Assembly (NCBI RefSeq): GCF_000003815.2
Contig: NC_049982.1
Coordinates: forward strand, 15,234,769-15,298,768
DNA from: Branchiostoma floridae
Lineage: Eukaryota; Chordata; Leptocardii; Amphioxiformes; Branchiostomatidae
Reading direction: 5' to 3'
DNA: 64,000 nucleotides
In this document: positions 1 to 64,000 of the stretch, piece after piece
Numbering within the stretch: position 1 is the first letter of the stretch
Layout: the number at the start of each line of letters is the position of its first letter
Made by a program: the position numbers and the translations under genes
Notes under the pieces: model-generated
Databases searched by the model: none
Seen by the model: only the letters and a program-made list of their open reading frames with translations
Told to the model about the DNA's origin: nothing

Positions 1-3000
1 TTTCATTGACATAATTGCTCGACAACTTGCCTTGTTTTGAGTATCCATGAGTTTTTTCAAGCACATCTCACCAAAGTTCCTGCTGTCATACAAGTCCTAC
101 AGACTGTTGAGTGTTGTGATTTGTAGTGTCGGAGTGTTGCTAATGGTAACTATAATGTGTTGTGTCCTCGGTAATTTGTGAACAAGCCAAGAGCTGTTCC
201 ATTTAATGATTTTCTAACCGTTTTTAATGGGGGTATAACAAAATCAAAAAAGAAGAAAAACTAGAATAGAGAGACTAAACGTTTACCAGGCTGAAATGTC
301 ATTAGGTTTGAGTTTAGTTTATTCAGATCCACAACTACCCAGTAGCATGTACACTGCAGCTTAATTCTTCCTGTGGTTCTTATGCATACATGTAACTGGA
401 TTAGGAAATACATGGCATGCAGGAAAATAACATAAATCATACAGAATACATGAATGTATATAAAATTCAAGATGAAAAGATAAAAGCTAGCGTCAATCTT
501 TCAGATGGTATTGTTGCATTTGTCTTGCATTTTGTACTGTTAAACCCGGTAATCCAATCAGAGTCTAAATCTACTTTAATTTGTTTCTGCTACTTGCAAT
601 ACCATGGGGATTTGGATTATGTAAATGAACTGTTTTCACATTTATCTGACATTGTGTCATTTTCACCTAAAAAGCCTCCCCCAGGATTGAACAGCTGTGC
701 TTCCAGCCTTCCATTTGTGTAGGCCTGACTGCACAATATGATCATACATACTCAGTATGGTTACCCTGGCCTTATGTCATTGAAAGATATGCCACTTTTT
801 ATAAAGAAGATTATTTTTAAGAAGAAGACAAAGTCCTTTTTGAAGGGTACCTAAGTCTGCTGTGTTGAATTCTGAAAGTGTAAACAGAAAATGGTTGAAT
901 TTTATCAAAAAGAGGAGCTATATGATATTACTCACCCCAGTAACGATTCTTCCGATCACTGAATCAGTTCTCCATTCTTTCCTCAACAGACCCTACAGCA
1001 GATGATGTAAGTTCCCTCGGATGGTCTGGTCAGAATGGGGTTGTGGTTGTAGCTACAACAAGGGTGGAAGGACAACACCAGCACAAGATCAAGACATACA
1101 GGTTTGTAGTCCTGCTTACTTATTAATCACTAGTGACTTGCTCGGTTTATCTGTCAACATTGGAATTCTCAGATGCACTTGTGTATACAAAGGCATAGCA
1201 ACAACATAATTTTCAAATTCTCATTCGGAGTGTTCAAAATTCATCAATGTGAACCCAAGCTGGCCAGGGCTGTCATCAAGACCTCCAAACACTGTGTGGG
1301 TGGAATGGCGGAGGCCCTATTGGTAACATGATATGGTGTTGAAGATCAACAGATAAACAAGTTCAACTTCAACAAGACAGTGTCACAAGACAGAGGCAAG
1401 ACAAAAATAAGCCAGCCTTATATTGTTATATACTACATTACAGGTTTTAATCTGGGTGCCACTCTGATTCATAGTTACCAGTCACTAACTTGGTTTGTCT
1501 CTCAATCATAAGAATACCCAAATGTACATATGTACATAAACCATGGCAGGAAAACACCATGTTCTAATGTTCAAAACTTTCAGATTTGTGTGTACCAGCA
1601 ACTTTCCACAAAAAGACTTGACATAAGGACAGGGCCTCTTTGGTGGCAAGCCTTGCAAGAAGAAAATAGTGTGTAACTTTTTTGTAATGACTGAAGACAA
1701 TGTCGCCTCAGCCCAACAGCCTCAAAAAACTATGTGCAGCACTGTCCCTTGTCCTCGTCATCAAAATACTTAAAATTTAATACACACATGTATATAAACA
1801 ATGGTGCAACAACAACAACAACATACTATTCAAAACTTTATTTGGAGTGTTCAAAGCTTCGTTCATTTGAACCTGATGTGTGCCATTATTGAAGATGTTC
1901 CAATTCCTGAGCTGGGCTGTCAGCAAGAGCTAAGGTCTCCAAACAATGTGAGTGTGAAATAGTGGGGCCCCTGTTTGTGACACGATATGGTGTGGGGCCA
2001 AGAATGCTTTCAACTTCCTCTCAGTTTAAGAGTTCCTTTCAAGTGATTGAACTTGAAGCAAGAAAGCGGTGTTGTGGCAGTATACATGTACTCAGCTGTG
2101 TACTGGCTCAGCTACATCAGAAATTTGTATCTTATTTCCCAAAAGGTTGTCTTGTGGAAAGTTCTGTAGGGATTTCAAGGCTATTACTAGTACAAGCTCC
2201 TGTGGTGAAGTCATACTTCTTGCCTATCGCCTAAAGTGCAACTAGGTAATAGTAGATACCTCAGATGGCATCTTGTACTGAAGGATACATGCTTGGATGG
2301 TTTTGATACAAGGTGCCCTGCCTTTTCCTGGAGGAAGTTCAAGGTACTTATGTACACAGACTGTTTGGTAGCAGAAATATGTAGGAATGGGAAAGTAGCA
2401 GAATTAGCCAGAATACACTTTGATATACAGTCAATTTAGACATTGACATTCATGTATGTTGGTTAAGGCTTGAAAGTATACCATTGAATGATTGATCCAT
2501 GTGGTTATGTTTTGAAACAAATGTACAGCATGGAATAGTTTGGTAGCTTAGCACAGAAGGATCAGAAAGAAAATGTTTTAACAAACAAAGCAACTTTACA
2601 GTCAGAACGCCAGTCCTGTTTGGTATTTGATACAATCAAATTTTTCTGTTTCTACGTGTTCATTTTCGAAGATCATCATAGTACATGGAAAAAGTACTGC
2701 AGGGATTTAGTATGTGGGCTTTTGTGGTCAAATGTCTTTCATATTTGTCACCAAAGCTTAAATATTTCTTATTTATGTTTGGTCTTAAAGAACCCACAAC
2801 TGTATAAATGCATTATCATCATCACCTATCGACCTTCAGGTCGGGTATGTGTACCCTTTTGTTTGAAACAGTGTACCTGACAAGCCAACAATGTAGTATT
2901 TGGTTTACGTGTTGGCCCAGCAAGGCGGTGCCACCCAGACACATGACTGAATGAAGCCACCTTTGTTTGTGGTACCGGGGCAACCCTGAAAACAAGATAG

Positions 3001-4970
3001 ATAGCTATTGAGTATAGGTGTCTGCTGATATCAGGCAGGTAGGGATTCTATTTATCAATGGTATTATCTCTATCTTTATCCTCATAATAGTCATATGTAA
3101 ACCCATAGCTGTTTTTATTCTGAATCCAGTCTTCAGTGGAGGTTTAGTGTTATGGTTACAAATGCATGTCTTAAGTTGTGGTTGTGTAATCGGAGTAGGG
3201 GTCAAACAGATCTTGTATCTTATAAAAAGGATTCCCTTGGCTATTTTTGGCTACTACATATTAGAATCAATAGATAAAAAAGATAGCATCCAGCTATCAA
3301 AAGTTAAGTCAAAACCAAATCTTGCAGCATTTTTTTTCCACCCCTCAAACTGCCTGTCCACACGTATAGGTGAAATGTAAGAGCAGGCTGCCGAGCCTGT
3401 ACAAATATCCATGAAAGGAAATCATCATGGCACTCACACTTCACTGTTTTCCCCTACCAGTTTGTTTGTCATTTTGAACATGGATTGAATGCCATTTCAG
3501 TTCAAACTAACTTTTCCCCCAAGGCTAATTGCAATATTTTGTGACAAAACAATCTAACAAACAATTAATTCAGTTTTCTATGCATGGCGCAAATAGCTCA
3601 TGCGCGAGGAAGACAAACAATGGGGACATTTGAGCTGTGTCTTATTGTACTGATTGCTGGTACTCTACAGCAAAAAAAGTCTTAAACCCAGTGTTGAACT
3701 AACTCATACTTGTCCCTGACATTTGGCATTTGGCTTGTCTGTTTGACAAATTTTCCCATAACTTCAACTTTTCTTATATTATCCAACACAAAGGAATGAC
3801 GTGCCATGTTTGCGACCATCTCCATTTCTAGTCTTTGACCCACTTTCATGGTGGAAAATGTGGTGAGTCATTCCCTTGTCATGGGTAACAGTAAAAGTCT
3901 GTATGTAACTAACATGTACAGGTGAGATTTCCCTCAAACATTTTCCTGTGTGTATGTTCTGTAAAAGTGTCCTACCCAGATTTTGTGGGTTTAGGTGGAA
4001 AATTGACCTGTAAGCCCTCCCAGCCACTGCTGAATGCTGGACTGAATTGGCTATGAGTTTATGTATGTGTGCGATGCTACAGCACTGCGCTGTTAGAGGT
4101 CTAGAGGTCAATTTCATTAATGCCATGTAAAATCATTATGAATATGAATCTGCAATAGACTCCTCAAGCTGTCTGATAGGAAATAATTGTGATAATGTGA
4201 TAAACAACAGTTCAAATGTGGAAAAACAGCTGCAGCAATTTGGAATCTTCAGAAAAGTTACATTTTTTCTGAAAGTAGTCATGTTAAGATTATTAGTCAG
4301 TTCACTACTTACAAACTAGGTTGGTTTTATGAATCAATTGTATCAATTAAGGCTTTCCTGTAGTATGGCCCAAATGCCCCTGGGGCCTGCAGCTAGATAT
4401 GGGTTTTATGCCTTAAGTCTGTCTTGCCTGTAGGGCTTAAATGAAAATGTACATGCATGTCATTAATAATCTGGTAGGGCTCCCTCCATATATTGGCATA
4501 CCTGTGCTGGGAGAGGTACATGTACATTGTACAATGTTAAGTGCACCAGACAAATTGTACTTGTACCACTCTGCCAGAAAAGGAGAATTGAAAAAAAATA
4601 TGAATCAAACAATTTAGCAGGTTGTAACAACAATTACTGCAGTAAACAAAAATCTGCAATACATTATACACTCGTATACTCAGTATGGGGCTTGTGCAGC
4701 TTAGGTGCCATAGGATGATTTACATCATTCACCTGGACGAGAGACCTTGTGCATCCCTTTCTTGTTCAACCAATGAACACAGTTTTTCGGGTATGGGGAT
4801 TTACATGGTTAAGGACCCCAAAGTGAGGTGGTTCGACGACTCAAAACCTATAGTAGGGTGCAGATACAATTCACAAGAATTTAGTATGTTGAAGTTGAGG
4901 GTACAAGCTACAAAATATCTGAAGATGAGCATAGATTTGCCGGCTCGTTTTTCTATAACAGACACTTTGA
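1..4970. other. Gene-poor flank upstream of the flippase
   Basis: I find no exon series with coherent protein similarity on either strand. Open frames here are at most about 120 codons, lack recognisable domains and do not join into a gene through plausible splice sites. The base composition is AT-rich and resembles the introns further on. It could hold the 3' UTR of a gene lying to the left, distal regulatory DNA, or non-coding exons; none of these can be told apart from sequence alone. The one internal structure I noticed is an imperfect direct repeat, listed separately. Confidence 0.5.
1209..1997. repeat. Imperfect direct repeat pair (about 1209-1345 and 1825-1997)
   Basis: Two stretches about 620 bp apart share an ordered set of words: GGAGTGTTCAAA, then GGGCTGTCA, then TCTCCAAACA or CCTCCAAACA, then GATATGGTGT. 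The second copy carries small insertions. No coding potential is evident. It is an old local duplication or two copies of an interspersed repeat. Confidence 0.5.
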
Positions 4971-4974
4971 TTTA

Positions 4975-5230
4975 ACCCCCAGCGGAGGTCATGGAACTGC
5001 AGGCGGCGAACAGGAAGTGCCGGTAACATATCAAGGCGCAAATTCCCGCCGGCCGAAAAAGCGACGTAATCCAACTTATACAGTATGAACACCGATGTAT
5101 TCCTCTACTATTCACCATAGATTCCACCTCGCTGTCGATCGTGCACGGAAGAATAAATACGGCCTTTGCAAGTACCGCGATGCACTATTTTAACCCGAAC
5201 TACTTTTGGGGACGGGGGTCGCGGATAAAT
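4975..5230 (+). promoter_or_regulatory. CpG-rich candidate promoter/5' UTR of the ATP10-like gene
   Basis: A local cluster of CpG dinucleotides and GC-rich sequence stands out against the AT-rich surroundings and ends about 150 bp before the first coding exon. It contains CAGGAAGTGCCGG (5011-5023), which fits an ETS-family site, and CGACGTAA near 5062, which resembles a CREB/ATF half site. A possible acceptor near 5330 (ATCCATCCAG) would allow a non-coding first exon here to splice to the coding exon at 5379. The role is inferred from composition and position. Confidence 0.45.
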
Positions 5231-5378
5231 ACTGTGTTATGAGACCTTAAGGGGGGGGGATAGGTGTATAACCTGACAGTACATATTAACAAAAACCAGC
5301 TAACACTAAAACTTTTTTTGATCCATCCAGCAGAGTACTTCATGCATGATGATTAAGTGACAGGCAGCTCACAGTGCA

Positions 5379-8300
5379 ATGGGACAGATCATGGGAAACA
5401 AGAATGGAGGTTACAGCCATGCCGACAATGGAAAACGAATCGTCACTCCAAATCTCGGAACACCGGAGACAGATGACAGGTCAGTGCAACAACAGATTTA
5501 TATGATATAGGAAATGTCCTTGTGACACTTGCATGAATAATATCTTGCGGATCGATGTTCTGAAATAAGGTCAGACTCAGAGTGATAATCCTCAAACAGG
5601 TAGTTTCTTTCTCCCTGTGACCGTAGAAAAGGTTTATAAAAAATGTAGATAGGATTTGAGAAAGATGAAAAAACTTCGTAACCCAACATAAACTCACATT
5701 ATAGATTCTCTTTACAAAATCTGGACACTAGTTTTTAAAAGTGGATCTACTGACCCTTGTCTGATGACATAAAATGAACCAATGTTGCATGTTCTTGTAA
5801 AATAAAATTCTGCACTGGTGCATTTACTTACTTACAATCAATATTATGTTTTATGAATGAGCAACATTATACAGTAAACTGTAAAAAATTGACTTTATGG
5901 ATGACTTGGTGAATGCTTTGATTGTACTATCATTTTAGCAGCAATCAGTTTATCAGTGCAGATACAGCTGTAAGGTTTCTGAATATGTCTTGACTGTCTT
6001 GCAGCATGTAGCTGAAGTTTTTCGTGCCTTTTTTTCTCAGTACACTTGCATGCATGCAACGATATTCATCCAATGACTGCTTGAAATGAAGCAATGTACT
6101 GAAGTGTGAATATTAAATCCCCCTGACAGATTTGATATTCATCGCATCAGATAGGTTTCCATAACATCCAGGTCACACGGAAATAAAGACTAAGATCAAT
6201 ACAGCACCATGCATATTTCATGAGGTGGCATTTCATTCCTTTCTGCGTAAATGACTTTGACAAGTGGCACACAGTGCTCCTGAAGAGCTGGTTTGTACAA
6301 CAGGAACACAAGAAACACTGTTATGGTTACAGTTAGAACAATGAAGGTCAAGCCTCATAATTCTTACTAAAATGCTATGTTACCGTAATTGTTCCCTGTT
6401 GTTGTTAAAAATGCTAGGTTATGTTCCCTTTGTAATATGTAAATTATTATATAAGGAATGCTTTTACTTTAGGTCATAGAACTATGTTCTTTTCAAAATC
6501 AATTACATGCATTCACTTGTCACAATGGGATTAGTATCAACAACATGTATAACAAACATGAAGCATTTAAGATGCAATTGATTATTTTATGTTTTGTTTA
6601 CTGTTATAACATGATGCCTCCCATCTCTATCCCAGGGCTAACTACCCTCACTATGCCGGGAACAAGATCCAGACCACTAAGTACACCATCCTCTCCTTCC
6701 TGCCCAAGAACCTGTTTGAACAGTTCCACCGTCTGGCCAATGTGTATTTTCTCTTCATTGTCATCCTCAACTTTGTACCTCAGGTCAGTACAGGAATAAT
6801 ATATCAATTTTTAACTACCACACATACACATGGTTCATTTCATGCATATCTAACCTAAGGTGTTTCTCATTTTAGGAATGTATGACATTACTTATAGGGC
6901 CTAGGGATGCAAGACTTAACTGTTAACAACAACAACAACAAAAATTCACGGGTCTTAGTGGCAAGTGTGCATATTATGAAACACTGGCAACACAAAATCC
7001 GTAGTGTTTTGGGCACCTTTAGGCAGATTAGCCGTGAGGCTCAGTGGCCCACTGTCATGGGGGCAGGGGCATGGTGAGTATCCTACTCAGGACCTACTGA
7101 TTCTGATTCCAACGCTCAAGCCATTGCGCCACAAAGACACCCCTTAACAAACAACAATGTACCTTTATTATAGTTTTATAGTGACATTTTCCCCCCATTT
7201 TGGTCCCTTTTTTCATTGATATTGATCTATGTTAAATTCTGTGGTTTTTTCAGTTGTTAACTTGAGTGTAACTATTTTTCTCTCCCTAGGTACAAGCATT
7301 TGGAGCAGAGATCGCCATGTTGCCTGTCATCTTTGTCCTTCTCGTCACGGCCATTAAGGATCTCTATGAAGATTACAGACGCTATCGGATGGACAAAGAG
7401 GTCAACAACAGGATTTGCAGAGTCTTTAGCAGGTGTGTACATTGTATGCCACAACTCACGGGAATAACAATAACAATAATGCCACCTACAAAAGTGCTCA
7501 AAGATCACAAACCTACACCCACACAGCATTTTGTCATGGAAATAACAACAAAACAACAATAATGCTACATACAAAAGTGCTTAAAGATTGCAAACCTACA
7601 CCTATGCACCATTTTGTATAAAGGATTGACATACAGATATTATTACAAAGAATGATGCCTTTGTCTTTCCTCAGAGCGGACAGACAGTACAAGGGCTGTA
7701 TGTGGGAGGAAGTCAGGGTGGGTGATGTCGTCCATGTGGGCTGCAATGAGATGATCCCAGCTGACCTGGTCCTTCTGAAGAGCAGTGACAAGACAGGTAG
7801 GACTGTGTGATGTCACAGGTAGGGCTGGCAGGTATATAGTGAGCAATACAATTATGTACACCCATGGCAAGCCCATTATGTAGATGCTTTCCAAAGGTGG
7901 CAAAACTGTCATGATGTTTCAAAAGTGGAAGTACAGTTACTGAACAGTAGTGTAAGGAGGTGTAGGATTTAGAAATGTCTGATAGAAACAGGTGATAACA
8001 TGGATCAAGACAGTAATACTACACTGGCACTGATGGGTAAAATGAAAGAGTGTAGTACAGACATTAGAAACTTTTCTAAGGGCTACATATTAGCTCACTG
8101 TATCCTATCTACTGTGGATAGTTTGTAGTCGTTAGTAATAGATGTATGTGTACATGTTATTTGCAGTACAGTATTTGTGTTATGTATGTAGATGTTAAGC
8201 ATGTAAATGTTAAGCATGTAAACATTTACCTGTCTAGAATGGTTTGTATAGGTTGACAGAGTTCAGAAACAACATGATGGCTGCTCTAGCCTTGCGGAAT

Positions 8301-11300
8301 TGTAGTGTGTTAATTCCTGTCCCACCATTGCCCAGGTGTGTGCCATTTAGAGACAGCTAACCTGGATGGAGAGACCAACCTGAAGACCAGGGAAACAGCA
8401 CTCAGTCAGCAGGTATGTCGTCGTGCTGCATATGCATACCTCATCCACATGATGTCATCCACATGATTTTGTCTGCCTTGAGACATTGATTTTGGCCTGT
8501 TTCCCAGGAGGATCACCATTCCTTCACACAATACTGATTGGCAACAGTAATGTCTGGCCATTGTAGTATAATCTCAACTCTCATAGTTCCATGTCTTTAA
8601 GTAAGACTTAGGAAAGATGGGGTACCCAAAGACCACCAGATTTAAAAAACATGTTGTATACCTAAATTGTACATACCTAAGGGATTACTGATGCTTCATT
8701 AGATGCTTTGAATTTACAATTTTTATTGTGGCACCCTAAGGTACCCAGCAGAAGTATGATATTTTTAACATTAACAATCATTAAACAACAATGTCTTGCC
8801 TTTCCAGGAGGCGCCATCGTGGGATGAGGAGGGGGTGAATTTCTGGATCGAGTGTGGAAGGCCGAGCAGTGATGTGTACAAGTTTAACGGCAGGATGTGA
8901 GTGACTCCCTTATATTTTTAACCCCTTGGCCAAGTTTTATGTCAGTTTGATTATCTAGAGTAAAAGAAGCATATAAAATAGTGTAGAAGAAAGAAGCTTG
9001 GAAATATTCCTGGAATCCTTATGATAAACTTTGATGCAAATCTGGATACCTCCTAAAACTATGTCACGTCCTTCTCTGGACAGAACTTGGTTGAAAGAGT
9101 ATCCCTTTTGTTGCAACTTGACAGAATGCATGAATTTGACAGGCCCCAATAAGCAGCATGTATGATTTAGTGTATGTGTTTAACATATGAACATTTATGT
9201 ATTATTTACCTGTAGTACATCAAACAAACAACTTACCTACATTTTCAGAAAATATAATAAGACGATGCTTCCATTGTCCAAGGCCCAACTGCTCCAACGA
9301 GGCTGTGTTTTGAGGAACACTGACTTTATTGAAGGAATAGTGGTGTATGCTGGTATGTCATTACTGATTAACTTTAACACCATGTTTGGAGATTTCTTGC
9401 TTTGAAAACCCTCAATGATGAGGGAACATAAAGCCTCTTTAAGAAGCTTTGAAATAAAGCCTCTTTGAGAAGCTTTGAAACTTTCATATTTCTTGAGAAT
9501 CATTGGTTTGGATCCTCCATCAGAGATAACTTCAGCCAGTTTTTCAGTGTCAACATTCAATGTTTTCACAACAAACCTGACTGACTGTGATGCTTCTCTC
9601 CCACTAATCAAGGCCCTGACACCAAGGCTATGCTCAACAACAGTGGCCCACGGTACAAGCGGAGTAAGCTGGAACGTCAAATGAACATTGATGTTGCATT
9701 CTGTGCTGTCATCCTGGTCATCATGTGTGTGGTAGGGGCAATTGGTAGGTGTTTTCCACAAGTTTTGGAAAGTACATAATACTGCAAGAAGGAGACTGCA
9801 CTGTGCATTAGTTGATTATAGATTTTCAGTGTTTAACGAAACTATGCTGTATTGGCAGAGATGTGTGCTCTCCAGCTTCTGTCTAGTTATAATTTGTTTT
9901 ATTTCTGTCCGTGTACATGTAATACATTATCATAGGGAAACTACCATTATAACAGAAAACATTTTAAAAAGTGTTGCTCTTCCTGTTCCCAGGCAATGGT
10001 CTGTGGATCAACTGGTATCCTGAGGACAGTGTCCAGCTCTTCGTCCTCCCCATCGAGGGGCAGCAGGAGGGGCTGGACCCAGCGCTGGACGGCTTCATCC
10101 GCTTCTGGATGTACATGATCATCTTCCAGGTCAGACAGGACTGCGGACACACTCTATACTCCTCTAGCACAATCCTTGCAATTGGCTGACCCTAGAAACT
10201 CCTCAAAAATCAAGGCCAAGATAGTATTTAATGAACCCAGTTACATTTGAGACCACTCAAACTATTATTTGTAATATCTGAGCATGCTTTCATTTTGGAC
10301 ACTCATATTCTAATTCTAAGATTGTAAACTGTGATTTGTTTTTCTTCCTTTTATAGGTGATCATCCCACTGTCCTTGTACTTTTCCATTGAGTTGATCAA
10401 GATGGGGCAGGTGTATTTTATTCACCAGGACATACACTTGTATGAGCACTCCTCAGGTCAGTATATTACTGAGGGCCAGGGGGGATTGTGAGGGAAGTGT
10501 GTAGAAATAAGAACCAAAATTAGGATCAACCTAAAAGTGGACTTAAAAAATGCAAACAACAGATGAAAAGTGTTCAAATACAGTAAAAGTGAGCAGGCAA
10601 TGTGACACGCACAATCTACCCCAGTCTGTCCTTTGGGTACACAGGGTTTTGCCAATCCTTAATTATTTTCAAATGCGAACATGCTGGACCTTTTTTTGTA
10701 AAACTGACATGAATGACCAAGGATGTATAGTGACAGATCTCACTTAATCTTACCTTGCCATAACAAATAGAGAACGAATGATTAAAAAAAACAAATAAAG
10801 AGGATTTGCATTGTAAATGTTGGAAATCAGCCAAATGTGGTATACTTTGTAGTATTAGGGTTACATTTGACATTTGTTAGAAAGCAGTGTAGCTTGCCTT
10901 AGCTTATGAAGCCTGTACTCCTGCCCCTCAGACACATCTCTGCAGTGCCGTGCCCTGAACATCACGGAGGACCTGGGGCAGATCCAGTACGTGTTCTCAG
11001 ACAAGACGGGCACACTGACAGAGAACATGATGGTTTTCCGTAGGTGCACTGTCGGTGGGAAAGATTACGCTCACACCATCAAAGGTCAGTAGACTTGGGA
11101 CAAAGAAGGGTGGTCTATGTTAGTATCTGTTTTAGTCAACAAGCATAACATGCCAGAATATAACAAAAGTTGTTTTTTGCATTAAGTGAGTTGTCACAAC
11201 GTTACATTTAACTCTAAATTTTTTTAACTTTAGAATTGTTTAGATTTTAGATGATCCCTCCCAGTGTTTAATGATACCTGTAAAAAGTTCCTCTCTCATC

Positions 11301-14300
11301 ATCATCAATCATATCCTCTTTCAGTGAGGAAACGTTTACGTAGCTCAGCCTCAAGTACAGTTTTTCATTCACCCTTTCCATCAGGTCCTTTCAAAACAGG
11401 TTTGTCTTACTTTCCATGAGTTGCTTTAAGGTGGCACAGAGCGGCAAGGATGATCATTTATCACTGGCCATTTATGGAAAGGAGGAAGGCTTCTGCTCTG
11501 CTCTGCTGTACTTCAGGCTCAAATCTGTAAACTCAGCATATGAAGGCTAAAGTGACCATGTGAGGGCTAACTTGAAATGCTCTTTATGTTCCAGATGAGA
11601 TGAAGGGTGAGGAGGCACTCCGTAAAAGTGTTGTCCACATCCCTGGACAGACAACCCAGGCCTTCTTCATGGTACTGAGGACTTCTTGTTTATATTTGCA
11701 ACATGCAAAATACATGTACTTAGAATCATTCCAGTCAAGAAGATGTCATACTGCTCATGTCTGATGATTATGAAGATGTAGTAAGGATTAGACCAGGAAA
11801 GGTCATTGTGTGATAGGAAGAAATGAACTGTTACAAGATGGAAGTACAAAAAAAGGTTTGGACCCAAACTGCAGAAACACTATACTCTAAAAAAGTTTTG
11901 GATTTTGAACTGATTTTTTCTCAAATAAGCCTTGTACAAAGGACGACATGACTTATTTTTGGATTATATCCTAAAATTTTTAAAGGATCTGTCACCAACG
12001 ATAGATTGGGCTGATTTCAACATTAAGCTCCTTTGACAATGTTTGTCCTTTTACAGCAATGTCACTTTTTAACATTCTGTGTTTATTCTAGGACCACCCT
12101 ATGCTTCCTGAGCCAAATCCTATTCTACAAGAAGGTTGTTGAGTCTGTATACACTGAAGAGCCTCCTAGTGGAGAGCCAGGCAACTACAGTGAACTGGAA
12201 GAGTTTTTCATGGTGCTCTGTGTCTGCAATACTGTCATGGTCACTACAGGGCATCATGATCCACAGGTGAGCTCTGCGAGATATGGAATGGTTTGAATCG
12301 TGATAATGTGTGTAGTAGGTTTTCATCAAATGATTACACGTAGAGTGGAAGTAGAAACATGAGAGGATAGGCTCATAAATAAAAATGAAAGTCTTTTGTG
12401 AACTGTTACAGAAAGGAGAAGTGAAATTTTGTTTACTAGCTTATTTATTTATTTTTATTTATTGGCAAATGTTACAATACAATGACTTTCAGGCAGCATA
12501 GCTGATTTCGGAAACTTAACAATCATAGCCATGAATACAACAGACCAAATGATAAATTACCCATAATTAGTTTCTAGTAAAGTGTAGCTAGTTTGTAACA
12601 AAATATGCTAGTGTCTGCAAGCAATTTTCATTTTCCCTGTACTCCTGTAACCAATTACATGTATATCCCACTGTAGGACTCCAGTGGCCAGCCCCCCATA
12701 GGTGCAACCAGTGGTGCCAGATGGGATGTTTCTGGAGATAACATTGCTTTTGAACCTGAGACAGACAGCACTGATGACATATCCCAGACCACGCCCATTC
12801 AGTACGAGTCTGAGAGTCCAGACGAGGCTGCCTTGGTGTACGCTGCTGCGGCATATGGCTACACCTTACTAGAGCGTACTCCGCGGAGCGTGAGGGTCCG
12901 TAAACCGGACCAAAGCGAGATCACTCTCGCAATCCTGAACATCCTCCATTTTGACTCCACGAGGAAGCGTATGTCCGTGGTTGTGAGGTATCCTGAGAAG
13001 GGTGAGATAGTGCTGTACTGCAAGGGAGCGGATGAAGCTATATTCAGCCAGCTGGATGCAAATGCTGACGGTAGGTTTTCCAAGGCTAACATCATAATGT
13101 CATTTAGCATCTTTTACTTTCCTTAGGAATATATTGGACATTCAATTTGCAATGTAGCTTCGTGCCATTATCTTCACTTTTATGTGGTAATGCATTAGGC
13201 TTAAAAAATTTGTAAACGGGCATGATAACACATACTGCATTTTGCCACCAACTGTTTTGTATAGTCTTAAACATCTTAATTTCTATATACAGGGCAGCAG
13301 GAGAAACAAGTTACTGTGGAGGGGAATTTGCTGGACTACTCTCAGGAAGGACTCAGGACTCTCTGTATGGCCAGGAAGGTATGTTTTCTAGAGGAGTGCA
13401 ATATTTTTTCTTTATTCATGAATTTTCTTGCCAAATGCAAATTGGAGAACCCTACAGCTTAAAAACTGATAATCAATATTGTATGAAATGGCTCCTCACT
13501 CCTACGTCTGAGCCAAATACAAGCATTGTTCATAAAACTAATGAATAGTTCATACACTACTAACTGTTTTAATGATAACAAGTTTAAATTTACAATAGCT
13601 AGTAGGATAGAACAGACGTTTTGCTTTTACACTAAAAACACTGACATGTCATTTTTGGCAGGTTATGACTGAGGCAGAGTATCTGACTTGGCAAACAGAG
13701 TACACCAAAGCTGCACAGCATTTGGAGGCACGGGATGAGATGGTTTACATGTGTGCATGCAAGCTGGAGCAAGGTCTCACGCTGCTTGGTGCCACAGGTA
13801 GTCATTTTTCCTTATTTACAATAGGACTTTGAGAGACAATATAATAACCAGTGAGAGGGAGTCCTTCTCAAGCTCCTCTTTGTGTTGCTATATTCAGTTC
13901 AAATGATTTAGAGCACCTCAGAAGATATACATTGTATATCCATACATTACATTTTAATTTTTACATTTCTGCCAGGAAGCAGACCTTTGGATTTATAGTT
14001 GATGATAAAAGGTAGAACTTTCAAGCCATGTGGCTGTGAGAAGCATGTGTATTGTGGTAGGACAGGAAGGATTTTGCTTGAAGGTTCTTGTGCATGTACA
14101 GTTAAGATGTACAGTGTAAATCCCTTCAAAATGAATTTGTATCATCTGTGCCCAAACATGAATACTTACAGTCAAACCTGCCCGAGCGACCACCTCTTCT
14201 CAGCGACCACCTGGCCATTTCGACCGCTTTTTCTCGGTCCCGATTTTTTTTCCCATTGACGTAAGCATTAAGCGACCTTTTCTCAATGACCACCTGGCCA

Positions 14301-17300
14301 ACGCGACCGCGACCGGCCAAAATTGAGACCCATAACGACCGCATAATTTTCAAAATTGAGTTTTTCATCGATTTTTGATGATAACTTGCGCGATTTTGTG
14401 CCGAAATCGACCAGTTTGCGTCGGATTTTGACTGCCATTACGATGTTATGTTTAGAATAAAGATGGCGGCGATCTACTGTAATATGGGAGGAAATTTCGT
14501 AGTAAGAAGATCAGAATTTAGTTGTCACAGAAGTTTTTTTTTAAATCTATATCATTATAAAGTGAACGAAAGCTGAAACGTATATAGCCTCATACTTTTT
14601 AAAGAAAGATCTGTGTAACTCATACCTTTTTAAGAAAGATTTATGTGAGTGCTTTTGTCCAAATGTACTGTACATTCACCCGTGGGTACGTACGCTATCG
14701 GGACGTACCGGGCATCGAATTCGAAAGGTGCACCGTCGTTATTCCAGATACGACGATCAAGAACACAGTGACGCATAAAGGCTTGTATTGAATTGACAGC
14801 ATCAAAGTTCCCTTACAAATATTGAACTTTAAAACACTGTATCCTGTAAAAGCTCGATAAAAGCTTGGGGTTAAATTTACAGTGTGCGTGTTGTATTTGA
14901 CATTGAAGACCTCGCTTCTTTGCGTGCGTGCAGTGTGCTTGCATTAAACACAACGGAAACCATTTGTACTTTCGTTCATGTTTTGAGTCGATACTCTTCT
15001 CACTGACCACCTGTCCAAATTGACCGCTTTTTCCCGGTCCCCCCGGTGGTCGTCTTGGGCAGGTTTGACTGTATTTACATATTTGACAGTAAGTGATTAA
15101 GAGCCTTGATAACTTTAAGATGACAACTGTTTGATGTGTATTTTGCCAGGTGTGGAAGACAGACTTCAGGAGGGGGTGCCTGATACCATCGCTGCACTCC
15201 GGCGAGCTGGACTGGGAGTATGGATGCTTACAGGGGACAAACAAGTCAGTCTTACTCTACTCTCTGTCCATAGGATATGCTCTTCACTCAGTAGGACAAA
15301 CAAGAAGTTACCTAGCATGCTTTAGTCAGATATGCGAGTGGTGCAACATAGGGATATAGCCATTCTGTACATTGCACAACCTGTCTTGTATCACTGTTAG
15401 GCACAGAAGCGTTCAGATGTAGGTCCTTCCTCTAGAATTTTCCCAGTGTCTAGTGATGCAACAGGTCAATATGCTTTGGAATCCACTACCTCTGAATGTT
15501 TTTGTGTTAAGGTGTAATGCATGCATTTTATGTCTTTATCCTTTTGCATCCAAGTTCATGACCACAAAACAGGTAGCAACTCTCACATACAGTATTACTC
15601 CTACAATGTTCTTCAGGAAACAGCCATCAACATCGGCTACTCCTGTCACCTGTTACAGAAGGGAGACAATGTCATCAAGTTCAACTGTCATGATGGAGTA
15701 AGTTGGTGATCATTGTTGACCATCTAAAGCCTTGTATATGTAGAGTCCTTCTGTCTAAGTCTGCTAGTTGTTAACGTTTGGAAAAAAAATGTTTCATGTG
15801 CCACTACGAAACAAGTATAACTATAGACAGTCAGGTTTACTCACTCTGCATTTCAGAGGATTGCATCCAATCAAATTTTGATTACCACTGCATTCATGTG
15901 TTGAATTTCTACTTATTGATTGAAAAGTAATTCCACCCTCCAAGTGGACAATGTCGGATTTCTAAATATCAAAAGAAAACTGACAAGAATTTTACATAGA
16001 CAAGAGATAGAGCTGAACCCTGTGTTTTCTTGCCATTTCAGAAGTTAATAGACCAGCAGCTTAAAGAGATCTGTATCCAACTTGGCACATGTGGCTGTCA
16101 GCAGTGTTGCCCTCAAACATCCTCTTGCACGGAGAAACTGCACAACTTCTTCTGCAGATGCGGTCATACAGTCGAAGCTTCAAACACTTGCTTACGACAG
16201 CAGAGACATGGTTCTGGTGATGCCCAATTTGGTTCTCAAATGTATGGTGAATCACTCGATGTAGCCAAGAGAATACGAAGGGTAGTCCCAGGAGCTTGGA
16301 TTGAAGCTAATGAAGATGTAAGACATAAGCAACCCAAACACAACCCAGCCAGACTAACTAAGTCCCTCCAAGGAGCTGCTTTATCAGGGGATCCATGTCT
16401 CGTTGTGGATGGGCGAACACTTGGGCTGCTTCTAGAAGAGCAGAGAGCTGATTGGTTGCTGGCAGTGGCGCGGGAATGCAAGGCTGTCATTTGCTGTCGT
16501 GCCACGCCTCTGCAGAAGGCCAACATGCTGAAACTTGTCAGAGAGAGGTGAGTGACGGAGAGCTGCACTTTTAGAGAGCCCAAATAGATTAGACTGGGGC
16601 AGTAGGTGAAATTAGAAGTGCACACATTAACAGTTAGTGCTGATTTTCTTTTGTCATTGATGTTCTTTTGTCAGACTAAGAGCTAAAATGGTATTGTTAT
16701 AAGATAATGCTAAAAAAAGTAGATTGTCAACATGATAATCACAGATTGAAGCCATTTTTTCCATCAGTGCTGCATACATTAAGCATACATACATGTAGTT
16801 AGAGAAAGGTTGTGCCTTTTTTCCAGATTACATGTGATGACGCTGGCGGTCGGTGACGGTGCCAACGATGTGAGCATGCTGCAGGCAGCAGACATCGGGG
16901 TGGGCATCATGGGACAGGAAGGGATGCAGGCCGTCATGGCTAGTGACTTCTCCACACCGCGTTTCTCATTTCTACGGAGATTACTGCTGGTGCATGGGCA
17001 CTGGTGCTACTACAGGCTGGCAACTGTAGTGGCTTACTTCTTCTACAAAAATGCTGTAAGCCCATTGTTTGTCATCTCTAGTCTTCATTACTTATACATG
17101 TACATGTACCATATTTGGGTGATTTTAAACACAATTTGATTACATCATTATTAAGGTACATTCGTGCTCAGATCTAGTATTGGCTTTAGCAGAAATCTGC
17201 AAAGATTGGGATTTGACCAATTTTGTAACATGTACATGTGAGGGACAAAATAATCATGCATTTACTACCAGTATATCAGTTAGCACAAAATATACATGTA

Positions 17301-20300
17301 AATTGTAGCGTTTAATGCATTTTTTGTTTCCTTTTGCAGGCATTTGTGTTCGTCCTATTCTGGTACCAGCTGCTGAACGGTTTCTCAGGCTCTGCACCAG
17401 GAGACCAGTACTACCTTCTCTTCTTCAACATCCTCTTCACTTCAGCCCCACAGGTCAGAGGTCATAGTCTGCTCCAGAAAGATGACTCACTTCTTTGTAC
17501 CAAAATTTGTGTTGGCTACAGTAGAAAGCAGCTGATGGAGTTAGATGTGGAAAGACACTGTAAATATGTGCTGTAGAATTGATTGGATTATCAGAAGAAC
17601 ATAATGTGAGACAACTCAATCCTCTTTGGTGCCAGGTGGCACGTGAGGCTTCAGGAAATCCCTTCATCTTGGTCACTATTCTTGTCTTAGGAGAATCTTC
17701 TCTTCTTAACTTCCTTCTCCATGCAATGTCACCAAGTCCACCTTGGTATCCCTCTCAATCTCTTTCCATGTGGCTTCCCCCTTTGCACAATGCTTGGTAG
17801 TCTTTCATATATGTAGCTATGTACATACATATGCGAATTAAATGGTCAATAGGCATTTATTTGTAGTGCTTGCACTCAACAGCATTTCAATATTTTGCCT
17901 TGACACAATATAGAAGGAATTGGGTTAGGCTTTAACAGATAACTTTGTAACTGCTTGCATCTCTTCCAACAGATAGTTGTGGGTGTACTTGACCAGAATC
18001 TCCCAGATGATGCCCTTAGCAGCTTCCCTGAGCTGTATGCTGTGGGGAGGGAGAGTCGCACTTACCGCAGGGAACACTTCTGGTGGAACATATGTGATGC
18101 ACTGTACCAGAGTGCTGTCATGTTCTTCATTCCATATGGGGTATGTTTTCATGTCAGCTACTTCATCTTATAAAGAAAAACATAATTATGTAGAAAGTAT
18201 CAGTCTGCTTAAGCATAAAGGCATGTTGGATGTGTCCACAATATTTTTGGCTTACCTGCACATTACTACACTCGGCACAAAAAGTTTGGAATATCAACTT
18301 CGGTTGATCATATTTCTGTTGTTTCTGCATAAATTTCAATATATTATATATCTATAGAAAGCTTGCCTGATTTTCTTTCCAATGGTATCAAACTCATTGT
18401 CATTGTTAACTCATGGAACATACACTAGGCCTGCTAACGTCAGTGGGTCACGAAAAAAAAGTGCCCAAATTCACCCGTTTTTGTTCAAAAACTGTATCGT
18501 CCGATTGTTATGGCCGCGGGTGACAATGATTCAAACAATCCTTTTATCACCTAACTTTTGGTTTACAGAACATCCAAGTTTCTTTTTAGCATATCTGAGT
18601 AGATTATTTTATGAGTGTAAATTCATGGAACGAGGACTAGGCCCGCTTACATACAGGAGGTCCTAAAGATAAAGTGCCAAATTTACCCTACTAAAGTCAA
18701 TCACTCCATTCTGCTCATTTTCTTCCGTCGGTATTAACTTGTGAATGAAGGCAAGTTGAATAAACAGGACATGTCAATCAAAGCTACTGTTACTCTTTAT
18801 TCAAGCAAAAAAATCTGAACCATGGCAAGAGGTGATCAATCGAATGCTAGCCATAAGCCGTAGGAAGGCCTAAGACTGTACTCCAGCATCCAATGGTCCT
18901 TGCTCTGTGTGGACTGGTGTTGTAATCTTGCAAAATGGCATTTGGTCCCATATTGAAGAGGTAGGATATTATTACGACTGGATGGAGGATGGTGTCCCTA
19001 TATCTCACCACATTGAAGTTGCCTGGAATGATTACGAGTCTTGTTTTTCCTATGGCGGTTATACCGCCCGAAACCATGACGCTGCCTCCACCACCAAATG
19101 CCGAAAGTTACTCTTGTCGTGTCAGCGTGCGGTTCTCCTTGCCGCATCCGCGCTTTGATTCTGCCATCCAACTATCGAAAGGGCAGAATCACACAAGTGT
19201 GCTAAAACCTTGTATGTTCCGTATACCAAATGTGAGGTGAGAAGAAGATTGATTGAACCAGTAACACACGCGCCAATATCAATATCAACAGGACGATACA
19301 GTGTTGAACAGAAGTAGGGGAATTTGGGCACTTTTTTTTCGTGACTCACTCATGTAAGCAGGCCTTGTGCTCGTTTCATGTGTTTACAATCATGATAAGT
19401 TTGACACCATAGGAAAGAAAATCACACAAGCTTTCTATTGATATATAATACATTGAAATTGATGCATAAATAACGGAAATATGATATACCAAAGTTGATA
19501 TTCCAAACTTTTTGTGCCGAGTGTAGTTGTATTGTTCTTATACATGTACGTTTACCATTGATTCAAATGTTGTAATGATTTTTTTTCCCATTTCAGGCCT
19601 ATGCGGATAGTGACGTGGGAATCTGGGAGTTTGGAATGACAGTGATTGGTGTTGCACTGGTGGTCACTCTGGCCCATCTGGCCATACAGATCAAATGTTG
19701 GGTAAGTTACCTTACATATACACTGAAGCATTGTACCTCGAGTGCTGTTTGATTAAAAAGGTCAAAATAAGCTTTAATATTTCAACCTCCTTTGTTTGAC
19801 AGTGATTTTGAACACTGAAGTGCCATGGTTTTGCTTTATGTGTCATTCCATTGTGCTGCTCAACGGTTGAAAAAAGAAAGCACATATGAATCAAAGGGTG
19901 TTGAACTTTCAGACATACCCACATGTGCTGATAATGCTGGCGAGCCTACTGCTGTATCTGATCTTCAGCTTGGTGTACTCTGCAAGCTGTGTCACCTGTA
20001 ACCCATTGGGGAACCCCTACTGGCTGTTCCAACATACCATCAGCACCCCTGAACACTGGTTGCTGTTGATTTTGACCACTATTATAGCCCTGTTTCCGAG
20101 GTAAGTCGCCTACAATAAGTTGTACCTGATGTCAGGTTCTCACTACTCACTTTACAGCACTAGCACTACTTAGTCTCTCACTTTATACATGTAGCATTGC
20201 ATACCTACCTACCTACCAGTCCTACATGTACATACCTACCTTGTCACTATCAAAGTTGACTCTCTGTATCTGAATTTTCTACCAAAACTGTGGTCTTTTT

Positions 20301-20759
20301 TTACTGCTACTACTGTTTGTACTACATGTATGTACTTCTAATACTAATACTACTACATACTCCTTACTGTAACTATACATGAAGAATTTGGCTGTTTGCA
20401 CCACTTCTTCCCACTAATGTCATGTAGGTTGCTGTATAATTCAGACTCCAGAAAATTAGTTTGTTGAGCTCCCCATACTAAAAATGGATGGAAATCCCCT
20501 TTACTTACTTAGACTTAAATCACCCTTGCGCCACTTGTTTCCATACATACATGTATAAGTCACATATAACATATTGACATTAACTACATCATCAGCCTTA
20601 TGTACATATGTCCCCTTGTTTCCACCCAGGTTCCTAGTTCAGTATGTTCAAAGTGTTCTGTTCCCGACGAGAGTTGATCGGGCACGTCTGTTCACAAAGC
20701 GGCCTTATGGAGACGAGCGCAGCAGCACTTCCACAGCAACTTCCTTTGTTATAAGTTAA
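5379..20759 (+). CDS. ATP10-like: Phospholipid-transporting P4-ATPase, class V (ATP10A/B/D-like flippase)
   Basis: This gene encodes a predicted flippase that moves phospholipid (phosphatidylcholine or glucosylceramide in known ATP10 proteins) to the cytosolic leaflet, usually with a CDC50/TMEM30 partner. The coding exons are 5379-5479, 6636-6783, 7290-7432, 7675-7796, 8336-8412, 8808-8896, 9249-9352, 9613-9744, 9993-10129, 10357-10456, 10932-11084, 11595-11671, 12132-12266, 12677-13070, 13293-13378, 13662-13797, 15150-15244, 15617-15697, 16042-16547, 16827-17055, 17340-17453, 17973-18140, 19597-19701, 19913-20100 and 20630-20759. All use GT-AG junctions with compatible phases and give about 1249 residues. 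That is shorter than human ATP10A, with a compact segment between the phosphorylation and nucleotide-binding parts. Visible motifs are DGET of the A domain (about 182-185), PLSL in membrane segment 4 (355-358), the phosphorylation motif DKTGTLTE with Asp408, SPDEAA (about 553), KGAD (622), TGDKQ (739) and GDGANDVSM (948). Start and end of exon 13 are uncertain: the stronger acceptor at 12090-12091 would bring in a stop (see findings). ATP10 class is clear; assignment to A, B or D is not. Confidence 0.92.
7463..7620. repeat. Tandem duplication of about 79 bp in flippase intron 3
   Basis: Two adjacent copies (about 7463-7540 and 7541-7620) share TACAAAAGTGCT, CAAACCTACACC and the word CATTTTGT in the same order. 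The copies differ at several positions and by a few inserted AAC units. It is non-coding and lies just after the exon 3 donor. Confidence 0.7.
14169..15071. mobile_element. 903-bp non-autonomous DNA transposon with TA target duplication
   Basis: The left end begins CAGTCAAACCTGCCC and the right end finishes GGGCAGGTTTGACTG, exact inverse complements. Both are flanked by TA (14167-14168 and 15072-15073). Subterminal sequence also mirrors, with CGACCACC words near both ends. There is no transposase reading frame inside. The TA duplication and TIR fit a Tc1/mariner/pogo-type MITE or deletion derivative. It sits in flippase intron 16, between exons 13662-13797 and 15150-15244. Confidence 0.85.
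18269..19523 (-). mobile_element. Tc1/mariner-type transposon, about 1255 bp, long inverted repeats
   Basis: The ends CACTCGGCACAAAAAGTTTG (left) and its inverse complement (right, ending 19523) are flanked by TA on both sides (18267-18268 and 19524-19525). The inverted similarity continues inward: a GTGCCCAAATT word near 18459 reappears inverted near 19320, and an A-rich/T-rich run mirrors it. A diverged third partial copy of the subterminal sequence lies at about 18630-18690. A transposase remnant on the minus strand is described separately. The element occupies flippase intron 22 (between exons 17973-18140 and 19597-19701). Confidence 0.88.
18847..19077 (-). pseudogene. Tc1-type transposase remnant (DDE domain fragment)
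   Basis: A 76-residue open segment shows the order typical of Tc1-like transposases: a GGI motif, a strand ending VIIPGN, an RYRD segment, a proline-valine helix, then [17 protein letters not shown], which matches the second catalytic Asp block of DDE_3 proteins (usually QDDNARPH or similar). The Asp is kept, but the neighbouring residues are altered and the N-terminal DNA-binding region and the last acidic block are not visible as open frame. It is therefore a decayed fragment within the inverted-repeat element. Confidence 0.8.
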
Positions 20760-23700
20760 GGGAGTTTACTCTGATGGTTTTGAATATGTTTGCAGAATAC
20801 AGTTTCCCTTTTTAGGAGACAAATGAATTGATGTCCTTTTAAACTGGGACTTAAACTGACAGATGACCACTATTGTATGCTTCAGTTTTTGATGTAGTAC
20901 TACATAATTTGTAGTTCTCATCTTCAAAACACTTTACACTTTTGATAAGAAGTTTTTTTAGAGAGCTCTATTTTATAACTTACTGGTGTTTGGTACTGTT
21001 GTACTGGTGAGATATTACTGGGACAGAATGGCCAGTATTTACATGTTCATTCAGGTTTCGGTCTGTTAACCAGAACTGCACACCAAAGTGGAAAGATTGC
21101 CAACATAGATGCAATTCCGTATAGAAAATAGATGTCAGTTTATGCAGTGCAGACAGCTTCCTTTGAGACATGCAATATTAATGCAAAAACACTGCGTTTT
21201 CTCCAAAAGATGCAATATGTTGTTAAGGAGCTGCAAGTGTTGACAGATAATGGAACAGTGTGTGAGTAGTGCATGTGATAATGTTTGTTTCTTTCCGTGT
21301 GTGTTATGTTTCTGTGTGTTTTTTGTTGTTGTTCTTGTTGTCCACCACTGTCTGTGATGCTTTGCTTTTGAAAGTCGTACTCAGGGTTTTGCTGCTGAAT
21401 GTAGTTGTCATCTCTGTGAATGTGCAACAGCTGCTAACTGTATTGTATAAAACACTCTCCCATAGAGCAATAATTCCATATGCTGCTGTATGGCGAAAGC
21501 CTCTTCTACGATGCACATGTACACATGTAGCTACGTAAGAAATTAGTGAAAGGAACAGTGAATTTTTCAGTGGAAGTGCACCCTTTTCAGTCCATCTCAT
21601 CATGCAAGTAGTCATGGGGCACCATTTTTCTGTTTTGTTTTACCTGTTGATATGAGATTAGAGCCCCTCTGCTTACATCAGAACTAATGTGCCTTAAGTT
21701 TACTTTGTTCTATATGCCATTGCATTATAGTCAATTGTGACCACTCAACAGACTGGTTTGAAGTAAAAATGGTCATAGTAGACCAGTAGAGTCTAGCCAC
21801 GATAGACAGGGTTATTAATGCTTGGGGCAATAGAAAAATGATCAGGGACCACTAAATGGTGGTTACAATGACCAGATGGTCCTTATGCACAGGCATTCTC
21901 TAGTACATGTTTGATTTGTACATGAATGTAGAGTCAGCACCAATGTTCTACCCATTGCCATAACAATACTCACTGGGTCCCATGCCTTCCTGACACTTGT
22001 TGCCATGACAGCAGAGCTGTGTACATTTTACCATTACATAGCAGAGTTGTCCACTCACCACCATGATGCCACATTTAACTCACACCATATTTGTCCACTT
22101 GCCAAAATTCCACCTGTTGTCATAATTAAAGAGATTTGCCATTCTACCTACAAAGCTTGGATATGACAATTTAGGAATACAGTGAGTTATGCTAAACCAG
22201 GAAGGACTTAGGTGTGAACTCCTTAGTAAACTGTTTTATCAAAACAAACAAAAAGGAATAGTACACCCACAGCTTAAACATCTACAAAGATTGCACTACA
22301 AGATTGGAATATATACCATGTTAATGTTATCTTAGGTGAGAAAAGTTGATGTACAAACCATACACCAGTCCCAACAAAAAAAAGAATCACAGTCACCCTC
22401 CTCCTCCAGAGTAATCCTTCCTGGTCCATCATTCATGTCGTTAAAGTGGTATCTGTTTTACTATATATGATTTATCTTTGATATAAAGATATTATTGGTG
22501 ATGTGTTGTGCCAAATTTGAATAAGTGATAGCCATCTTATGGTATGAGACACAGACAAATTGGAAACTGCTGACATTTAGCAAGTAGTTATAATCCTATA
22601 TAAACCAACCAATCACAGTTGTGCCTCTGTACTTCGCTTGAGGAGTACACATTAGTGCAGTAAAGACAAGGCTTGTGTATGCACACAAATGGCATCAATG
22701 CAATTATATACTTTCAGGTTAAGTTGCACTATCACATGGTTTACCATGCATGTATTTTCACCAGTTCATGTTAAGTGTTTTATTAATGCTTGCTCTTACA
22801 GATCTAAGATTTAAAAGTTCCCCATCTACAGTGGAAGTGTCATCAAGACAAAGATTTGTTTAGTTCACTTTTTTTTCCAGAAGAATGTTGAACAAGACAG
22901 AGAAAATAGGAGTTTTGTTATGTGTCTTACACACAAAGAATTTTAAAAACAATTTCATTTGTTTTTGTTCTACAATATCTAGAAAGCAGCATGAAATGGT
23001 ATGCAATTTGGAATTGAGATAGTGACTGTACTTTTAACAGGTCAATAACAGATTGAACTGGTGTGTCATATTTGTGGAAGTGTATATGTTAGTATGCTAA
23101 GTAGTGAGAAATGTACATCTTAGAAGCAATATGTGTTAGGAGGCAGCAATTTGACAAAGTTTTGCAGTGACCTACATGTAGTTACCATTTTATCCTTAAT
23201 TAACTAAATGCAAAATATTCTGAATCAGTTTTATAGCATTTAGTGATGACTGATGAAAGATGTTTACAGATTTTGACTGTTATGGCTGTCAAGGAATGTG
23301 AACAGATTTTGACTGTTGCCATTACATTGTACATGTATTAGCAAACATTACACAAATACATTGATATCTTGACAGTTTAAGTGTTTGGTTCCTTCTTGGT
23401 GAAGTTGTCTCAATACAAAATGTATACATGTACAAACACATTTATCAAAGTTTACAACAATGTATCTTCCTTCTCTCTCACATTAGCTTCTAATATAGCC
23501 TCAGAAGCCTTAGCCAGATCCACAATGAAAGTAGCAGCTCTCTCTCCCTGCTGAGGTACATGTAGGCTTTTAGCTTCATTAAATTTCATTTTGTTTGTTT
23601 TGGGTCATGTGGAATTGAAATTGTCAAGAGTCAGGAAGAGAAAACACATTGTCATCTCCTGAATCTTACAGGTTTATGTGAAAGCTGTAGGACCTTGCTG

Positions 23701-24196
23701 CATGTAGATTGTATCTTCTTCAATAGTCAAAGAAGGCAAAAAGACAAGTTGCCCGATCAGGGCTGTAACTTTAGCAGCACTGAGTTGTATTGTATTGTAT
23801 GGTAGGAGATGAATCGTAAATGGTTCCTTACAAATCTGCAACACATTAGACTAAAGCTGCTTATGGGAAAAGCAATGTCATCATACACATTTATCATATG
23901 TGTGACCTATGGAGGAGAATGAAAAGTAAGTAAGAATGAAAGTATATCTGATCTATGCTGTACTTTCGGAATGACATTAAAACAGTAACTTGTTCATTTG
24001 TGCTTTGCTATAACAGTGAATGTTCCCAACTGGACATTTTCATTTAGTTTACACTCGGACATGTTCAGCAAAAGGCCTAGTCTGAGAAAGAGCAGTATAT
24101 AAATGAGATGCTTAGTTAAACATGGCAAGTGAGCTGCTATGATTGTTTAGCTGTGCTGGTGAATGTCTACACCACACTGTTCCTCATAACAGATTA
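20760..24196. other. Flippase 3' flank and intergenic region to AMT copy A
   Basis: After the flippase stop, the first part is probably its 3' UTR; I found no clear AATAAA near the stop. Open frames of up to about 100 codons near 21140-21615 have no recognisable similarity. From about 23571 to 24190 the sequence is the 3' flank or 3' UTR of AMT copy A, because it closely matches the same position after copy B (36421-36960) and, in part, after copy C (49190-49620). Shared words include GTTGCCCGATCAGGGCTGTA. Confidence 0.6.
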
Positions 24197-27100
24197 TTAA
24201 TGGAAGATAAAGTCAGTCGAGCCAACAGATGGTTGCTGGTCACTTGCACTGGCCTTGATAACAGAACCTGATGGTTGCTGGCCATCGTGGACATCTTCAG
24301 TCGAGCCACCAGATTGTTGGTCACTTTCACTGTCAGAATGTTGGAAGAATAACTCCATCTTCGAGATCTCAGAAGAGGCGCTCTTCTTAGGCGCAGGCTC
24401 GGCTAAAGAAGTAATAAAAAAGAAAGAAAAAAGTTAGTGGACTGTGCCAAGGGAAAAAAGGTTTTGTTACACATAACTAAACTTTCGTCCAACACAAAGG
24501 TATACACGGATCAAATTTTCAACCACCGCTGCCGCCTTCTTTAGGATTAGTACTAGTACTGTTAATCAATCAGTACTGATCCTGAAGAAGGCGACAGACA
24601 GCAGTGGTTGAAAATTTGATCCGTATATACCTATTGTACCATGATTACTACCAACACAGATGGGCTTCCATGACAATTTGAGAAAAGGTTTTATTAGGTA
24701 CAGGTACACGAATTTAAATGCATTAACAGTATTTTGAAGCTGCTTTGTACGATTTCCAGTATGGTTGAAAGTCTAGTTTTTTTTCCATTTTTAGAAACAG
24801 TCGAAAATTTATGTGCACACGGATGTCATCCATGTAATCAAATCAACATGGCCTTATATCATTTAGAATGGCAAAGATACATGTACGACAATCAACTTCT
24901 TACATCTTTAATATATCTTTGTATGTGATCAGCTTTATGACTCTACCAGACAGCAATTTCTGTAAGGAATTTGCAAAAGATAAAAAAGAATGTTGATCTC
25001 CAGGTTGAACCATTTACATGACTTTACAATACAATCCCGTGACCAACATGATGATGAGTATACAACATAGAGAGATATTCATGATAACACCTGTCAGTGT
25101 GCTGAGAATTCAAGGTACCTTGTATATTGGATGTTAGTACTTACGCTCATGATGGACCATGATGGCTTTGAAAAAGCCATGGTGACTCTGTTGTGCCAGC
25201 AGTTCCTCGTGAATTCGCACGGCTTCCGCGTGCTCAAACTTCTCCTGGGTGGACCGCAGCAGTTTAGCCTTGTCAAGGACTGGAAAGAGGCATGCAAAGG
25301 GTTTCAAGTATTAGGCCAGTCAAAAACTTGGCAGTGATGGATACTTTTTTGGGTACGTGCTCTGTCCATATGCCTGATTTTCCCAAATGACACTCTTAAT
25401 ATTATACTTACTTACTTTACTTTGGTCGAGCTCGAGCCAAGCTTGAAAGTCGTCTCCACTCCTCCCTGTCTTTCATCAAGGACTGGATTTTCCTCACATC
25501 ATGTAGGTCAGTGTGGGCTCTGAGATTATCGATGTAGTTGACTTTGGGTCTTCCCGGCTTTTCCAATTATAGTCCATTTCAAACATGCCCAGCAGCCATA
25601 TAATGGTGACTGGAGCAGGTGGCTATTTGACACACCCTATGTACCTGCTCACTGGTCTTCTGACATTGACCCCTTGTTCTGACACCCTCATGTTAGGGTA
25701 GGGTACATTCAATGACACACTCATCAGTCAGTCTGGGTCTTTCAGAAAAAGGAGAGGAATGAGCCCGTAATGTCCCCCAAGAATTTGGTCAAGCACACTA
25801 AATCACCTCTATCTGATCTTATTCATAAGGTTTTACAGCATCCAGACTAGAGGTTTGATGCCTTTGGGTTGGACTGAGTCCATGCATTGAACTAAAGCCT
25901 TCATGTCCCAACTGAAGGACAACCTGGTCACTAAATTCTAGTTTTTATGGGTTTTCAAAGAACCATCTAAAACAGTGTTTAGTTTGAGGACAAAAGGTTT
26001 TTAAATATTAGTGGAATGGGAAGCTGATGGCACTGTTCTGTTTTGCAGTATTTCACTTAGATCAGAGTAGGGAAAGCCTGGGTTTCAAGAAAGATAACAA
26101 TAACACTTACTCTTGAAGATGGAGAAAGTGATCAATCCAGTATATGCCATGATAGCAACAAGTCCACCAATGTTGACTCCTAGTTGATGCCAGGCAGCAG
26201 ACTGTCCATCATAGCCGCAGTAGAAGATACCCTTCTCCTTGTCCATAAAAGGACAAATGAATATACCCCACATTCCAGGTGCCAGGTGCACTGTGGGAAG
26301 GTACAAAGTAAAAGAGAGTTCACAGCCACTGTCACTTCTCACTGACAAAAGTTTTCCTTTTAGGACTGCTTCACGCTTGCTGCTCATCGGGACATCATAC
26401 TTATTGGCACCATCCTGAACATTTGTTGTTGTTTGTTTCTTTAAAACTACCAATAAATGCCGTGTTTTGGATTCTATCACCGTCACAACTGCACAAACAG
26501 AACTGTTGATACAGCAATATGAAAACCATATGATAGGGTTGAATGCCAGTTTAACTAATAGATGTAAGCCATCATAGATGGATTCCAATTACCCTGGAAT
26601 ATACATAATATATTACGCATTATTTTTGTCAATGAATCAATGGGCAGATTGCTAAGACTTAATGAAGTAGTAATAACAATCAGTGTAATTGTCTAACCTG
26701 CAGTGGTATCAATAGGGTCCTCAATTGGAGTAAACTTGTGCAGGCTAATGGACCACAAACAGTGAATAACGGCGCCCGAAGCTCCGATGAGTAGAGCACC
26801 GTAGTTAGTCACAACGTTAGCAGAAGCACAGACTGCCACCTAGACAAAACACAAGTCATTTTGGTCAACAACAGGCAAGGCTTGTCATCCATAATCTTCA
26901 GGATGGAAAGAGACTATAGTCAAATCAGAGCATAGCCTACCCTATGGAAAAGCAACATGTGCATGTACTACGGCATAGCCAATCTGAATTTGTATAGAGA
27001 ATGAACTTACAGTGCCTGCTAGGCATCCATTCACTACGATGCACAGCACATAGTAGTCATTGATCTTCTTGTGAACCAGCCGCTCAAACAGAATGGTGGC

Positions 27101-29458
27101 TAAACCACCAGATGCACAGGCCAGTCCTGTGTTCATAACAGTACGGGCTATGGCACCAGAGTCTCCACGTGATGATATTGCACCCTGAGTACTGCCATTG
27201 AAGGCGAGGAAGCCGACCATCAGGATAAAGAAACCTGTACAAAACCAAGTACATCACAAATAAACAAACAAAACAATGGAAACCTTGTTCTAATACCTCA
27301 TAATGCTTTATCTGACAACTCATAACCAATATAATTATGTATATGATACAATGCCAGGTGACCCTGCATTTGGAATATTTGGTTGCCTAAGCCTTTATGA
27401 GTGCTATTTTTATAGAATCAGTAATCATGACTGAGTCTATCTATCAACGTACATGAAAGATGCAGAATGGTTGATTTATATTTCTTACCCAAGGTGACCA
27501 GAGCTGGAGCAGACTCAGGGATGGCATGATCTTCAACTTCCTTAGCCAACTTTCTGCGACCCAATACCATGGCCCCCATTAGGGCAGCTGTCCCTCCGCA
27601 GGCATGTACAACACCGCTTCCAGAAAAGTCCTGAGTATCTCATGAAGAGTGTAATACTTTCTGTTAGTGTATGACTTTATGCAGAAGAAAAAATTCTAGA
27701 TGGGATTTTTTGTCATTTCTTAAGAAGACACAAGTTTGAAATGTTAGCATGTCAATGTTAGGCAACAAAATATGTTCTCATATTTATTTTGTTCAAAAAG
27801 GGTCATCTACTAAAAAAACCAGCACTAAAAAAACTGATATCTATTTTTGATAAAACGGAACGTCTTATTGCATCTCAGAGAGGGAAGCTGGAGAAGCATC
27901 GGGGTAATTGGGGAACCTTATGTTTAATTTGATTTCAGAATGTAGAAATAATCATGACATAATAAATATGATATAAAAATGATATTTGATTTAATGTGTT
28001 ACAATAATAACATGATGAAATGATTATAATAGTCATGATGTAATAATTATATGAAATGATGACATGTATGAAATGATATGATCTGTCCATAATGAGGTAA
28101 CAATATGACAATGATATGATCTTATGTGTTACAATATTATGGAAAATGATATGTGGTAATGATTTGATAACTAAAATGATAATGAGAAAAATGACATAAT
28201 AATTACATGATATGATTTGTTAAGTATATAATGTGGGCTGTTTGACAAGATATGCGAATATTTAGGGAGGCTCTGCTTTTTCTGTATCATAATTTATCAT
28301 TGACAATAAAATTATTTTAAAAAACCAGCACTGACGAGTTCACCCAAAAGCCTGAACAAGTTTTCTTTCACTTTCCATCGGAGACACATTTTTGCAAAGC
28401 TTTTAATGCTCTATTTACAGCGTGCACTACTTACCTGGAAGGTAAGACCATACAAATCAGAGTTGAGCCAGCCATAGTCACTCCATGCCCAATGAACAAC
28501 AGTTGGGTACACAAAGCCGGTGATGACGAAAGAGTAGATCAGGTACCCATGGTACGAGGTGCGACCAACCATGGCCCCAGACACGATAGCCGTGGCAGTG
28601 GCAGCAAATGAATATTGGAAGAATACATAGGTCAGTGCATCATCGCTCTCAAGATTGGTAAGGGCGAAGTGGTTCGTCCCCATGTATCCGCCGGTTGTTG
28701 GGCCAAACGCCACAGCATATCCAAAGAAGAAGTAGCCTACAGTTCCGACACCTACGGAAACAAGCCAACAGCCCTCTTGGTAGACATCAATACAATATGA
28801 TACTGCTCATAAGCCATACTTGCAAGGGCAAAGGTAAAATACTGCTAGCACTATAGAATACAAATGCTTACTGCTTCTACATGTATATCAGTTGTGGTGT
28901 GGTGTACATGTAACGTTACATTTGGCTTGAAGTTTTGTCTTGTATCGATGCCAAATCTGAAGAAAAAAGACGCATTGCATATGAATATGAAGTATTACTA
29001 TCCCACAGGAGCTGCTAAGGCAAAGGGTCGATTGGATATTAAATCAGGTAATCATGTCATGATGGCGAAAGAGTAGACCAGATCTGCCCATAGTATGAGG
29101 TAAGGCCAACCTTACCTAGATAGCATGCCCCCAATGATAGAAAGAGGGGACACTCGTTTTGTTTAGTGCTGTAGTCGACCCTGACTTTTCGCAGTCAACG
29201 ACCGAACGTTAGGGCAGAGACATGCTACTTACAAACGTCCATGACATTGTTGAGCAGGATGGCGAAGACGTTGGAGACCTTGACCGAACCGACTTCCAGC
29301 AGGGCGAAGCCCCCCTGCATGGTCATGATGAGGCAGCCGCACAGGATTTCCAGCAGTGTGTTCAAGCTCACGGCGAATACGTCTAGCTTGCCGTTGATAT
29401 CCGCGATCGCGGCCTCTGTGGCGTTCATCCGCCCGTCAAGAGTTTCCAGTGTCGCCAT
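24197..29458 (-). CDS. Ammonium transporter, AMT/MEP family, tandem copy A
   Basis: This gene encodes a multi-pass membrane protein predicted to conduct ammonium/ammonia. Coding exons on the minus strand are 29233-29458, 28435-28751, 27489-27630, 27011-27234, 26698-26839, 26111-26290, 25145-25279 and 24197-24402. Phases agree and give 523 residues, usual for the family. The N-terminus has an NAT sequon at Asn12, consistent with an external N-terminus. The first membrane helix holds a GFALLEVGSV core. Exon 2 holds the FFQYSF segment and the YPTVVHWAW segment (Trp165 aligns with the ammonium-site Trp of AmtB). Exon 3 begins at the conserved Asp182 and has His190; exon 6 begins at VHLAPG with His352, completing the twin-His pore. 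Exons 7 and 8 encode a charged, Ser/Gln-rich cytosolic tail. It differs from copies B and C by MQGGF instead of MQAGF in helix 1. A second possible first exon lies at 33356-33569. The family call is secure; the substrate is inferred. Confidence 0.9.
24501..24630. repeat. Palindromic hairpin in intron 7 of AMT copy A
   Basis: Inverted arms of about 55-60 bp read TATACACGGATCAAATTTTC on the left and return as GAAAATTTGATCCGTATATA on the right. The inner arms CCGCCTTCTTTAGGAT and ATCCTGAAGAAGG flank a short centre with CAGTACTG. It lies about 100 bp from the exon 8 acceptor. Related palindromes sit at the same place in copies B and C. It is either a MITE inserted before the duplications or a structured intronic element. 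Confidence 0.8.
25407..25564 (-). mobile_element. 3' end of a LINE (endonuclease/reverse-transcriptase type) in copy A intron 6
   Basis: On the minus strand an open frame reaches a stop with the features of a LINE C-terminus: GRPKVNYIDNLRAH followed by a DREEWRRL motif. It is followed by an AAGTAAGTAAG microsatellite tail. The flanking sequence is continuous in copy B near 38325 and copy C near 51025, so the paralogues give the empty site. AATATTAT on one side and AATTAT on the other could be the target duplication. It is a 5'-truncated RTE-like or related non-LTR insertion. Confidence 0.75.
27827..28318. mobile_element. Copy A-specific insertion with 14-bp direct flanks
   Basis: The word AAAAAACCAGCACT occurs at about 27813-27826 and again at 28319-28332, bracketing about 490 bp that is absent from the same intron of copies B and C (near 40615 and 53890). 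The interior is AT-rich with many degenerate ATGATATGAT-like units (about 27940-28250). AATAAA and an A-rich end precede the right flank. A long target duplication plus an A-rich end suggests retroposition. No coding frame is seen. Confidence 0.6.
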
Positions 29459-29459
29459 A

Positions 29460-29700
29460 ATGGAAATACAGCTCTCCGCCGACCTGAAACAAAAAAAATG
29501 AGTTGGTTGTTTAGAGAAAAATGAATCGTTAGCACCAGAATCTACCGAATATGTTCTTACTTACAACGGTCGACTAAATTGTTGCCATGAGAACGTTCTA
29601 TGATTTGTTGGTGCTTTTTAGATTGTGACGTAGGATCGACTGTATCGACCGGGAATAAATCCATATTTGGAAGAAGCTGAGTTGTGTTGATCCTGACAAC
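29460..29700 (-). promoter_or_regulatory. Candidate proximal promoter of AMT copy A, CCAAT box altered
   Basis: This block upstream of the proximal first exon resembles the sequence upstream of the three other AMT first exons. Where those carry ATTGG (inverted CCAAT on the gene strand) about 150-165 bp before the ATG, this one has ATTTG at 29603-29607. A shared TCGACCGGGAA word is retained. The role is inferred from conservation and position. Confidence 0.45.
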
Positions 29701-29780
29701 ACAACTGTTACTGCTTCTATATCATCAGTTGTGGTGTGGTGTACATGTACATTTGGTTTGAAGTTTTTTCCTATATCCAT

Positions 29781-29942
29781 GTAGCCTGGGGTTACCATCC
29801 GAGTAGTAGTTCGCTCCTATGTTCGCCTCTGCTGAACAGCAGAGAAGCGACAGTATATAGTGGACTATCATAAGGACTATCAGAGCGAGAAGCTACTGTT
29901 TATGGTGTATAATAAACGCCGGAGCGAACTACTTTCCGGATG
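29781..29942. mobile_element. MITE-like palindromic element, 8-bp TATCCATG target duplication
   Basis: The element has inverted arms around AGTAGTTCGCTCC near the left end and GGAGCGAACTACT near the right. TATCCATG occurs on both sides (29773-29780 and 29943-29950). A related unoccupied sequence near 28929-28964 carries a single TATCGATG. The 8-bp duplication suggests a hAT-type origin. A partial relative lies at about 34010-34085 and a diverged piece near 57270. Confidence 0.75.
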
Positions 29943-30540
29943 GTATCCATGCCAAATAAGAAAAAAATCTCAGATTGGTATATTGACTTGAAACTTGGAA
30001 ATCATAAATTTAGACCATCGTAAACGAAATTCCGGTCAAACCCGGTGCTTTCTATTCTTGAATCAAAATTATGTAATGACTTCGCGGAATTACGGCGCTT
30101 TTGCATTACGCCAACGAAATCTATGATAAGTCTTATACTTTCAGAAACTAGACGGTTTGCTCATTCTTACTCAAGAGATTTCCTGTTGGTTTGAAACCTA
30201 AACAATAGGTTCAAAACAAGAGGGAAAATTACACAAACTGCACCTGACTTCGGGTCGTATTTGTGACAGGAAAACGATATACGATCGGTTCAAAAATCTA
30301 TATCAGCCAAAAAGGAGACTGAAATGCTGTGAATGACTTGAAATTTAGAAGATACCCTGTTATATACTCCAGCGACAATCTTTCTTGGAAGGGGTGTTGA
30401 CGCACGGAGTCATGTAAGTAACTAACGGACCACTTCCTCTCGCGGAAGGAAAAGAAAACTGCATAGAAGTAGAAATCTTGGCATGGCAACAATCGAATCG
30501 TAGGTTCGGTCAGAGCCCTCGAATTCCGGAGGTCAACGAC

Positions 30541-31500
30541 CTACCTACCTACCTACCTAGTTCCTTGACCTCCAGGTCGTTGGGGGGACAAGGTAGACAT
30601 GAAGATCGAGAGTTGCCTCCAGGTTCGTCTTTCCCTAGCCAGGGTTATCCTCTCCCATAGGCTGAGGCCCGTCCAGTCAGCGATGTTATCCTGCCAAGCT
30701 TTTCGCTGCCGTCCACGGCGACGTCCACCTTCCACCGTTCCTTGTAGGATCGTCTTGGCCAGGTTGTTGTGTCGGGTGACGTGCCCGAACCATTGCAGTT
30801 TACGTCTTTTAACTGTTGCTAGAAGTGTTTCCTGCGGGCCAACGAGGCTGCGTACCTGTTCATACTCGTTCGTGACGTGTTCATAGTACGACTACGAAAT
30901 GTGAAGTAGCTTACGCAGGCACAAAGGCTCGGATCTTCCTCTCTGTTGCTGCCAATAGAGTCCAGGTCTCACACCCATACAACAGTATGGACACAACTAG
31001 GGTTTTGTAGAGCTTGAACTTGACAGAAAAGCTGATGTTGTTGGATTTCCAGATCCTGGACAGACGAGCCATTGCAGATGTTGCCATGGCAAACCTCCTC
31101 CGTACATCTGTCTCGCTAGTACCGTCTTTTGTAATGGTCCCTCCTAGGTAAGTAAATGTTCCCACCTCTTCCAGCAGTTCCCCGTTCATAAGGATGACTG
31201 CATGTGTCTCATCCGTACTGTTCATCATCACCTTGCTTTTCTCGGTGCTGACCTCCATGCCGAACGATCCAGTACTCTCTGTTAGCTTGTCTGTGAGGTC
31301 TTGGAGTTCTGTGTTGCTGCCGGCTAGAAGGTCAATGTCGTCTGCAAAGCGAAGGTTGCAGATGCGTCTGCCACCAATGGAGATGGAGGTGTGATGATCG
31401 TACAAAGCGTCCTGCATGATCTTCTCCAGATACAGGTTGAACAAAACTGGTGACAGCAAGCATCCCTGGCGAACCCCGACTGTTGTCCTGAAGAACGACC
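30541..31500 (-). pseudogene. 5'-truncated, frameshifted non-LTR retrotransposon (reverse transcriptase)
   Basis: The minus-strand frame at 30911-31549 carries reverse-transcriptase signatures: VRQGCLLSPVLFNLY, then the catalytic FADD box in RFADDIDLLAG, then TYLGGTI and LLYGCETWTL. A different frame at 30553-30735 supplies a LINE C-terminal segment (RRRGRQRKAWQDNI and a WRQL motif), so at least one frameshift separates them. The 3' end abuts a TAGG-type tetranucleotide run at about 30541-30560. The likely group is RTE-like or a related endonuclease-RT clade. The region around 48757-48850 (upstream of copy B) matches both flanks without the element, dating the insertion after the duplication. 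Confidence 0.88.
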
Positions 31501-31752
31501 TACACATGCACAATCCACAAATTTCACAGTCGAACCGCAGGTCGCTCAAGTCTCTAAATACGACGTTTGTCGTGTAAACAACTGCCTGTTGTGCAGCAAA
31601 AAGACATCATACCTACATAATGTTTATACTTTTTCGCATCTACATGCTTCGCGCAGTACAACCATGTAGATATTTTGTGCATTACAAACTGACAGCAAAC
31701 GCCGTAGCATTAGAAACATTGGCGATTTTTGGTCAGTTTTCTCGTGCTTATC

Positions 31753-32111
31753 CAGGCCTCGAAATTCATTTTTGGGATTAGGTGCACTGGTGCACCCAGC
31801 TTAAAAAATTGGGTGCACCAAAACATTTTTGGGTGCACCACTAAAATTTAAGTAGAATGTCAGAAAATCCTAATAATAAAACTTAGTTACAAGCTATCAA
31901 ATTCTTAAACAAGTACCATGACAGACATTTTTATTATCTTTCTAACGCTTTGTAGATGTCAAGAAGAATATGATGTATACCAGTATACTTTAATATATTT
32001 ACATACATAAGCCTATGAAAATATTTGGGTGCACCCACAGAAAATAATTGGGTGCACAGCTCCAATTTTAGGTGCACCTGGGTGCACATGCACCCAGTAT
32101 TTCGAGCCCTG
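31753..32111. mobile_element. 359-bp MITE-like element with CAGG-CTCGAAAT inverted ends
   Basis: The left end CAGGCCTCGAAAT is mirrored by ATTTCGAGCCCTG on the right. The interior has many GGGTGCAC/GTGCACCC words in both orientations near the ends. TTATC lies on both sides. The related sequence in copy C intron 1 (about 54834-54850) runs straight through GCTTATCGTTT without the element, giving the empty site. No coding frame. The superfamily is probably hAT, based on the terminal CAG and short duplication. Confidence 0.75.
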
Positions 32112-33355
32112 TTATCGTTCACCTAGATCCAAAAAGCTAAATTCACAGTGTGATAGTCAATTCCCACATCTTTCGTTTTATCCCAAAGTCCCCTGGATCA
32201 CTTTTACCGGAAACGGGTTTGCCCCGAAATAAATTGCGACAATACCCACTTTGCCATGGTGAAATTTTCACCGAGGTACAGCTATAGCTACCGCGCCTTC
32301 CCGTGTTTTGGCTACATTTTGCGTGGTATAACAGAACTCATTTCTCGGTATTAGACTCTGTACGAACGCAGCTGTCACATGCAATGTAATAAATGACTTG
32401 GTGACAGTCACGTACAGGCAGACAAAGGTTTTAGTACGCGGTACCGATCTTTCAAAAACCTCAAATTTGAAGATGATCAGATTCGAACACCGGAGTTCTA
32501 TCTTGGTTCGAAAGATGGAAGTCAGCCAGTACGTTCCATTTTCGCTCCGCGGGGGTCAGGTAAGGTCAGGCATAATGTTGCAACTATCAGCCGGTGTTTG
32601 GAAAAGTTCACAAAACTAACGGCTCAAGTTTTGCCGTCTCAAATGGATTTCCTGAGACACTTCCAATCAAGACTGATATCACATGAAAGCCAGAAAAGTA
32701 AGATTTCTATACAAGTGTGACAAATCCCATTGAATAAAGTGTGAGTTCTGTAAAAACATAGTGAAAGGTTATTGTGTCCGGCTTCTCCATTGAAAAAGAC
32801 ACCCTAGAATTTAACCTGTTCCTATAAAATTTCTGGGCAGACCCGTTTCCGGTCAAATTAACCAGGGAACTTTGGTATCAATTCAAAGGTAAAGAAATGG
32901 GCAATCATGCTATGTAATTAGCTAATCAGATCTCTGTCAACTGTAAAAGATACTAGCACCTAAAGACTGCCCCAAATCGCCTATGTTTCGAAAGCCATAA
33001 TGTTCGCTGTCACTTTGCAATGCAAGAATTATTTACACAGGTGTACGGGGCGAAACTCGTAGAAGTGAAAAAGTATAAACATTGTGCAGGTATGAGGTCT
33101 TTCTCCTGAACAGGTAGTTGTTTACACCACGCAGGTTAAATCGCTTTCGCGACAAAAGCCGTATCTAAGAAAATGACGCGTTCTACAGTGACCTGCGGTT
33201 CGACTGATAGTACTAGTATGAAGTGTGACCAACCTTATTTAGATAGCATACCTCCAATGATAGAAAGAGGGGGCACTATTGTTGCTTACTGCTGTAGTTG
33301 GCCTTGACTTTTCGCTGTGAACGACCGAACGTTAGGGCAGAGACATGCTACTTAC

Positions 33356-33569
33356 AAACGACCATGACATTGTTGAGCAGGATGGCGTAGACGTTGGTGA
33401 CATTGACCGAACCGACTGACAGGGCGAAGCCTGCCTGCATGATCATGATGAGGCAGCCGCACAGGATTTCCAGCAGTGTGTCCAAGCTCACAGCGAATAC
33501 GTCTAGCTTGCCGTTGATGTCCGCGATCGCGGCCTCTGTGGCGTTCATCCGCCCGTCAAGAGTCGCCAT
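33356..33569 (-). pseudogene. Extra AMT first exon upstream of copy A (alternative exon or relic)
   Basis: This exon matches the first exons at 29233, 48284 and 55967 from ATG to donor (GTAAGTAGC). It is 214 rather than 226 nt because of two in-frame deletions: nine nt near the start (residues ETL lost) and three nt in helix 1 (LLEVGSV becomes LSVGSV, losing the acidic residue). The phase at the donor is unchanged, so it could splice to copy A exon 2. VMDVC has become VMVVC. Its upstream block keeps an intact inverted CCAAT. Its surroundings from 31680 resemble copy C intron 1 and exon 1, while 29060-29700 and 33220-33790 are near-direct repeats. It is either a working alternative first exon or a decaying duplicate. 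Confidence 0.8.
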
Positions 33570-33800
33570 GATGGAAATACAGCTCTCCGAAAAACCTTTT
33601 ACATGAGTTGGTTGTTTAGGAAAAATGAACCGTTACAACACAAAGAGCACAAATGTGGGTAGAATCTATCGAACGAGTTCTTGTTGATTAAATTATTACC
33701 ATGGAAACGGCACATCTATGATTGGTTGCTGCTATCTAGATTGTGACAAATCTTTTTATATCGACCGGGAACAATACCATATTTGGAAGAAGCTGAGTTG
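33570..33800 (-). promoter_or_regulatory. Candidate promoter of the extra AMT first exon
   Basis: ATTGG (CCAAT on the gene strand) lies at 33721-33725, about 155 bp before the ATG. TATATCGACCGGGAAC follows at about 33757. The same order is seen upstream of the copy B and C first exons. Confidence 0.45.
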
Positions 33801-34953
33801 TCCTTAGTTGACCCTGACGTTCGATCATCAACGACTGCATTTAGATGTGATAGCCATTCTGGTATGGTAGCTTTATACCGGCTATCAGCCTTCAAACCTA
33901 TCACCATCTAAATGATCCGGAAAATTTCGTGACTTGAACAAGAGGAAGAGGCAAAAATCATGTATTTTCAATGAAAATTTACAGGCTAGTAGAACCTGCT
34001 AAGTAGCTAGCCTGGTTACCATCCGGATAGTAGTTCGCTCCTATGTTCGCTTCTGTTCAACAGCAGAGAAGCGTCATATACGGGGAGATCAATAAGTTTT
34101 CGGCCTCACGCAGAAAAAATAAGCACACCTTGAATTTATAGGCACAATTTCATAGTGTGAAGCCTTTTATTAATATCATCCATATTTCAAATCACTGCAG
34201 TCATTACTTTCCAGGCATTCGTTTTTTGAAAATCAGAGGGTAAGATGCGAGAAAGAAAAACAAGGGTGAATTGTGATCAGACATGTGTGGTCGAGTTCCC
34301 CATGCCGTAAATTCTTTGTTATTAACGAAGACATTGTCAAAATGTTTGATAATGATTCTCTTCTTTTTTCAAGCAGAAAGAAGTGGGTGTGCAGCAAGTT
34401 TTCTCGTGAAAAATATATACGGAGATATGAATGTGTGAAGGATGATACATCTGCGAGGTTGTAGTGACGATATCGTTGCCAAGGCTGTTGCTAATAAGGC
34501 TGTTAAGTTTCAGATCGTACTCCACAACAAAACTGATACATGCACAGAAGTAATTTTTCTGTACTATTTTGTTCTGATTACCTCAGTAGAAGTATAAGGA
34601 ACAGTGTTGCAATGTTTGACGAAATACGTTATTTCTAGTTGTGTCTTTCAGGATCATTAGCAAAACTGTTGCCAATGTGGTACTCAGGCATGTTTCAAGA
34701 AAAGAACAACAGAGAGTCAAGTTCTCTGACGTGTCATTTTGTCATCTTGTAAATCATGCATAACTGAAAAATATTATAATTGATTGGAAATGTTTATTTG
34801 GGCTCTACATGGGGGATATAGGGATACCCGACAGGGAATTACCTTGATCTTACACTTTTTTCGCTCTAAACCGTTATTTAGTACCTTAGCTACTAAATCA
34901 CTGCGCATCTAGTATGTCGTACACAGTGGAAAGGCTCTGCATATGTGTTACCA

Positions 34954-35459
34954 CACTACCAAAAATGATTTTTTCTGTGTATCTTGTTTTTCTTCCTCAC
35001 AGAAAATTTATCTTCCAGGAAGAAAATTATTCTGTCCCCAAGAAATCTGAGAAAAACGTGCTTGTCCATGGACAAGCAAATTTTTGCTTGAATTTTTTTA
35101 GACATTTTTGAGATTAATATTCTTACACCAAGAATACTTTTCTTACATCAAGAGCAAAAATTCTTGTATTTCTTAAGAGTTTTGAAAAAAACAAGCATTT
35201 CTAGATTTTTTTTCTTGCACCATAAGAAAAAACAAGAAGATTTTGCTTAAAGTTCTTAGGTGTGAGAAAAAATTTTCTTCACCAAAGAAGAATAAGAAAA
35301 TTGTTCTTTGCATGAGAATTAAGATTTTTTGGTAGATTCTTGTTTTGCTTGTTTTGCTTAGAATTTTATTCTACATTTTCTTCCTGCAAGAATATTTTTT
35401 CTTCATATAAGAATTGTCCATGGGGTAAGCAAAACAAGCAAAAATCATTTTTGGTAGTG
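34954..35459. mobile_element. About 506-bp inverted-repeat element rich in TTCTTG/CAAGAA words
   Basis: The left end CACTACCAAAAATGATTTTT is mirrored by AAAATCATTTTTGGTAGTG at the right end. Inside, short words such as CAAGAATA, TTCTTGTTTTT and GTCCATGGACAAGC recur in both orientations, so most of the element can fold on itself. No protein frame is convincing. It fits a MITE or foldback element; the target duplication is unclear. Similar words (CATATGTG, ACC) flank both ends. Confidence 0.7.
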
Positions 35460-37042
35460 CAGGACTCCACATATGTGACACCGTTGGATACACAGGACAC
35501 GTGAATGCGGGACTACGTCATGCAGGAATACGTCATGCATATTGAAAATTCATCTAGAAACTATAACAAAGGTCAAGGTCCAGAATAAGGCTAGTCTGAT
35601 ATGACTTCAAGTTTTTGTACTTTTCTTGATCAAGTTCTCTGACACATAAATTTGCTCATGTCATCTTTATAGAAACGTGAGTCTTGATGACTTTTGTACA
35701 GAGAACCCTCTTAAAAAAATCGATTAATTGCACGAAAAAACTAAGCTAAGGACGGAGGGTTGGGGTCGGCCAAATTGGGTCATTCTTTGTATGTGTGATA
35801 GCCTTATACTATAGGTATGTCAACCCTCCTTCAACTTAAAAAGTCACGTGCAGGCCAGGCAGACGGTGAGTAACTGTCTACCTACTTTTGTCTTCCGAGG
35901 CAGATGGACGCTAACACACACAAGAATTATAGGTATGTAGAACTATGAATAGCCCTATTAAAATCCTCGAGGTTTTATTTCGTTATTGAGGTCTAGGTTC
36001 CCCAAAGAGGCCCTCGGAAATCAAACAATTAATGGCCGAAATTTACTGACGCTCATAACGTAACGTTACTATTCTGATGAAAATACGAACATAAGTTTTC
36101 TGCATGTATTTCCACATAGGAAATGGGTTCCTACTTTTACAGACCAAAAGGTGAGAATGAAGCATTGAATTTAGGAGGATGTACTAGGGAGTTACTTGAA
36201 CTACTAAAAGCAGGTTTTTAATCTCTTGACATTTTGGTAATTTCTAAGGCGCATTACCTCCCATGCTCCCTCTGCACATTGGAGGTAATACACCTGGTGG
36301 GTGGTGTTAATGTTGCTGGAGAGAGGAATATTAATCGTTGTCTCATTGGGCCACACATAACGCGAACCGTATCAGAGTTCTTAATGTTTTGGGGAGGGGG
36401 CATGACCACAATAAATCACCATTTAGCTTCATTGAATTTCATTTTGTTTGTTTTGGGTCATGTGGCATTGAAATTGTCACGAGTCAGGAAGAGAAAACAC
36501 ATTGTCATCTCCTGAATCTTACAGGTTTATGTGAAATCTGTAGGACCTTGCTGCATGTACATTGTATCTTCTTCAATAATCAAAAGAGGCAAAAAGACAA
36601 GTTGCCCGATCAGGGCTGTAACTTTAGCAGCACTGAGTTGTATTGTATTGTATTGTAGGAGATGAATCGTAAATGGTTCCTTACAAATCTGAAACGCATA
36701 AGACTAAAGCTGCTTATAGGAAAAGCAATGTAATCATACACATTTATCATATGTGTGAACTACGTGGGGAATGAAAATGAAAGCATATCTGATCTATGCT
36801 GCACTTTCGGAATGACATTAAAACAGTAACTTCTTCAGTTGTGCTTTGCTGTAACAGTAAACTCCAGGTGCATTCCCAACTGTACATTTTCATTTAGTTT
36901 AGATTTGGACACTCTGAGAAAGAGTGGCATAAAAATGAGATGTTACGTTAAATATGTAAAGTAAGCTGCTATAAAAGTATGATTGTTTAGCTGTGCTGGT
37001 GAATGTCTACACCACACTGTTCCTGTTCCTCATAACAGATTA
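35460..37042. other. Intergenic region and 3' flank of AMT copy B
   Basis: From 35460 to about 36420 I see no gene or strong repeat. From about 36421 the sequence becomes the copy B 3' flank, closely matching the copy A flank from 23571. That junction (after ATTTAGCTTCATT) marks one edge of the duplicated unit. Confidence 0.6.
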
Positions 37043-40000
37043 TTAATGGAAGATAAAGTCAGTCGAGCTAACAACAGATGGTTGCTGGTCACTTGCACTG
37101 GGCCTGACACCAGATTGTTGGTCATCTTCATTCGAGCCGCCAGATTGTTTGTCACTTTCACTGTCAGAATGTTGGAAGAATAACTCCATCTTCGAGATCT
37201 CCGAAGAGACGCTCTTCTTAGGCTCGGCTAAAGAAGTAATCAAAAAGAAAGAAAAAAAATTAGTGAACTGTGCCAAGGGAAAGAAAGGTTTTGTTAGTAG
37301 AGTTTAGAGTTTTGTTAGTACACATAACTAAACGGAAAGGTTTTGTTAGTACACATAACTAAACTTTCGTCCAACACAAAGGTATACACGGATCAAATTT
37401 TCAACCACCGCTGCCACAGCGGTGGTTGAAAATTCGATCCGTGTATACAATAGCTGCCGCCTTCTTCAGGATCAGTACTGTTAGTCAATCAGTACTGATC
37501 CTGAAGAAGGCGACAGACAGCAGTGGTTGAAAATTTGATCCGTATATACCTATTGTACCATGATTACTACCAACACAGATGGGCTTCCATGAAAATTTGA
37601 GAAAAGGTTTTATTAGGTACAGACACACGAATTTAAATGCATTAACAGTATTTTGAAGCTGCTTTGTACGATTTCCAGTATGGTTGAAAGTTTAGTTTTT
37701 TTTTCATTTTTTATAGAAACAGTCGAAAATTTATGTGCGCACGGATGTCATCCATGTAATCAAATCAACATGGCCTTATATCATTTAGAATGGCAAAGAT
37801 ACATGTACGACAATCAACTTCTTACATCTTTAATATGTCTTTGTATTTTTTCTTTATGACACTATCAGACAGCTATTTCTGTAAGGAATTTGCAAAAGAT
37901 AAAAAAGAATGTTGATCTCCAGGTTGAACCATTTACATGACTTTACAATACAATCCTGTGACCAACATGATGATGAGTATACAACATGGAGAGATATTCA
38001 TGATAACACCTGTCAGTGTGCTGAGACTTCAAGGTACCTTGTATAAGATGTCAATACTTACGCTCATGATGGACCAGGAAGACGTCTTTGAAAAAGCCAT
38101 GGTGACTCTGTTGTGCCAGCAGTTCCTCATGAATTCGCACGGCTTCCGCGTGCTCAAACTTCTCCTGGGTGGACCGCAGCAGTTTAACCTTGTCAAGGAC
38201 TGGATAGGGTCATGCAAAGGGTTTCAAGTATTAGGCCAGTCAAAAACTTGGAATGTGGCAGTCAGGGATATTTTTATTGGGTACGTGCTCTGTCCATATG
38301 CCTGATTTTCCCAAAGGACACTCTTAATATTATAGTCCATTTCAAACATGCCCAGCAGCCATACATAACCAATAATGGTGAATGGAGCAGGTGGCTATTT
38401 GACACACCCTATGTTCCTGCTCACTGGTCTCCTGACATTGATCCCTTGTCCTGACACCCTCATGTTAGGGTAGGGTACTTTCAATGACACACTCATCAGT
38501 CAGTCTGGGTCTTTCAGTAAAAGGAGAGGAATGAGCCCGTAATGTCCCCCAAGACTTTGGTCAAGTACACCAAATCACTTCTACCTTATATTTTTGTGCC
38601 TAGGGTTCTACAACATTAAGAGGTTTGATGCCTTTGGATTGGATTGGGCTAATGCCATTAAATACATGCATTGAACTGAATGAAGCCTGTAATGTCCCAT
38701 CTGAAGGACAACATGATCACTAAATTCTAGTTTCCCTGGGAATTTAGACATGTGACCTATGGGTTTTCAAATAACAGTCAAAAACAGTGTTTAGTTTGAG
38801 GACAAAAGGTTTAAATAACAGTGGAATAGGAAGCTGATGGCACTGTTCTGTTTTGCATTATTTCACTTAGATCAGAGTAGAGAAAGGCAGTATTTCAAAA
38901 AAGAAGAATGACACTTACTCTTGAAGATGCAGAAAGTGATCAATGCAGTATATGCAATGATAGCAACAAGTCCAGCAATATTGACTCCCAGTTGATGCCA
39001 GGCAGCAGACTGTCCATCATAGCCGCAGTAGAAGATACCCTTCTCCTTGTCCATAAAAGGACAAAGGATTACACCCCACACTCCAGGTGCCAGGTGCACT
39101 GTGGGAAGGTACAAAGTAAAAGAGAGTTCACAGCCACTGTCACTTCTCCAGCCATGGATGACAAAAGGTTTCCTCTATCAGCCTGCTTCACGCTTGCTGC
39201 TCATCAGGACAGCCAACTTATGGCCACCAACCATCCTAACATTTGTTGTCGTTTGTATCTTTAAAACTACCAATAAATACCAAATATTGGATTCTATCCG
39301 ACCGTCAACAGTTATATGGCAACATTACAACCATATGATAGGGTTGAATGCCAGTTCAACTAATAGATGTAAGCCATCATAGAAGGATTCCAATTACCCT
39401 GGAATATACATAATATACAAGGCATGATTTCTGTCAATGAATCAATGTGCAAATTGCTGAGACCTACGGTAGTATAATGAAAGGGCCTCGATCCCATGGC
39501 CCAATAAACAGCATCTGTGCAATTGTCTAACCTGCAGTGGCATCAACAGGGTCCTCAATTGGAGTAAACTTGTGCAGGCTAATGGACCACAAACAGTGAA
39601 TAATGGCGCCTGAAGATCCGATGATTAGAGCACCATAGTTAGTCACAACGTTAGCAGAAGCACAGACTGCCACCTAGACAAAACACAAGTCATTTTGGTC
39701 AACAACAGGCAAGGCTTGTCATCCCAAATCGTCAGGATGGAAAGAGACTATATTCAAGTCAGAGCGTAAGTCTAACCTGTGGAAAAGCAACATGTGCATT
39801 TACAACTGTATATCCAGTCGGAATTCGAATACAAAATGAGCTTACAGTGCCTCCCAGGCATCCATTCACCACTATGCACAGCACATAGTAGTCATTGATC
39901 TTCTTGTGAACCAGCCGCTCAAACAGAATGGTGGCTAAACCACCGGATGCACAGGCCAGTCCTGTGTTCATAACCGCACGGGCTACGGCACCAGAGTCTC

Positions 40001-43000
40001 CAACTGATGACATTGCACCCTGAGAACTGCCGTTGAAGGCGAAGAAGCCGACCATCAGGATAAAGAAACCTGTACAAAACCAAGTACATCACAGATAAAC
40101 AAACAAAACAATGGAAACTTTGTTTTTATGATTTCTAATGCTTTATCTGACAGCTAATACAATCATGTATATGGTAATTGTCCATGCATTTGGAATATTT
40201 GGTTGCCAAATTACTCCTTAGCCTTCATAAGTACACATGCATTACAGAGTCAGTAATCATGACTGAGTCTATCTTTCAACATGAAAGATGCAGAATGTGT
40301 CATTTATATTTCTTACCCAAGGTGACCAGAGCTGGAGCAGACTCAGAGATGGCATGATCTTCAACATCCTTAGCCAACTTTCTGCGACCCAATACCATGG
40401 CCCCCATTAGGGCAGCTGTCCCTCCGCAGGCATGTACAACACCGCTTCCAGCAAAGTCCTGAGTATTTCATGAAGAGCACAATACATAATGTTAGTGTAT
40501 GCTGGAGAAAAAATTTAATGGACTTTTTTGTCATTTCAAGAAAGAAAAAACAATTTTGAAATGTTAGCATGTCAATGTTAGGCAGAAAAATATGATTTCA
40601 TATTTTGTTAAAAAAACAAGCATGCACACGAGCACTGATGTGTTCACCCCCAAAAAAAGCTGAACCAGTTTTCTTTTACTCTCCATCGGAGACACATTTT
40701 TGCAAAGCTTTTAATCCTTTATTTACACCTTGCGCTACTTACCTGGAAAGCAAGACCATACAAATCAGAGTTGAGCCATCCGTTGCCACTCCATGTCCAA
40801 TGAACAACAGTTGGGTACACAAAGCCGGTGATGACGAAAGAGTAGATCAGGTACCCATGGTACGAGGTGCGACCAACCATGGCCCCAGACACGATAGCCG
40901 TGGCAGTGGCAGCAAATGAGTACTGGAAGAATACCCAGGTCAGTGCATCATCGCTCTCAAGATCGGTTAGGGCGAAGTGTGCTGTCCCCATGTATCCGCC
41001 GGTTGTTGGGCCAAACGCCACAGCATATCCAAAGAAGAAATAGCCTGCAGTTCCAACACCTACGGATACAAGGCAACAACCCTCTTGGTGCTGTACAATG
41101 TTACACAGTATGATGAACATCGATATCAATATCAATACAGTATGATACTGCTGAAAAGCCATATACTTGCATTGGCAAAGGTGAAATACTAGTACTGCTC
41201 GCAGTCTATTTAACACAAATGCCCAATGTGGTCTAGACGCGTGGTTTGAATTGGTTTGAAGTTTAAAGTTCTGTCCTGCATCGATGCCAAATCTGAATAA
41301 AAGACACAATGCATTGCATGTAAATAAGAAGCATCACTACCCAACAGGAGCTTATAAGGCAAATTCAAGGTTCGATTGGATATTAAATCCGGTGATCATC
41401 TTTCTCTGCAAGAACACGTTTTGCCAGTTCCACAGAAGCAAAGCATCCTTTTTTCCTCCATAACCGACAGCTTCTTTCCTAGAACTACATCGTTATGGAA
41501 CGGGTTTTGACCAGTACAACCATGTAGATAGTTCTTGCATCGCAAAATAGCAAAAACACTTAAACTGCTAAAAAAAATGGAATTTTGAATCATCACCTGC
41601 CCAAAACTGATTTCTCCGTGCAAGAATGGACTTTTCGAATGGACATTTCTTATCTGGAGCAGCCAAAAATACATCTGTTTGAAATAGGACTTTGACATAA
41701 TCACCAAAGTCCAAAAATGAATTTTTAAAAAATTCTCTACTCTGTGCAATAGTGGCCTCTTCCAGCACATCCCATTTAAAATTGCAAAATAGACCAGTCC
41801 AAAAATACCCCCTCCACTCCCACTGACAGACTTTGACATAATCACGAAAGTCCAGAAATGAATTTTGGAAAAAATACATTTTGAAGTGGCTCATAGCAAA
41901 AATTATACATGGGTCATTTGAATAGAAATATCCAGTGCACCCCTTTTCCAAAATTTAGGTCATTTGGTTGTAAAACCATGGTACAAGAACCATTTGGGGT
42001 ATTGGCCCACTCTACCCTTGTGCCAAATTTCAGGTGAGTTGGTCCATGACGACGGAGATGAATCGCTTTGTAGATTGGACGAGAGAAAGAAAGAACTAGA
42101 AAGGCCTGGGTATTTGCTTATGAGCAATTTTCAATCCACCCTCCTCCTTATGCAAAAATGGACTGTTCCAAATTTGAATTTTAAAAAAACAGCTATGCGA
42201 GAAAAGACACTTCATATAATGTACATTTAAGGTCTATAAATCGCCCCAAATCCCTGTCCTTTGAACTCAATCCGTGTCAAGGAAAGAAGACTAAATTTTT
42301 CGTCAAGCAGAGAAATGATGATTTTGCGTGCCTTATCAGCTACAGGAAGACCGAGGTTCTGAACTTCTTATCAACGTTCAACCGCTAAAATTTTATCATC
42401 TGAAAAAATTCATCGCTCTTTCTCCCTCTTGCCCCGAAACTACGGTACGTTTATACTAGTACTGTACTGTAATCACATGTTTATTTCGTGATTACAACAC
42501 ACACACACAATTACGCCAGTGATTCACACATTAACAAAGAAGGCACTGTTGTTCTTCGAAAAATAACACATTTATTTCACAAACGGAAATTCTGTCAATA
42601 ACAGTTAGTTTTTTAGAGATGCAGCAAGTTATGCGAACCCAGACTTAAATGGTATTAGGTACATACAGCAGACAACAACGCTGGTGACGATTTGAAGTTT
42701 TCCTGTTTATTTACACAAGAAAAAGAAATAGTCCTGTAGAATTGTCAAAACTGGTCGACGGTGAGCTATCAGAAGACTGAGTATCGTGCCGGAAGAGAAT
42801 TTATGAGACTCAATCGGCGTAATCCAAATGTGCAACGGAATTTCTTGTACATTCTACGGTCAAGTGTTTCTGGCGTAAATTGTACAGAAACGTAAGGAGA
42901 GAGTTGAAATTCAAGGAGATACTGTAAATGCAGAAATGTTCACAGCGGTTTTATGTTCTCGGTTGTCGTGGTGGCCACTTCCACCGCGAACATTTTTCCA

Positions 43001-46000
43001 TTAAAACCATCGTGAACACTCTATGTTTCCGTTAAAAAAAAGGTGATGATCCGTCAACATGTTCATGTTTACTCATTAATGTAAATGAGCGTCATTTGCA
43101 TAATTAATATGTACTGGACATTTCTCTTTCTCAGCTACATATGTGACAAATTTGATAGTCCTATCATGGAATTCGGTGTATTTATGAACTTTCCTCATTG
43201 ATTATGCAAATTGAATGATGATTTTCATAATTAGTATAACATTATGTAAGTCATCACTAAGGTTGTGTGTGGCCCAGGGCTAATGAAACAGAGATGGGCA
43301 CCGCCCTATGTGCCATCTTGGCGCGGGAAGGGTTTAACTTTAACTTGATAATATCAACTAAAAAACGGAGTGGGAGAGGTCGGAGGTCAAGCAAAATCAT
43401 AGTAAATCAAATACAAATTGTACTGAAGTAATGAAACAAAATAGTATTTGATAGCATATAAATCAAATAGCAAAAAAATGATAACAATCATAATCATTTG
43501 ATACCTGGGAAATTAATTGCACATCTTGAATAATGATTAAAAAAAACATGATTGGAACCAAGAGATGAGTTTCATTTTTACCACCATGAAGTGAGTGGCT
43601 GGTTTTTGTCTTACTGTGTCTTTACCCACTCTCTTAACTTTGTCTTCAAGACTTCTTGGTTTGTTGTTGTAATACTTGTAGGGAGTGTGTAATAGGCTTT
43701 TATACATCTATTTTGAAATGTTCTGGTCGATGCATTTGTACGGGGTTTAGGTTGTACGTAGCCTCCCCTTTGTGATAGCCTTATGTTATGGTGATGTGCG
43801 GTGTTTATATTTCTTGAGTTGTCATACATACATTTTTGGTTCTTAAGTCGTCACTATCTTATGGAAGGCACAGATTGTTGTTGTAAACATCCTTTCCTTC
43901 ACTGACGGCCAACATAGTCTGTCAAGCATGTATCACTTCTGAGCTTGTTGTTTGGGATGCATTTGCGGCTAACCTTGCAGCTCTGTTTTGGATCATTTGT
44001 AGTCTGTCTAGCTGTGTTTGTGTTGTTGAGAAGAGAATCCCGGAACAGTAGTCAAGATGCGTTAGTACAAGTGATTACCTGCATGTATGCAGGTATGGTT
44101 TTCACGGGCGTGGGAACTTTTGGAAGCTGGGGATTTAGGGCGCTGTATCTCGAGAACGGATGGTGCGAGCACAACGATTTTTGGTACGTGGGTTGGGGGT
44201 GGTGGCTTGACACTCAGGTGTGATTTTGGGCCTCCTGGCACTTGAACTTGACATTGCAGGTGGCATTTTTTGGGCACTTTTGGCGCTGTGTGTCCGGAAC
44301 GATACGCGGGATTGCAACGATTTTTGGTGCATGGGTGGGGGGTTGTTGCCTGTTGCCTAGGATTGACTTTGGGCCTTGTCGCGTTTGAACTTGACGCGGC
44401 AGGTCGAATTTTGTGTCCGGGAGGGGGTTTTCCGGAGTTATATCTTCTGAACGGTTGGTGCGGGCGCGATGATATTTGGCACATGTGTCGGCGGTGGCTG
44501 AATAATTCTCTATTTTGATTTTGGCGCCCTTGGTGCTTGAACTTGACATTCCAGGTTACCTTTTGTGCGGGCACGAGGCGTGCGCTGTATCTCCGGAACG
44601 CAAGGTGCCATTGTGTTGCCATTTGGTACATGAATTGTTGGTGGTGTCCTGGTGGTCAGGTTTGATTTTGGGCCTCCTAGTGCTTGAACTTGATACTGTA
44701 TAGGTTGATCCTGTTTTCGTGTGGTTGGGGCATCCCCCTAATATCTACTTGGTTGTGAAAACAGGTGACGGTCATCTGGTTAGCAGGGGCCTACATGTAG
44801 GTCACCTTCAATGTATTGGGTTACTTTGTATCCCCTGTTTGTGCCAGATGCTGCTGCTGCCAGATGATGCTTCAGCTCCTGCCGGATAATATATCGGTGT
44901 TGTATTGGTTACCTTTGCCAAAATGGCTAAGGTTATGTTTTGGACTTGTGGGTCTGTGTGTCTGTGTGTTAACAGCATAACTCGAGAAGCCTTGGATGGA
45001 TCCCGATGATATTTGGTAGGTGGGTAGGGGTCGGGAAATTGAAGGTCAAGTTCGATAATGGGTCCCCTAGCGGCTTGCTAAGGTACTGCAGCAGAACCTC
45101 AATCTTTTATATTATATATATATTATATATAAGACATGCTTTGGTTGTGATTTTTTAGTGGTAGATAGCCATTGGGGCAGAGAGTAAGTGCTGTAAGTTT
45201 GGACCCCCTAGCGGCTTCTTTAGAACTGCAGTCGCCGATTTCCTTTCAAACTTTGGACGAGAATAACTCGAGAATGTGTTGATGAATCGTCATGATTTTT
45301 GGTATGTAGATAGCCCAAGTAACAATATACATAATGAAATACTAATTATGCAAATCAGCAGCTAATTTGCATAATTAATGAGGAAAGTTTATAAATCCAT
45401 TTCATGTCATGATAGGACTTTCAAACTTGTCACATATATACAGGAGAAAGAGAGAAATATCAAGGCAAACTAATTATGCACATGACGGCTTCATTTGCAT
45501 AATTAATGAGAAAATATAAACGTGTTGACGGGTCGTCATGATTTTTGGTATGTAGATAGCCAAAGGGAAGACTTACATGATGGAATTCTAATTATGCAAA
45601 TCGACAGCTAATTTGCATAATTAATGAGGAAAGTTTGTACATTTGCATAATCTATGCCTAGTTATGTACAATTATCCAGACAAACAGACAAACAAACACA
45701 TAGAGGCCGAAATCGTCGGAGGAGCGACAGAGGGCTACCAGCCTTCAAGCTCCTGACTGCAGAAACAGGCCACGGAGTCTCTGCAGTTCAGGTACATTCA
45801 GGTAAATTCAAGTAAATTCAGACACAGACACAATCAACACCATACCCACCCACCTTAACAACAGACCTGATAGCACACAACGTATCAGCATAATCCAAAA
45901 CAATACATGCAGGCCTGAGGTCTAGGAACTCTTGTTGGATTACTGTTTTTAGTGTGTCTCCAGGAAAGTAATCTTTATACTTTCTGATTGTTGCTGTGGC

Positions 46001-48509
46001 ACCTGTCATCTTTCTCTTGATTTTATTTGCATGCAAATTCCAAGGTAGATGTAGATGTTGATCTACTTTGTATCCCAGGAGTTCAGCTTGGCTAACTTGC
46101 GTTATTTTCTTTCCCCCTACAGTGAGATCCAGTGTTGGTTCATGCTTAAGTTTATGGTGACTGCCCAGGAGTATGGACTTTGTCTTTCCGGCATTAAGAA
46201 TAAGCTTATTTATATGTATCCATTCCCAGATACGCGTGAGATCTGACTGTAAGATACGTCCTACTGCTCTAGCACTGGGTGCGGAAGTAAAGGGAGTAGT
46301 GTCATCGGCATACATGACTAGTTCGGCTTTTTTTTTATGGTGGCCAGGTCGTTAGTATAGAGACAAAACAACAACGGACCCAGGCAGCTCCCTTGTGGAA
46401 CTCCGGACTTGGTCTCCTTATAAGTTAAAAAGGCTCCGTTAATGTAGACGGCCTGACTCCTGTTTGTTACCTAACATCCATTTTCATCCATTCTACAGCG
46501 GAATCTGCAAATCCATAGCTTTTTAACTTGGCCAACAATATTTCATGGTTAACTGTGTCGAATGCAGCGCTGAAATCAAGCAAGACTGCACCGACCAGGT
46601 TTCCTTTGTCCACTTCTCCTAGCCGGTGATCAGTCATTTGTGCTAAAGCGCTGGCTGTCGAGTGGTGCTGCTTGTATGCATGTTGGTTGAGATTATGCTA
46701 GAGATGAGATACCTTTGAATTTGTTTTTGGCATACTTTTTCCATAACTTTAGTTGCAACTCCCAGGTTCACGTGTTTGGCAGCAAAGGTCTGTCAGATTT
46801 CTGAAACAACAACCTTCTCAAGGCGGCCGATGGCAAGCAAACAGATGGTGTATAGCGGATTCATTGTGGGCAAGCTCAGGTGTTGACATCTGTCAAACTT
46901 TCGATCAGCCCCCTAAATACCGAAAACAACCGAAAATAACTTTCACTTATCATAAGTCTGAATGAAGGAATTTTTCTAGTAGATGGGATTTAGCCTGTGG
47001 AAACATCTTTCCATCACACGCTGTTTTGTGGTGTAAAGGAGGATTCTTATTTTGATTAGTTAGCCTAATCAAGAATATGCGTCTGTGGTAACACATGTGG
47101 TAACCGACTTGTTGCGGCAGCTGTCATCCTATTTTACCAAGAAATAGACCTTTTTGGTTGCTAGAAAAAAAGTAAACGAAAGCAAAGTAGAAATAAGTTG
47201 AGAACATTTCTCATGGGCCACGTCTTTGTGCTATTATTTTGTTACGGTCGCTGTTGGTTATTTTGTTTCGGTAGTGTTCTATTGCTATAGGTTGTTTGCA
47301 CCATTGCTCTTAGTTGATTGCTTCGAGTTGTTTTCAGTAGTTGTCGAGTTGTTTTCGGTAGTTTTCAAGTTGTTTTCGGTAGTTAGTGAAAGCGCTACCC
47401 CTGTATTTAGTCTGACCTCTACCTAAACCTCATTTACATTTGTACCCCCATATGTCCAAAAATGGGAAGCTGTATTTGATTGTAAGCCTAACTAGCAGAA
47501 CATATGGCGTAACCAAACGAACTATCGATCCTATCGATAAGCAATTAGCGCATTTAAGCTATAAGCTATGACATTGTATTCTACCGTGTGGCATATCATG
47601 TATACGAGGAAAATATGACATAACTTGTGTGTTTTGGGCGACGCCTCAGGGGCTAGCCTTATAGTATAGTTTGCGACAAGAATTCCCAAAATCTCTCAGG
47701 CAAGTCATGACAAATCTTTTACTACATGCATGTGTAGTTGCATCATTCCTTTATAGGGGAATAACTCAGGAATGGGTTGAAGGATCTTCATGATATTTGG
47801 GATGTAGATAGATTCAGAGATGTTTTACATGATTAAATGCTAATCATAGAAATCAGTGGCTAATTTGCTTAATTAAGAACTTCAGAGGTGCCTTCCATAA
47901 ATAAGGTCTATTAATGCAAACCAGGGGATAATTTGCATAGTCAATGAGCACAGTTTATTAAGCCACAGTATTTCACTACTACTAGGGCACTTAAACATGA
48001 CATATGTAACTAGAAAAGAGAGAAATATCGATAGACATCAATTATGCAAATCGTTACCTAATTTACATAATTAATTAGAAATTGTTAGTATAGTGTTAAA
48101 TGACAAAAATTCCAATCTTGCGACATTTGGTAGCAACATGTACGTTAAGTTGAACATGCGGACGTAAGTCATGCAAATTGGGGTCTCATTTACATAATTT
48201 GTAAAATTAGGTTAGACTGTACTGCTGTAGTTGGCCCTGGCTTTTATGGGTCAACAACCCAAAGACTTCGACGTGCTACTTACAAACGTCCATGACGTTG
48301 TTGAGCAGGATGGCGTAGACGTTGGCGACCTTGACCGAACCAACTTCCAACAGGGCGAAGCCTGCCTGCATGGTCATAATGAGGCAGCCACACAGGATTT
48401 CCAGCAGTGTGTCCAAGCTCACGGCGTATACGTCTAGCTTGCCGTAGATATCCGCGATCGCGGCCTCTGTGGCGTTCATCCGCCCGTCAAGAGTTTCCAG
48501 TGTCGCCAT
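37043..48509 (-). CDS. Ammonium transporter, AMT/MEP family, tandem copy B
   Basis: Coding exons on the minus strand are 48284-48509, 40743-41059, 40317-40458, 39846-40069, 39532-39673, 38919-39098, 38062-38199 and 37043-37227, giving 517 residues. Exons 1-6 have the same lengths as in copies A and C (226, 317, 142, 224, 142, 180); exon 7 is 138 nt and exon 8 is 185 nt. The conserved Asp before exon 3, the His of VVHACGG and the His of VHLAPGVWG are kept, so the pore looks intact. Helix 1 reads MQAGFALLEVGSV. The first intron is about 7.2 kb and is full of LINE fragments and tandem repeats, unlike the short first introns of A and C. Exon 1 is assigned to this copy because it lies between its exon 2 and the end of copy C, with a matching phase. 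Confidence in the body is high; linkage of exon 1 across the long intron is a little less sure. Confidence 0.88.
37383..37549. repeat. Palindromic hairpin in intron 7 of AMT copy B, partly re-duplicated
   Basis: This matches the copy A palindrome, but the left arm is followed at once by an inverted copy of itself (CAACCACCGCTG then CAGCGGTGGTTG), giving two nested near-perfect hairpins. The inner arms with CAGGATCAGTACTG and CAGTACTGATCCTG are better paired than in copy A. Just before it, 37293-37370 repeats a GGTTTTGTTAGTA unit. Confidence 0.8.
41560..41960. repeat. Diverged tandem duplication of about 139 bp in copy B intron 1
   Basis: TTTGACATAATCACCAAAGT (near 41692) recurs as TTTGACATAATCACGAAAGT (near 41831), each followed by CCARAAATGAATTTT. 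Outer parts are more diverged. No protein similarity was recognised. Confidence 0.5.
44090..44710. repeat. Tandem repeat of about 148 bp, four diverged copies
   Basis: The anchor GAACG followed by GTGC-type sequence recurs near 44153, 44297, 44448 and 44596 (spacings about 144, 151 and 148). Each copy runs through GATTTTTGG or GATATTTGG, a G-rich stretch, TTTGGGCC-type sequence and CTTGAACTTGA. Open frames on both strands across it follow from the repeat structure and composition, so I do not call genes there. Confidence 0.75.
44900..45720 (-). repeat. Octamer-rich interspersed repeat, inverted relative to 58080-59330
   Basis: This block contains GTACTGCAGCAGAACCTCAA, CCCCTAGCGGCTTG and repeated ATTATGCAAAT / ATTTGCATAATTAATGAG words. 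Each of these appears as its inverse complement in the block at 58080-59330, in the opposite order. Its edge near 44910 (TTACCTTTGCCA) corresponds to the edge near 59320. No coding frame. It is a dispersed modular element of unknown class. Confidence 0.75.
47327..47388. repeat. Short minisatellite, about 22-bp unit
   Basis: About three copies of a unit like GAGTTGTTTTCGGTAGTT follow each other. It is non-coding and lies in copy B intron 1. Confidence 0.65.
47750..48200. repeat. Further copy of the octamer-rich repeat beside AMT copy B exon 1
   Basis: It carries AACTCAGGAATGGGTTGA, CATGATATTTGGGATGTAGA, ATTATGCAAATCG and ATTTGCATAGTCAATGAG in the same order as the block at 44900-45720. It ends less than 100 bp from the exon 1 donor at 48284. 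A smaller piece of the family lies at 43050-43260. Confidence 0.65.
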
Positions 48510-48730
48510 GATGGAAAATAGCTCTCCGAAAACCTTTTACATAAGTTGGCTGTTTGGGGACAATGAACCGTTACAACTCAAAAAGCACAAATGTGACCAG
48601 TATCTATCGAATGGGTTCTTATTTACAACTTGTTGCCATGGGAATGGGGGATCTATGATTGGTTGTGACGAATCTTTTATGACCGGACAATGCCATATTT
48701 GGAAGGAGCTGAGATGTCCTTAGTTGACCC
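48510..48730 (-). promoter_or_regulatory. Candidate promoter of AMT copy B
   Basis: An inverted CCAAT (ATTGG at 48658-48662) lies about 150 bp before the ATG, inside a block shared with the other AMT first exons. It abuts the 3' flank of copy C, so this promoter must work within less than about 1.2 kb of the neighbouring gene's stop. Confidence 0.45.
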
Positions 48731-49690
48731 TGACGTTCGATCGTCAGCGACTGCTCAACAATCGAATCGTATGTTCGGTAAGGGCCTTCGAATTCCGAGG
48801 TCTGTGACATACAGTCCATAGATTTTACAGTCGAACCGCAGATTTCCTGTTGGTTGGTTTGAAGTCTAAAACAGGTTAAAAACAAGAGGTGAAATCACGC
48901 AAACACACGGAAGCGTATCTTCGCGGATCAATCAAAGCACAACAAGGCTGGACCCGGCCAGGCTAAGAACGGAAAACTATCTCTCGCGAAAGTAAAATAA
49001 AACTGCCTCGAACTCTCGAGAAAATAAACACTATTCTGCACTTTCTTCAAGCGTGATGTCATTTGGAGAAGAATTACATGTGTACCGCGTTATTCTAGGC
49101 AAATTTGCAGAAACACAATGCAATTGAGAATCTCCTCTTGCCCTGGACTATTGAGATTGTTAACCTGTCACGCGCCATGTAGAGAAAACACAAAACATAT
49201 CCTGAATCTTACAGGTTTATGTAAGAACTATAGGACCTTGTTGCATGTGCATTGTAACTTCTTCAATAATCAAAATAGGCAAAAAGACAAGTTGCCCGAT
49301 CAGGGCTGTAACTTTAGCAGCACTGATTTGTATTCTATGGTAGGAGATGAATTATGAATGGTTCCTTACAAATCTGCAACACATTAGACTAAAGCTGCAT
49401 ATGAGAAAACAATGTCATCATACACATTTATCATATGTGTGAACTATGGAGGGGAATGAAAAATGAAAGTATTATCTGATCTATGCTGCACTTTCGGAAT
49501 GACAACTGTGTTTCCAACTGTACGTTTTCATTTAGTTTAGAGCTGGACATGTTCAGCAAAAGGCCTAGTCTGAGAAAGAGCAGCATGAAAATGAGATGCT
49601 TAGTTAAACATGGCAAGTAAGCTGCTATGATTGTTAAGCTGTGCTGGCGAATGCGTACACCACACTGTCACTGTCTCTGATTACAGATTA

Positions 49691-52600
49691 TTAGGGGGCA
49701 TGAAAGATAAAGTCAGTCGAGCCAACAGATGGCTGCTGGTCACTTGCACTGGCCCTGACACCAGATTGTTGCTGGCCATCTTCAGTCGAGCCAACAGAAT
49801 TTTCACTGTCAGAATGTTGGAAGAATAAATCCAACTTCGAGATCTCAGAAGTGACACTCTTCTTAGGCTCAGGCTGCTCAGCTAAAGAAGGAATAAAAAA
49901 GAATGAAAAAAAGTTAGTGAACAGTGACAACAGAAAAAAAAGATTTTGTTAGTACACTAGTAAACTTTCTTCCAACACAAAGACAAACACGTATCAAATT
50001 TTCAACGATCGCATTTCGCCTTCTTCAGGATCAATACTGTTGATCAGCCAGTATTGATCCTGAAAAAGGCGGCAGCGGTCGTTGAAAATTTTAATCCGCG
50101 TATACCTTTGTGTTGAAAGAAAGTTTAGCATTGTACCATGATTGCTACCAACACAGATGAGCTTCCATGATAATTTGAGGAAATGTTTTATTAGATACAG
50201 GTATAAAGATGTGTTATTCATTATTGCTTGAAACTTTCAAAAGTTACTAAATTACAGTTCCCATCAGCTTATGCAGTATATATATCCTGTACTGACAGAT
50301 GGTGACAAAAGTACAGATCTTAATTTTACGGTGGTGGGTTTTATGCATTGTCCTTTTAGAGGGAGGGAAGTGTTTGATATTTTGGGTTTCAAGCAATTTA
50401 CCATCATTATGAGATAGATTTTGTGATTGGCCTTGTAATTTTGTCCTCTCCTGTGTAATAGGGATTACATTTTTTTAGAAAGGCAAAGATAGGACAAGTA
50501 ACTTTTTACATCTTATACACGTCTGGACTGCAAATTCTGTAAGGAATTTGCAAAAGATAGAGAAGAATGTTGATCTCCAACCATTTACATGTACTTTGGA
50601 AAACAATCATGTGACCTATATGATGACGAGTACACAACATGGTGAGAAAATCCATAATAACACCAATGTGCTGAGAATTCAAGGTCATTATCATCATATC
50701 TTGTATGTTGGTATAGGTTGGTATTGTATAGAATGTAAGTACTTACCCTCATGATGGTGGTGATGGAAAGCATCATGGAAAAAGCCATGGTGAGTCTGTA
50801 GTTTCAGCTCCTCCTCGTGAATTCGCACGGCTTCCGCGTGCTCAAGCTTCTCCTGGTGGGACCTCAACAGTTTAGCCTTGTCAAGGACTAGAAAGGGACA
50901 TGCAGATTCAAGAATTAGGTCACCCCCATGTCAAAAACTTGGAAGAGTGCATTGAGGAATATTTCTAGGTACTTGTATGTGCTCGATCTGTCCATATGCC
51001 CGATTTTCCCAAAGGACACTCCTAATATAGTCCATTTCAAACATGCCCAGCAGCCATGCATAACCAATGATGGTGACTGTAGCAGGTGGCTATTTACTTT
51101 CAATGACTCACTCATCAGTCAGTCTGGGTCTGTCAGTAAAAGGAGAGGAATGAGCATATAATGTTCCCCAGCAATTTGGTCAAGCACACCAAATCACCTC
51201 TACCTTATCTTATTGATAAGTGCCTGGAGTTCTACAACATCTGGAGGTTTCATTAATGGATTGGACTGATGCATTGAACTGGAGACTTAATGTCTCATCT
51301 GGAGGATAATCTGATAACAAACTCCAGTCTCCCTAATACCTGTTAGGAATTTAGACATATGACCTACATTTCAAATAGCCATCAAGACTATGTTTAGTTC
51401 GAGGACAAAGGTTAAAATATTAGGGGAATGGGAAGCTTATGACACTGTTCTGTTTTGCATTATTTCAATCAGCCCACAGTAGGGAAAGCCTGGATTTCAA
51501 AGAAAAGGAAACATGAAGGATACTTACTGGTAAAGATGCAGAAAGTGATCAATGCAGTATATGCAATGATAGCAACAAGTCCAGCAATATTGACTCCCAG
51601 TTGATGCCAGGCAGCGGACTGTCCATCATAGCCGCAGTAGAAAATACCCTTCTCCTTGTCCATAAAAGGACAAAGGATTACACCCCACACTCCAGGTGCC
51701 AGGTGCACTGTGGGAAGGTACAAAGTAAAAGACTGTTCACAGCCACTGTCACTTCTCCAGCCATGGATGACAAAAGGTTTCCTGTATCAGCCTGCTTCAT
51801 GGCTGCTCATCAGGACAGCCAACTTATGGGCACCGTCCTGAATATTTGTTGTTGTTTGTATCTTTAAAACTACCAATAAATGCCCAGTATTAGATTATAT
51901 CACTGTGAAAACTTGCACGAAACATGAGTGTGTATAGCAACACGACAATCATTTGATAGGGTTGAACACCAATTCAACTAATAGATGTAAGCCATCATAG
52001 AAGGATTCAAATTACCCTGGCACATACATAATATATTAAGTATGCTTTCTGTCAATGAATCAATAATAGCTTTTTGCTGAGACCTAATGTAGTAATATAT
52101 GTTCAATTTGTTTTCTATATGTATATGTTTTCGGTCCGTGACGATATCAGCCTGCTGCCAAGTGTCCACAATGATGTATTGTTCTTGTCGCAACCTGAAT
52201 AAAGTAAAAGTTAATGTAGTAATTATGAAAGGGACTTGATTCATAAACAGTGCAATTGTCTAACCTGCAGTTGCATCGACAGGATCCTCAATTGAAGTAA
52301 ACTTGTGCAGGCTAATGGACCACAGACAGTGAATAAGGGCGCCTGAAGTTCCGATGATTAGAGCACCATAGGTAGTCACAACGTTAGCAGAAGCACAGAC
52401 TGCCACCTAGACAAAACACAGTCATATTGGTCAACAGGCAAGGCATCCCAAATCTTCTGAATGGAAAAAGACTATATTCAAGTCAGAGCATAAGTCTACC
52501 CTGTTCATAAGCAACATGTGCATTTACTATTGTATAGCCAATCGGAATTTGAGCTTACGGTGCCTCCCAGGCATCCATTCACCACGATGCACAGCACATA

Positions 52601-55600
52601 GTAGTCATTGATCTTCTTGTGAACCAGCCGCTCAAACAGAATGGTGGCTAAACCACCAGATGCACAGGCCAGTCCTGTGTTCATAACCGCACGGGCTACG
52701 GCACCAGAGTCTCCAGCTGATGACATTGCACCCTGAGAACTGCCGTTGAAGGCGAAGAAGCCGACCATCAGGATAAAGAAACCTGTACAAAACCAAGTAC
52801 ATCACAAACAAGTGTATCATACTATGTGACGTATTTATGGTCTCCGACGCATTAGTCGCAATGATATATATTGCGCCGATGATATGGACAGTCCCAGACA
52901 GACATATAACGACGAACAGGAAAGCAAACTAAGCCCTTATACAATGTATTACTGATAGCTTACAAGGACAAAGTATTCCTCGTTTATTTTAACTCTGGCA
53001 CTGACCAATGACTTGTGATCTATTTAGGGATTCCTTCATCGCGACAGCTGTTCTCACATAACCCCATTTCTATATCACGCAACATCTGCTTGGCAATATC
53101 CAATTACCGCAGTGCCTAACACGCAGAAAAAAAACGAAGAGCTGGACCAATATACCAAAAGACGTAGGGGTGATATCTGGAATCATTACATCGATTGTAC
53201 AGCAGCTACCGCGAAAAAAAACGTGCATTATCGCGCAACTGAGTCCAGACGACGTGCCAAACTACATGAGAATGCGGCAAACATAGACTAAGAGGTACAG
53301 ATGCGAACACTCATCACATCCACCGATCACAAGACTCTGCCGTCGGAGGTTACCCTCCGATCACAGAGTAATAAACAAACAAAACAATTGAAACTTTGTT
53401 CTTATAATCTATAAAGCTTTATCTGACAGCTGATACAATCATGTACATAGTACATAGTAAAATGCATTTGGAATATTTGGTTGCCAAATGCCTCCGAAGC
53501 CTTCATAAGTATTACATATTACAGGATCAGTAACTACGACTGAGGCTACATGCATCTATTTACATGATAGATGCAGGATGGGTGATTTAGACTTCTTACC
53601 CAAGGTGACCAGAGCTGGAGAAGACTCAGAGATGGCATGCTCTTCAACATCCTTGGCCAACTTTCTGCGGCCCAATACGATGGCCCCCATTAGGGCAGCT
53701 GTCCCTCCGCAGGCATGTACAACACCGCTTCCAGCAAAATCCTGAGTATCTCATGAAGAGCACAATACATAATGTTAGTGTATGCTGGAGAAAAAATTTG
53801 ATGGATTGTTTTGTCATTTTGAGGAGAAACAATTTTGAAATGTGTACCATGTCAATGTTAGGCAGCAAAACTATGATATCATATTTCATTCGAGCATCTA
53901 CTCAAACACGAGCACTGGACAGTTCAGCTATAAAACTTGAACTTTCACTCTCCATCGGAGACAAATTTTGGCAGAGATTTTAGTCCTCCGCGTGCGTTAC
54001 TTACCTGGTATGCAAGACCATACAAATCAGAGTTGAGCCAGCCATAGCCACTCCATGTCCAATGAACAACAGTTGGGTACACAAAGCCGGTGATGACGAA
54101 AGAGTAGATCAGGTACCCATGGTACGAGGCGCGTCCAACCATGGCCCCAGATACGATAGCCGTGGCAGTGGCGGCAAATGAGTACTGGAAGAATACCCAG
54201 GTCAGTGCATCATCGCTCTCAAGATCGGTTAGGGCGAAGTGTAGCGTTCCCATGTATCCGCCAGTTGTTGGGCCAAACGCCACAGCATATCCAAAGAAGA
54301 AGTAGCCTGCAGTTCCAACACCTACGGATACAAGCATGCAAACCCACTTGATGCTGTAAAATGTTATGCAGTATGATGGACATCAATACAGCATGATACT
54401 GCTCATAAGCCATTCTTGCATTGGTAAAGATAAAATACTGCTCGCACCATAGAACACAAATGTCATGATGGCGAAAGAGTAGAGCAGATCTGCCCATAGT
54501 ATGAGGTATTGCCAACCTTATTCAGATAGCATACCCCCAATGATAGAAAGAAGGGACACTCGTGTTACTTAGTCGTACCACAGAGCTCTATGCGCATCCG
54601 TTCTGCACATGAGGTTCGTGTGAAATTCTGTCAATGCGTAGCCGTACGCCCAACAATTGGATTTTTGTGGGCAAAGTAGGGGCAAATTAGGGGCATGCGT
54701 CTTCGTATTTTAGTTTCAGTTTTTCCCATTACAACCCGACCATGTACATGTAAATTATATACTTCGTGAATTTCAAAGTGGCAGCTACCGCTGTAGTTTT
54801 CGAAACATTGGCGATTTTTTGTCAGTTTTCGTGTGCTTATCGTTTTTACAGTTCACCTAGATCCAAAAAGCTACATCCACAGCGTAATGGTCTATTTCTT
54901 CATCTTTCATTTGATGCCAAAGTTCCCTGAATAATTTCACAAGGAACGGTTTTGCGGCAATACCCACTTAACGGTAGTGAAAATTCTGCCTAGTAAAAGC
55001 TACCGATGCGCGCCCTCCTGTGCTGTGGATACATTTGATACATTTCGTGTGGTAACGTTATAACAAAACTCATTTCTTGGTTTTAAAATCTGTATGAACG
55101 CAGCTGCCACATGCAATATAATAACTGACATGATAACAATCCAGTACAGACAGACAGAATTTTCAGTGCGAGATCCCGACCTTTCCAAAATCGTCAGATT
55201 CGAACTCATGAGTTCAGGCGAGGTCCTGCGGGGGTCAGGTAAGGTCAGGCGTAATGTTGCAACTTTCAGTCGATGTTTGGAAAAGCTGACAAAACTAAAG
55301 GCTCAGGTTTTGCCGTCTCAAATGGATTTATAAAACTCTTCTAAATAAGACTGATATCACATGCATGAAAGCTTAACAAAGTAAGGTTCATATACAAGTT
55401 GACAAATGCCATAAAGTAAAGTTTAAGTTCTGCGAAGCAGAGCGGAAGGTCATTGAGTCCGACTTGTCCACCAGAAAAAGACACCCTAGAATTCGACCTG
55501 TTCTGATATAATTCCGGGGAAAACCCGTTTCCTGACAAATTAACCAGAGGACTTTGGTATCACTTTAAAGGCGAGAAAATAGGCTATTACACTATGCAAT

Positions 55601-56192
55601 TATCTAATTAGATCTAGGTGAACTGTAAAAGATATAATCACACACCAACTGCCCAAAAAGCGGTTATGTTTCAAAAGTTATAACGTTCGCTGTTAATTTG
55701 GAATACACGAACTACTAGTATCTACATGCTTTAACGGGCAAAACCTGTAGATATGAAGAAGTATAGATAATAGATATGTAGGTCCGAGGTCATTTTGCTG
55801 CACAGCATGCAATGGGGTCAAATCCGTTCATGGTAAAAGCCGCATCTAAGAGAATAACGTGTTGTAGTTTGACCTGCGGTTTGATCATGACTGTGCTGCT
55901 GTACGTAGTTGACCCTGACTTTTCGCTGTCAACAACCTAACGCTATGGCAAAGACATGCTACTTACAAACGTCCATGACGTTGTTGAGCAGGATGGCGTG
56001 GACGTTGGCGACCTTGACCGAACCGACTTCCAACAGGGCGAAGCCTGCCTGCATGGTCATAATGAGGCAGCCACACAGGATGAGCAGCAGTGTGTCCAAG
56101 CTCACGGCGAATACGTCTAGCTTGCCGTTGATATCCGCGATCGCGGCCTCTGTGGCGTTCATCCGCCCGTCAAGAGTTTCCAGTGTCGCCAT
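49691..56192 (-). CDS. Ammonium transporter, AMT/MEP family, tandem copy C
   Basis: Coding exons on the minus strand are 55967-56192, 54005-54321, 53600-53741, 52559-52782, 52265-52406, 51528-51707, 50747-50887 and 49691-49881, giving 520 residues with continuous phase. The pore signature is complete: the conserved Asp at the start of exon 3, His in VVHACGG and His in VHLAPGVWG. Exon 7 is 141 nt and encodes a histidine-rich run (HDAFHHHHHE) at the start of the cytosolic tail that A and B lack. Exon 8 encodes a Ser/Gln-rich tail, ending a few residues later than A and B (FIFHAP). The first intron is about 1.6 kb and resembles 31680-33350 upstream of copy A. Intron 3 has a copy C-specific insertion. 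Being first in transcriptional order and having the most regular first exon and promoter, it may be closest to the ancestral form; that is inference. Confidence 0.9.
49962..50130. repeat. Palindromic hairpin in intron 7 of AMT copy C, longest form
   Basis: Here the arms extend further than in A or B: AAACTTTCTTCCAACACAAAG on the left is nearly mirrored by CTTTGTGTTGAAAGAAAGTTT on the right. The inner arms include ATCAAATTTTCAACGA / TCGTTGAAAATTTTAAT and CAGGATCAATACTG / CAGTATTGATCCTG. It probably shows the near-complete element from which A and B have lost parts. Confidence 0.8.
52812..53365. mobile_element. Copy C-specific insertion in AMT intron 3
   Basis: Copies A and B run ACATCACAAATAAACAAAC (near 27250 and 40087) without interruption. 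In copy C the same flank is split: the left part ends near 52811 and the AAACAAACAAAAC part resumes near 53366. The inserted 550 bp have higher GC and several CpGs, a short GGAGGTTACCCTCC hairpin near the right end, and no open frame or recognised ends. The type is unknown. Confidence 0.55.
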
Positions 56193-56379
56193 GATTGAAA
56201 ACAGCTCTCCGAAAACCTTTTACATGGTCTTACATGAGTTGGTTGTTTAGGGAGAATGAACCGTTACAACTCAAAGAGCACAAATGTGACCAGAATCTAT
56301 CGAATGGGCTCTTATTTACAACGACTGACTAAATAGCTGCCTATGGCACCTCTGATTGGTTGGTGTTTCTTAGATTGTG
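56193..56379 (-). promoter_or_regulatory. Candidate promoter of AMT copy C
   Basis: Inverted CCAAT (ATTGG at 56355-56359) lies about 165 bp before the ATG in the block shared by all AMT first exons. Confidence 0.45.
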
Positions 56380-56645
56380 ACGAGTCTATACCATGTTTGG
56401 AAGAAACTGAGTTGTCCTCAGTTGACACTGACTTTAGATCATCAATCGACCAGGAACAAATCCATATTGGAAGAAGTTGAGTTGTCCTCAGTTGACACTG
56501 ACTTTTGATCGGGAACAAAACCACATTTGGAAGAAGATGAGTTGTCCTCAGTTGACACTGCTTTTCGATCATCAATCGACCGGGAACAAAACAAAAACAT
56601 TTAGAAGAAGTTGTCTATTGACCCTGACTTTCGATCATCAACCAC
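56380..56645. repeat. About 60-70-bp tandem repeat upstream of AMT copy C
   Basis: Four copies share GGAAGAA, GAGTTGTCCTCAGTTGACAC and GATCATCAATCGACC. Each looks like the single GGAAGAAGCTGAGTTGTCC block found upstream of the other AMT first exons, so the array arose by local expansion of a promoter-proximal segment. Confidence 0.75.
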
Positions 56646-57667
56646 TGCTCAGCCTATTCATCATTGTATGTGTCCCTGGCCTTTCGAGGACGACGACCTT
56701 TGCTGGACGCGGACGATCATCCCCTGACAGCCCCCAGTTGCACCATGCAAATCTAAGTGTAGTGGACATTTTGGGGGAATGTTGGCCTCTAAAATGAGCC
56801 AATTTACACCTGTTTCTTGACCGCAAATTCGCTCATTGACAGGGAGCCGAGCAGGACACCAACTGTTTCATGATTGCCGAGAAACTGTAGTGACCGGATG
56901 TGACCTGTTGTGACCTTTGAGCGGGAATTTCAGCACGATTTACATTTGGGAAAAAGTAGGATTTTTTTCTGATACGAGCCAACCATGAAAAGAGCCTGAC
57001 AACTCGGTCTTACATATGAAACTAGTAAATGACCACTAGATTGCTCTTATGGAGCGCGCGTTCAGTTTGAATTACTGAAGTAAACTACACTCCATTCCTC
57101 TTTACACCCAGAAAAAGCTGTTGTCTACTACAGTTACAGCTGTCTTCTACAGTTACATTTTTGGGATGAATTTTCACAAAACGTTTATAACGTTTAATAA
57201 TGGACCTTTTCAGGAATAGATAGCATCATGTTAAGTTTTGGTTAGACGCACCGAACACTTTACCGTATAGTAGTTCGCTCTGACGTTTATTATACCGGCG
57301 TCGCTTTTTGCAGCGAACTTCTGGTGTCAAAGGCTAATCGAGAGCAACCGTTGATAAGCATGGCCATTCGATTTTACATCGTACGTACAACACACACACG
57401 CCTCTCCGTTACAGCTTACCTACACATTTCTATATATTTGTCTCTACTAAAAGAATGATGAGACACATGGCACATCTTGAAGCAACTATCCACTTATTTT
57501 GAAACATTAGTTAACATATTCTTTATTCTGAAAACATGGAATTCCGGCAATGCAAGATACCGGCACACATCGCGGCAACGTAACTTTATGCTGCTAAGAA
57601 AAATTGCCTACGTCTAATGTGACAAGTCTTTGCGATGAGCTCTGTGTGTAAAACGCCCGTTGGCTTG
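56646..57667. other. Intergenic region between AMT copy C and the secreted-protein gene
   Basis: No gene is seen. The two genes are on the same strand, so this holds the 3' flank of the secreted-protein gene and the distal promoter region of AMT copy C. A diverged piece of the AGTAGTTCGCTC MITE family lies near 57270. Confidence 0.55.
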
Positions 57668-60209
57668 TCACTGCTGTGTGCTGTCCATGAAGAAAGTGAC
57701 GTGACTGTGGTTCTTCAACAGACCGTCCGCATCCTTCTTCAGCTGGTAGTGCAGAACTGTGTGGGTGATATTTTAGAACTAACTTACTGCAGATTATAAT
57801 TTATCAACACACGCACACGTACACACATGCATACACATACATACACATGCACGCACACACACACACAGATGCACACACACACACACACAGACCCACACAC
57901 ACACTGAAACCATCACCACCATCACTAGATAGACCACCAAATTGCTTACTCGACGATCGAAACATTTTCAACTAGAGTTCCACGAACACATACCTTTGCC
58001 AAATAAACCAGGTTTGTTATGTAGAATGATGTCTGTAGACAAATGCGTTACTCCTTTCATTTTCTTTATAATGATATGCTTGGAGTTGGTTTATAAAATT
58101 TCAGCATTGATCATGCAAATTAGATCCCAAGTTACAATTAATTGATATCGAATTGCATACCAAAATCATGATGATCCTTTAATCCATTCTTGACTTATTC
58201 TCTTTCAAAGTCTTTAAATACACATCTTACTCTCTTCCCTCTTTCTCAGTTACATATGTGAAAACTTTGATGAAAGTACTATAATGGAATACAGTGGATT
58301 TATGAACTTTTCCTCATCAATTATGCAAATTAGCTGTTAATTTGCATAATAAGTATCACATTATATAAGTCTTCACTTAGGCTATCTACATGCCAAAAAT
58401 CATGACGATCCGTCAACACGTTCATATTTTCTCATTAATTATGCAAATGAGATCATCATGTGCATGATAAAAATGTATTGGCATTTCTCTCTTTCTCAGC
58501 TACATATGTGACAAGTTTTAAAGTCCTATCATGGAATGTAGTGAATCTATAAAATATCCTCATTAATTATGCAAATTAGCTGTTGATTTGCATAATTTGT
58601 ATCTTATTATGCAGGTCTTTACTTACGCTACCTACATACCAAAAAACATGATGATCCGTCAACATGTTCATATTTTCTCATTAATTATGCAAATGAGGCC
58701 ATCATTTGCATAATTGATATCTATCGACATTTCTCTCCTTCCCAGCTACATATGTGACAAGTTTGAAAGTCCTATCATGGAATGCAGTGGATTTATAAAT
58801 TTTCCTCATTAATTATGCAAATTAGCTGTTGATTTGCATAATTAGTATACCATTATGTACGTCATCACTCATTCTATCTACATACCAAAAATCATGACGA
58901 TCCGTCAACACGTTGTAGAGTTATTCTCGTCCAAAGTTTGTTTGTTTGTTTGTTTATTTCGATGGTTTGAAAGGAAACCGGTGCCTGCAGTTCCAAAAAA
59001 AGCCGCTAGGGGGCCCAAACTCACAGCACTTACTCTCTGCCTCGAGGGCTATCTACCACTCAAAAATCATGAACACAGCATGTCCAGAACAGGAGATATC
59101 AAAAATTGAGGTTCTGCTGCAGTACCTTAGCAAGCCGCTAGGGGGCCCATTATCGAACTTGACCTTCGTTTTCCCGACCCCTACCCACCTACCAAATATT
59201 ATCGGGATCCATCCAAGACTTCTTGAGTTATGCTGTTAACACACAGACAGACAGACACACAGACTCACAAGCCCAAAACATAACCTTAGCCATTCTGGCA
59301 AAGGTATTCTGGCAAAGGTAACAAAGGTAACTAAGTTGCAGAATGTCCCTAGCAGAGAATCTGATAAAGCACAGTGACCTTACCCAACGGCCCAGTAGGA
59401 GCGAGTCGCAGCGTGACTGTGGACGAGGCCACCTCTACCCTGGTGCTGCTGTACACTTTAGCAGTCACAAAGCTCCGCGGTGGAACTTGGCCGGTCAAGG
59501 AGGCCTCCAACTTGACAAGAACCATGGAAACACACACACCGAGAATGAGCAAGCGTGAAACATTGCTTAGTTCTTCGTGTTAGAGCACGTATAAGTGCAC
59601 GTGGTTGCTAGGGCAGAGTCTGACTTGTATCGAATATTTGTCTACATACCTCCATCCGGGTGGAGTGCCTGATCAGGAATGAATGAGATCCTCCATTGTC
59701 TGTCACGGTGACGTTCATGTCTTGTAGAGTGCAGGAGATGGTGAACTGCTTCCCCAGCTGGGAATAAGAGCAACAACATCTCGATCAGGACGCAACGAGG
59801 CCCACACTCAAACTAACTCCTATGGCAGTCTATTAATGCAGCGTGTTTGGGCCAATTAACAAAGCTTCGAGATTAAGCTTTGAAAAAATGGATGATATAT
59901 CATCCAATAGCATGACTGGTCCGTATTTCTTCGAGAAAACAAAATTTTGTGCAGTGTTGCCATCTAGACCTTCGGTTTTTGACAATGAAACGTATTTGCT
60001 TGCATCGAACAAAGATATTTCATTCATTATAGGAATATAATGAATGAATGAATGAAAGAAAGAAGAAAGAAATGAATGAATATATTATATTGTTTTTTTT
60101 CTTTCTTCTTCTTTCTCCCGTACCACTGCCGCACCACATACACATACACATGCACATGCACATGCACATGCACATGCACATGCACATACACATGCACATA
60201 CACATGCAC

Positions 60210-60258
<49 letters not shown>

Positions 60259-63200
60259 TGCACATGCACATACACATGCACATACACATGCACATACACA
60301 TACACATGCACATACGTAACCCACCCAGTTGAGTTGTTGCATCAGCATACGGAAGGCCTTAGCCGTCATGGTCACCTCACAGCTGTAAGTCTCCTGCTCA
60401 GGCTGGAAAAGAGCCGAAATCATGCGAATAAACTAGATTTAGTTTTAGAAATTCTCTGGCTGATGAATGGAGTGACGATTCAAGTCCCATGCATGGACTA
60501 CTCATGAAAGGACCCCGGTTCTTTGTAGCAATTTCTACCCTAAGTCGAAATGTTTCCTGTGCCATGTACTATTCTCTTTACAGACAAAGCCGTTAGAAAA
60601 TTTGATTAACCTCTGGTCGTGATGACATTGATCAGTAAACCTACCGGAATGGACACTTCCTTCAGACTTGTTCCAATCGTGTCCATGTCACCAACAGCAT
60701 TCAAGCGGCCAACTATACAAACGGAAGAAAAATACGCATGCAGGCAAAGGAGATTCAGGGTGTTTGTTTGTTTGTGTTAGTTAGTTGGTTAGCTAGTTTT
60801 TTTGTTGTCTGTGCCTTTCATTTCTTAACGGTACAAAAGCTGCGACTGTCTCGGAGGTGGCCATAAGACTGTCTCACTGTGGAATACTGTGCGTAGTGGT
60901 TAAAGGATGATAGTTCGTTGTGCATAAGTATGAATATGTAAAAAACGACTTAAACCTACTTTACTTTCCACATCATTGTACCGAAACATTCTGTCAGATT
61001 CGGCACAAATTAATGTTAATCCTCCAATGAACAATTCTTGGCGTCGTCCCATGTGGTTGTTGGCAGCAAATCTAATTTGATTGGGAATATATCTTGTTCT
61101 TATACGGGATGGAACATGAAAATTGATATGCTATCCATGTCTTTTCATAAAATGTATCGGAGTAAAGATATATTTAAACCCCGTAGCGCCGACTACCTAT
61201 TCCATATCGGCAAAATGTACCTTTTTTTGCTTCTTTGCTTTAGGTTACTTTGATTGCGAGTCAGATAAACGTTCGTACTGAGGGTGTCAGCGTAGACCTC
61301 CATGGTGTACGGGCTGTCCTTCCCACCGTCCCCGTGACGCGTAACATTCATAGTGGCGAAGGGGCAGACGTGCAGGTCTAATGGGAACAGCTTACGTACG
61401 CTGGAGGGGAACAAAGATAGCAGAAGCAACTAGTCTAGCGTTAAATTAGACCATGACAGGAACAACGTTAACTTAACATTGGAGTTCACTGTATGAAGAC
61501 AAGTTGCGTTGCCTTTCTGGCCTCGCTTATGCTAGGGTCACATTCCCATGCCGGCGCCCGTAGTTTGAGGAAACGAAAAGTATGATGTAAAAGACAACAA
61601 AACAAAAGAAGGTGAAGAGAAATGATAGTCTTAAGTATGACTTGTATTTAGATAGATTTTTCATTTAATATCTACGTTCTCGCAAACAACGGGGCCGAGC
61701 CCTGTATAGAAATGTGACCCGCAATGCTAAAATGTACCTAGGGCACAATCTTACTTGTCGAGGTGCACACCCATCCGGAAACCGTCACAGTGCTGGACGT
61801 CTGAGTACCGTGCCTTCAAAGCAGCCTGGATAAAGATAGACTCGTGCACGTCTTTGGTCTCCACGATGAAGGCGTCCTCTTCACCTGTCAGTTTGGACAA
61901 GCATAATATCCTCCACATGTACATAACACTTTCAGCAGAAGTAACTCATTTTTAATGCTGGCATTTGACAGTTTTTGAGGAAATATTCTGCATTTACGTA
62001 ATAACTTTAGATAGAAGAAAAGGTCATGATAGAATTTCGTTGATAAAATACGTGTTGGTAGGAAGTGTACCTGAGGGGAGCGACCAAAGCACAACACGTA
62101 CGGCTAGATTCCAGGCTATGATAGAAAGCAACTGACTGAACATTATCACTCATTATGATGTCAAATGTGTTGATACGGAACCATCAAACGATTTCCCGTG
62201 TTTGCTTGATTATAAAACAGTTAGTTTCACCACTGTATATTTCAAGATGATTCATGATCAGTAAGCACACCTGTTGAAACGGCCGACACCTTTGTAGCGA
62301 TAAAACATGCTAGAAGAAGTAAAACATTTACACCGTAAGATCGCTTCCGTGTTGAAATCTTTTGCAGTCATAAGAACCCGATCGACAGCTAAGACATCCA
62401 GGTCGGCGAACAGTGCTGCAGTCTTCAAATCCTATGACATAGAAACGTCAATCAAATCCACCCTTCAGCACATAGATACCCTGGTGGCAGAAACGAGCTG
62501 GATCTACACACTGATCTCAACACTACAGCATTTTAAATACCGCATTTTAAATATTGCTAGTTGAAACCGTGACAACGATGTAGGTAATGATTTCAATACT
62601 GCTTATTTGAATTAAATGCGCATATTAATTGGGCCAAGAAGCTCATAGAGCCCATTTTGTTACATAATGATGGTAAATATTTTGCTCCTCAACCTTCATC
62701 AGAGCAGCGAAACTGTTGGTCTATATAGCGGGTTCTAAATTGAAGGTGTTACCGCATTTCTTCTGTGCAGAAATTGAGACGGCTCCATGGCACGATTTGT
62801 GTGAAATGTGTAAAATATGTTCAACTACATCATCACGGTGTGCCAACTTTGAAGCATTTATACAACCTGCAGAATTGGTCCGATTTTTTCAGCTATACCG
62901 CTGGACTAATTACAATGTATACCTTCATAAAAAGGTCCTTCTCGACCGCACCAAGGTCCTTCCCGTTTTTCTGTGAACCGGAAAATACCATGAATACTGT
63001 AGTATTATAAATACTTGTTGCTGATATTAGTGAGGGACAGAGAGCGAAAAACAGCTTTTCAATTTGATGACGTCTTTGATTTGGATCACAAAATCAAAAT
63101 CAAACTGTTTAACAACTTTGTGCTTGCAATAAGCCCCGCACACTAGGTCCGTCATTTTTCTTACCATCTATATATCTATCACATTGACATTCGGCTAATA

Positions 63201-63737
63201 TATCGATGTAATAAGTGCATGGTGACTGTCCTTAATAGCTCATTATACCCACCATGTTATCCATGATAGTCTTCATCAAGGTCAGGAGGTCAGACCGGGC
63301 GGACATATCTGTGAAGAAGAAAGTGCCTCAATCTAAACACTACGTATAAAAGAAATGCATATCTCCAGTAGGAACCATTGAAGCACAAGCTCAATAAGCA
63401 ATGTGGATCGTTACATAGACAGAAATCGCCTTTATTTTCATCAAATAGAAATGATCTACTGAAGTCAAGTACCGTTTTAAGATTTCAGTGAGACAACTAA
63501 CTAGACCGCTTCACAATCTCCCTTGGTTTATTGTCCAGTTATCTTTGTTAAATGTCCCCACTCCATGATAACCAACGTTTGCACCTACAGGCTTCACTTA
63601 CAACGTTATGTACAGCATTTTACCCCCTACTTTAAAGAACAGAAAGAAGTCCCGTATTCACCATCTGGCGTGACAGGATCGATGAAGGTGAGTACCAGCA
63701 GAGTGGTGACAATGACGGAGCCTTTCAATCCGGCCAT
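57668..63737 (-). CDS. Predicted secreted protein of unknown family, 11 exons
   Basis: Minus-strand exons 63662-63737, 63253-63308, 62923-62970, 62290-62431, 61755-61884, 61249-61400, 60645-60712, 60316-60402, 59650-59757, 59384-59510 and 57668-57756 have consistent phases and give 360 residues ending at a TGA. The N-terminus (MAGLKGSVIVTTLLVLTF) is a good signal peptide. No transmembrane segment follows, so secretion is predicted. The next 80 residues look helical, with alternating Leu and Lys/Asp. Later exons are richer in beta-type sequence with scattered cysteines (for example DLHVCPFATMNVT, ETYSCEVTM, FTISCTLQDMNVTV) and NVT sequons. The short exons 62923-62970 and 62290-62431 are supported by phase and by reading like protein, but are less certain. 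I do not recognise the family. A ZP-like or immunoglobulin-like fold was considered from the strand-and-Cys pattern, but no diagnostic motif supports either. Confidence 0.72.
57806..57905. repeat. CA-rich microsatellite
   Basis: A run of CACA units with interspersed CATACA and CGCA variants lies in the last intron of the secreted-protein gene, about 50 bp upstream (on the gene strand) of the last exon. Confidence 0.9.
58080..59330 (+). repeat. Octamer-rich modular repeat with about 242-bp tandem units
   Basis: ATTATGCAAATTAGCTGTT recurs near 58320, 58562 and 58804, about 242 bp apart. Each is followed by ATTTGCATAAT, a CATCACT-type word, CTACATACCAAAAATCATGA and GATCCGTCAACACGTT. The right part contains two CCGCTAGGGGGCCC words (near 59005 and 59133) and a CAGACAGACAGACA run. 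The whole lies in intron 10 of the secreted-protein gene. It is the same family as 44900-45720, in the other orientation. Confidence 0.8.
60133..60315. repeat. CACATG/CACATA hexanucleotide microsatellite at an exon edge
   Basis: About 30 units of CACATR run continuously up to the exon boundary at 60316. Open frames on both strands across it (His-Met, Cys-Met or Val-Tyr repeats) are artefacts of the repeat. On the gene strand the repeat begins with the intron donor itself. Confidence 0.93.
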
Positions 63738-64000
63738 CTTTGCAACGGAACTGATGGAGCAAGTAGAAAACGTTTATAAAACACTAGGTGTCATGTCGTC
63801 TTATAACATGTTCGAAATGACCGTATTGTTTTATTACAGTTTTAAAGTCAGCTGCCGTATGGGGATTCAGACTCACACGGTGCATGACACTAGAAGCCGA
63901 ATGATCCATTCGGGGGCCATAGAAAGAAGATGGAGTTTCACTATCCCCCCCCACCCCACCCCACCCCCCACACACCCCATTCGGCTGCTAGAGCTAACAA
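63738..64000 (-). promoter_or_regulatory. Upstream region of the secreted-protein gene with a G-rich tract
   Basis: On the gene strand, 63944-63978 is a run of G4 to G8 blocks separated by T or GTGTGT (the plus strand reads CCCACCCCACCCC-type sequence). It lies about 210-240 bp before the ATG and could form a G-quadruplex. No TATA box is obvious. A promoter role is inferred from position only, and the true 5' end may lie beyond the window. Confidence 0.4.

Follow-up and report, generated by a model that had tools for sequence, protein, structure and literature searches.

Gene A, one of three tandem AMT genes in Branchiostoma floridae, carries two homologous blocks, each made of an upstream region and a first coding exon. 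The two first exons have the same start, donor and phase, their blocks group as sisters and a tandem-duplication junction is visible beside the proximal one; the distal exon has lost coding sequence and the CCAAT box of the proximal block is changed. On this sequence evidence, we consider it likely that the duplication arose inside gene A, that the proximal exon is the source of the N-terminus and that the distal unit is relaxed and degenerating. All coordinates are positions in the window, i.e. the whole 64,000-nt stretch of DNA analyzed (GCF_000003815.2, NC_049982.1, 15,234,769-15,298,768).

The array comprises three open reading frames, genes A, B and C, which the family profile places in the same family as the AMT/Mep/Rh transporters (PF00909; 289.3, 305 and 306.6 bits, respectively, all above the cut-off of 23.2). 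Their spliced proteins cover 382-383 of the 399 profile positions, and their C-terminal tails differ from one another. In the portion of PMC6687202 consulted, AMT genes are described as having been duplicated independently in several animal lineages; here, one of the three tandem genes has its first exon doubled, with two first-exon blocks in gene A versus one each in B and C. Exons 2-8 of gene A are in frame and open, and the frame is kept when either first-exon donor (29233 or 33356) is joined to the exon 2 acceptor at 28751. Splicing of the proximal exon to exons 2-8 yields a 523-aa Ammonium_transp protein.

Features of the AMT gene A locus and of its counterparts in genes B and C (window coordinates).
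Feature	Position	Strand	Remarks
Exons 2-8, gene A	24197..28751	-	downstream of both first exons
Intron-1 segment S, gene A	28857..28950	-	
Proximal duplicate block (upstream region, exon 1 and some of intron 1)	29091..29697	-	
Proximal first coding exon, gene A	29233..29458	-	226 nt, 75 codons + 1 nt
Candidate acceptor (T-rich tract + CAG)	29484..29500	-	exon would begin at 29483; proximal ATG follows 25 nt on
CCAAT place in proximal block	29603..29607	-	CAAAT in gene sense
S', second copy of segment S	29698..29781	-	just upstream of proximal block
Small inverted-repeat element inside S'	29787..29951	.	limits by eye; relative at 34008
LINE-like retrotransposon fragment with reverse transcriptase domain	30545..31509	-	limits by eye
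Terminal-inverted-repeat element between blocks	31520..33210	.	limits by eye; arms 31569-31748, 32955-33130
Distal duplicate block	33214..33818	-	B homology extends to 33838
Distal first coding exon, gene A	33356..33569	-	214 nt
Distal CCAAT box	33721..33725	-	
Gene B first-exon block	48215..48754	-	homologous to A blocks
Gene C first-exon block	55889..56450	-	homologous to A blocks

The two blocks of gene A align with 80.7% identity over 628 columns (E 2.6e-149), at an offset of about 4.12 kb. The initial annotation had recognized these direct repeats; the limits (29060-29700 and 33220-33790) and the spacing (about 4.15 kb) that it gave were slightly off. The common start, donor and phase that it reported were confirmed: the ATG lies at 29458 in the proximal and at 33569 in the distal exon, and the donor GTTT/GTAAGT is in phase 1 in both. 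To that description we add the tandem junction, the counterparts in genes B and C, and an acceptor-like site in the proximal block. A trace of exon 2 at 33216 is part of the duplicated block itself.

Segments S and S' are 79.8% identical over 94 columns (E 3.6e-15), and the junction of the tandem duplication corresponds to 29697/29698. When the four first-exon blocks of this one genome were compared, 12 of the 16 informative sites grouped the proximal with the distal block against B and C, while 1 and 3 sites were found for the other two topologies (lnL gain 11.3, parsimony bootstrap 0.987). Three informative sites are synonymous (codons 40, 44 and 71). As for age, S and S' differ at 0.131 of sites versus 0.147 for the A-B introns. 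The sister relationship and the visible junction thus point to a local duplication within gene A, stretched afterwards by transposable elements. A unit of 0.84 kb (about 28857-29697), which takes in intron 1 sequence, exon 1 and promoter sequence, would have been duplicated in tandem once this region of A had diverged from its counterparts in B and C. Later insertions would have stretched the intron part of the second copy, leaving two promoter-plus-first-exon units ahead of a single set of exons 2-8. Besides the small inverted-repeat element, the interval contains the LINE-like fragment (RVT_1, E 5.1e-15 for the frame 30911-31606) and the terminal-inverted-repeat element, which has a relative within intron 1 of gene C.

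An identical junction would result if a deletion had begun upstream of the proximal block and ended within intron 1 of a lost gene, and the two blocks have diverged to nearly the same degree as genes A and B. The distal block might on these grounds be the leftover of a fourth AMT gene that once lay between A and B and has lost its body by deletion, but we regard this as very improbable. When other exons of such a gene were sought near the distal exon (29700-36400), exons 2-8 gave no convincing match, with best local scores of 19-26 versus 349 for exon 1, and the tree unites the two A blocks to the exclusion of B and C. Because gene conversion between neighbours could mimic that grouping, the lost gene is retained as a minor rival; it fits less well than the local duplication within gene A, which we prefer.

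Comparison of the coding exons indicated that the proximal one is full length and that the distal one carries 12 nt of in-frame deletions, as the initial annotation had stated. The distal exon is shorter by 9 and 3 nt, both indels being in frame: codons 3-5 are lost and codons 54-55 (Leu-Glu) are replaced by a single Ser. It also bears the substitutions T46I, K60N and D74V. The altered positions L54/E55, T46, K60 and D74 are invariant across A, B and C and, among the matches listed, E55 and D74 are present in the closest solved relatives (8qj3, 8qpf and 6eu6) and absent from two remoter ones (2b2f and 6ejh). The distal exon has altered residues typical of the family where the first transmembrane stretch ends, and the PF00909 score of A with the distal exon is 278.8, versus 289.3 with the proximal one. 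The distal frame is open, with ATG and donor intact. We infer that most or all AMT-A protein takes its N-terminus from the proximal exon, and that the distal unit is relaxed and slowly degenerating, giving either no transcript or a minor one with an altered first transmembrane segment.

The upstream regions of the two A blocks align with 49 differences over 220 sites. On the + strand, the distal block reads ATTGG (33721-33725) and the proximal block ATTTG (29603-29607). This change had been noticed previously and described as affecting an inverted CCAAT; since gene A is on the minus strand, the box is a forward CCAAT in gene sense. It is found at -156 in the distal block, at -153 in B and at -167 in C (which has another at -278) and is lacking in the proximal block, so that the aligned place is common to three of the four blocks. 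The distal upstream region also contains a TATA-like site. Loss of the CCAAT box was rejected as proof of a dead promoter, the motif occurring 124 times in either orientation in the window (1.9 per kb). Upstream branch lengths are 0.084 for the distal block, 0.094 for B and 0.117 for C, and the proximal region, at 0.189, is the fastest diverging. A slow distal and a fast proximal upstream region are not the pattern expected if the distal unit were dead and the proximal promoter functional.

The initial annotation had proposed that promoter and coding integrity are split between the copies. The direction of this proposal is borne out, with 22 proximal versus 10 distal private changes upstream (sign test p 0.050) and 5 versus 8 in the coding exon (sign test p 0.58), to which the distal 12-nt loss is added; the contrast is weak (Fisher p 0.094), and the private changes of the proximal exon are also mainly replacements. 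Between the two exons, dN is 0.058 and dS 0.060 (9 and 3 changes). Replacements (9/161 sites) are rarer than intron-side changes (19/142; Fisher p 0.028), which argues for constraint on at least one exon, possibly both. These selection and decay comparisons rest on few sites. In neutral simulations, the distal frame remained open in 0.17-0.32 of cases with one or two indels and in 0.78 with none; the simulations checked ATG, frame and stops, with the donor left out, and indel sizes were hand-picked from alignment gaps. The open distal frame was accordingly rejected as a sign of use.

It had also been suggested that the two copies are alternative first exons or that one of them is dying. If both promoters were used, according to cell or stage, two AMT-A proteins differing within the first 75 residues would be made. 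The common start, donor and phase, the open distal frame, the rarity of replacements and a distal upstream region that keeps its CCAAT and TATA-like sites and changes at a rate as low as in B and C are all consistent with such use. Nevertheless, we find it unlikely, given the changes at family-typical residues of the distal exon, the frequency with which neutral simulations preserve the frame and the presence of a strong candidate acceptor in the path of distal transcripts. The contrast between the copies is weak and an open frame is poor evidence of use; distal coding decay is probably a better fit than regulated dual use.

This candidate acceptor (first exon base 29483), through which distal transcripts might be spliced to the proximal exon, scores 11.74, versus 3.5-11.8 for the 21 AMT acceptors, and scores as high occur at 0.14 per kb on the minus strand. 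At the equivalent place in the other three blocks the best site reaches 4.28, the strong site being confined to the proximal block. The distal promoter may thus be the one transcribed and the proximal exon the one translated, a leader donor such as 33603 being joined to 29483 and the former first exon having become an internal coding exon. The fast divergence of the proximal upstream region would agree with this arrangement, to which we nonetheless give a rather slim chance: the site was noticed post hoc, the leader donor is weak (2.86, a score found 9.6 times per kb), all splice scores derive from a generic matrix, and there would be competition from the distal coding exon's own donor, whose use gives a frameshifted product, the distal exon spliced to 29483 meeting a stop after 90 codons. 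If RNA started at the distal promoter does use 29483 to enter the proximal exon, this would be a case of complementary loss of promoter and coding functions between two halves of one gene, for which the close paralogues B and C are built-in references. A mini-intron in the proximal leader (donor 29565, acceptor 29483) is possible on paper and was set aside, donors scoring at least 5.4 occurring 3.3 times per kb.

A search for relatives in bacterial and archaeal genome contigs returned 35 pattern matches and no relative by tblastn, and Rfam gave no match at gathering thresholds. Judged by title, none of the papers retrieved for amphioxus or Branchiostoma ammonium transporters deals with this locus, and among the matches listed for alternative first exons or promoters none names "ammonium transporter".

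A doubled promoter and first exon is a known kind of arrangement. As described in the parts of PMC1885805 and PMC3325998 consulted, the UGT1 cluster consists of tandem homologous first exons with their own upstream regions, followed by constant exons; the copies arose by tandem duplication and some became pseudo-exons, in a process of birth and death. Compared with these accounts, gene A resembles a UGT1 in miniature, having homologous tandem first exons of equal donor phase within one gene, each with its own upstream region (candidate promoters, by sequence alone). It differs in having just two copies encoding near-identical protein, of which one has lost residues at conserved positions, and in that its variable part, known here from sequence, has no known substrate role. 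If the distal unit is merely a relic, the locus would be an ordinary snapshot of first-exon birth and death. Like the unannotated tandem exon duplications presented in the portion of PMC9013439 consulted, this is an intragenic exon copy with intact splice phase discovered from sequence; unlike them, the unit takes in the start codon and the upstream region, so that any choice between the copies would be made by promoter and not by mutually exclusive splicing.

The minus strand of the window carries a tandem array of three predicted ammonium transporter (AMT) genes, A, B and C, whose exon models were assembled from splice sites, open frames and alignment of the three genes to each other. All three predicted proteins gave a strong PF00909 match, and that of gene A matched 28 distinct PDB ammonium transporter/channel sequences (E up to 0.001). 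Divergence in introns 2–6 (A-B 0.147, B-C 0.164, A-C 0.193) designates A and B as the nearest pair, whereas the first-exon blocks and the proteins designate B and C. Because of this discordance, the array may have a mosaic history in which parts exchanged sequence. Frames resembling pieces of a P4-type ATPase gene, judged by eye, lie on the + strand at 6600-17600.

Features of the AMT array and of the DNA between the two first-exon blocks of gene A
Feature	Position	Strand	Description
AMT gene A	24197-29458	minus	523 aa, eight coding exons, open frames
AMT gene B	37043-48509	minus	517 aa, eight coding exons, open frames
AMT gene C	49691-56192	minus	520 aa, eight coding exons, open frames
Proximal block	29091-29697	minus	gene A first-exon block, nearer to exon 2
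Distal block	33214-33818	minus	gene A first-exon block, farther from exon 2
Small inverted-repeat element	29787-29951		part of the inserted DNA
LINE-like fragment	between gene A blocks		RVT_1, E 5.1e-15
Element with terminal inverted repeats	between gene A blocks		part of the inserted DNA

Gene A possesses two first-exon blocks, which are 80.7% identical over 628 columns (E 2.6e-149), while genes B and C have one homologous block each. The proximal and distal exons share the ATG start, both stop before GTAAGT in phase 1, and either is joined in frame to exon 2 at 28751. An intron-1 segment of gene A (S, 28857-28950) is repeated at 29698-29781 (S'; 79.8% over 94 columns, E 3.6e-15), adjoining the proximal block on its upstream side. 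Such a repeat is the signature of a tandem duplication, the unit of which took in exon 1 and reached from intron 1 to the upstream region. Block homology ends at 29697 in the proximal copy and extends in the distal one to 33838 with B and 33835 with C, as expected if the original upstream flank is still joined to the distal copy alone. Among the informative sites of the four blocks, 12 group the proximal block with the distal one, and the two alternative groupings have 1 and 3 (5/1/2 upstream, 3/0/0 coding, 4/0/1 on the intron side). The proximal-distal grouping was favoured by 11.3 log units of likelihood, or by 8.8 when non-coding sites alone were used, with a parsimony bootstrap of 0.987; possible exchange within the array limits the trust to be placed in this sister relation. 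Judging by sequence, the arrangement is a local tandem duplication of the first exon and promoter region inside one AMT gene. Divergence between the copies, measured outside exon and promoter (S/S' 0.131, exon-2-like part 0.169, exon-adjacent intron 0.099), is comparable to that of introns 2–6 between genes, which argues that the block duplication is old, nearly the age of the predicted AMT genes. The arrangement resembles known tandem exon duplications (PMC9013439) and is of the same variable-first-exon kind as UGT1 (PMC1885805).

The initial annotation had proposed that promoter and coding integrity are split between the two blocks. Private changes number 22 upstream in the proximal block (distal 10, B 9, C 15), 8 in the distal coding sequence (proximal 5, B 3, C 4) and 1, 2, 8 and 6 on the intron side of proximal, distal, B and C, respectively. 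Branch lengths, in the same order, are 0.189, 0.084, 0.094 and 0.117 upstream and 0.027, 0.043, 0.014 and 0.018 in coding sequence. The direction of the proposed opposite decay was thus recovered, but the tests were borderline or non-significant (p 0.050 for upstream changes, 0.58 for coding changes and 0.094 for reciprocity). The CCAAT box, which is altered in the proximal block, stands forward in gene sense at -156 in the distal one; gene B carries it at -153, and gene C at both -167 and -278. Proximal, distal and B blocks share a CC(A/T)6GG motif that is absent from C, and TATA(A/T)A occurs in the distal block only, gene B having CATAAAAG. Upstream of gene C, 56385-56650 holds extra tandem copies, roughly 60-70 bp long, of a stretch that belongs to the upstream region in the other blocks.

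With 214 nt against 226, the distal exon falls 12 nt short of the proximal one, lacking codons 3-5 and having one serine codon in place of codons 54-55; its private changes comprise three replacements (T46I, K60N, D74V) and two silent changes (codons 20 and 29). Between the two exons dN is 0.058 and dS 0.060 (9 and 3 changes, codon alignment). Replacements (9/161 sites) are rarer than intron-side changes (19/142; p 0.028), so the exon pair was not constraint-free for its whole history, an indication that one exon, or both, had a function; silent changes (3/52) are not significantly rarer (p 0.20). In neutral simulations (8-16 substitutions, six settings, 20,000 runs each) the proportion of runs in which the distal frame stayed open was 0.78 in the absence of indels, 0.24-0.32 after a single indel and 0.17-0.21 after two, and since survival is this frequent, the open frame says little. 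T46, L54, E55, K60 and D74 are invariant across A, B and C. Of the five solved relatives shown, 8qj3, 8qpf and 6eu6 retain E55 and D74 and 2b2f and 6ejh do not, so these residues characterize near relatives only. With the distal exon, the profile score is 10.5 bits lower. The location of these changes argues against full function of the distal exon.

The most probable reading makes the proximal exon the functional start of gene A and the distal one a copy under relaxed constraint. The main fact that this reading leaves unexplained is the slow evolution of the distal upstream region, because of which alternative first exons and split labour are retained as possible uses. One such use would be splicing of distal-promoter transcripts into the proximal exon at an acceptor-like site, noticed after the fact, in which a T-tract and CAG just before the proximal ATG make 29483 the first exon base. 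Its score under a generic acceptor matrix is 11.74 (21 AMT acceptors, 3.5-11.8); it is the top-scoring site within 29400-33560, and sites of such strength have a density of 0.14 per kb on the minus strand of the window; no acceptor at the same place in the other three blocks scores above 4.28. Used after the distal coding exon, it ends the frame after 90 codons. With a leader-only donor, the distal promoter would drive production of the full proximal protein; donors in the leader are weak. We consider such splicing improbable.

The present 4.12 kb offset between the blocks comprises a 0.84 kb duplicated unit plus inserted DNA. A relative of the inter-block inverted-repeat element lies in intron 1 of gene C (54574-55888), apparently at a different insertion point. 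Pieces of 30176-30544 recur in changed order at 48756-49012, immediately 5' of the gene B block and next to a motif resembling an end of that inverted-repeat element. Intron 1 of genes A (29054-29140) and C (54454-54540) contains a decayed partial copy of exon 2 (~28515-28600), which in gene A adjoins the first-exon block and has a shortened counterpart at 33214-33290. These copies point to a separate, older local duplication.
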